NCBI GenBank assembly: GCA_913058215.1
Contig: CAJXQE010000017.1
Coordinates: 1 to 38,057, forward strand
Length of the DNA: 38,057 nt
From: an uncultured Verrucomicrobiales bacterium
GTDB taxonomy: Bacteria > Verrucomicrobiota > Verrucomicrobiia > Verrucomicrobiales > DEV007
Reading direction: 5' to 3'
Position numbers and translations under genes: made by a program. Below the pieces are notes generated by a model. The model worked only from the letters and a program-made list of their open reading frames with translations, had not been told where the DNA came from and did no database searches. Position 1 is the stretch's first letter. Each line of letters opens with the position of its first letter. Of the stretch, positions 1 through 38,057 are shown in pieces.

Positions 1-1
1 G

Positions 2-238
2 ACGATCCACATCGGCAGCGTCGAAACCGGCCGATTCCTCAAGCTGTGCGATTCCCGAACCCGCCAGGGCAGGCCGCAATACACGCACGCTCATCCCTAC
101 ATGACACCCGACAAGCGCCATGTCATCTTCAACTCCAACGTCACCGGCGTCACCCAGGTTTACGCCGCTACCGTGCCGGCTGCGTTCCTCGAAAAGTTGG
201 CGCCTGCACAAAACGAAAAGCCAAAGCCCCAGCCATGA
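2..238 (+). CDS. C-terminal fragment of a beta-propeller protein, oligogalacturonate-lyase-like (5' truncated)
   Basis: The first 78 codons of the window are open in frame 2 and end at TGA 236-238. The peptide contains a typical last propeller blade: HAHPYMTPDKRHVIFNSN followed by a V-x-Q-V-Y strand. This 'HP-x-x-x-PD-x-x-x-V-x-F-x-S-N' pattern is that of PD40/TolB-like blades and of the seven-bladed oligogalacturonate lyase family (PF14583), which splits short pectin fragments in the periplasm or cytoplasm. The rest of the gene lies off the contig, so the assignment to the lyase rather than another PD40 protein is inference, partly from its neighbour. Its stop codon overlaps the start codon of the DUF4838 gene (ATGA at 235-238), so the two are probably translationally coupled in one operon. 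A longer open frame starting at 46 covers the same DNA in another frame; it is rejected because this blade motif is clear. Confidence 0.6.
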   Translation, partial: TIHIGSVETGRFLKLCDSRTRQGRPQYTHAHPYMTPDKRHVIFNSNVTGVTQVYAATVPAAFLEKLAPAQNEKPKPQP

Positions 239-2673
239 AACGATTCATTCCGAACACCGCGGCCATCCACGCCACAGGCCTTGCTCTGTTGACCGGTGTT
301 CTGTTCCTGGTGACGCCGGCGATTGCTCAGTCGGATGGCGGCCAGTCCCTCACACTTGCCGAAGCCAAGCAGACGCGTTACCAGATCGTGTCGGCCACGG
401 ATGCGGACGGGATCGAGGCCTATGCGGCGAAGACGCTGGCGGGTTATCTGAAGGAAATGACCGGAGCGGAGTTTCCAGTCGTCTCGCCCGATAAATACAA
501 AGCGGATCGGTCGGCCATCTTCGTGGGCCTGAGCGAACCGGCACTGGCGCGGCTGGAGTCGGAACCGCTGGCGAAGTTGCGCGATCAGGAGCACGTCGCA
601 CGCAGCATCGGTCCGGACATCCTGCTCTACGGCAAGGGTCATCGCGCGAGCCTCGACGCCGCGATGGAGTTCCTCGAGAACTCGCTCGGCTGGCAGTGGT
701 ATTCGTTTCTCGAAAAGCCCGTTGTGCCAAAGCGGGCATCGTTGACACTGAAGCCGTTTTCTCGGAAACGCGGTTTCGATTTCGAGTCACGTCAGCTGCC
801 GTTGCGATTCGGTGCGGACTTCTATTTGCAGCAAGGCGTCAACATGGGGCTCGAAACGAAGTTACTTCAGCGACAACAGGCAGTGCCAGGGTATCTCAAA
901 TCCTGGCTGCCGAATGAGAATTTTGTCCACACTTCATTTTCGTACATACCACCGACGCCGGACGATAGAGCCGCGAACGGATTTCCCTGGGTCGAAAAGC
1001 GGAACTATTTCAAGACGAATCCGGAATTCTTCTCTCTCAGCGAATCCGGAAAGCGGGTTCCGAACCTGCAACTCTGCTACAGCAATCGCGGATTGCGGGA
1101 TGAGCTGACCCGTCAGGTGCTGCGGCACATTAAAATCTTGGGTCAACGCCAGCTCATCATGATCGACGCTTTTGATCGACCAGGGCGCTTTTGCCACTGC
1201 GATGACTGCATCGAACGTGAGAAGCACTATCAGACTCCCGGCGGCCCGCTGTTCGACTATCTCCTCGAGCTGTGCAACGCGCTGAAGCTCGACCACCCGG
1301 AGACGCAAGTGAAGACGCTGGCTTATCGCCGCAGCCAGACGCAGGTTCCGCCGCGCTTGCCCGAGGGCGAGAAGCTACCCGGTAACCTCGTCATCGCCTT
1401 CGCGCCCATCGAGGACTGTTACTTTGCCGACTGGACGCATCCTGACCCGAAGATTCAGGAAACGTTTCAGCATCTGAAGGACTGGGCTGCGATCACCGCT
1501 CCGGGAAACCTCTGGGCGTGGATGTATCCGAACCCGTGGGGAACGGGGCACGAGATGCCTGTCGGCAATGTCGAGCGAGTCATCAACAACATGCGACTGA
1601 TGCACAAGGCCGGCGTACGCGGAATCTTCCTCGATCACCACGGCGTCAACTCACGCAGCGGCTGGAGCGAGCTGCAGGCTTTTCTTGTGTTGAAACTTTC
1701 GCAGGATATTGACACCAATACCGACGCGTTGATCACGGAATTCACCGACCACGCCTTCGGTCCGGCAGCTTCGCGGATGCGGCAGTATCTCACGGAACTT
1801 GAAACTGCACGCAAGGCGATAACCACGCTGCCGCCGAACGTGGGCTACAAGTCCCGCAACCTCGACGACCGCACCTTTCCCTACTTGACGGTCGCGAACC
1901 TCCACCGTTGGCAGCAGTGGTTTGAGGAGATGGAAGCCGTCACAGCGAAGCTGCCGAACAAACTAAGCAACGTGCGCTCGCAGCGCCGCGAGTTGGACCT
2001 CGCCACGCTTTGGAAATGGTTCAACCTGCGCGATGCCTGGCCCGCCGTTTACACCGACCATCAACAAGTCGCCGAGCGTGTCCTGGCCGCGAACCGGGCG
2101 AAATCGGATGCCGGTGTCGCGCCGGTCTGGAAACTCGGCGAGGCGCTTGTCGCCCGCTTCGTCACCCTGATCGACGCTGGAGGCGAAAAGCCCTTGCCGA
2201 CGGAATTCGATGGCATTGCTCCCGACCGCATCCGCACTTTTCTACCGAGAAACACTGCCCGCGGCGAAAAGAAACGCAGCGTCGAGGACGACGAAGCCGC
2301 CTTCGGCACGGCCGCTGTGGTGGATCAACCCGGGGAGCCCTTCCGCTGCGGCTTCAGCGAGTGGAAAACCCGCGTGCCCAGTGTCGTCACTCATGGTCCG
2401 CGTCTCGAAATCCCGCGCGACCGGATCACCCCGGGAGAATACCGCCTTTATCCGCTCGGCGAGTTTGACCTGACCACGGACGACAGCTTGATATGGTTTG
2501 GCCGCAGTTGGGCGACCAATCTGGAGGTAGGCTCGCAGTTGTATTTCCCCGGTGAAATCAACCACTGGAAAGCGTGGGTGTCCCTTAAGTTCATCGGCCC
2601 CAACTACGGTGGTAAGGGTGAAGACCAAGTCCTCTGTGACCGAGTGATCCTGGTGCGTCAGGGCGCGGAGTGA
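235..2673 (+). CDS. Secreted DUF4838 (GH67-like N-terminal domain) glycan-active protein, 812 aa
   Basis: The start chosen is ATG 235, because a signal peptide follows directly (MKRFIPNTA, then a hydrophobic stretch ending in TPAIAQ) and because it overlaps the upstream stop as ATGA. The open frame continues upstream to 46, but those codons belong to the preceding gene in another frame. Residues about 40-170 resemble the N-terminal domain of GH67-type alpha-glucuronidases. Residues about 180-610 match the DUF4838 region, a predicted TIM-barrel related to glycoside hydrolases of unknown specificity. A Cys motif C-H-C-D-D-C lies at residues 320-325, in the same place as in the two paralogues of this window. 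The last 130 residues look like a beta-rich accessory domain and not the CBM9-like domain seen in the paralogues. The gene overlaps the TPR gene by 4 bp (GTGA). The substrate is unknown; linkage to a lyase-like gene suggests a uronic-acid-containing glycan. Confidence 0.85.
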   Translation: MKRFIPNTAAIHATGLALLTGVLFLVTPAIAQSDGGQSLTLAEAKQTRYQIVSATDADGIEAYAAKTLAGYLKEMTGAEFPVVSPDKYKADRSAIFVGLSEPALARLESEPLAKLRDQEHVARSIGPDILLYGKGHRASLDAAMEFLENSLGWQWYSFLEKPVVPKRASLTLKPFSRKRGFDFESRQLPLRFGADFYLQQGVNMGLETKLLQRQQAVPGYLKSWLPNENFVHTSFSYIPPTPDDRAANGFPWVEKRNYFKTNPEFFSLSESGKRVPNLQLCYSNRGLRDELTRQVLRHIKILGQRQLIMIDAFDRPGRFCHCDDCIEREKHYQTPGGPLFDYLLELCNALKLDHPETQVKTLAYRRSQTQVPPRLPEGEKLPGNLVIAFAPIEDCYFADWTHPDPKIQETFQHLKDWAAITAPGNLWAWMYPNPWGTGHEMPVGNVERVINNMRLMHKAGVRGIFLDHHGVNSRSGWSELQAFLVLKLSQDIDTNTDALITEFTDHAFGPAASRMRQYLTELETARKAITTLPPNVGYKSRNLDDRTFPYLTVANLHRWQQWFEEMEAVTAKLPNKLSNVRSQRRELDLATLWKWFNLRDAWPAVYTDHQQVAERVLAANRAKSDAGVAPVWKLGEALVARFVTLIDAGGEKPLPTEFDGIAPDRIRTFLPRNTARGEKKRSVEDDEAAFGTAAVVDQPGEPFRCGFSEWKTRVPSVVTHGPRLEIPRDRITPGEYRLYPLGEFDLTTDDSLIWFGRSWATNLEVGSQLYFPGEINHWKAWVSLKFIGPNYGGKGEDQVLCDRVILVRQGAE

Positions 2674-3104
2674 AACGTTTAATAAGTGGCAACCGTGCTC
2701 ATTTGAAATTGGAGGAAATGGGATCAGGCAACAGGGGGCGAGCCTACTACATCACCAAAGCCGAGACGGATCTCAGCAAGGCGCTACCGTGGACCAGCGA
2801 CCCGGAAGCCCGCGACGCGGTTCTATTGATGCTCGCCCAGAACCGGGAAAACAACCTTGGAGACGACGACCGCGCTTTCGAAGCCTACGATGCGATCGTC
2901 GGCGGTCGTGAACGCATCGGTGGCGCGAATCATTTCTATGCGCTGCAGGGGCTTGCCCGGATTCTCACCAAACGCGGTCAATTCGATGAGGCCCTGAAGA
3001 CTCTGGATCGCGCGAATCCAGAGAAGTTGCAGGGGAGTTGGAAGGAGAACATTCTGCGATCGATTGAGGAGGTGGAGGAAGCGAGAGGGGGTGGGGCGAA
3101 GTAG
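2670..3104 (+). CDS. Short TPR-like protein, homologous to the C-terminal tail of the 1094-aa DUF4838 protein
   Basis: The 144-aa frame starts at GTG 2670, which overlaps the stop of the DUF4838 gene, so translation could be coupled. A second start is ATG 2718. From about residue 23 the protein aligns almost without gaps with residues about 940-1065 of the DUF4838-CBM9-TPR protein at 20898-24182. Shared landmarks are TSD, NRE, the DD-x-A block, YALQGLARILTKRGQFDEA against YSGLQGAAKILTKQGKFDEA, and L-x-G-SW. The motif is a tetratricopeptide-type helix pair used for protein contacts. It lacks both the first TPR units and the final repeat of the larger protein, and has no signal peptide of its own. 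It may therefore be a decayed, 5'-truncated remnant of a fused gene, or a separate subunit working with the DUF4838 protein. I cannot tell these apart from the sequence. Confidence 0.65.
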   Translation: MKRLISGNRAHLKLEEMGSGNRGRAYYITKAETDLSKALPWTSDPEARDAVLLMLAQNRENNLGDDDRAFEAYDAIVGGRERIGGANHFYALQGLARILTKRGQFDEALKTLDRANPEKLQGSWKENILRSIEEVEEARGGGAK

Positions 3105-3495
3105 GGGTACCTCCGTGCGTCCATGCGATGGATAATCGGTTGCGACCTTGTTTCGTCATCCCCTGCATTGCCAAGAGTTGGAGAGAGAGGCGTGATGTAA
3201 GGGGTAAATCGCGCACCTAACACCTATCCCGGATTTGGCTGGCCCCGACTGAGAATGCGCCCTCGCCGTCGGCTGGACAAAGAGTGGGTGATTGGAACCT
3301 CCTTTTTTAAGCTCTTTCATCAAGCCGCTTCCGACCGGTGGGTGGGCGGATGGGGAGCAGACGCAACCCTATTGGATCAGCGACCTCACCCTGTTGAATC
3401 GGCCTGAGATTTATCAACAACCGACGACTCGTTTCGGCGTACCTTGCAAACCCTGCCAGCGCATGACAAAATCAGGTAAGATCCGGTGTCCCAAA
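3105..3495. other. Intergenic region upstream of the TIR-STAND gene, no recognised gene
   Basis: About 390 bases without a convincing gene. The frame of the TIR gene stays open upstream to 3292, but those 68 codons show no recognisable domain and the TIR fold begins at the Met at 3496. Short frames on the minus strand here are compositionally odd and have no recognisable motif. Base composition shifts from GC-rich to AT-rich across this stretch, so it probably contains the boundary of the accessory segment. No clear terminator or promoter could be assigned by eye. Confidence 0.5.
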
Positions 3496-6400
3496 ATGAA
3501 ACGTTTTTCAGTCGCATTATCATTCCCAGGAGAGAAACGACAATTTGTGGAGAAAGTTGCGGATTGTCTTTCCGCTGAATTTGGAAGAACAAGGGTTCTT
3601 TATGACAAATATTTAAAGGAAGAGTTTTCGGTTCTCGAACTGGATGTCTATTTGCCAAGTCTCTATCGGAAAGAATCTGATTTGGTTGTCGTCTTCCTTT
3701 GTGATGAATACTTAAAGAAACGGTGGTGTGGTCTTGAAATGCGACACATCAGAGAGCTGATCGCAACTGAGGATCAGCATCGTATTATGCTAATCCGGTT
3801 TGATGACAAGATTACCTACGAGGAGTTGGGTATATTGTCAGGCGATGGATTCCTACCTATTGCAGGGAAGACACCCGGGGAAGTTGCCGCGTCAATTGTG
3901 AGGCGCAGCCAAATCCAATATGATCCCGTAAAGCAGCGACCCGATAGCAAAGAAGTATCTCGTGATTCTTCTGATCTGCACGTCTTCTACGGAAGACAAC
4001 GGATAAGGATATACGAAGACCTTCAAACAAAATGGCTCTCAAATAATTTGGTGTCGATTGCTGTTATTCAGGGAATTCCCGGTATTGGGAAGTCTCAACT
4101 CGCTCGACAACTGGTTTCGGAATCCAAGATGCGAACTCTCTACCTCCCGATCGAGAATTTGTCAGGTGACTCAGCATTTGAAATTTTGTCTGAGCTGCTT
4201 TCACTCCTTGGCAAAACAAATCAGAGTGAGACGATTCAAAATTCAGTTTCTACCGACTCTGAATTCTTCGTAAGGTCGATTCACGCACTCCTTAAAGAGA
4301 ATGAAATTGTCCTTGTGCTTGATGACTTTCATAATGGCTTTGAGCAAGGCCGTGACACGATTCCAGATGTTTGGCGAAAGCTTTTCGAGAGAATTGGCAA
4401 TGAACCAAATTTCCTCGGTAAAGTGCTTATCATAAGCAATCGCTCATTGCCTTCTACGCGTTGGTCTGAAAATGCCTTTGTGAGAACCTTGGAGGGGCTC
4501 GAAGAGAAACAGGCGGAAGAGTTCCTGCTGAGCTTGCTCTCGACCAAATCAATCGAGGTGGAATCGCTTAATGATCGAGCTGCTGAGATTGTTCAGAGAT
4601 TAGGAGGAAATCCAAGAGCGATAAAAACTCTCGTGTCGGGACTCGAATACAGCTCCCTCGACGAATTGCTCTTCTTCGCGCCAAAGAAGTCCGACCTAAG
4701 AGATGTCGAGCTAAGCACCGAGTTGTTGGAGGGTTTTGAGCGTGAAGTCCTCTCACGAACACTCCCTGATCTTTCAACCGATTTGACCGCGTTTTTGAGG
4801 GCTCTTTCAGTTCATCGGCGACCGTGGAGAAGGGAAGCAATATCCTTCTTGCAGAAAAGTTTTCAGGACTGCATGAAGTTGAGAAGGTCTCTCATTGATC
4901 GGTTTTTCCTTGAATGCTCACATGGAGTTGAATCGATTCATCCTTTAGTAAGAGAAATCTGCGTTTCGAGACTTCGCGAAATTAGCTCTGAATGGAAGCG
5001 CGCTCACGATGCAGCGGCAAACTACCATCTAGATGGTTTCAATCTTCGGAAAAACGAGGATTCGAAAAAGGTTTCGACGTCATATTTGGAGTTGAGATAC
5101 CACTTGTTTGAGGCGAAGCGCATGTCCGAACTCCGGACCGCTACTAAAAAGCTTTGCGCATTCATTCTGAGAGTAATTCAAAAGCAAAAATTAGCACATG
5201 CCCCTAAAGATCCAGCCGAAATCGAAGAGCACATCGTGCTGATCGATAGTCTTCCATCAAATGAGCGAACACATGGTCTCGAATTTCACCTAGCGTTGTG
5301 TTTGCGTGAACGAAACCTAACAGGCGATTTTAATCGTGCGCTTGAACATGCTCGGAAAGGTGTAAGCAGGAGTTCCTACTATGCCGCCTGGCTGCTACTT
5401 CTTGAAATCGAATACGAGATCAATGGTGGTGATTCCATTATTCCAGTCGCTCGCCGGGCATTAAAGGCGTTGCAGGGAAAAGGCAACGCATTTTCGATCT
5501 ATTTGCGGAGTTCCGATCTTCTCGACAAGTCAGGTCGTACGAATGAAGCAATCGCGCTCTTAGAAGCCGGTATTTCTGACGAAAAGCTGGAATGCAGGTC
5601 AGTCTTACTTACGAATTGCACCCATCGGCTAGAGGAATCTGGGCGTAGGGATCGAGCTATAGAATTGATCCTGTCGAAATTGGGCAGCTTTAAGCCGACC
5701 GACCAAGGCCCACTTCTTGTTAGGTGTGCGGGATTGTTAATGGCAGACGGGAGGGCCAATGAAGCGATTGACAAATTGAGAGCAGGAATGGGCGTCGAAG
5801 GCATCTCAAAAAGGCACGTGTTTTATCTTCAAATTTCTGATTTCTATCTAGCAGAGAATGAGCCTGAAGAAGCGATTCGAATTCTTCGGGCTGGAATTGC
5901 AGATCCAGAAGTTATTGACCCTAAGAAGCTATTTTCAAAGTGTGCTCAAATCTTAGCTGAAGGCGGGCGAGAGTCCGAGGCTCTTGATCTTCTAAGTGAT
6001 GGTATTGATAATGAGAAGTGCAGGGACGTGGCACCTGTCATTCATTCGATCGCTGATATCTTAGAGAAATCGGGCAAATACGAGGAAGCAGTCGCGATAG
6101 TGGAGAAAGCGCTAACCGACAGAACGCTCGCTAAGGAAGTTTCGATTTATCTAGCCTGCGCAAAGTTGCATTTTCACGCGAGGCGCCTGAGCCCGGCCCT
6201 CGTTGTTTTAAAGAGGGGTATTGCGAAGGAGGGGATAAGAGATAAGGAACAACTCTATCACATGGCCGGCGATATCGCAGCACACCATGGAACAAATGAT
6301 GACGGGATAAAAATTCTGTTGGAAGGAATCCGAACTGTACCTTCGTCAAATCGATACGGACTTTATATGCTTGCCTCGAAACTTCTGACAAAAGACAATC

Positions 6401-6837
6401 GAATAGATGAAGCAATTGACCTTCTGCAGTCTGCAATCGAAGCGCCAGCACTGAAAAATAAGGCACCAATAATTCAGGCGTGTGCAAAATTACTCATTCG
6501 CAAAGAAGAATCGGCGCAAGCTCTAAAGTTACTGGAGGTCGCAATACGAATGCCAGGACTGACTGGAATCGTTGTCATTTACCAATACTACGGCGAGCTT
6601 CTCGAAAAGAATGGAGAGCGACGGAAAGCGATTGACCTTCTAATTGAAGCGATAAAAGGTCCAAAAATTGGGAATGTTGTTTCCCTCTACAAATTGGCAA
6701 GCGAGATGTTGACCCGGGAGGGAGAGGCTGAAACTGCAATCGAACTACTTGAACTAGGATTAAAAGCATTTCCAAAGGACGGAGCTTTGAAGTCGGCTTT
6801 GACACGACTTAAGGGTATTCGGCTGGAGTCACGCTAG
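3496..6837 (+). CDS. TIR - STAND NTPase - TPR-like repeat protein (NLR-like, putative anti-phage defence), 1113 aa
   Basis: The start chosen is ATG 3496, since the TIR domain begins at once with KRFSVALSFPGEKR; ATG 3463 is an alternative. Residues 1-105 are a TIR domain. Its WCGLE motif (residues 77-81) puts Glu81 where the catalytic glutamate of NADase TIR domains sits. Residues about 165-500 are a STAND/NB-ARC-like ATPase: P-loop GIPGIGKS at 193-200, Walker B IVLVLDDF at 271-278, an IISNR sensor at 312-316, GGNPRAI at 370-376 like the plant GLPL motif, and IHPLVRE at 481-487 like the MHD box. Residues about 520-1113 are helical repeats, eleven of them exactly 36 residues long (685-1080). 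By analogy with known TIR-STAND proteins, the repeats would sense an invader, the ATPase would oligomerise, and TIR would degrade NAD+. The gene is clearly richer in A/T than its neighbours, which suggests transfer. It appears to act alone; no obvious partner gene is adjacent. Confidence 0.9.
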   Translation: MKRFSVALSFPGEKRQFVEKVADCLSAEFGRTRVLYDKYLKEEFSVLELDVYLPSLYRKESDLVVVFLCDEYLKKRWCGLEMRHIRELIATEDQHRIMLIRFDDKITYEELGILSGDGFLPIAGKTPGEVAASIVRRSQIQYDPVKQRPDSKEVSRDSSDLHVFYGRQRIRIYEDLQTKWLSNNLVSIAVIQGIPGIGKSQLARQLVSESKMRTLYLPIENLSGDSAFEILSELLSLLGKTNQSETIQNSVSTDSEFFVRSIHALLKENEIVLVLDDFHNGFEQGRDTIPDVWRKLFERIGNEPNFLGKVLIISNRSLPSTRWSENAFVRTLEGLEEKQAEEFLLSLLSTKSIEVESLNDRAAEIVQRLGGNPRAIKTLVSGLEYSSLDELLFFAPKKSDLRDVELSTELLEGFEREVLSRTLPDLSTDLTAFLRALSVHRRPWRREAISFLQKSFQDCMKLRRSLIDRFFLECSHGVESIHPLVREICVSRLREISSEWKRAHDAAANYHLDGFNLRKNEDSKKVSTSYLELRYHLFEAKRMSELRTATKKLCAFILRVIQKQKLAHAPKDPAEIEEHIVLIDSLPSNERTHGLEFHLALCLRERNLTGDFNRALEHARKGVSRSSYYAAWLLLLEIEYEINGGDSIIPVARRALKALQGKGNAFSIYLRSSDLLDKSGRTNEAIALLEAGISDEKLECRSVLLTNCTHRLEESGRRDRAIELILSKLGSFKPTDQGPLLVRCAGLLMADGRANEAIDKLRAGMGVEGISKRHVFYLQISDFYLAENEPEEAIRILRAGIADPEVIDPKKLFSKCAQILAEGGRESEALDLLSDGIDNEKCRDVAPVIHSIADILEKSGKYEEAVAIVEKALTDRTLAKEVSIYLACAKLHFHARRLSPALVVLKRGIAKEGIRDKEQLYHMAGDIAAHHGTNDDGIKILLEGIRTVPSSNRYGLYMLASKLLTKDNRIDEAIDLLQSAIEAPALKNKAPIIQACAKLLIRKEESAQALKLLEVAIRMPGLTGIVVIYQYYGELLEKNGERRKAIDLLIEAIKGPKIGNVVSLYKLASEMLTREGEAETAIELLELGLKAFPKDGALKSALTRLKGIRLESR

Positions 6838-7552
6838 TAGTCCTAAGGGGCCGGGGTCAGGGCTGGGAGCAGGCGACCAATTCCAAAATTTAATCACCCG
6901 CAGAAAAACGGAGCGTCAGAGGTTGAGCGGGACGTTTCCAATTTGTTGATCGCGCACCTGACTCGTTTCCCGGGTCCCGTTTGATTCGCAGTGGCTCGGT
7001 TCTTTTATCAATCCTCCGCTTCGTCAGTCTCCAGTGTCCAGCTGACCGGGTTGACCAGCAGGCGGCGGACATCCGCCAACTGCATGTCCTGCGGGGCGCC
7101 GTGACAGTTTGCGCGTCTGGGATCGACGGTTGATTTGTCGAAAGTTTTTGGCTGACCTCAAAAACTCCCCGCAATCCAAAAAAAGGATTCCGCACTAGGC
7201 GGCAACTAGTGCCGCAATCTGCGCGATCTCTTTCGGTCGGACTGGTGAGAATACTTTACGCGGCTTGTGAGAAATATTCCCATCTCGACCTGGATTCCCT
7301 CGCTCTCCATCTGGTCCACAAAAATTCCCGGGGACAGGTGATTTATTTGGTGTCAAAAATGTTGATTTCCATGTTTTTTCCTAATTTCCGCAATTATAAG
7401 CACGAAACGAGAATTATAATTCGCCCGTCCGTGCGAATTTGCTAATTTTGCGGAGCAGTAGAAACTTAAGTTTTTCGACTTTTGATATTCAGAATCTGCT
7501 GGAAAAAGGGCTCCTGCAGCGAGTGAGGTCACTCTGATCTAGCTGGCTCCAT
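6838..7552. other. Decayed intergenic region after the TIR-STAND gene
   Basis: About 715 bases without an intact gene. The only stretch with protein-like character is a short minus-strand frame at 7008-7157 (listed separately). 7330-7500 is very AT-rich and shows no coding pattern; it could hold promoter sequence but no confident -35/-10 pair was chosen. The composition changes abruptly inside the region, as expected where an accessory segment joins older sequence. Confidence 0.45.
7008..7157 (-). pseudogene. Short C-terminal gene remnant of unknown family
   Basis: Reading the minus strand, about 49 codons run from just after an in-frame TGA to the stop at 7010-7008. The last part is protein-like: CHGAPQDMQLADVRRLLVNP, then a short acidic tail ending in DEAED. 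It has no start codon in a sensible place and no ribosome binding site, so it looks like the 3' end of a gene that has lost its front part. I do not recognise the family. A longer overlapping minus-strand frame (6890-7195) has a basic, Trp/Arg/Ser-rich translation and looks like the shadow of this one. Confidence 0.3.
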
Positions 7553-7969
7553 TCAAGCTTCTTCCATTTCGACCGCAGAAGGAAATAATTTGAGAATGTC
7601 GCCACACTCTTCTTCGAGGACACCGGTATCGACAAACTCGTCTCCCCTTATGACCGCTGCCGCAAATCTGTGCTTACCATCGTGAATACGCACATTGTGT
7701 GCCGAATCTAACGGCTCGATAGCCAGAATAATTCGGTCTTTGATTTCACTTCGATATAGCGTGGCAATACGATTGACGTGAAATGCTTTGGACTCTAGGG
7801 AGTTCCCGTTAAAATTGTATTTAGCATCGTTCCAATTGCGGTTTTCGATTGCGCCTTCATCAATCGCTGCCCAGACCTCTTCAATCGAAATGGATTCGCC
7901 ACTCCATCCGTCCTTCAGGGGATCGAAGTGGGCGGAAATTTCGACAGTCTTTATCCGATAGAATGGCAT
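7553..7969 (-). CDS. Small ParB/sulfiredoxin-like protein, 138 aa
   Basis: An intact AT-rich gene whose product starts MPFYRIKTVEIS and has no signal peptide. The clearest motif is HDGKHRFAAAVIRGDEF (residues about 95-111), which matches the 'DG-x-H-R-x-x-A-x-x-x-x-G' signature of ParB-like nuclease/CTPase and sulfiredoxin-fold domains. The protein is much shorter than a chromosome-partitioning ParB and lacks a recognisable helix-turn-helix, so it is more likely a stand-alone member used in an accessory function. It shares the low GC of the TIR-STAND gene about 700 bases away but points the other way, so joint function is only a suggestion. No clear ribosome binding site precedes ATG 7969. 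Confidence 0.55.
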   Translation of the reverse strand: MPFYRIKTVEISAHFDPLKDGWSGESISIEEVWAAIDEGAIENRNWNDAKYNFNGNSLESKAFHVNRIATLYRSEIKDRIILAIEPLDSAHNVRIHDGKHRFAAAVIRGDEFVDTGVLEEECGDILKLFPSAVEMEEA

Positions 7970-8220
7970 TGCGGAATCATTCTACTACGAATTTGGCGGA
8001 GAAAAAGGCGAGGTGGGTTTCAGGCATAATCCTGGAAAGAAGCTCAAAAAAATGTGTTGCGCGATTTGTGATCCCCTCACGGGAAGACAAGGGTCCTACC
8101 AAGTGCGTTCAGCATCAATCTAAAGATTTTCTTTCACTTTTGTTTTACGAACCAACAGGGTTGCCTCAACGAACGTACCCTATTGACTCGTGAAGCACCC
8201 CTTCGTTTACGCATGCGCAA

Positions 8221-9948
8221 CTATCCGCCGTCGCTTGCATCCGGATGGTTCGCATCCAGTTTCTCTGATTTTGGTTGATTGGGTAGCGTGAACGTCGCAA
8301 CCACAGCACGGTGGTCAGATGGATAAGGAGAAACGACAATGTCCGCGTTGGACATATTTTCACCGACGATGTTTGCTCCGGTCACTTTTACGCCTTTGCC
8401 TTTGAAGTAAATAAAATCGATGCGGTCGTGGTGGGTCTTGGGGTCATCAGCCTTCATGATGGGCGTCCAGGTGAAGCCGGGATTTTTCATCTCGTCGGGA
8501 TAGACCGTGCGCCAGGCATCGGCAAAGCCTGCTTTGGTCATTGCCAACGAGTTGGGATATTCGACTTTGATGGGGTGGCGACCGGACTTGGCAGCGGCTT
8601 CGGTCCAGTCGAGGTGGGAGGGTTCGTTAAAATCGCCTACCACAAAAACAGGGGTTTCTTTGTCGGGGAGGGAATCTATCTGCTTGAGAAGTTCAGAGAT
8701 TTCCCCGCCGCGGGCCTTGCTTGCGCTGGCAATCGCCTCGGCTTCGGTCTTGATGAAAGGAGTATCCTTGTGTTTATGCCACTTTGGTTGAATGCCCAAA
8801 AGCTGGTAGGGCTGATAGGGGTTTGATGGTAGGTGCAAGTTGAAGATGTAGGCATGCTGACCAGAAGGCAGTTTGACCTTGATGCCATCTCTCTTCTCCT
8901 CGACAATCTCATAACGCGTTACGATGACCCTATTCCCAGGGTTCACATGGTGATTCCAGCCCAGCAACTCTGCCAACTTCTCCGCATTAACGTCGCCCGG
9001 GGAACGCGTTTCCTGGATACCGACAATATCTGCCTTTGCCTCCTGAATCACTTTGACCGTTTGGGACAAGAGTTGCCCCCGCATCGTGCCGCCGCGATAG
9101 ATATTGTAAGACATGACCTTTACGCCGGACTCTTCGGTTTGCGCCTGCAGGGGATTCCGTGGGAACACTAACTCCGCCCAGATGGGTTTGTGATCAGACA
9201 AAGGCTTTTCCAGTTCGATGATACCTCCGTCAGTTGCCTTGGCTCCAGCCGAGGTGTTGTATAAGATGTGATCGATCACCCCCAGATTTTTTTTGGGGTC
9301 CTGGGCGTTGTAGGTAAACTCCTTTGAGACATCAATTTTTAGATCGTTCCATGTCGGTCGGAATCCCGCCCCCTCGATTGTTTTCATGGCAGCATCGCCA
9401 ATCTTGTTGTTGAAATCACCGACCACGATCACCCTTTCAGTTGCCTCCTTAGGTAAAACCTTGGTCGCAAGGTGATGGGCATGGCCGTCACTTGCGCCCG
9501 ACTTACAGATATGTAGCGAGTAAAATGCGAACGAAACTCCATCAATTTTAGTCACGGCTCTGACCGCCGATGCAGGATTCCAACCACGGCCCGTGCTCGT
9601 GAGCTTGTGTTCTTCTGTGCCTTCTAACGGTGTTCTGCTGAGAATCGTCTTGTACTTATCCTTGTGATTTGCCGATGAGATCTTGCCCACATAGCTGTGT
9701 TCCATCCCGAGCACCTTGCCGACGCGAGCTGTCCAATCGCCATCTGGAGCTTCGTCAAAACCGATGATATCCAGCTTGTATGGCTTGAACATCTCACCAA
9801 TCTGTTCCGGGGTCGCGCTTTTGCTGAACTCAACATTATAAGAAGCAACACGAACCGTAATGGGTTTGTCAGGCTCTGAGGAGGCAAGACCAAGCGTCGC
9901 TCCGCACATGCAGGTAACAACAAAGGATAATAATTTAATGGCTCTCAT
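8221..9948 (-). CDS. Secreted protein with two EEP (endonuclease/exonuclease/phosphatase) domains, 575 aa
   Basis: A signal peptide (residues 1-23) is followed by two complete domains of the DNase I-like EEP superfamily, metal-dependent phosphodiesterases or phosphatases. Domain 1 (about 31-262) has SYN at 36-38, Glu66, the GDFN motif at 177-180, D-H at 226-227 and SDH at 251-253. Domain 2 (about 276-555) has SYN at 280-282, QE at 312-313, GDFN at 438-441, DRID at 508-511 and SDH at 544-546. Both halves therefore keep the metal and catalytic residues. Family members cut DNA/RNA, phospholipids or inositol phosphates, and the substrate here cannot be told. The gene follows the metallophosphoesterase with only 8 bases between stop and start, so the two probably form a phosphate-releasing pair at the end of the DUF4838 operon. 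The last 20 residues are hydrophilic and unstructured. Confidence 0.88.
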   Translation of the reverse strand: MRAIKLLSFVVTCMCGATLGLASSEPDKPITVRVASYNVEFSKSATPEQIGEMFKPYKLDIIGFDEAPDGDWTARVGKVLGMEHSYVGKISSANHKDKYKTILSRTPLEGTEEHKLTSTGRGWNPASAVRAVTKIDGVSFAFYSLHICKSGASDGHAHHLATKVLPKEATERVIVVGDFNNKIGDAAMKTIEGAGFRPTWNDLKIDVSKEFTYNAQDPKKNLGVIDHILYNTSAGAKATDGGIIELEKPLSDHKPIWAELVFPRNPLQAQTEESGVKVMSYNIYRGGTMRGQLLSQTVKVIQEAKADIVGIQETRSPGDVNAEKLAELLGWNHHVNPGNRVIVTRYEIVEEKRDGIKVKLPSGQHAYIFNLHLPSNPYQPYQLLGIQPKWHKHKDTPFIKTEAEAIASASKARGGEISELLKQIDSLPDKETPVFVVGDFNEPSHLDWTEAAAKSGRHPIKVEYPNSLAMTKAGFADAWRTVYPDEMKNPGFTWTPIMKADDPKTHHDRIDFIYFKGKGVKVTGANIVGENMSNADIVVSPYPSDHRAVVATFTLPNQPKSEKLDANHPDASDGG

Positions 9949-9956
9949 TCTAAGCT

Positions 9957-10936
9957 CTATTTTTTCTTGTCTTTCAAACTGAACTGTCTCCGATCACCGT
10001 GCTGCTTGTGCTTGGGATTGATGCAGTGTAACTCCAGGTCAGCGGACATTTCAGTGAGCTTCATATCGACCCAGCCATGTGCATGGCCTTTTCCGAAATA
10101 GTAGCTGACTGCCGGTTGGTTAACGAGATGGAGATGATCCCGTTGATCATGCTGCCACTCATGGGTGTGACCATAGAAATAGCCCCTGGCATGCTTTCGT
10201 TCGGCAAGCAGTTTCAATAGAGCCGCCCCATCACTCATGCCCTTGATGGGACGCACGCCTCGGTTCGGATACGGGTTGAAGTGACCAAAGATAAGGGCGG
10301 GCTTATCCGCTCGCTCGTCGAGTTCTTTAGCGAGCCAGTCCAACTGTTTTTGCCCCAGGATTCCCTTTCTTCCTGAATCCAAAAGGACGAGGTTCGCGTG
10401 CGGCAGTTCAATCACGCCCGCCTGAACGCCCATGTGCTCCTTCTTCAGGAACGGGAGCAATTTCCACAGGTTCTCCCTATTGTCGTGATTGCCAATCGTC
10501 ACATGAACGGTAATGCCCGCAGCACGAATCGGCTCAACCAGCCGGAGGAACTCTTTGTATTCGGTTTCTCTACCATTGCTCATAGCACAGTCGCCGTTGA
10601 CGATCAGGTGAGCCGGCCGGGGATTGAGAGCGATGACGCTCTTGGCCGCCTCTGCAAGACATTGTGCCATGTTTACGCTTTCATGCTCGTCCTCCCCGAC
10701 GGGAGATCCAGGCCACTTCGTCCCAGGGTAGACAAGATCGGGATCGGCACTGGATCGGGATCGGGATCGGCACTGATGTGGGTATCCGCAAGCAAAGCCA
10801 CCCGGTTTTGGTCCAACCCGGCAGGTTCACTATCCGCGGCGTCCAACGCGCGAGACGTCATCATCGCCGTGCCTCCAAGAGCGAGTGTGCGCTTTGCGAA
10901 TTGACGACGAGTGATCGGTGGAAGAATGATTGGCAT
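9957..10936 (-). pseudogene. Tat-exported calcineurin-like metallophosphoesterase, broken by a frameshift
   Basis: Two frames together give one protein. The first (ATG 10936) carries a twin-arginine signal (TRRQFAKRTLALGG) and the first metallophosphoesterase motif LLADTHIS. The second frame continues with GTKWPGSPVGEDEHESVNM and then the other motifs: NGDCA, GNHD, FGHF and GHTHEW. This is the full metal-binding set of the calcineurin-like family. The junction contains two copies of a 16-base direct repeat at 10736-10751 and 10759-10774, a period of 23 bases. Removing one 23-base unit restores a continuous frame reading HISADPDLVYPGTKW. The downstream frame alone (from ATG 10670) would lack export signal and first motif. 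The gene sits 40 bases after the DUF4838-CBM9 gene. It is either a recent mutant, a phase-variable gene, or an assembly error in a short repeat. Confidence 0.85.
10736..10774. repeat. 23-bp-period direct repeat causing the metallophosphoesterase frameshift
   Basis: GATCGGGATCGGCACT occurs at 10736-10751 and again at 10759-10774, separated by GGATCGG. The unit itself is built from GATCGG steps, which favours slippage. The 23-base period is not a multiple of three, and losing one unit puts the two halves of the metallophosphoesterase gene in frame. Confidence 0.9.
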
Positions 10937-10976
10937 TTTGAACTTTCTTGTGTTTCAGGCGGGAGGCTCGGCCTTG

Positions 10977-13496
10977 CTATTCAATCACCAGCTTCGCGAA
11001 GCGTTCGGGCACATGATAGCTGGGCTTGCCGGTATGTGGAAAGGCCCAGGCGGTTTTGCCTGACGAACGGACACGGGTGCGGCCGACGTTGATATACCAG
11101 GGGGTGTCCATGCCGGGCTTCGCGCCGACGACGTGGTGATTCGGGTCGGCGGCTCCTTCTTCGGCATCGACGACGGGGATACGAACGACGACGCTCCAGA
11201 AATCGTCGCCGTGCTCGGTCTCCACCGTGGCGTTCGATTCCCAACGCTGATTCATGCGGCCGTGGCGATCGGCGTCGAAGACTATCCCGTCCGGATTGAC
11301 TTCGATCTGGTAATACGCGTGGCCCTGGGTTTCGAGCAGGATCGCGATGCTATCGCCGGTCCACACGTCGTCAGTCACGTATAGGTTCTCCATGTCGGGC
11401 TCGTCGCATTTGATTTCGAAAATGACCGCGCCCTCATCGTCCCAGCGAACTTTGAAACGCGTCTTGGTTCCCACTGCTTTGCCGGTCTCAATGTCGACCA
11501 GCGCGAAACTTTGCAAGAACTTCTTCGAGTCGGTCGGGCGACCGACAATCGTCGGTGCGTCTTTGCGGGGATCGCCCATTTCGGCCAGCCGCGCAACGGT
11601 CTGGCGCAGATCGTCCGGCTCGGGCAGTTCATCCAACATCATCGCGATACGTTGGCGGTAGACCGAACCACCGGCGGTATCGCGCGCTTTGGCGAGCATT
11701 TCGAGAAACTTCAGCCGGTCTTCGAGGGAGACGTTGGTCGCGCTCGTCGCCTTCACACCGGTGAGAATCGGAGCGTCCGTATAGGCGCGTTCAGCGAATT
11801 CGATCGCGGCCTTCATTTCGCTTGCGACGGGGCCGAAGAATTTTTCGTAGTAATCATCGAGCAAGGCATCGACGTCCTGATCTGCGTCCCAGTAGAAGCG
11901 GGAGAGCACGTAGAGGTTCATGTGATTCAGGGCGGGGTGATACCATTGCGCATGCCGCTGGCTGACCTCGTTGCAGTCGCCGAGCGACAGGCCTTTGAGG
12001 GCTCGCATCTCGCGGGCCATGGCGTGAGTCTGGAAGACGGGAAAGGGCTCGGGCTCGCCGTCCGTGCCCCAGAGGCTGTATCGGTTGTTCTCCACGCGCA
12101 GCAGGCGCCCGGGGTGGAGTTTTTCGCGCCACGCGTCGACCTGAGCGGAGAAGGTTTCCCAATACTCGTCGTTCATGAACCGGGGCCGACCGCGATTGGA
12201 AAGGAAGACGCCGACATTGGGCGTGAATTTCTCGACGTTTTCCGGCGGCTCGACGTAGCTGGTGTAGGCCCCGCCCGAGACCAGCCGGTCGGGGTGCGTT
12301 TTGTAGAGCGCACGACCAACGCGATCGATGAAGCCCCAGACAAGGTCGGAAGCCGACTGTCCCGCGCAGCTGTCGCATTGGCAGCTTTTGAACCCGTCGG
12401 TCGGCCAGAGCGAAACATGCGGTTCGTCGTAGTGATCGAAAAGGAACTGCGCGAATTTGATCGTCTCTTGCTCGAGCCCTTCGGAGGTGTAACAGGCGGT
12501 GCCGTAACCGCGATGCGATGTGTCGCGCTTGTCGCCAATCAGTGCGTAAAAATCGGGGTGAGCCTCTTTCATGGCGTCCCTGCGGTGCACAATAGCGTGA
12601 CCGTGGGCATAACTGAGGTTGCCGAGCACGTGGTAGCTGGAATTGATACCGATTCGGCGGCCCCAAATGACATCGTGCCAGGAAAAGGCTGCGTAGTTGT
12701 ACCAGTTAGCATAGCGCAGCGGGTAATCAGGAAGCGTCGTTGTATCGGGTTCGAGATCGTCGATTCGTACCGTATCCATCCGGGGCACGACCTCGCCCAC
12801 TTCGCCAGGCATAAACCAGCGCACGCCCAGAGATCGGAGCAAATCGTAAACGGCGTTGAGGGAACCGCCTTCGTCCTGCATCCAGAATCCACCTCCGGTG
12901 TGCGTGTGATCGCTCTTTTGCCACAGCTCGCTGTTGTCCTTGCCATAACCTTCGAACATGACTTGGAGTTCAGCGCTCTTGTTCCAGACGTGTTTGTATA
13001 AGGTACGGTGAGGGAAACCCCAGGCAGTGTCGGTGTGTTCGGCTGTGATTTTGTCCCACTCGGCCCTGGCGCTGGCCTCGAGTTCTTCGCTACGTTTGTG
13101 GGGATAGGGATTCGGCGGGATGTAATCGAAGTCATTCCCGATCAACGTCAGCCAGTTTTCGCCCGAGGCGATGCGGTAGGCGCCGTATTGGAGTCCTTCG
13201 GCAGTGACGCCCAGTTTGTCGGTGTGTTCGCTGCGCCCGACGTAGATTTGAACCGGAGTTCCGTCGGTAGGCTCATGCACAATGGGCAAAAGCGCTTTGG
13301 TGATCTTGTGCAGATAACGCTGCAATTCAAAGGCGGCCAGGTTGACCATGCGAGGCGGCTTTTCGGCGATGATGATTTCGGCCCGAGGCTGGCCGTCTTC
13401 GATCAAAGTCAGCGGATCGGCAAAGACCAGGGACCCCGTGAAAGACAGCATCGCGGCAGCAATGGCGAGCGAATGGAAAAAGGTGAAACGATTCAT
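10977..13496 (-). CDS. Secreted DUF4838 protein with C-terminal CBM9-like domain, 839 aa
   Basis: The signal peptide covers residues 1-26. Residues about 28-120 form the GH67-N-like domain (PRAEIIIAEKPPR, then IYVGRSE). Residues about 200-560 form the DUF4838 region, with SLGVRWFMPGEVGEVVPRMD at 222-241 and the Cys motif C-Q-C-D-S-C at 372-377. The last 190 residues form a CBM9-like sugar-binding module, recognisable by W-T-G-D-S-I-A-I-L-L, YYQIEVNPDG and the FW-x-VVVRIP strand. The catalytic chemistry of DUF4838 is not established; kinship with alpha-glucuronidases and its secretion suggest a glycan hydrolase. It is the first gene of a probable operon with the metallophosphoesterase and the double-EEP protein, and follows the DUF4886 gene after 48 bases. 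It is closely related to the 1094-aa protein at 20898-24182 but lacks its TPR tail. Confidence 0.88.
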   Translation of the reverse strand: MNRFTFFHSLAIAAAMLSFTGSLVFADPLTLIEDGQPRAEIIIAEKPPRMVNLAAFELQRYLHKITKALLPIVHEPTDGTPVQIYVGRSEHTDKLGVTAEGLQYGAYRIASGENWLTLIGNDFDYIPPNPYPHKRSEELEASARAEWDKITAEHTDTAWGFPHRTLYKHVWNKSAELQVMFEGYGKDNSELWQKSDHTHTGGGFWMQDEGGSLNAVYDLLRSLGVRWFMPGEVGEVVPRMDTVRIDDLEPDTTTLPDYPLRYANWYNYAAFSWHDVIWGRRIGINSSYHVLGNLSYAHGHAIVHRRDAMKEAHPDFYALIGDKRDTSHRGYGTACYTSEGLEQETIKFAQFLFDHYDEPHVSLWPTDGFKSCQCDSCAGQSASDLVWGFIDRVGRALYKTHPDRLVSGGAYTSYVEPPENVEKFTPNVGVFLSNRGRPRFMNDEYWETFSAQVDAWREKLHPGRLLRVENNRYSLWGTDGEPEPFPVFQTHAMAREMRALKGLSLGDCNEVSQRHAQWYHPALNHMNLYVLSRFYWDADQDVDALLDDYYEKFFGPVASEMKAAIEFAERAYTDAPILTGVKATSATNVSLEDRLKFLEMLAKARDTAGGSVYRQRIAMMLDELPEPDDLRQTVARLAEMGDPRKDAPTIVGRPTDSKKFLQSFALVDIETGKAVGTKTRFKVRWDDEGAVIFEIKCDEPDMENLYVTDDVWTGDSIAILLETQGHAYYQIEVNPDGIVFDADRHGRMNQRWESNATVETEHGDDFWSVVVRIPVVDAEEGAADPNHHVVGAKPGMDTPWYINVGRTRVRSSGKTAWAFPHTGKPSYHVPERFAKLVIE

Positions 13497-13544
13497 CGTG
13501 GGTAGAGTTATTGATTGATTAGAGTTGTCTATTCAGACGAAGTG

Positions 13545-14543
13545 TCAGAAGAACGCCTTCGGGCGGGTGCCGTTGACAGCCTGATGGGCAAATTCACGAA
13601 GCGATGCGGACCGTTCGCCAAGAAACCCGGGGTTATTCGTGATTTTCCGAACGTCTTCTTCAAAGAAAAACTCATACCATACACAGGCCGCCAGATAGCT
13701 GCCTGCCCCGTTGGCATGGGAGCCATCAAGTTTGAAGACTTTGTCGGCGCCATCATTGTCTCCACCGGTGGGCTCTCGCCACGCAAAGCCGCCATTTAGT
13801 GAATTGGGTTCTTTGGGAAGCTCAGGATATTTTGGATTGTTGTAGTCGAAATCAGGATCTCTCGCGAATTTCCACTCGGGAGTTTCCTCAGCCAATTGGA
13901 AGGCATTCCCGACGGGAATAATTCTCCGAATCCCAAGCTCTTTGGCGATGGTGTGGTAGTTGCGGGTGAGCTCCTGATACATAAATCCGGGAGGATTTCT
14001 GTCCATATTCATCCTGTTATGATCCGGTCTCCAGGCCCAAGTCTGGTGAAAAACAAGCTCGGCTTCTGGGGTATACTTCTTGATGTAATCGTAGAGGTTC
14101 TGTGCGTATGGCCTGTAAGTGTCGATCTTGAAGCTAGTTGGGCTGGATTGCTGGATGGTCACATAATCCCACTTCTCGGCCGTCAGCATCTCTTTCAGAG
14201 TCATCTTCTGCTTATTATACTCGTAAAGCTTCGCTTTCGGGTCCTCAGGATTCGTCTCGCCAAGCAATGCGGCTTCGTAGTGGTTCTGGATCGTGCGTCC
14301 CCCCGGAGCAGCAACACCGAGAATAAGTTCATGCCCGGAATCCTTCACGATTCCTGGTAGCATGTTGGTGGCGTTCTTAAGAAAACTGTTGCCAATCCCG
14401 AGGATTTTCAGCGACTTTTTTTCTATCGAGGGTGGTGCCTGGGCATGAACACTCTGCGTCAAGGCCAACGAGCACATTGCCACGGCCAGAGCTGCTGTAT
14501 ATCGAATGATTGAGTCTACGTATTTATTAATCTCAATTTTCAT
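13545..14543 (-). CDS. Secreted DUF4886 SGNH-hydrolase-like protein, 332 aa
   Basis: A long N-terminal region with a hydrophobic signal segment ends near VHAQA (residue about 35). The mature part begins with KILGIGNSFLKNATNMLPGI, the first SGNH block in which Ser53 would be the nucleophile. GVAAPGG follows (second block), then WDYVTIQQSS, and a late DGSHANGAGSYLAACVWYE containing the Asp and His of the catalytic triad. This set defines the DUF4886 branch of the GDSL/SGNH family, esterases that often remove acetyl groups from glycans. The start at 14543 is supported by AGGAAAG about ten bases upstream. The same GAAAGTTCAAA leader precedes the metallophosphoesterase start. The gene is the first of the minus-strand run that continues into DUF4838-CBM9, and its upstream region ends at the first CATGGA repeat. 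Confidence 0.82.
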   Translation of the reverse strand: MKIEINKYVDSIIRYTAALAVAMCSLALTQSVHAQAPPSIEKKSLKILGIGNSFLKNATNMLPGIVKDSGHELILGVAAPGGRTIQNHYEAALLGETNPEDPKAKLYEYNKQKMTLKEMLTAEKWDYVTIQQSSPTSFKIDTYRPYAQNLYDYIKKYTPEAELVFHQTWAWRPDHNRMNMDRNPPGFMYQELTRNYHTIAKELGIRRIIPVGNAFQLAEETPEWKFARDPDFDYNNPKYPELPKEPNSLNGGFAWREPTGGDNDGADKVFKLDGSHANGAGSYLAACVWYEFFFEEDVRKITNNPGFLGERSASLREFAHQAVNGTRPKAFF

Positions 14544-14607
14544 ATTTGAACTTTCCTATTCTGTTTGTGGAGTATTAGGGGTTTCATGGTTCCTTCCTAA
14601 AGCGGCA

Positions 14608-14733
14608 GTGAGGCGAAGCCTCCAACCATCCATGGAATCCATGTTCAATCCCTCTTCATCCATGCAAAAAAGACTCCCATGCATTGCAGTTTAGCATGGA
14701 TGGAACATGGATTAAAAAGGATGACATGGATAA
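14608..14733. repeat. CATGGA-rich palindromic repeat, copy 1
   Basis: This copy begins GTGAGGCGAAGCCTCCAACC and continues with CCATGGAATCCATGTTCAAT; after a short spacer come TTTAGCATGGATGGAACATG and GGATGACATGGATAAA. The left half is rich in ATCCATG and the right half in CATGGAT, so the unit can fold into a long imperfect hairpin. It closely matches copy 3 (15371-15498) and, in its core, copy 2 (15200-15295). It lies directly before the GxxExxY gene. Confidence 0.85.
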
Positions 14734-14741
14734 AATTTAGC

Positions 14742-15170
14742 ATGGCTGACATGGATGTTCTGGCTCGAAAATCCAAAGGTGAACGGATAGCATCGAACGC
14801 TATGAAAATTGAAGATGGAGATCTTACATATCGGATCATTGGATGCGCTATGCGTGTTCACACTGAATTAGGTCCCGGTTTGCGGGAGAAGCCATATGAA
14901 AATGCATTGGCAATTGACTTTGAGGAACAAGATATTCAATTCGCCCAGCAACCTTCTTATCCGATCTTTTACCACCGTCGCCCGGTAGGTGTTTGCCAGC
15001 CGGATTTCGTGATCGAAGACGAAGTCGTTGTCGACTGCAAATCAATTCCATCAATAGGTGAACCCGAGGTAGGCCAAATGTTGAACTACCTGCGAATTGC
15101 AAAAAAGGAAGTCGGCCTGATTTTAAATTTTCGTGGAACGAAGCTGGAGAAAAAGCGCGTCCAGCTTTGA
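14742..15170 (+). CDS. GxxExxY protein (PD-(D/E)XK nuclease-like fold)
   Basis: The protein contains the naming motif as GLREKPYENAL (G-x-x-E-x-x-Y) after HTELGPG. The other conserved blocks follow: VGVCQPDFVIEDEVVVDCKS, which fits the D-x(n)-D/E-x-K core of PD-(D/E)XK nucleases, then QMLNYLRIAKKEVGLILNF and KKRVQ near the end. The family is widespread in environmental bacteria, and its function is unproven. The frame is open from 14679, but the first 21 codons are read from the CATGGA repeat, so ATG 14742 or ATG 14751 is preferred; ATG 14802 is also possible. It points against all its neighbours and is bracketed by palindromic repeats, so the gene plus repeats probably arrived as a unit in what was a continuous minus-strand cluster. 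Confidence 0.8.
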   Translation: MADMDVLARKSKGERIASNAMKIEDGDLTYRIIGCAMRVHTELGPGLREKPYENALAIDFEEQDIQFAQQPSYPIFYHRRPVGVCQPDFVIEDEVVVDCKSIPSIGEPEVGQMLNYLRIAKKEVGLILNFRGTKLEKKRVQL

Positions 15171-15199
15171 CAAACCATGGGAAGCTCCAAGCCCAAAAA

Positions 15200-15295
15200 C
15201 ATCCATGAAATTCATGTTCAATTATTCCTCTATCTATGCAAAATACGCCCGCATTGAAATTTAGCATGGATGGAACATGGATTGCATGGATAAAT
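15200..15295. repeat. CATGGA-rich palindromic repeat, copy 2
   Basis: The core contains CATCCATGAAATTCATGTTC, TTCCTCTATCTATGCAAAA and, on the other side, TTTAGCATGGATGGAACATG followed by GCATGGATAAAT. It lies just after the GxxExxY stop and matches copies 1 and 3, but its right arm is a little shorter. It is followed by a copy of the sialidase 3' end (15307-15348). Confidence 0.8.
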
Positions 15296-15306
15296 TTGGG
15301 TTCGCT

Positions 15307-15348
15307 GAATCAATTTTTTGATTTTAATTTTGTAACGTTAACTTTCAG
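15307..15348. repeat. Duplicate of the 3' end of the sialidase gene
   Basis: This 42-base block matches 15510-15551 at 40 positions. The second copy holds the last codons and the stop of the minus-strand sialidase-like gene. Read on the minus strand, the duplicate encodes LKVNVTKLKSKN-stop against LKVDVTKLKSKN-stop in the gene. It is separated from the gene by repeat copy 3, so gene end and repeat seem to have been duplicated together. Confidence 0.85.
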
Positions 15349-15370
15349 AGGAGATGTCATCCGGCACCGT

Positions 15371-15498
15371 GTGACGAGGCGAGGCCTCCAACCATCCATG
15401 AAATCCATGTTCAATCCTTCCTCTATCTATGCAAAAAGCGCAGGCATTGAGATTTAGCATGGATGAAACATGGATTGAAAAGGATGGCATGGATAAAT
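15371..15498. repeat. CATGGA-rich palindromic repeat, copy 3
   Basis: It starts GTGACGAGGCGAGGCCTCCA and runs to GGCATGGATAAAT. The arms 15392-15432 and 15457-15487 are largely complementary (CAATCCATGTTTCATCCATG is the complement of the right arm), giving a hairpin with a loop of about 24 bases. It ends 14 bases before the sialidase stop codon. Confidence 0.85.
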
Positions 15499-15512
15499 CT
15501 TGACTCGATGAA

Positions 15513-16763
15513 TCAATTTTTTGATTTTAATTTTGTAACGTCAACCTTCAGCCTCGCTTCATCCGTCACCGGCTTTCCCGCGCGGATGTCATCTTCGCGA
15601 AACACCGCCAACTGCACCGAGCCGACGCCTTCTTCACCCTGGCGGTTCAGGGTATAACGCTGATGATCGTAAATGATGTAGATCGTCCCCTCCCCCGCCT
15701 GCACGCCATCGGGATAAGACGACTCGCGTTCATCTAACAGAAATCCATCGCTCCACGTGACGCCGCCGTCACCGGACAGGAACGCGGACAGGTGAGAACG
15801 TTTGCCATCCGGCGCGTTGTTCCGAACCATGAGCAGCGCGCCCGACTGCAGTCGCCGAACGAAGAAGCGCTTGTTCGCAAACGTCCGGCCTTCAAGATAG
15901 ATCGAACCTTCCTTCCAGGTTTGCCCGCCATCGGTCGAGACGCTTTGGGCGATGCCGCCGGTGTTGCGCAGCAGCATCCACAAACTGCCGTCGTGGCGCT
16001 CTACGATCATGTGTTCGTCCACGCGCGTGCCCGGGATGCGGACCTGTCCAATGCGCTCGAAGCTGGCGCCTTCATCGGTCGAGCGAAAGACGTTCGAGCC
16101 GCGTTCTTCGCCGAGGTCGTGCGTCAACATTTCCACCGTGTAGGGCGCGAGCTCGTCCGGATCGAAACTGACGTTCGGCACGTTGGTGTTGTCGCGCCAG
16201 AGACCGATGCAGAGCAACCAATCGCCATTTTTCAGCGCCGTCGGTTTGTTCAGCATCACGCCGTTGGCGATTCGGCGCGGCTCGCTCCACTCCGGTTTGT
16301 CGGCACCAGGAATTTCGGACACGATCGCCCAAACACCCATGCGGCCGTCCTGAACTCCGGCGCTCTGAGCCCAGAAAAACCAGAGCCGCCCACGCGGATC
16401 GATCCAGAGGCAAGGGTCGTAGGTATGGACAAACCGGCGCGCCCGGACCAGCAGCTGCTCGGACCACGTGACGCCGTCGTCACCACTCGTGGCGAGCACA
16501 ACATAACTTTTCGAACTCTCCACACCTCGCGGGCTCGGTCCCGCATACCAGGATGCCCAGAGTCGTCCATTCGCGGCGCGTTCGATCGCCGGAACTCCCT
16601 GCGCGCCGCGAGCGCTCTTCACGGTATCTGGATCGAACTCAGCCGTTACCTGCGGCGGTTGCAAGGCGAGATCGGACAAGGCCGCCAAATTGTCATCACC
16701 CTTGCTGGGTTCGCTCGCGACGGCGATGACACAGAAGGTCAGGATATAGAGCGGTGTCTTCAT
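15513..16763 (-). CDS. Secreted sialidase-like (BNR/Asp-box) beta-propeller protein, 416 aa
   Basis: The start ATG 16763 is chosen because it gives a signal peptide (MKTPLYILTFCVIAVAS); the frame is open to 16823 but those 20 residues have no signal character. Four Asp boxes (S-x-D-x-G-x-T/S-W/F) mark the propeller: SGDDGVTW, STDEGASF, STDGGQTW and SGDGGVTW. VPAIERAANGRLWASWYAG near the N-terminus and SSYPDGVQAGEGTIYIIYDH near the C-terminus are typical of the sialidase-like clan found in glycan loci of this group. Family members act as exo-sialidases or other glycosidases. The specificity is open, and I see no clear arginine triad. It is the last gene of the minus-strand run starting at 27452. 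Its final codons are duplicated at 15307-15348. Confidence 0.85.
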   Translation of the reverse strand: MKTPLYILTFCVIAVASEPSKGDDNLAALSDLALQPPQVTAEFDPDTVKSARGAQGVPAIERAANGRLWASWYAGPSPRGVESSKSYVVLATSGDDGVTWSEQLLVRARRFVHTYDPCLWIDPRGRLWFFWAQSAGVQDGRMGVWAIVSEIPGADKPEWSEPRRIANGVMLNKPTALKNGDWLLCIGLWRDNTNVPNVSFDPDELAPYTVEMLTHDLGEERGSNVFRSTDEGASFERIGQVRIPGTRVDEHMIVERHDGSLWMLLRNTGGIAQSVSTDGGQTWKEGSIYLEGRTFANKRFFVRRLQSGALLMVRNNAPDGKRSHLSAFLSGDGGVTWSDGFLLDERESSYPDGVQAGEGTIYIIYDHQRYTLNRQGEEGVGSVQLAVFREDDIRAGKPVTDEARLKVDVTKLKSKN

Positions 16764-16770
16764 TGGGTGC

Positions 16771-16902
16771 TCAGGTAGTAAACGCCTCGGAATGCGATTG
16801 GTTCGCAGGAAGCTTGGCGGCAAAGAGAGGGGCCGCGCCCCGGGACAGAACAGAACTCATGACGAGAAACGAAATGATTAAGAACGATCGAATCGAGGGC
16901 AT
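16771..16902 (-). CDS. Small ORF encoding a signal-peptide-like 43-aa product; possible 5' gene remnant
   Basis: Between the dehydrogenase-cytochrome gene and the sialidase gene lies ATG 16902, followed by MPSIRSFLIISFLVMSSVLS, a textbook signal peptide. A further 23 residues lead to TGA at 16773-16771, 7 bases before the sialidase start. The most likely reading is the surviving front of a secreted-protein gene whose body was deleted. A real small secreted peptide, or a leader that couples translation to the sialidase gene, are alternatives. No clear ribosome binding site was seen. Confidence 0.4.
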   Translation of the reverse strand: MPSIRSFLIISFLVMSSVLSRGAAPLFAAKLPANQSHSEAFTT

Positions 16903-16922
16903 GATTTTTGGAAAGTCGTTTT

Positions 16923-19721
16923 TCACCGCAGAGATTCCAGATACGCCAACAGGTCGACAGCCTCCTGCTCGGTTAACAAATTCAGCAACCCTGCGGGCAT
17001 CAGGGAAAATGGCTGCTGCTTGGCCGAATCGATTTCGTCGGCAGGAATCTTTTTCGATTGGCCGGTGGCGAGTTTCAGAGTCAGGCCTGCTTCAGTCCTG
17101 TCGATTAGAAAGCCGGAAAACGCATCGCCGCTTTTGGTCTCCACGATCCAGAGTCGGTATTCGGGAGCGATGGTCTTTGAGGGCTCAGTCAAGCTCTCCA
17201 GAAGTTGCTGGCGATTCAAACGCGAGCCAACTTGCGTCAAATCAGGACCGAGAGAGCCACCCGTTTTACCGATCTTGTGACAAGCGAGGCAGCTGGCGAG
17301 CTGTCCTGTTGCGGAAAGCAGTTTCGCACCGGCTTCGGCATCGCCGGTGAGATTGAGGAGTCGGCCGGGATCGAGCTTTTTCGCTTGAGGCCTTTCACGA
17401 GGAGGACGGAATCGCTCGAATAGTGCGCGGACGTTTCCATTGGGTGAGGACAAGCCATCTGTTATTGATTCAGCGCGATCTTTTCCAGTGACCTCACCGA
17501 TTGCGATTCGGTGGGCAGATTCCATTGCTGCAGTAGTATCACTATACCCTTTTGAATCATTGACCGGACCCTCTTGAGTCGGCATTTTTCCGATCCAGTC
17601 CCAGAGCAGCTGAGCCCCGTGATCGTCCACTTCCCGCGGTCCGAGTGGTGGCATATGGCCGTTGCCAATCGTACTTACGCGGTAATTCAAAACCGATCGC
17701 GAGGGCTGTCCGGGGACGATGACTCGGGCATCGCTGAGGCCGAAATCACCGCGCGTGGGAGCCTGCCAGAGAGTGACGGACTCCGTGAGGGTTCGGTCAA
17801 AATTGATTTCCAATGGAGCGCTGCCTCCTCCGTGGCGACGATGACAGTGGGAGCAATTCGCGTGAAGCCAGGAGCGGGCCCGTTTTTCCATTGACCCGGA
17901 ATCCCGGCTGGCGGTGAGTTTCCCCCTCGCTTCATCCTTATGGAAAAATCGCGCATTCGCCAGGTCGAGGGAGGTCGCAACTTCCCGGGCGGGCTGACGA
18001 GGAAAATCAGCAAAACCCGCCAACTGCATCGGTTCGAATGCGGGAGTGAACTTGTTCCACATGTTGTGACAGCGCATGCACTCGGCCCGACTCACGATGC
18101 GGTAACGCGAACCACCTTTCCAGTCGGTCGAAGGCACCTCGAATTCCTCCCCTTCGGCTTCGACGAGTTTGGCATCAGTCGAGTCGTCATTCCATCGATA
18201 GCTGTATCCATTCCAGGCGTCGCCATCGAAATGAAGCAGCTGCGTTTCCACCGGTCGATCTCCCAATTGAATCGTCCGGGCAAGCACGGCGTCGTTCGGC
18301 CAGGTGGTGCTTGCCCGGTAGGAGCCATTTTCACGATAGTCGTAGTCTGTGTTGATACTACGGTCCTCCGGCAAGGCGATGTAGCGGGTCGCTTTGGCAC
18401 CGTCTTCCCACATCGGTTCGTGAATATCAAAGGCATAGACTCCCGCCGCAGGAGTTTGCTTGGCGACATTTGAAAAGAGGCCTGTCTCGCTGAGTTTTCG
18501 AGGAAAATCGGACTGCTGGCCTGCTTTCGGATTGATCGCTAATCGATAGATCTGCGAATCCTCTCCATAGTGAATGTAGTATAGCTCACCATCGTTACCG
18601 AGGCCGAAGGTAGAAATCTTGTGCGGGGTGTCAGCGATCACAGTGTGCTCGACAACTCCTTTGCCATCGTGACGCAAGGCCCAGATAATTCCCGTTTCGT
18701 AATCGCCATAGATATAGGCGCCGCGCAGCCCGGGAAGACGCGATCCGGTATATTCAAATCCCCCGGTAATAGACGCGGCTTCGGTATGTGGGTGAGGCGC
18801 GACCGGCGGTGTAATGGGGACCAAAGCACTGGCTGTCTCGGGTTTCACCGGATTGTCCCCCTCCATCGCACTCCAGCCATAGTTCCCGCCTTTCTCGACA
18901 AGGTGGATCATCTCCCGGAGTTCCCAGCCGACTTCACCCACCCACAGCCGCCCCTTTGAATCGAAGCTCATTTTCCACGGTTGCCGCAGACCAAATGCCC
19001 AGATTTCCGGGCGCACATTTTCTATACCAACAAAAGGATTGTCCTTTGGGATTATGTATTGGTTTTCACCTTCCGGATCATCGATGTCGATTCTCAAAAT
19101 ACAGCAAAGGAGATCGGAATTGTCCTGCCCTGTATTGAGGCTGTCGGGCGGATTTGGCGGTGTCGCATCTCCGGTCGAGAGATAGAGAAATCCGTCATCG
19201 GGTCCGAATTGAATATTCCCTCCGTGATGCCCTCCGTCCCGCCATTTAAGAATAAATTCTTCACTGTCGGAATCCAGGATCGGCGTTCCTGATTCAGAAT
19301 GGCTATACCGAAATCGCGAAAGCTGGTTTCCTTCCTCGACGTTCCGGTCCGCCACAAAAGTGAGGAAGACCTCCTGCTTTTCCGGATGAAATGCCATGCC
19401 AAAAGCCTGCCCATTAACTTCTTTCAACTTGAGATCGCAAAATAATTCCGGTTTCGGGCTTGTATCCTTTTCAGGAAACGACCAGATTTTCCCGTTTCGC
19501 TCCACCACGAAAAGACGACCATTGTGCGGGATCATCTCAACGCCGTTTTCGATCTTCAGATTCGTAAAAACGGTCTCCGGGACATACGGCTTCGGGGGAT
19601 CAGGAGCCCCCTTGATCCGCGACGTCGTCCACGGTTCGCGGACGGCAACAGATTGGGCGGAGCCAATTTGGACCATCAGAAATGCAGCAGACACCCCTGC
19701 AACAACAGCAAACGATTTCAT
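16923..19721 (-). CDS. Secreted PQQ-type sugar dehydrogenase fused to c-type cytochrome domains, 932 aa
   Basis: The signal peptide covers residues 1-22. Residues about 45-395 form a glucose/sorbosone dehydrogenase-type propeller (GMAFHP, GGHHGGNIQFGPDDGFLYLS, PEIWAFGLRQPWKMSFD, GGNYGWSAMEG), which oxidises sugars with PQQ. Residues about 405-740 resemble a di-haem cytochrome region, with haem sites CMRCH at 548-552 and CSHCH at 623-627 and NGHMPPLG as a possible Met ligand. The last 122 residues are the PVC-type haem-binding domain with CLACH at 811-815, GPDLTQVG and the closing LMPAGLLNLLTEQE block. The protein thus joins sugar oxidation and three haems in one chain, passing electrons to the periplasmic respiratory chain. 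It lies 100 bases after the DUF6807 gene and probably belongs to the same operon. Confidence 0.88.
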   Translation of the reverse strand: MKSFAVVAGVSAAFLMVQIGSAQSVAVREPWTTSRIKGAPDPPKPYVPETVFTNLKIENGVEMIPHNGRLFVVERNGKIWSFPEKDTSPKPELFCDLKLKEVNGQAFGMAFHPEKQEVFLTFVADRNVEEGNQLSRFRYSHSESGTPILDSDSEEFILKWRDGGHHGGNIQFGPDDGFLYLSTGDATPPNPPDSLNTGQDNSDLLCCILRIDIDDPEGENQYIIPKDNPFVGIENVRPEIWAFGLRQPWKMSFDSKGRLWVGEVGWELREMIHLVEKGGNYGWSAMEGDNPVKPETASALVPITPPVAPHPHTEAASITGGFEYTGSRLPGLRGAYIYGDYETGIIWALRHDGKGVVEHTVIADTPHKISTFGLGNDGELYYIHYGEDSQIYRLAINPKAGQQSDFPRKLSETGLFSNVAKQTPAAGVYAFDIHEPMWEDGAKATRYIALPEDRSINTDYDYRENGSYRASTTWPNDAVLARTIQLGDRPVETQLLHFDGDAWNGYSYRWNDDSTDAKLVEAEGEEFEVPSTDWKGGSRYRIVSRAECMRCHNMWNKFTPAFEPMQLAGFADFPRQPAREVATSLDLANARFFHKDEARGKLTASRDSGSMEKRARSWLHANCSHCHRRHGGGSAPLEINFDRTLTESVTLWQAPTRGDFGLSDARVIVPGQPSRSVLNYRVSTIGNGHMPPLGPREVDDHGAQLLWDWIGKMPTQEGPVNDSKGYSDTTAAMESAHRIAIGEVTGKDRAESITDGLSSPNGNVRALFERFRPPRERPQAKKLDPGRLLNLTGDAEAGAKLLSATGQLASCLACHKIGKTGGSLGPDLTQVGSRLNRQQLLESLTEPSKTIAPEYRLWIVETKSGDAFSGFLIDRTEAGLTLKLATGQSKKIPADEIDSAKQQPFSLMPAGLLNLLTEQEAVDLLAYLESLR

Positions 19722-19737
19722 GAATGGATTTCTATTA

Positions 19738-19821
19738 TAGTGAAGCGAGGGCTTTCCGGACCCGCTTGCGATGGGTTTCGAGAGCCGCGAAATTCGAGTT
19801 CAGCCCAATAAGCACGAGCGA
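19738..19821 (-). other. In-frame open stretch immediately after the DUF6807 stop codon
   Basis: Directly after the TGA of the DUF6807 gene the same frame stays open for 28 codons to a TAA at 19737-19735. The peptide looks like a real protein end: LVLIGLNSNFAALE, then THRKRVRKALASL. It may be the remnant of another gene's 3' end, a short GTG-started peptide, or a tail separated by a nonsense change. Confidence 0.3.
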
Positions 19822-20880
19822 TCATCGGACCGGGGTTGGAGGGAGTGCAATATAATCACGAGACTTCGTTGCCACTTCCGCCGTCTCCGAATCGCCGTGA
19901 TGAAAATAGATTCGGTGTCTCAGCTTCAGGCTAGCGTTGGCCGCAATGGTATAGTCGCCGTTGCGTGAATTGCACGCCGGGCATTGGTCGCCGTGAGGCC
20001 GACACGAGATCCCTTTTGCCTTCAGAAACTTCGCGTCGAAATGATCGGTCCCGAATCGGTTCGCGGCGAGCAATCCGTAAGTTCTCGAGTGCCAGTGCGT
20101 TGGATACCGCAGGTTCGACGGATGATCGAACATAGCGATTCCGACCGTTTTGCCGCTCGCGTCGGGGCCGATGTAGTCGACCCACTCGGCGCGTTTGCCC
20201 CAGGTGACAGCGTCCCGGTCGTCGTGACTGTTTAGCAGCGCCCCTTTCAGTTTCCCTCCGCCAGCTTTATCACCCTCCGCTACTCTCATCGTCCCCGCGA
20301 CGCGCACGAACAGGCCGCCATCTTTCATGTCACCAAACGTCACCGGTTTCGCTCCCGCGTGAAGTTCGACATCGTAATCCATCAGCACCTGCCGGTTCTT
20401 GAGTGGTGTAAAAACGACCCGCATTCGTTCTCGCACGACAAGTTTTTCTCCATCGAGCCATCGACACCAGGCGACGAACTCTCCGGTCTTGCCGGAGCGG
20501 ATGGACTCGATTTTTTCCAATTCGATACTCGCGGAATGCTTTCCTTCCTTTCCAGGTCCCCAATACCAAAAATTGACACCGTTCACGTCACTGTGCGCAA
20601 AACGAAGCGAACGATGATGGGGATGATCCTGGCTCTCATGCGCGACGCCTTCCTTCATGGGATAATTCCGCGTGATGTTCTCTCCGTTGGGTCCCACCAC
20701 TGGATAAAAGTAGGGAGCGAACCATTCCTTGTGCCGCCATTCAGTGAAGAGTTTCCCGTCGATCTCGACGCGGATGCGGTCCTCGAGCTCGGTGACCTGG
20801 ACATCGGCCCCTGCCACCTTGCCCGGCGGGAATAAGAGGGAAATGAAAGTAGGGATCAGGAATAGGTGTAATCTCATCAT
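19822..20880 (-). CDS. Secreted DUF6807 (PmoA-like) protein, 352 aa
   Basis: The signal peptide ends near KVAGA (residue 25). The family is recognised from PYFYPVVGPNGENITRNYPM (residues about 56-75), DHPHHRSLRFAHSDVNGVNF, DYDVELHAG and the late Y-x-L-L-A-A-N-R-F-G block. Proteins of this type are common in PVC and Bacteroidota glycan loci and are often labelled 'PmoA family', but their activity is not established and the name does not mean methane oxidation. The His-rich DHPHHR segment suggests a metal site. Unusual is an extra Cys cluster at Cys293, Cys300 and Cys303 in CRPHGDQCPAC, where I would expect only a short loop. The gene starts 17 bases after the end of the 1094-aa DUF4838 gene, so they are co-transcribed. 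Confidence 0.82.
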   Translation of the reverse strand: MMRLHLFLIPTFISLLFPPGKVAGADVQVTELEDRIRVEIDGKLFTEWRHKEWFAPYFYPVVGPNGENITRNYPMKEGVAHESQDHPHHRSLRFAHSDVNGVNFWYWGPGKEGKHSASIELEKIESIRSGKTGEFVAWCRWLDGEKLVVRERMRVVFTPLKNRQVLMDYDVELHAGAKPVTFGDMKDGGLFVRVAGTMRVAEGDKAGGGKLKGALLNSHDDRDAVTWGKRAEWVDYIGPDASGKTVGIAMFDHPSNLRYPTHWHSRTYGLLAANRFGTDHFDAKFLKAKGISCRPHGDQCPACNSRNGDYTIAANASLKLRHRIYFHHGDSETAEVATKSRDYIALPPTPVR

Positions 20881-20897
20881 TTGCTATCGCTGGTTGA

Positions 20898-23800
20898 TTA
20901 CCGATTTGATAGTTTAGCGATCGCCTGTTCGGCCTTATCCAGCAGAGACTTGGCAGCCGATTCGTGTTTAATCACGGCCCGGTAGTTTTTCAGTGCCTCG
21001 TCCCTGCGACCAGCAGCGGCCAAGGTTTCCGCCATGGAAAACAACATCGATGGAGCCCAACTTCCTCCCAGTTTCCCAACGTCGACCTGATTCAGGATAC
21101 TCATCGCTTCGTCGAACTTGCCTTGTTTGGTCAGGATTTTCGCTGCGCCCTGCAGACCGGAATAATACTCGGCGCTTCCGATGTTGGTGGTTGAAGCTGC
21201 GATGCGACGAAACGTTTCCAGCGCCAGATTGTCGTCTTCCAAAACGGTCTCCCGATTTCTCGCCATTGCGCTGAGAATGCTCACGCGGGCCCGGGCATCG
21301 GAAGTGAACTCGAGGGCGAGTAGAAAATCTTTATCCGCTTTCAAGCCGGCCTTTGCTGCGTGGAAGGCTTTACCTCTAATCGCGGCGGCCGCTCCGACCT
21401 CGGTGAAGGGCCACTTGCTCAGATCCTCATCGCCAAACTGCTCAATGATGGCATCCCGATTTTTCTGGCGGGCGAGGTTTTCCATCTTAGCGACTTTCGC
21501 AATGGATTGGAGTGGTATCCGGCTGGCCAGTCCCATGGCCTTGTCGTCATCTCCCGCGAACCGGGCGCAGGCGGCCGCTTCGGCGAGGGCTCTGGATTTC
21601 TGGTAGTCACTGGCTCCTTCGTAATCGGCCAGTGCGACGAATTGAGACTGCGCTTCCGCGTATTTACGGCTTCTCTTCGCCTTCGCAGCGGCGGTAAACT
21701 CGATAAGAAAATCGGTGATCGTTTCGTCAATCTCGAACGCGTGGGAATGACCATCGTAGAAGTGTGCAAACTTCAGTGGAACGTGGAAGGCTTTGGTGCC
21801 GGTGGGTGCCATGGCCGAGAGCTCGGTGCCACTTTCACGTGACCGTTGTCGGCAGATGTTGAAATGCCAGGGAAGGCTCTGCGACGGCTTGCGACCGATC
21901 ACAAAATTGAGTGGATCATTCTCGTCCTCCGTGACCGGGATTCGGATTTCGATATTCCAATGATCATCGGCGACATGGGTCGCCACCTCGGCCTGTGACT
22001 CCCAGCGGAACCATCCGGATTTGGCCGCGCCACGATCGAGATCAACGAGGGCACCCGCCGGATTGACAGCAATCTGGTAGTAAGTGTGAGAATCGGTATC
22101 GAGCAGAATTTCCACGGCATCACCATACCAGAGGGCCTGATCATCGTGTTTGCTTGAGGTGATATTCAGCTCTTCTCCGGGGCGTTCCTCGCAGCGAATC
22201 GCGAAGTAAAGGTTTTGCCCGCCCTTGTCCCATGCCGCCATGACCGAGGTGCCAAAGACCGGTTGCTCGCCGGTCTGTAGTTCGCGGAGTTGTGCTACGG
22301 ACCAAGCTTTGTGACGGATCCAGAATTTGTCGTCGAACTTGCCGTCGATCACGATGGGTTCGGTAGGTCCCCAAACGGTCCGGACTTTCGGAACCGGTCC
22401 CCTCCCCTGACTGAGTTGCTCGCCCTTGCTGCGGAGAGCGTTGAGAAACTCGTCGATCCGGGCGAGTCGCTGAGCATGAATCGAATCAGACGGCACGCTG
22501 GATTTTGCTTCATCGAAAAGAGCCAGCGCGGTTTCGAGTGGCTCCGGATCATCGTCCATCGCCTGGTAGTTGGCTTCGCAGTAGTCGAAGAATTTCAACA
22601 TCACGGGTCCGGCCGCTCCGTAGAAGGTATCGCAATACTCCTTCAGCAATTTCTCTACATCAGCATCCTCGCCGCCCCACCACATCCGCGCCGTGAAGTA
22701 AACCTGGAAGTGGTCAAACCCGATATTTGGATCGTCGTGATCTCGTGGGAAACTCAGCCAGATATCTTCTCCCCGTGACAGTCCCTTGGTCGCATTGATA
22801 CTTTCGCCAATGGTTCTGGCAACGAAGGCCGGCAGGTAGGTGCCGCGACCAGTGAATGGGTAGTTTTCAAATATAATGATCGGGCGGTCGGATTTCTTCA
22901 ACCACCCGGCCCGAAGATTGTCCACATATTCCCGCTGTTCGGGGAGGCTGTTGCGGGGACGACGTCCCCCGACGATGATCACCTGAACGTTCGGCTCCAG
23001 TTTCTCGATATTCGTTGGAACTTCGGTATTGGCACCATACGCACAGCAACCAACAAACTTATCCGGATGAGTTTTTGCGACTTCCCGCGCGACTCGATTC
23101 GCGAAATCCCACGCGTGATTAGAAAGCTTTCCCCGCGATCCCATCTCATCGATTTGTTTCCCTTCGCAGAGAGGACACTGACAGATCGAGCCGTAGGCAT
23201 CCGGCGGCATGATCGAGACGGCATCGTAATCGTAAACATCGAACTGGGCCTGCGCCCACTTCACCGTTTCTTGAAACAGCTCTTCGTTCGAGTAACAGAG
23301 ATGATTGAGCCGCTTACCCGTGACGGTGTCGCGTTTGCCGCCATAGAGTGCGAACCAATCCGGCTTGTCGGTTTTGAGTTTCTCAGGATGCGTCATCGTA
23401 TGCATCCCGTGCGCGATCATGAGTCCATAGACCTGGCGGATACCAAGGCGCATTACCCAACGGGTCACTTCATCATCGGTGTTTCCCAGTCGCACGCTGA
23501 ATTGCCGGATCTCGAAATCCGGTACCGCCGTTTGATCGATATCCGGAAGAGCGATCGAATCCATTTTCGGAATCACTTCACCCAATTCACCCGGCATGTA
23601 CCAGCGGACGCCAAGGCTGCGGAGAAACCCGCAAACCGCGTTGTAGGAACCGCGTTCGTCGAAGGCCCAGAAGTTTTCGCCCTGTTCCTTTGCAAGGTGC
23701 TCCGGCATGCGTCGCCGGTTTTTATACATCCCTCCATTGGGGACGCCGTAGGGCAGGCCGCTCGCTTCTTCCCACCGTCCCTGAAGAGTCTTCCTGCCTC

Positions 23801-24182
23801 CGTTGTTCGTCGCCCATGGCTCGATCGGTTCGAACTCGGTGTCGTCGCCAATCAGCGCCAACCAGTTTTCGCCTGATTTGATGCGATAGGCTCCGTCCTT
23901 CAGGCCATCCGCAGTGACGCCAAGTTTCTTCAATCCGGAACTTTCCCCGACATAGATGGAAAGGTTCGTGCCACCGGCTTCGGTGGTCACGGGAAGTTTT
24001 GTGCCGGATATTTTCTCCAAGGTCAACTGCAACTCATCCGCTGCCAGGCGGGTCGTCCGCGAAGCGTCTTCGGCGATGACGATTTCGGCGTTCGCTTGAC
24101 CGCTCTCGACAATGAACGGGGCGGAAAGAACTGGATGCGTTAGCAGGAAGGCCAGTGTGAGAAAGGTTGGAAGGTATTTCAT
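20898..24182 (-). CDS. Secreted DUF4838 - CBM9-like - TPR protein, 1094 aa
   Basis: The signal peptide covers residues 1-21. Residues about 22-115 form the GH67-N-like domain (ANAEIVIAED, then IYVGES). Residues about 170-560 form the DUF4838 region with SLGVRWYMPGELGEVIPKMD and the Cys motif C-Q-C-P-L-C at 334-339. Residues about 605-815 are a CBM9-like module (PIVIDGKFDDKFW, then WYGDAVEILLDTDSHTYYQI). Residues about 850-1090 are TPR-like repeats ending in AAGRRDEALKNYRAVIK. The first three domains are shared with the 839-aa protein; the TPR tail matches the separate small protein at 2670-3104. The likely role is binding and cutting of an exported glycan, with the TPR part holding a partner protein. 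It heads the pair with the DUF6807 gene and starts 132 bases after the PVC dehydrogenase gene. Confidence 0.88.
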   Translation of the reverse strand: MKYLPTFLTLAFLLTHPVLSAPFIVESGQANAEIVIAEDASRTTRLAADELQLTLEKISGTKLPVTTEAGGTNLSIYVGESSGLKKLGVTADGLKDGAYRIKSGENWLALIGDDTEFEPIEPWATNNGGRKTLQGRWEEASGLPYGVPNGGMYKNRRRMPEHLAKEQGENFWAFDERGSYNAVCGFLRSLGVRWYMPGELGEVIPKMDSIALPDIDQTAVPDFEIRQFSVRLGNTDDEVTRWVMRLGIRQVYGLMIAHGMHTMTHPEKLKTDKPDWFALYGGKRDTVTGKRLNHLCYSNEELFQETVKWAQAQFDVYDYDAVSIMPPDAYGSICQCPLCEGKQIDEMGSRGKLSNHAWDFANRVAREVAKTHPDKFVGCCAYGANTEVPTNIEKLEPNVQVIIVGGRRPRNSLPEQREYVDNLRAGWLKKSDRPIIIFENYPFTGRGTYLPAFVARTIGESINATKGLSRGEDIWLSFPRDHDDPNIGFDHFQVYFTARMWWGGEDADVEKLLKEYCDTFYGAAGPVMLKFFDYCEANYQAMDDDPEPLETALALFDEAKSSVPSDSIHAQRLARIDEFLNALRSKGEQLSQGRGPVPKVRTVWGPTEPIVIDGKFDDKFWIRHKAWSVAQLRELQTGEQPVFGTSVMAAWDKGGQNLYFAIRCEERPGEELNITSSKHDDQALWYGDAVEILLDTDSHTYYQIAVNPAGALVDLDRGAAKSGWFRWESQAEVATHVADDHWNIEIRIPVTEDENDPLNFVIGRKPSQSLPWHFNICRQRSRESGTELSAMAPTGTKAFHVPLKFAHFYDGHSHAFEIDETITDFLIEFTAAAKAKRSRKYAEAQSQFVALADYEGASDYQKSRALAEAAACARFAGDDDKAMGLASRIPLQSIAKVAKMENLARQKNRDAIIEQFGDEDLSKWPFTEVGAAAAIRGKAFHAAKAGLKADKDFLLALEFTSDARARVSILSAMARNRETVLEDDNLALETFRRIAASTTNIGSAEYYSGLQGAAKILTKQGKFDEAMSILNQVDVGKLGGSWAPSMLFSMAETLAAAGRRDEALKNYRAVIKHESAAKSLLDKAEQAIAKLSNR

Positions 24183-24210
24183 AAAGTTCGGATTGCGGTA
24201 AGTCGTTGAT

Positions 24211-24330
24211 TCATTGATTTAGCCATTCGGGCAATAATTCCAGCTCCATGCATGAGACACCTTCGCGACTTTTCATTTCAAGGTGTTTCAGGCTGATGCT
24301 CCCTTGCTTCAGCTCTACTGCAACGATTTC
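24211..24330 (-). pseudogene. Coding scrap between two secreted-protein genes
   Basis: On the minus strand a frame different from both neighbours overlaps the end of the PVC dehydrogenase gene and runs to TGA 24213-24211. It reads VELKQGSISLKHLEMKSREG, then VSCMELELLPEWLN. The alternating pattern, with 'V-x-L-K-x-G-x-x-x-L' and a closing 'M-x-L-x-L-x-P', resembles the last strands of beta-sandwich modules at the end of many secreted glycosidases. There is no plausible start, so I take it as the 3' remnant of a lost gene. Confidence 0.3.
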
Positions 24331-27300
24331 AGAAACACCACTAAATCACCAAGTTCCTGAGGACTGAGCACGGCGTCCATCCCCAAAGGCATCAGCGAAA
24401 CCGGTCCGGGTTCGATCTCTGCGATGTCCGACTTGGCGATGCGCTGCTCAGCTCCGCCCGGGCCGAGGACAAGTGCGACATGATCGGATGAGGCCTCTTT
24501 CAGGATACCGTAATGAGTAGTTCCTGTCCTGGTCTTCAGACTTACGGGTTCGTAACTGCGAACAAAATTTGAACTTGGGTAGACTATTGCTTCAAGCAGA
24601 TCACGTTCGGTTCGGATCTTGCCAATGCGAGTCAGGTCGGGGCCCATTTTGCCGCCGACGTAACCAATGGAATGACAGAGCGAACAGGCTGCCTTCTGAC
24701 TGTTATAGACAAGATGGCCACGCTTCCCGTCACCCTTTGCCACGCTTTCCTCCAGTCGATCAAGTTTCTGTTTTTGTTCCTTTTCACCTACATTCACCGA
24801 CGATAGCAGGGCTTCACCCTTCTCCCGAACCGATGGCGGGAAGCTTTCCAGGAGCGGCTCGAAACTGTCGGAACGAAGGGCGGATTTCGCTTTGGATTGA
24901 CTGAGAGAATCAATCAGTACGTTTGCGGTTTTTTCGTTACAAGCTTTGAAGGGTTTCAGCAAAATCGATAACTCCATGGGATTGATGTTCCTGAGAGCCA
25001 CGGCCAGACTTGACAGTTGTTCTCCGCTTAGTTCGGATTTCTCCAGGACCCCGGCAGCCGTGATCCGATCCATCGGCGGGCTCGATGCCGAAATGCTGGC
25101 AAGCAGAAGATCGAACTGGGCCTTTGGAGGAGTGGTTCGCTTGATTGAGGACAAGACATTCAGTGCGGACAATCTCAATCCTGCGGGGTATTTTGCATTT
25201 CCTGCTACAGCCAACAAAGGTTCTTCCAGTGCAGTGCTCGATCCCTTCGCGGGAGAAACAGCACGCAGCGCCGCGACCGTCTGCTTCAATACCTCCAGGC
25301 TGGATGAACTGAGAGATTGCGCCAATCCATCTGACCAGCTCAAGGGCATATTTTTCATCTGAGTATGGGAAACCGCGGTCAACAGAACCAATCGTGCTGC
25401 GTCACTCGTGGTAAGATCAGAAAGTGCAGTCGAAATCAATTTCTGAACCGGTTCGGTAACGGCGGATTGTGCGATCCGGGTTTGCAGTGCGTCTCTCTCT
25501 TCTTCGCCAAGGCGATCGATACGGGTCAACTGCTCGCGGTAGTAATCCGTCAGTTCTCCTCCCCATTCCGGATGAAACTGAATGATCCAGGCGGCAACCT
25601 CTTTCCTCGCAGTCTGTTTTGAGTTCAGTAACGGCACCACTTCATCGGCCCGTAAATCTCCGCCGTCCATCTGGTCGAGTGCTATCAGGGCGGCTCGATG
25701 CTTCCGTATGGCCGTCTCCTCTGCCTGAGTGGATAATTTCACGATGGCTTTGCGCAAAGAATCCGCATCACCGATTTCGATCAGCGCGTAAATCAAAGCG
25801 TGCTCGAGGGAACGGTCCGGTGATTCTCCGAGGCCGTCGAGCAATCTCAATACTGCATTCTTTGTTCCAAGTTGCCCCAGTGCGGTGGCGGCCTTGCGGC
25901 GGAGATGAGGGGACTCTCCCTCGAGACATTTTGCGAGCCCATCATAAGCGTCGGCATCCCGGTGAATGCCCGCCGAATGACAAGCTGCCTGCCTGACTTG
26001 ATCGGAGTCGTCGGAAAGCGCGAGTCGCACACTGGTTCGTGGCGCCGCGCCATCGATGCGAGTGAGCGCCCAGACTGCGTTCAACCTCGCCTGTTCGGAC
26101 TTCGATTGTTTCAATACATCGGACAAAGACGCGACAGCTTTTTCACCCCGCTTTGCAAGCGTGGCAATCGCACGGTCCTTCACCGCCACCCGGGAATCGT
26201 CGAGCCGTCTGGCGAGCTCTATTTCGTCTGCCTCTTCCCACGCTAACTTCAGCCCCCTCGGATCCACCACCTTCTTTCCGTCTCTGCGAGTGATTCGGTA
26301 AATCCCTCCCATGACTTCCGGTTTTGCGATTTGTGATGTCGGGCAACAGATCCGATACCAACCTCCGGTATCGATTACCACGAGGCTCCCGTCCGCATCT
26401 TCAAAAACATCGGTGGGATGAAATTCCGGATTGTCGGAAACGAGAAAGTCGCTGTCTTCTGTCTCAAAGGTCGATCCTGATGACTTCAGGATATGTCTCT
26501 GAACCCGACGGAGATTGAAATGGCAGGAAAACACATTGTCCTGAAAGTCTTTTCCGAGGATCTGGGATTCGTAACGGGTCACTCCGCAGGGCACGGCCGA
26601 GCCCAGTTGAGTCATCGGAGGCATCAGTTCGCCCGTGCGCACCAGTCCATCGAGCACTCCATGGACCTTTCCGAAAACACTACCGTAAGTGGTATGAACG
26701 AGAGCATCCTTTTTCCCTGCGTGGGGGCGATAGAAAAATGTGCAGGTAAATAAAGGATCGCCTGCCGGTGTAAAAGTCATTCCAACCGGATTGTCCATCC
26801 CTCCGCTCATGATGGAATCGTTTGCCGAACCGTCGGCGCGCCTGCGGAAAATGTGCCCCGCGGAATTCGTCACTGTTTTGCCACCGGGTCGCTCGTAGGT
26901 TTGCTCGGCGAAGGCTCCTTTGGTCCAGTAGATCCAGCCGTCCTGTCCGAGATACGGTCCGTGGAGATCGTTGGCGCATCCGGTCATAGTTTTGCCGTCG
27001 TGCCAGACGGTGCGCTCATCAGCGACACCGTCGTCATCGGTATCCACCAGTTTCCAGATCACGGGCACTGCCGAAACATATACTGCGCCCTCATGGCAAA
27101 GAACGCCTTCCGGAAACATCATCCCGTCGGCAAAGACTGTGCTCTTGTCGAAAATCCCGTCGCCATCAGTATCGACGAGACGCATGATGCGATGGTCCTT
27201 TTTTTTGTATTGTTCCTCAGATTTTCCGGAAAAGCCGCTTGAGTCAGAAACAAACAAACGCCCTTTTTCATCGAAGTCCGCCTCGATCGGGCGATTGACG

Positions 27301-27452
27301 AGGGGCGGTCCCGCTATTTTTTCAACCTGAAATCCTTCCGGCACGGTCAGGGTCTGACTTTCAAATTTGAATTCAGCGGAGCGGGATTGCGGCGTCAGGC
27401 TGATGACAGCAACTATCACAAGGGACATTAAAAAGGCTCGGTTCTGTTCCAT
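24315..27452 (-). CDS. PVC-type membrane-bound dehydrogenase with HEAT repeats and C-terminal cytochrome domain, 1045 aa
   Basis: A signal peptide (residues 1-25) precedes a propeller of the Pirellula/Verrucomicrobium dehydrogenase type (about 30-400): VPEGFQVEKIAGPPLVNRPI, GRLFVSDSSGFSG, two DTDGDG-like calcium loops, MTGCANDLHGPYLGQDGWIY and STFETEDSDFLVSDNPEFHP. Residues about 420-880 are HEAT-like helical repeats (ARLNAVWALTRIDG, LRRKAATALGQLG). The end is the short PVC haem domain with CSLCH at 923-927, GGKMGPDLTRIG and VSLMPLGMDAVLSPQELGDL. This three-part plan is typical of Planctomycetota and Verrucomicrobiota, where many copies occur; substrates are generally unknown, probably sugars or sugar alcohols. 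It leads the minus-strand run toward 15513. An IS element lies 105 bases upstream and may have changed its promoter. Confidence 0.9.
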   Translation of the reverse strand: MEQNRAFLMSLVIVAVISLTPQSRSAEFKFESQTLTVPEGFQVEKIAGPPLVNRPIEADFDEKGRLFVSDSSGFSGKSEEQYKKKDHRIMRLVDTDGDGIFDKSTVFADGMMFPEGVLCHEGAVYVSAVPVIWKLVDTDDDGVADERTVWHDGKTMTGCANDLHGPYLGQDGWIYWTKGAFAEQTYERPGGKTVTNSAGHIFRRRADGSANDSIMSGGMDNPVGMTFTPAGDPLFTCTFFYRPHAGKKDALVHTTYGSVFGKVHGVLDGLVRTGELMPPMTQLGSAVPCGVTRYESQILGKDFQDNVFSCHFNLRRVQRHILKSSGSTFETEDSDFLVSDNPEFHPTDVFEDADGSLVVIDTGGWYRICCPTSQIAKPEVMGGIYRITRRDGKKVVDPRGLKLAWEEADEIELARRLDDSRVAVKDRAIATLAKRGEKAVASLSDVLKQSKSEQARLNAVWALTRIDGAAPRTSVRLALSDDSDQVRQAACHSAGIHRDADAYDGLAKCLEGESPHLRRKAATALGQLGTKNAVLRLLDGLGESPDRSLEHALIYALIEIGDADSLRKAIVKLSTQAEETAIRKHRAALIALDQMDGGDLRADEVVPLLNSKQTARKEVAAWIIQFHPEWGGELTDYYREQLTRIDRLGEEERDALQTRIAQSAVTEPVQKLISTALSDLTTSDAARLVLLTAVSHTQMKNMPLSWSDGLAQSLSSSSLEVLKQTVAALRAVSPAKGSSTALEEPLLAVAGNAKYPAGLRLSALNVLSSIKRTTPPKAQFDLLLASISASSPPMDRITAAGVLEKSELSGEQLSSLAVALRNINPMELSILLKPFKACNEKTANVLIDSLSQSKAKSALRSDSFEPLLESFPPSVREKGEALLSSVNVGEKEQKQKLDRLEESVAKGDGKRGHLVYNSQKAACSLCHSIGYVGGKMGPDLTRIGKIRTERDLLEAIVYPSSNFVRSYEPVSLKTRTGTTHYGILKEASSDHVALVLGPGGAEQRIAKSDIAEIEPGPVSLMPLGMDAVLSPQELGDLVVFLKSLQ

Positions 27453-27577
27453 GATTCAGTGCGTCGGCCGCCGGGAGTGACGGGTAAATTTGCCTCAGGA
27501 TTCTCGCATGGGTGGTTTTGGACTGCGATCTGATTTTGATACGTGAACGAGACAGCGTGTTGACTCATAAATAAAGA

Positions 27578-27599
27578 CACCGAAGCGCCAGCTTCGGTG
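27578..27599. repeat. Perfect hairpin inside the left IS end
   Basis: CACCGAAGC (27578-27586), loop GCCA, then GCTTCGGTG (27591-27599). It lies between the two left-end motifs and before the transposase start, so it could act as a weak terminator against outside transcription or as a transposase-related structure. No T-run follows it. Confidence 0.6.
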
Positions 27600-27644
27600 T
27601 AAGAGCGGAGGTTCGGTTGACTCAAAAATAGGACACCGTGGCAA

Positions 27645-29018
27645 ATGGCAGCCACGATGAGCCAGAATACCCGAAACGAATACCTCGAAAAGATGCGCGA
27701 GCGGTACTTCCGCATGACCGGTCGGGTGGCCCGCAGTAAGCTCCTCGACGAGTTTTGCGAAGTGACCGGACACGAGCGGAAATACGCAACGAAACTTCTT
27801 GGTCGAAAACGTTGCAAGAACCCCGGCCTGACCCGACGCGGGAGGCCACCAACCTATGGTGAGGCCGAAAAGATCGTCATCAAAGCAATCTGGATAGGCT
27901 GCGAACAGCCATGCGGAAAGAGGCTCAAGCCTGCGCTTCGCGATTGGTTGCCCGCCTATGAAAAACGGGAAGGGCTGCTCGATGACGGAGTCAGGCAACG
28001 AGTTCTTAGAATCAGCCCTGCCCAAATTGATCGCCTCCTTGCCTCCGAGAAAATCAACTCAAAAGCCAAGTATCGTCCCGGCCTCAAAGCTAACGCTGCA
28101 GTTAAAGCAACCATCCCAATCCGAGCTGAAAACTGGAACACCGACGAGCCCGGTTGGACCGAAGCGGATACAGTGGCACTTTGCGGAGGATCAATGCAGG
28201 GAGACTTCGTCTGGGCGCTTACCTGCACCGATATTGCGACTGGATGGACGGAAGCCCGCGCAACATGGAATCGTGGCCAACACGGCGTCTGTGAAGCGTT
28301 TAAGCGTATCGAAGGCGCATTGCCCTTCAGTCTCAAAGGAGTCGATACCGACAACGGAGGAGAGTTTTTGAATTGGCACCTAGTGAGTCATTTTGCCGAC
28401 CGCGAAGTAAAAATCGAACAAACTCGATCCCGTCCCTACCACAAAAATGACCAGGCCCATATTGAGCAGAAAAATTACACGCACGTAAGAGCATTGCTGG
28501 GATACGACCGCATTGGATACGTCGAAATAACCGACTCCCTCGACAGGTTACTGGCATATTGGTCACTGTGGAACAACCTCTACAGTCCGACGATGCGCCA
28601 AGTTGCAAAGCGACGGGAGAAAGGCGGAAAAGTCGTAAGAACTCACGAGAAGAATCCGAAAACGCCCTGTCAGCGAGTGCTGGAAAGCGACTGTTCGGAA
28701 GAAGTCTCGAAAGCCCTCAAGCAACTTCAAAAGCAAATCGACCCATTTGAAGGGAAAGAGAGAATCGAAAAATGGCTGAGCAAAATATGGGAGCTTGTCG
28801 GAAAGATGAATCGAGCTCAAAATGAAGGAGAAGACACCTCGGAAATGGCGGCAGCGTGGCAATGCCCCGGCCTCCGCTACGCTCCGTCCGTGCCATTGCC
28901 ACGCACACCCTCCGGGTGCACAGGCAGCGAGAAGACAGATAACCAGGAACTGAAACCTAAGACCACAAAGACCCGAACTACGGAGTCCTCTGAAGCAACC
29001 GCACCGTCCGCAGCCTAA
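27645..29018 (+). CDS. DDE (integrase-core) transposase, 457 aa
   Basis: Residues 1-60 contain a DNA-binding helical region (MSQNTRNEYLEKMRERYFRM and KLLDEF, then HERKYATKLL). The rve/integrase catalytic core follows: TEADTV with the first Asp, VDTDNGGEFLNW with the second Asp, and RSRPYHKNDQAHIEQKN with the Glu, so all three catalytic residues are present and the frame is intact. I do not name the IS family. The C-terminus is unusual: the codons at 28854-28922 are formed by inverted repeats (GCGTGGCAATG and its complement, then CACCC/GGGTG). They give a low-complexity Pro/Ser/Thr-rich end, as if a palindromic element had inserted in frame. The start ATG 27645 follows the second left-end repeat closely, so the promoter probably lies in the IS end. 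Confidence 0.88.
   Translation: MAATMSQNTRNEYLEKMRERYFRMTGRVARSKLLDEFCEVTGHERKYATKLLGRKRCKNPGLTRRGRPPTYGEAEKIVIKAIWIGCEQPCGKRLKPALRDWLPAYEKREGLLDDGVRQRVLRISPAQIDRLLASEKINSKAKYRPGLKANAAVKATIPIRAENWNTDEPGWTEADTVALCGGSMQGDFVWALTCTDIATGWTEARATWNRGQHGVCEAFKRIEGALPFSLKGVDTDNGGEFLNWHLVSHFADREVKIEQTRSRPYHKNDQAHIEQKNYTHVRALLGYDRIGYVEITDSLDRLLAYWSLWNNLYSPTMRQVAKRREKGGKVVRTHEKNPKTPCQRVLESDCSEEVSKALKQLQKQIDPFEGKERIEKWLSKIWELVGKMNRAQNEGEDTSEMAAAWQCPGLRYAPSVPLPRTPSGCTGSEKTDNQELKPKTTKTRTTESSEATAPSAA
28854..28918. repeat. REP-like inverted repeats inside the 3' end of the transposase gene
   Basis: GCGTGGCAATG at 28854-28864 is perfectly complementary to CATTGCCACGC at 28894-28904, with 29 GC-rich bases between. 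It is followed by a small CACCC-TCC-GGGTG hairpin at 28906-28918. The composition differs from the surrounding coding sequence, and the stop codon comes about 100 bases later. Confidence 0.75.
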
Positions 29019-29095
29019 CACTTTACCAGAGTGTCTTTTATTTATGAGTCAACAGGGACAGTCTGACCGACGTAGCTTGAACTATAGTGGTGGAG

Positions 29096-30223
29096 ATGAA
29101 GGGAATTGAAATAAAACGTTTTTTGACTGCTCTCTGGTTCGTGGGTTTTCCATTTGGTCTGACGGGCGCAGAAGAAGCACCGGCGAACCCCGCACCGGTT
29201 CCTAAGCTATCGGTAAAGAGGACTCTAGTGGTGAGTGGGCAGGGCTATTTTCCTGTGGCACTTCGATTGAAAGACGATCGGATTGCGGTTGTCCTGCGCG
29301 GAGGTGGAGGACATCTGAGTATCAAGGGCCGGTTGGACATGGTATTTTCCAGTGATGAAGGGAAGACCTGGACAAAGCCAATCGTAGTAGTGGACTCACC
29401 TGCGGATGACCGGAATCCTTCACTGGGCCAGGCGGAGGATGGCACCCTCGTAGTCGGTTTCTGGAGGACGGAAACTTACGACGAAAACGGCCGCTATAAT
29501 CCGAAGCTCGATAAACCGCGTTCCACCTGGGTAACTCGCTCAGCCGATGGCGGGAAGACGTGGGAAAAGCCGAAGCAAATCGATGTCGCTGATATTTCTT
29601 TTGGTAGTCCATTCGGACGCATCGTCACCTTGGCGGATGGCACGATGTTGATGGCTATTTACGGTTACGATGTTCGACAACCGGATGCGGAGGAGGGAGG
29701 AACCCGTAATCACAGTTATGTGTATCAGTCGGGGGACAATGGGCAAACCTGGAGACGGATCTCGGAAATCGGAGACGGGAAACAGCAGCTAAACGAAACC
29801 TCATTATTGCTGCTGCCGGAAGGAAAACTGCTTGCCGCGATTCGCTCCCGCGCCGGGGAAGCCTGGGTCTCCGAGAGCAGTGATGAGGGGCTTACCTGGT
29901 CGAAAACCCGTCAGATATCGCCTGTGAACGGGCATCCGGCGGATCTCTGTCTGCTGCAGGATGGAAGGGTGTTGATGACGGTGGGAAATCGTATCGGCCC
30001 CTTCGGAGTCGTGGGAATTGTCGGGACCGCCGCGGGTGAGTTCGATTGGGGAAAACGCTTCTCACTGGTTGATGATGCCAACAGCCGCGACTGTGGATAT
30101 CCCAGCAGCATTGCGCTCAAAGATGGCCGGATTCTGACGCTTTATTATGCAACCCGGGCCAAAGAGCAGGCCGAGTGGCGAGTGCATTGCGGCGCGGTGC
30201 TTTATGCGGTGCCCACCGGGTAG
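29096..30223 (+). CDS. Secreted sialidase-like (BNR/Asp-box) beta-propeller protein, 375 aa
   Basis: ATG 29096 is preferred to the in-frame GTG 29087; both lie only about 30-40 bases after the IS right end. A signal peptide (FLTALWFVGFPFGLTGA) is followed by a six-bladed propeller with four Asp boxes: SSDEGKTW, SADGGKTW, SGDNGQTW and SSDEGLTW. PVALRLKDDRIAVVLRGGGG and RDCGYPSSIALKDGRILTLYY are characteristic family blocks. It is a distant relative of the sialidase-like protein at 15513-16763, not a copy. The natural substrate is unknown. Because the IS ends so close to the start codon, the native promoter and ribosome binding site were probably displaced, and expression may now depend on the IS. 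It converges on the S9 peptidase gene with 45 bases between them. Confidence 0.85.
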   Translation: MKGIEIKRFLTALWFVGFPFGLTGAEEAPANPAPVPKLSVKRTLVVSGQGYFPVALRLKDDRIAVVLRGGGGHLSIKGRLDMVFSSDEGKTWTKPIVVVDSPADDRNPSLGQAEDGTLVVGFWRTETYDENGRYNPKLDKPRSTWVTRSADGGKTWEKPKQIDVADISFGSPFGRIVTLADGTMLMAIYGYDVRQPDAEEGGTRNHSYVYQSGDNGQTWRRISEIGDGKQQLNETSLLLLPEGKLLAAIRSRAGEAWVSESSDEGLTWSKTRQISPVNGHPADLCLLQDGRVLMTVGNRIGPFGVVGIVGTAAGEFDWGKRFSLVDDANSRDCGYPSSIALKDGRILTLYYATRAKEQAEWRVHCGAVLYAVPTG

Positions 30224-30268
30224 CCCCAGGTTCGACTGCCAGGAACGGAATTCTTTATGGTTTCGAAG

Positions 30269-32284
30269 TCACCTGGAGTGTTGATCGAACCAGTCCAGAA
30301 TCCGGTTCAATTTGTCAGCGCGATGGCGCGGTTGGCGAATTCCGTGCGGTTCATCCGGGTAGATGATGAGTCCGGTGGGAACCCCTGCCTGGAACAGGGC
30401 CCGGTGGAAGGCCCGGCCCATCGGCAGCGGGCAACGCCGATCGTCTCTTGAGTTGAGCAACAGTGTCGGAGTCTCGACCCGACCTGCGTATGTCAGAGGA
30501 CTGTGATGGTCCATCGAGTTAGGCACCTCCCAGGGCTTGCCACCGAACTCCCATTCTGTCCAACTCTGCAAATCGCTCAGAGTCCACATCATCGTCATAT
30601 CCGTGACTGCATTTTCCGCGACCGCGGCACGAAATCGATTCGTTTGCCCGACCAGCCAACTCGTCATGTATCCGCCGTAACTGACTCCGTAAACGAAGAG
30701 CTGATCCGGATCGGCCATTCCTTCCTCGATCAGGAAATCGACGCCGGTAAGAATATCGCGCATATCACCACCTCCCAGATCCCCGCGATTGGCATCGAGA
30801 AAAGCGAGTCCATACCCGGTGCTGCCACGAAAATTGGGTTTGAAGATTGCGTAAGCTTTGGAGGCGAGGATCTGATCGTTGAAGCCGGCCCCGAGACCGG
30901 CGCGATGATGTGGCCCTCCGTGCGGGAGGACGATCAATTTGTAGGGGGGCTTCGCGATATCCGGATGCGGAATGACGAGAGCTCCTTCTATCTTCATGCC
31001 TTCTCCGTTGTCCCATGAGACCCCCTGACTGGATGCGTTCAGTCTCGGCGGCAACTGCGATTCGACCCGGGGACGAAAACCACTCTCCCGCTCCCGGGCC
31101 TGAGCATAGGCCGTGTCTATTCCATCGCCGTCGGAAATCTCACCGGTATCGATGTTGATAATGAAACGTTTTGAATCCAGCCCAACACTTGAAGTGTAGA
31201 TCATGTGATCATCGTTCTCCCAGCAATTCCTTAGCAATGACATATTGGGTGACGGTGTCTCCTGAAAGTCGAGCTCAGGATCACGGAAGTTAAAGAGAGT
31301 CCGTGTTTTCGGATTCTCACCGGGCGTCACCACAGCAAAATTGTATATATCCTGATGGGGACCACGACGTGGTGATGTCAGGCAAATTAAGCGTGACCCG
31401 TCAGGTGAGAATCGCGGTGAAAATTCGGGGCCCGGGCCGTTTGTCAGCTGCCGCAGTTCTTTCGTCTCTACATCGATTTCCCAGAGGTCGTAGTTTTTGT
31501 TGACGCTGTAGCGCGCCGACTCCTGATCGTCGGTTCGGTTGGCATGAACCACGATTGTCCTTCCATCAGGAGACCACTGCGGATCGCCGTACCAAAATGA
31601 GTCATCAGTCAGGCGCGTGATCCGTTCAGTACCAAAGTCTCCCGGTGCCCCTTCCAGATCGGCGATCCAGATTTCAGCTGGCCCAAACCCGGTATAGCCC
31701 TCGCCCTGATCCTGACGGGCTACCACAAGATCGCCCTCGATCTCAGCTTCTGTTAGTGGGTCCACGCCATCATCAGCCACGAACAGCAAACGTCGACCAT
31801 CCGGCGAAAAGGCAATCCGACCGTAGAACTGATCCGGGTAGACTCGCCCGTAAGGCTTCTCAGGTCCAGCGAGCGGAATCGCCTCCCCGCCTGCCGTCGG
31901 GATGAGCCATAGATCAACCGTGGCTTCAGAATATGGCGGCGCGGCCGGAGTCTGCTTCCACCCCTCAGGGCGTGGACGCGTTGAAAGAAAAACAATCCAC
32001 TTTCCATCCGGTGAGAAAAGCGGATCCCGGGCATCAGGTTCGCCGGGCTCCATCAGGTTGGATTCCAGCGGGGTTCCCGTCGATCGCCAGAGCGAGTGAC
32101 GCTCCACTCTGTTATCAGGATCGATCCAGTTGTGAACTGAGACTCCCACCTTGCCGTCCGGCGACACTGAAATCGGATGAAAGCTCTCCGCGAGATAAAG
32201 ATCGTCGATCTCCCAGGGCCGGGAATCCTGACCGAAGATCGAATTCGTCAGCAGGACAAAAAAGATGGGAAGAAGGTATTTCAT
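30269..32284 (-). CDS. Secreted S9 family (prolyl-oligopeptidase-type) serine peptidase, 671 aa
   Basis: ATG 32284 is chosen because it starts a signal peptide (MKYLLPIFFVLLTNSIFGQ); the frame is open to 32470 without signal character. Residues about 30-400 form a TolB/DPP-like propeller with repeated SPDG-type blades (ISVSPDGKVGVS, PLFSPDGKWIVF, IAFSPDGRRLLF, PQWSPDGRTIVVH). Residues about 410-671 form an alpha/beta hydrolase domain. The catalytic triad is visible: Ser535 in YGVSYGGY, Asp614 or Asp615 in LNSRDDRRCP, and His647 in YPDEPHG. Such enzymes cut short peptides, often after proline or alanine, in the periplasm. It follows the WD40 gene after 70 bases on the same strand and may belong to the same transcript as the DUF1549-DUF1501-WD40 set. 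Confidence 0.92.
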   Translation of the reverse strand: MKYLLPIFFVLLTNSIFGQDSRPWEIDDLYLAESFHPISVSPDGKVGVSVHNWIDPDNRVERHSLWRSTGTPLESNLMEPGEPDARDPLFSPDGKWIVFLSTRPRPEGWKQTPAAPPYSEATVDLWLIPTAGGEAIPLAGPEKPYGRVYPDQFYGRIAFSPDGRRLLFVADDGVDPLTEAEIEGDLVVARQDQGEGYTGFGPAEIWIADLEGAPGDFGTERITRLTDDSFWYGDPQWSPDGRTIVVHANRTDDQESARYSVNKNYDLWEIDVETKELRQLTNGPGPEFSPRFSPDGSRLICLTSPRRGPHQDIYNFAVVTPGENPKTRTLFNFRDPELDFQETPSPNMSLLRNCWENDDHMIYTSSVGLDSKRFIINIDTGEISDGDGIDTAYAQARERESGFRPRVESQLPPRLNASSQGVSWDNGEGMKIEGALVIPHPDIAKPPYKLIVLPHGGPHHRAGLGAGFNDQILASKAYAIFKPNFRGSTGYGLAFLDANRGDLGGGDMRDILTGVDFLIEEGMADPDQLFVYGVSYGGYMTSWLVGQTNRFRAAVAENAVTDMTMMWTLSDLQSWTEWEFGGKPWEVPNSMDHHSPLTYAGRVETPTLLLNSRDDRRCPLPMGRAFHRALFQAGVPTGLIIYPDEPHGIRQPRHRADKLNRILDWFDQHSR

Positions 32285-32354
32285 GATAGCCCGGTGATTC
32301 AAAACTTGCTCCTCGGAAAACGCGAATCTGGAGACACTTGGTGGGTTGAAAGTA

Positions 32355-33368
32355 TCACTCTGCCTCAGAAGTATTGTCAAGCGACGGCCGCATGTCGTAG
32401 AAAACCAGACTGCCGTTTTCAGGTTTACTTTTTCCACCCTGCGACTGGGCGACAGCCAGGTGGTGGCCATCCGGATGAAGGTCCAGGCTCAGGCTCGGGC
32501 CGGATGTCTTAATGTTGGCCAGAGGTTTCTCCTGACCGGGTTTCCAGAACCAGAGTTCGCCGACGGTAATGTCACCGGCCGCCGCAATAATGAAGCCCTG
32601 AGGGTGGAACTGTAGAGAGTAGAAAATCCCCTTGAACTCGGAGACCAACTTCTCTGTCTGTTTGCCACTCTTCCAATCAAATAACAACACGGTCGCAGGA
32701 CCGTTGTACTGGTGACGTCCGCAACAAGCCAGACTCGTCCCGGCAGCGTCGAAAGCCAGTCCTCGCGCCCCACCCCATTCGATGTCCTCGTAACGCCGGT
32801 AGGCACTCATGTCCGCGGCATCGAACTCGCGGACTTTCTTACCCGTGCTCAGATCCCATTGGAACAATTTGTTGCCTTCGCGTTCAGCGGAAACCAGATG
32901 CTTGCCGTCGGGATGAAAAATCGTGGCGTAGACCTGACCGGAATGACCGGAGAATTCCCTGAGACGGTCGCCGGTTTCGGCTGACCAGAGGCGCACCTTT
33001 CCGTCCCGGTCACCGGTCGCCAGTTGTTTGCCATCGGGGCTCACCGAGATCGAACGCACCACTTGCGGATGGGCCTCGATACTCCATTTCTTCACGACCT
33101 CTTTTTCTGAAAGTGACCAGGCGATAAGCGTTCCGGTGTAGTCCCCGCTGAACAGAAGGCCCGGCCCCTTTGCCATGGTGCAGACCCAGCTTTGGTGACC
33201 TTCCATCAGGGTTTTCTCTCCCGTGGTGACATCGATCCTCTGGAGATGATTGTCCTGCGCACCGGCAAAGACGAACCGCCCCGTTGAATCATACTGACAG
33301 GTTAGCAAAGGCGTAGGATGCTCAACCTCCTTTACCTGATGCGTATTAACCGGATCGATATGGCTCAC
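32355..33368 (-). CDS. WD40-repeat protein, 337 aa
   Basis: The protein is built of seven WD40-type blades with no signal peptide: TCQYDSTGRFVFAGAQDN, SISVSPDGKQLATGDRDG followed by KVRLWSAETG, ATIFHPDGKHLVSAERE, SLQFHPQGFIIAAAGD and SLDLHPDGHHLAVAQS. Its start codon overlaps the stop of the DUF1501 gene (ATGA, 33365-33368), so the two are translationally coupled. WD40 proteins next to DUF1501 and DUF1549/DUF1553 genes are a standing arrangement in Planctomycetota and Verrucomicrobiota; their role is unproven and is assumed to be scaffolding. Without a signal of its own it is either cytoplasmic or exported with its partner. Confidence 0.9.
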   Translation of the reverse strand: MSHIDPVNTHQVKEVEHPTPLLTCQYDSTGRFVFAGAQDNHLQRIDVTTGEKTLMEGHQSWVCTMAKGPGLLFSGDYTGTLIAWSLSEKEVVKKWSIEAHPQVVRSISVSPDGKQLATGDRDGKVRLWSAETGDRLREFSGHSGQVYATIFHPDGKHLVSAEREGNKLFQWDLSTGKKVREFDAADMSAYRRYEDIEWGGARGLAFDAAGTSLACCGRHQYNGPATVLLFDWKSGKQTEKLVSEFKGIFYSLQFHPQGFIIAAAGDITVGELWFWKPGQEKPLANIKTSGPSLSLDLHPDGHHLAVAQSQGGKSKPENGSLVFYDMRPSLDNTSEAE

Positions 33369-34624
33369 ACCAAGACCTCCCTGATCGTCGAGCCGGCTGG
33401 GTCACCGGCGGGAATCGGCTGACCGGTCATCTGGTATTTCTCCCTTGGGCTGATGTCGAGCGCGCGAAGGAATGTGTTGAACAAATCACCGCCATGGACC
33501 TCCCCTTCGGCGACTTCGGTGCCCTCTGCGTTGGTCTTGCCATGGATAATGCCACGCTTCACACCGCAGCCGGTCATCGCCATCGACCAGGCCTTGCCCC
33601 AGTGATCACGGCCACCGCGATTGTTTATTTGCGGAGTACGGCCCATCTCGCCCATGACCACCACCAGCGTGTCTTCTAACAATCCCCGCCGATCGAAGTC
33701 GGTAACCAGCGCTGGAAAGGTGCGATCAAATTCAGAGCAACGTTGCTGGTGCCAGTGAAAATTTTCCTGATGGGCATCCCAATCATGACTGACCACCTTG
33801 ACGCAGGAAACGCCGCTCTCCAAAAGTCGCCGTGCCATCAGGCAATGCCTGCCGAACAGGTGCGAACCATAGAGTTCCCGGTCGCTGGCAGATTCTTTTT
33901 CTATATCGAAAATCCCACGCTGCTTCATCAGGGCCACGGCCCTGGAAAAGGTACCGCCGTAGGCGCGGATTGGAAGTTCGGAGCGACCTTGTAAAAAGCG
34001 CTGATCGGAATTCACGCGCAATTGATCAACCACTTGAGCTTTCGATTCACTGAAGGTATCCGGGCGGATCAGGAAGTCCGGAGGCTCGGCATTGATGACT
34101 TTCACTGACTCATACTTCGGCCCCAAAAATCCAGCGTCGCCAACATCAGTATAGGCCTTCGGTCCGTCCCGACGCATCTCAACGTAACCCGGCAATTGGT
34201 CGCCGTCCTGCTCGAGAAGCTTGGCCAAAGCTGAGCCGATCACTGGGAAACCCGGCACGGTGCGTCCCGACTGCAAGGCGTAGTGGCCCTGGAAGTGATC
34301 AGCGATACCCGTGTTCAAACTTCGGATCACCGCAAGCTGGTGCATGACCTTTGCGGTGTTCGGCAGTAGCTCGCTGATGTGGGTCCCCTTCACCGAAGTC
34401 GGAATGGCCAGGAGCGGACCGCCGTATTTCGTTCCAGGTTTGGGGTCCCACGTTTCCAGCTGGCTGGGCCCGCCGGAGAGAAAAATCAGTAGCAGTTTTT
34501 TGCGGGACTTTTCCACTTCGCCGGCCAATAAAGGATAAGCGCCCAGACCCATACCCAACGAGCCGATCGTCCCTCCCAACATAAGCCGACGGGATATTGC
34601 TTGCGAGTTGTTCTGACTATCCAT
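33365..34624 (-). CDS. Tat-exported DUF1501 protein, 419 aa
   Basis: The N-terminus has a twin-arginine signal (ISRRLMLGGTIGSLGMGLGA). The DUF1501 body, a sulfatase/alkaline-phosphatase-like fold, follows: LLLIFLSGGPSQLETWDPKPG, HQLAVIRSLNTGIADHFQGH, GSHLFGRHCLMARRLLESGV, VVSHDWDAHQENF, VVVMGEMGRTPQIN and GGRDHWGKAWSMAMTGCGVK. The metal-binding pattern (SGGPSQLETWD, HDWDAH, GRDHW) is intact. Activity is not established for the family. It lies 18 bases after the DUF1549/DUF1553 gene and overlaps the WD40 gene, forming the classic PVC trio. Tat export suggests that it folds, perhaps with metal, before crossing the membrane. Confidence 0.92.
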   Translation of the reverse strand: MDSQNNSQAISRRLMLGGTIGSLGMGLGAYPLLAGEVEKSRKKLLLIFLSGGPSQLETWDPKPGTKYGGPLLAIPTSVKGTHISELLPNTAKVMHQLAVIRSLNTGIADHFQGHYALQSGRTVPGFPVIGSALAKLLEQDGDQLPGYVEMRRDGPKAYTDVGDAGFLGPKYESVKVINAEPPDFLIRPDTFSESKAQVVDQLRVNSDQRFLQGRSELPIRAYGGTFSRAVALMKQRGIFDIEKESASDRELYGSHLFGRHCLMARRLLESGVSCVKVVSHDWDAHQENFHWHQQRCSEFDRTFPALVTDFDRRGLLEDTLVVVMGEMGRTPQINNRGGRDHWGKAWSMAMTGCGVKRGIIHGKTNAEGTEVAEGEVHGGDLFNTFLRALDISPREKYQMTGQPIPAGDPAGSTIREVLV

Positions 34625-34642
34625 TGATTGGTGAGTTTGGTT

Positions 34643-36340
34643 TCAGTGATTCAAACGAAACTCGGCCGAAAGGAGTTTGGCCCAAGTCAGTTCCTGCAGC
34701 GCAGCCTCGCGATCCTTGCTTTTTTCAAGGTGCTGCGCCACTTCCTCGCGCTCCTCCTCCACCGGTCGCCGGGTCAGCACGCTCAGGTAAAGCTCGTCGG
34801 CTACCTCATCGGCAGTCTTCAATTCCTTGAGGCGGGATATCAATGATCCTTTGTATTCCCCCTTGGCCAGGTTGAAATATTTCTCGCCGTTTAGAAGGAA
34901 CAAAGTCTGACCGACGGTAGGAGCAAAATCACCTTCCGCCTGACCGGGCATGTTGGCAAAAGCCTTGATCAAAGGAGCCGCCGTCTTTTCCAGATTGTCA
35001 TAGATTTCCTTCCTCCACTTCAACTCTTTGCGTTGCTCCTCAAAGTCATCTGGACTCTCTTGCTTAAGTTTCTGTTCAGCATCGAGAACGCTCGCAGGCA
35101 AACGCTGGCTGGCCTGCAGAAAATTCCAACCAAGCTGCTCCGCCGAGAGCGCGCGCAGAGGAGCAAGGGCGAAGGATTCGGGTGACGGCTCCGACTGCCC
35201 TTCGGCAAACTGGCTGCTGAGTTGGTAAGTTTGGCTCAGGGCGATTTGACGCAAAAGAGCCTTGATGTCGTAGTTCGTCTCTTCCATGTGATCGGCGAGC
35301 GCATCGAGAAGTTCGGGATGAGACGGTGGGTTTTTGGCATGATGCATATCGAGAGGGTGCACCAGTCCGCGCCCCATCATCAGTGCCCACAAACGATTGG
35401 CAATGTTTCTCGAAAATCCATCGGTCTCTTTCCTGGGCAGGTGACTGGCAAGCTGCGATCGCCGACTGTAGGCCGGCACCGCCCGCACATCCTTGGCCGG
35501 AGCCACGGTGTATAGTTTTGCTTTCTCCATCTCCGGATCAGGGATCGCCTCCCATCCCGGCAGCCTGGGATGGGTTTCGCCTTTCTCCCCGGTGAAAACG
35601 GACGTGAAATTAACGTCGCCTTCAGCCTTCTCCGCCAGCATCGATCGGTTCGACTTCTTTTCCCGAAAATGACTGGTTCGGATGAGAAACGCATAGATAC
35701 CGAAATAGTCCGCCTGAAGGTAATCCTCGTAACGCGGGTCATCATGGCACTGGGCGCACTGGTAATCCCTGCCGAGGAACAGCCGACTGACATCGCGAGT
35801 CACGACGTGTGCCTCGGTGCTCCGCGCCAGGAAAAACTTCACCCCCGGACCTGTTTTCTCATCCGTCCCATCACTGCCAAGAATATCGCGCGCCAATGTA
35901 TCCCAGGGACGATTTTCTGCGAAAGCTTCAGTCAGGAAGGCTCGCCACACAGGTCCCTTAATATCGTAGGACGCAGTACTCGCAACGTTTCGCTCTGCGA
36001 GCACGACGTCGAACACGCGAGCCATGTGCAATGCATATTCAGGAGAGGCCAATAAGCTGTCAACTAAGCTGGCGCGCTTGTCATTTGTGGTGTCGTCAAG
36101 GAAAGCACGGGCTTCAACAGCCGTGGGAATGATCCCGGCGAGATCGAGAGACACACGCCGCAGGAACTCTGCATCCGATGCAAGTCTGGCGGGACGAATC
36201 TCGTGTTCCTTCCAGCGCACTTCGATATGCTTGTCGATGAGCGTATGGAGAGATTCAGCCCGGCTCATTTGTCCGGTGGCTAGAATCGCCAGTAGGATAG
36301 GAGTCCACCTGGCGGCAAGATTGTTAACTACGATGTTCAT
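34643..36340 (-). CDS. DUF1549/DUF1553 cytochrome-like protein (PVC type), 565 aa
   Basis: ATG 36340 is chosen because it begins a signal segment (NNLAARWTPILLAILATGQM); the frame is open up to 36547 but those 69 residues are read from intergenic DNA including the poly-G tract. DUF1549 comes first: FLRRVSLDLAGIIPTAVEAR, then RVFDVVLAERN. A haem-type motif CAQCHDDPRYEDYLQADYFG marks the middle, and DUF1553 ends the protein: NRLWALMMGRGLVHPLDMHH, SHPELLDALADHM, LRQIALSQTYQLSS and ELYLSVLTRRPVEEER. It is somewhat shorter than many family members, which often carry an N-terminal cytochrome domain that is absent here. It is the first gene of the four-gene minus-strand group down to the S9 peptidase. 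Members are periplasmic and thought to be redox-linked. Confidence 0.9.
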   Translation of the reverse strand: MNIVVNNLAARWTPILLAILATGQMSRAESLHTLIDKHIEVRWKEHEIRPARLASDAEFLRRVSLDLAGIIPTAVEARAFLDDTTNDKRASLVDSLLASPEYALHMARVFDVVLAERNVASTASYDIKGPVWRAFLTEAFAENRPWDTLARDILGSDGTDEKTGPGVKFFLARSTEAHVVTRDVSRLFLGRDYQCAQCHDDPRYEDYLQADYFGIYAFLIRTSHFREKKSNRSMLAEKAEGDVNFTSVFTGEKGETHPRLPGWEAIPDPEMEKAKLYTVAPAKDVRAVPAYSRRSQLASHLPRKETDGFSRNIANRLWALMMGRGLVHPLDMHHAKNPPSHPELLDALADHMEETNYDIKALLRQIALSQTYQLSSQFAEGQSEPSPESFALAPLRALSAEQLGWNFLQASQRLPASVLDAEQKLKQESPDDFEEQRKELKWRKEIYDNLEKTAAPLIKAFANMPGQAEGDFAPTVGQTLFLLNGEKYFNLAKGEYKGSLISRLKELKTADEVADELYLSVLTRRPVEEEREEVAQHLEKSKDREAALQELTWAKLLSAEFRLNH

Positions 36341-36504
36341 TCGTAAATCAGCGCGCGAGTGCTCCGCATAGCGGAACGCCCCTTCCGATACCGAAGCATG
36401 AGTATTGAAAAGGATAACACACCAAATAGAAAGGCACGAAATCGCGGGCTTAAAGCTCTCATTCCCTGGAAACCCCTTCGAAGAGCCTTCCCGGTCAGAA
36501 TTGA

Positions 36505-36514
36505 GGGGGGGGGG
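36505..36514. repeat. Homopolymer of ten G in the gap upstream of the DUF1549 gene
   Basis: A run of ten G (ten C on the minus strand) lies about 165 bases upstream of the DUF1549/DUF1553 start and 40 bases after the stop of the deacetylase-like gene. The rest of the 213-base gap shows no clear promoter or hairpin. Such tracts vary in length by slippage and are also a common place for sequencing error. Confidence 0.7.
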
Positions 36515-36553
36515 CGGTGAAACACCTTCCTCTACAAGTATTTTCAATTTAAA

Positions 36554-38011
36554 TCATATATCCACAGCAGGTTTCCAACTCCATGATTGCAGGCGACACA
36601 TCCGGCAGAGACGGCGTCCCTCGAAGCCTTCCGGATATCGATCTTTCGTCATTGTTTCTTCCATGAAGAACGGCTCGCTGGCGATAACCGGCAGGTTGGG
36701 GCCGGAGAGAGTCAGTGATTGAGGCAATTGCTTCTTTCTTATCCCCAGGTAGAGACTTCGGAGTCCATTGAGGAACTGTCCCGGACCGACGGTTATCCCT
36801 GCAATCTCAATCGACGAAGGGATCGACTGCTCGTTATCGATGGCACGATCGATGAGACGTAGAGACTCGAATATGGCTGCGGAGTTCGCGTCGCCTTCCC
36901 CGGGTTTCTCTGGAATCGGAGACGTCGGACCAATCACGTTTCGCATGAAAACTTTCTCCGGCAAAACGCCGTCCTCGTGATAGGTCCTCAGCACCTGGAC
37001 GAGCATGGCTAACACTTCAGCGGGTGAAACGGAATACGAGTCCGTGACGTAAGCATCGAGGCGTTCGCCGAGCAAAGCACAGACTTCGTCCAGTTCACCA
37101 AGGCTGAGCCAATGTCCCTGATTGTCGCAGAAGCCTTTGCGATACTCCGAAAATGAGGTGAATGCAGCTCGCTCAGCGTAGTACTTGATGATGCGTTTAA
37201 ACAAGTCGAAACCCTTCCGGTACTTCTCCTCGGGAAGCAGTTCCAAGTAGTGCGGGTGCTCCTCGTAATAGAGCTCGTCGTCGCGGTAGATATTTGGCTT
37301 TGGATGTTCGACGGGAGGATACACCGCGTAGGCTTTGTAGGAATGCTGATAGGCTCTGATCAAAGTGCTTTTCTGCTCCTTGAGTTCCTCCGCATATCGG
37401 TCGACCACGGCCCGGTAGTACGTTTCCTTTTTTTGATAGTGGTCTTCCTCTTCCGGCTCGAGCCCGGCGCTGAAAAAACGTTCCACACCGATCGGGCTCT
37501 CGCAGCTTGGAACGAAACTGTTGCAGTACCACACCGCCCCGTGGCCTTTGGCCGGCACGGTCGAATAGCCGATCGTAGGCAAACCGACCTGGTTACTGGC
37601 GAAAACCGACTGCGGCGCTTTGTTGAACTCCGTCGTGTAGTAAGTCGGATGTCGCCCGAAAAGCTCCTCGACGACCTTGAGTCCCGGCAGTTCGTTTCTG
37701 GCCCATTCGGTGGTGCCGTCGCGCCAATTCATTTTTTCAAGATACCCGGCCATGAACGGCGCCGCTCCGTGATGGTTGCAGTGAAAACCAATCTCGTGCT
37801 TCCTCAGCGCTTCGACCACATCCAGCCTGCCGTGGCGTTTCAATGCCCTGGCGTAATCACCGGTCAGGTGGAAGTTGCCGACCAAGCCCTCTTCCGTCAA
37901 AAATTCGGCGAGCGCTTTGATGTGGTCGTAATCTTTCGGCACCTCTGCCACTTCGGTCGCGAAGGAGAGAATGACTTTCGTCCCCTGTTGTCCTTTTGCG
38001 CCGGTCGAGGT
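36554..38011 (-). CDS. Polysaccharide-deacetylase-like protein, incomplete at its N-terminus
   Basis: The genomic part holds 485 codons. The N-terminal region resembles the NodB/polysaccharide deacetylase fold: VILSFATEVAEVPKDYDHIK (a strand usually carrying Asp residues), LVGNFHLTGDYARALKRHGR, then EIGFHCNHHGAAPFMAGYLE as the His-containing metal motif, with N in place of the usual first D or H. The C-terminal half (LPEEKYRKGFDLFKRIIKYY, SVSPAEVLAMLVQVLRTYHE) is helical and of unknown function. Family members remove acetyl groups from glycans. The open frame continues to 38026, but its first five codons (MYKRQ) are adapter sequence, so the true start lies beyond the contig end. The signal peptide, if any, is missing. 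Confidence 0.7.
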   Translation of the reverse strand, partial: TSTGAKGQQGTKVILSFATEVAEVPKDYDHIKALAEFLTEEGLVGNFHLTGDYARALKRHGRLDVVEALRKHEIGFHCNHHGAAPFMAGYLEKMNWRDGTTEWARNELPGLKVVEELFGRHPTYYTTEFNKAPQSVFASNQVGLPTIGYSTVPAKGHGAVWYCNSFVPSCESPIGVERFFSAGLEPEEEDHYQKKETYYRAVVDRYAEELKEQKSTLIRAYQHSYKAYAVYPPVEHPKPNIYRDDELYYEEHPHYLELLPEEKYRKGFDLFKRIIKYYAERAAFTSFSEYRKGFCDNQGHWLSLGELDEVCALLGERLDAYVTDSYSVSPAEVLAMLVQVLRTYHEDGVLPEKVFMRNVIGPTSPIPEKPGEGDANSAAIFESLRLIDRAIDNEQSIPSSIEIAGITVGPGQFLNGLRSLYLGIRKKQLPQSLTLSGPNLPVIASEPFFMEETMTKDRYPEGFEGRRLCRMCRLQSWSWKPAVDI

Positions 38012-38057
38012 CTGTCTCTTATACACATCTCCGAGCCCACGAGACCGAGGCTGATCT
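38012..38057. other. Untrimmed Illumina Nextera adapter (not genomic)
   Basis: CTGTCTCTTATACACATCT at 38012-38030 is the 19-bp Tn5 mosaic end of Nextera libraries. It is followed by CCGAGCCCACGAGAC (38031-38045), the Nextera read-2 arm, then CGAGGCTG (38046-38053), which fits an 8-base i7 index (I recall it as N710), and ATCT (38054-38057), the first bases of the P7 primer. The order is exactly that of a library molecule read through its end. Confidence 0.98.

Follow-up and report, generated by a model that had tools for sequence, protein, structure and literature searches.

The window analysed here, the whole 38,057-nt stretch of contig CAJXQE010000017.1 from an uncultured Verrucomicrobiales bacterium, carries a gene for a protein of 1113 residues (P0001; frame 3496-6834), in which a TIR domain, a STAND-type nucleotide-binding region and a C-terminal array of 36-residue repeats follow one another (Table 1). 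A TTG codon at position 3292 is an alternative upstream start that would add 68 residues, but the N-terminus of the homologue P0003, described below, has no counterpart to these. As P0003 shares the TIR N-terminus from ATG 3496 onward without the 68-residue extension, translation most likely begins at ATG 3496. The GC content of the gene is 0.44-0.48, compared with 0.55-0.63 on its left. This drop would be in keeping with gene transfer; the low GC content runs on rightward to about 10.2 kb, which makes the argument for an island weak on the right side. No defence genes were recognised among the window neighbours (listed frames, six of them by Pfam), which resemble carbohydrate and secreted-hydrolase genes (by eye, six of them by Pfam).

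Table 1. Features of the receptor gene in the window and of its product P0001.
Feature	Position (nt)	Strand	Basis or remark
Receptor gene, TIR-STAND-36-residue-TPR	3496..6837	+	1113 aa; ATG start; stop included
TIR domain, residues 1-141	3496..3918	+	Pfam TIR_2 at residues 6-106, 7.6e-8; identity to P0003 82/141
Glu81 in WCGLE, putative NADase catalytic Glu	3736..3738	+	W77 and E81 invariant in 18-row alignment A7
NB-ARC/STAND nucleotide-binding region, residues 179-381	4030..4638	+	Pfam NB-ARC, 7.5e-8
P-loop GIPGIGKS, residues 193-200	4072..4095	+	Sequence; G193, P195, G196, G198 and K199 common to P0003
Walker B VLVLDD, residues 272-277	4309..4326	+	Sequence; L275 and D276 common to P0003
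Presumed winged-helix and arm region, residues 386-612 (approximate boundaries)	4651..5331	+	Identity to P0003 108/227; low pLDDT
TPR-type array of twelve 36-residue units (TPR register), residues 666-1097	5491..6786	+	Period, profile, P0003 alignment, model
Eleven 36-residue units of the original prediction, residues 685-1080	5548..6735	+	Self-score lag analysis
C-terminal capping helix, residues 1096-1112	6781..6831	+	Structure model

The TIR, P-loop and Walker B motifs named in the original prediction are all present, the first supported by Pfam TIR_2 and the latter two lying inside the NB-ARC match, which identifies P0001 as a STAND protein. The TIR_2 match and the conserved Glu81 are sequence features expected of a TIR NADase, with Glu81 as the putative catalytic residue. 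The region between the nucleotide-binding part and the array is conserved with P0003 and lies where a winged helix and arm are expected, yet it has no Pfam match and is poorly modelled, and its names are given by analogy with PH0952/MalT as described in the available text of PMC6468293. The order of domains, namely effector, switch and sensor, is that of STAND receptors.

The original prediction divided residues 685-1080 without gaps into eleven highly diverged units of exactly 36 residues, and this period is confirmed. Across these residues the BLOSUM62 self-score averages 0.65 at lag 36, against a maximum of -0.39 among 5000 shuffles (best of lags 28-45; mean -0.67, sd 0.06), and the best five among lags 5-199 (108, 72, 144, 36 and 180) are all multiples of 36. 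Every 108-residue window from residue 649 on picks period 36, while no positive lag was found in the ranges tried for residues 1-150, 150-560 and 560-700. A higher-order period of three units may also be present, as lag 108 scores above lag 36 and unit pairs at spacing 3 average 34.0 compared with 13.7-27.4 at other spacings. Units share only 2 to 13 of their 36 residues with one another and no DNA-level repeats were found in the array of the window, suggesting that the array is old.

In the TPR register the units begin at 666+36k, which gives twelve units and a capping helix. The cut originally proposed, in contrast to the period, does not hold, since it divides each unit ahead of its helix B. 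The irregular unit predicted at residues 649-684 in fact comprises the last part of an earlier helix, followed by the first well-formed helix A. The register was probed with a core profile (PSSM) built from seven 34-residue TPR units of two other proteins (L108 and L031), which were picked for TPRs resembling the array; its length and register thus owe nothing to the array, but the choice of proteins was not blind. This profile falls on the array in 36-residue steps in both P0001 and P0003; a 34-residue register with indels did not appear.

The AlphaFold2 model of P0001 shows a confident helical solenoid over the array. Helix A measures 13-14 residues and the A-B turn 3 residues in 11 of the 12 units each, helix B measures 12-14 residues, and the linker from helix B to the next helix A is 7 residues long in 8/12. 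Together with the 36-residue steps of the core profile, this agrees with the solenoid of longer turns, and of a unit length other than 34, that had been proposed. The spacing of helix-A starts ranges from 33 to 39 and is exactly 36 in 6/12 steps; the period is therefore strict in the sequence, and the predicted helix ends are variable. The winged-helix/arm part contains long stretches with pLDDT below 50. When the whole model was compared with the PDB by Foldseek, the top match was 6mfv_A (E 2.8e-10), a STAND protein with a TPR sensor, and the plant TIR-NLR RPP1 (7dfv_A) ranked 49th; the TM scores are low (0.16-0.34), so these matches support the kinds of domain and not one shape.

A scan of genome contigs with family alignment A3 yielded 61 loci. 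One of these (L038), in a Thermodesulfovibrionia MAG of the Nitrospirota, encodes P0003, which is 40-41% identical to P0001 and aligned to its residues 2-1104. P0003 is the one further protein in which the combination of TIR, STAND and 36-residue repeats was found, and it has twelve units like those of P0001, with no indels in the array. Identity is 74/222 in the NB-ARC part and 146/396 in the array (Table 1 gives the TIR domain and the presumed winged helix and arm). Apart from the N-terminus and the C-terminal tail, gaps in the alignment occur at residues 163 and 185 alone; as residues 186-1104 carry no indel whatever, indel-free alignment is not special to the array. In a unit-by-unit comparison of the two proteins the diagonal is the row maximum in 8/12 rows. 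Units thus mostly match their positional counterparts, and the array is probably older than the split of the two genes.

The classes of groove and outer positions follow TPR geometry. Identity between P0001 and P0003 is 25/72 at presumed groove positions and 11/72 at outer helix-B positions (Fisher p 0.012), but the groove is level with the linker (29/96) and with the remaining non-core positions (25/84). A conserved binding site in the groove is accordingly not claimed, the groove being no better conserved than other non-core positions. Ahead of P0003 lies the gene of a YhcG/DUF1016 nuclease, which has a match to PADLOC candidate PDC-S02 (1.7e-157); P0003 itself had no match among the PADLOC families at 0.01.

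Further analysis of the 61 loci relied on the best blastp frame, which was obtained for 57; the remaining 4 gave none and were left out. With a period counted as significant when it lay above all of 60 shuffles, 28 of the 57 TIR-bearing frames have a period of 40 (21 frames), 41 (4) or 42 (3) residues, 19 have no significant period, 9 have fewer than 200 residues after the TIR, and only that of L038 has a period of 36. One frame counted as lacking a significant period, L041, also has its best lag at 36, but with a score well under that of its shuffles (-0.17 versus 0.00). The relatives with 40-42-residue repeats share the type of TIR with P0001, and those in alignment A3 also have a STAND-type ATPase.

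Within the class of the window organism, P0001 matched 29 of 384 genomes, and apart from its own protein the matches were to the TIR (some with part of the STAND) or to TPR pieces. None of eleven regions around these matches has period 36, and the STAND part alone found only its own genome among the same 384. At 1e-6, a three-unit profile (A2) matched nothing but its own protein in the 387 genomes searched from the phylum, and none of 26 candidate stretches retrieved from genome contigs with a P0001 peptide pattern is a further member. A C-terminal profile (A5), run against the source genomes of 30 of the 61 loci (30 genomes), matched 3, comprising the two new members described here and a TPR-rich protein (G653, 8.6e-7) that was dropped as it lacks the 36-residue period. 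Profile A6 recovered the known member in 265 genomes of the phylum of L038, together with only one other protein (G917), an ATPase with 34-residue TPRs that was not accepted as a member, and nothing but the known member in 267 genomes of the phylum of L058. Its results in the phyla of L045 and L041 (0/139 and 0/130) had no positive control and are hence uninformative. Neither the 186 nor the 72 candidates from viral contigs include a relative. Of the plasmid and phage records, 11 plasmids and 1 phage matched P0001, all over the TIR only, and P0003 from the STAND onward matched none at 1e-4. The 36-residue array is rare among the TIR proteins examined, in searches that cover part of the known genomes.

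A third member was found in the genome behind L058, an Acidobacteriota MAG, as an open frame (3159-6821 of L103) of 1221 residues whose product is 56% identical to P0003 across 604 residues. It contains the STAND, about two units of 36 residues and then dissimilar sequence, and it ends in a Pfam GT4-conflict domain (827-1208, 7.8e-123), with no TIR match. Its units hold a 62-nt stretch repeated at 108-nt spacing with 95% identity, which would be in keeping with the addition of units in 108-nt steps, that is, of 36 residues. The available text of PMC8195603 predicts that GT4 domains joined to STAND proteins act as conflict effectors, and the L103 protein, with its STAND and C-terminal GT4-conflict domain, is a relative of this kind. 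P0001, in contrast, has a TIR, and GT4 does not appear in the Pfam families listed for it (25 of 35). A related switch carries two different predicted weapons, TIR and GT4-conflict, following the effector-swap pattern of PMC8195603.

Taking these features together, P0001 is probably a single-gene intracellular receptor of immune type, in which the solenoid senses an intruder, the STAND assembles and the TIR cleaves NAD+. This reading is inferred from the domain order of STAND receptors, the clamp of PH0952/MalT, an anti-phage TIR-STAND-TPR protein and the exchange of GT4 for TIR. In PH0952/MalT, the arm and TPR sensor clamp the nucleotide-binding domain until an inducer binds (PMC6468293, available text). 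P0001 is like PH0952 (6mfv) in its STAND core, presumed arm and predicted TPR sensor with a capping helix, and differs in that PH0952 has six typical TPRs, is a putative transcription regulator and has no TIR named in the same text. The TIR-NLR of P4-like satellites, which protects E. coli from phages (PMC9122126, available text), has an N-terminal TIR, a central STAND NTPase and C-terminal TPRs as P0001 does. The PADLOC TIR-NLR model (PDLC03015, 824 positions), however, matches P0001 only at residues 13-111 (positions 12-103, E 0.00047) and not over its full length. In the resting state, the STAND core of P0001 would hold ADP and be clamped by the arm and the C-terminal solenoid. The solenoid, which lies C-terminal to the STAND in the position predicted for a sensor, would bind an intruder protein or peptide, most likely from a phage, along its helix-A face. 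Binding would open the clamp, ADP would be swapped for ATP and the STAND cores would assemble, bringing together the TIR domains, whose cleavage of NAD+ would arrest or kill the infected cell.

Alternatively, the TIR could make a nucleotide signal for a separate effector encoded elsewhere, with no NAD+ depletion of its own, as in Thoeris, where such a signal switches on a separate effector. The nuclease encoded beside P0003 is a possible partner there, but no ThsA-like gene was recognised among the Pfam-scanned neighbours (six from the window, two from L038), and this arrangement seems unlikely. It is very unlikely that P0001 is a metabolic or regulatory switch comparable to MalT. The carbohydrate and hydrolase character of the window neighbours would suit such a role, as would the STAND and TPR sensor common to MalT and PH0952 (PMC6468293, available text); against it, the N-terminal effector is a TIR, a DNA-binding domain is absent among the 25 of 35 Pfam families listed for P0001, and the L103 relative bears GT4-conflict.

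The nature of the repeats bears on what the solenoid may bind. With profile A2 the best match in the PDB is a designed PPR (5i9d_A, 1.6e-22), compared with 1.2e-11 for the best consensus TPR; the linker has a hydrophobic position, and D/N ahead of helix A, in the manner of a PPR, and P0003 matches PF01535 PPR at 2.8e-4, under the curated cut-off. These features would favour a nucleic-acid sensor in the style of pentatricopeptide repeats. Pfam TPR_14, however, matches the two arrays far more strongly (1.4e-23 for P0001 and 1.9e-26 for P0003). Small residues (G, A, S or T) at positions 8, 20 and 27, a trait of the TPR, occur in 24, 24 and 23, respectively, of the 24 units that the two proteins have together, the unit is 36 and not 35 residues long, and the net charge of the presumed groove is just +2 in each. 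Moreover, the PPR code calls for N, S or T at the code position, which is not mostly occupied by these residues, so that nucleic-acid sensing appears highly improbable. That the array consists of ordinary 34-residue TPRs with scattered indels, or reflects chance or an assembly artefact, is already refuted as far as sequence allows: Pfam names the array TPR and just 4/12 profile peaks in P0001 exceed the 95% shuffle level, but lag 36 is strict across 396 residues, the 34-residue core profile steps by 36 in two proteins, with 11/11 peaks over that level in P0003, and the same array occurs in a second phylum, that of the window having no DNA repeat.

The repeats are best read as TPR-type, with a linker that is about 2 residues longer and PPR-like, and hence as a length variant of the TPR. 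Pfam finds many TPR models on full-length P0001 (TPR_14, 4.2e-19). The canonical TPR unit has 34 residues, as in OGT (1w3b) and the designed CTPR, and P0001 departs from this superhelix in the longer linker after helix B, its unit, like that of P0003, being 36. No Pfam model describes a 36-residue array among those listed for P0001 (25 of 35 families at full length, 19 for the array) and P0003 (the best 25 of 29), so that this refuting outcome, too, did not appear; the 36-state model TPR_7 aligns to P0001 over no more than states 2-29 in its best stretch. A 2025 review (PMC12691811), in its available text, describes 36-residue tricopeptide repeats as 'apparently missing', perhaps an illusion of naming. 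The Sel1-like repeats of H. influenzae form a solenoid of 36-residue units (PMC4792463, available text) and are a precedent for the length itself. Sel1-like units span 36-44 residues, a range that the P0001 unit fits, and have their own conserved Gly/Ala pattern; Sel1 is absent from the list of 19 families matched by the P0001 array and from the best 25 of 29 for P0003. Among the matches listed from the open-access literature, no title or abstract opening reports an NLR-like protein with an array of 36-residue TPRs.

The suggestion that the architecture might be undescribed is not upheld, as TIR-STAND-TPR proteins are known (PMC9122126, available text) and the crystal structure of a STAND protein that bears a TPR sensor has been solved (PH0952/6mfv; PMC6468293, available text). 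P0001 is a rare length variant within a known kind of receptor, set apart by how long its repeats are, by the constancy of that length and by the effector exchange seen in its relative. More tentatively, and with the balance against it, the 12 x 36 array could represent a 'hexatricopeptide' solenoid of bacteria. Such a class would derive from the TPR, would have a superhelical pitch and a linker of its own, the latter often with P, a hydrophobic residue and then D/N ahead of helix A, and would be kept at fixed length as a sensor module paired with TIR or GT4-conflict, its length reflecting one conserved intruder ligand.

Repeat sensors decide what bacterial NLR-like receptors perceive, and twelve units of equal length in two phyla suggest a fixed ligand over a diversifying surface. 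P0001 and P0003 are natural examples of the 36-residue tricopeptide length listed as missing in the available text of PMC12691811, and in this family related switch modules are seen joined to two different predicted weapons.

The TIR type of the window receptor was also found in other protein arrangements. In L021, a locus fetched as a TIR relative, the encoded TIR protein carries a TIR domain with 53.6% identity to that of the receptor; by eye, it also contains a second TIR-like stretch, followed by a NACHT-type STAND module and TPRs, and a protein of equal size is encoded in another locus, L040. In three further relative loci (L043, L046 and L047), larger frames carry the same type of TIR at their C-terminal end or close to it, which indicates that this domain is moved between protein ends. 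Moreover, the TIR match on plasmid CP050566.1 represents a possible TIR-protease fusion.

Selected features of the window and of loci with related proteins
Feature	Location	Strand	Remarks
TIR protein	L021 1611-5150	-	1180 residues
TIR match	plasmid CP050566.1 24164-24595		under gene annotated S8 family serine peptidase
STAND protein	L103 3159-6821	-	C-terminal GT4-conflict
Large frame	window 46-2673		Pfam DUF4838
Large frame	window 10977-13496		resembles 20898-24182 by eye
Large frame	window 20898-24182		resembles 10977-13496 by eye
Transposase or integrase-like gene	window 27645-29018	+	weak Pfam rve match (3e-4), below curated cut-off

In the window, GC content is 0.44-0.53 across positions ~3300-10200, compared to 0.55-0.63 on the left; this stretch comprises the receptor and two phosphatase-like genes on its right. 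The transposase or integrase-like gene lies ~21 kb away from the receptor. The two large frames that resemble each other may be of the same kind as the DUF4838 frame.

The L103 STAND protein, which has about two 36-residue units, is carried by the same genome as the TIR protein of L058, which has 40-residue repeats. The TIR proteins of L069, L079 and L084, all from Verrucomicrobiota MAGs, contain 42-residue repeats that are strongly alike (repeat self-similarity score 3.3-4.3). This likeness points to arrays that expanded recently, unlike that of the window receptor, whose 36-residue units form an old array.
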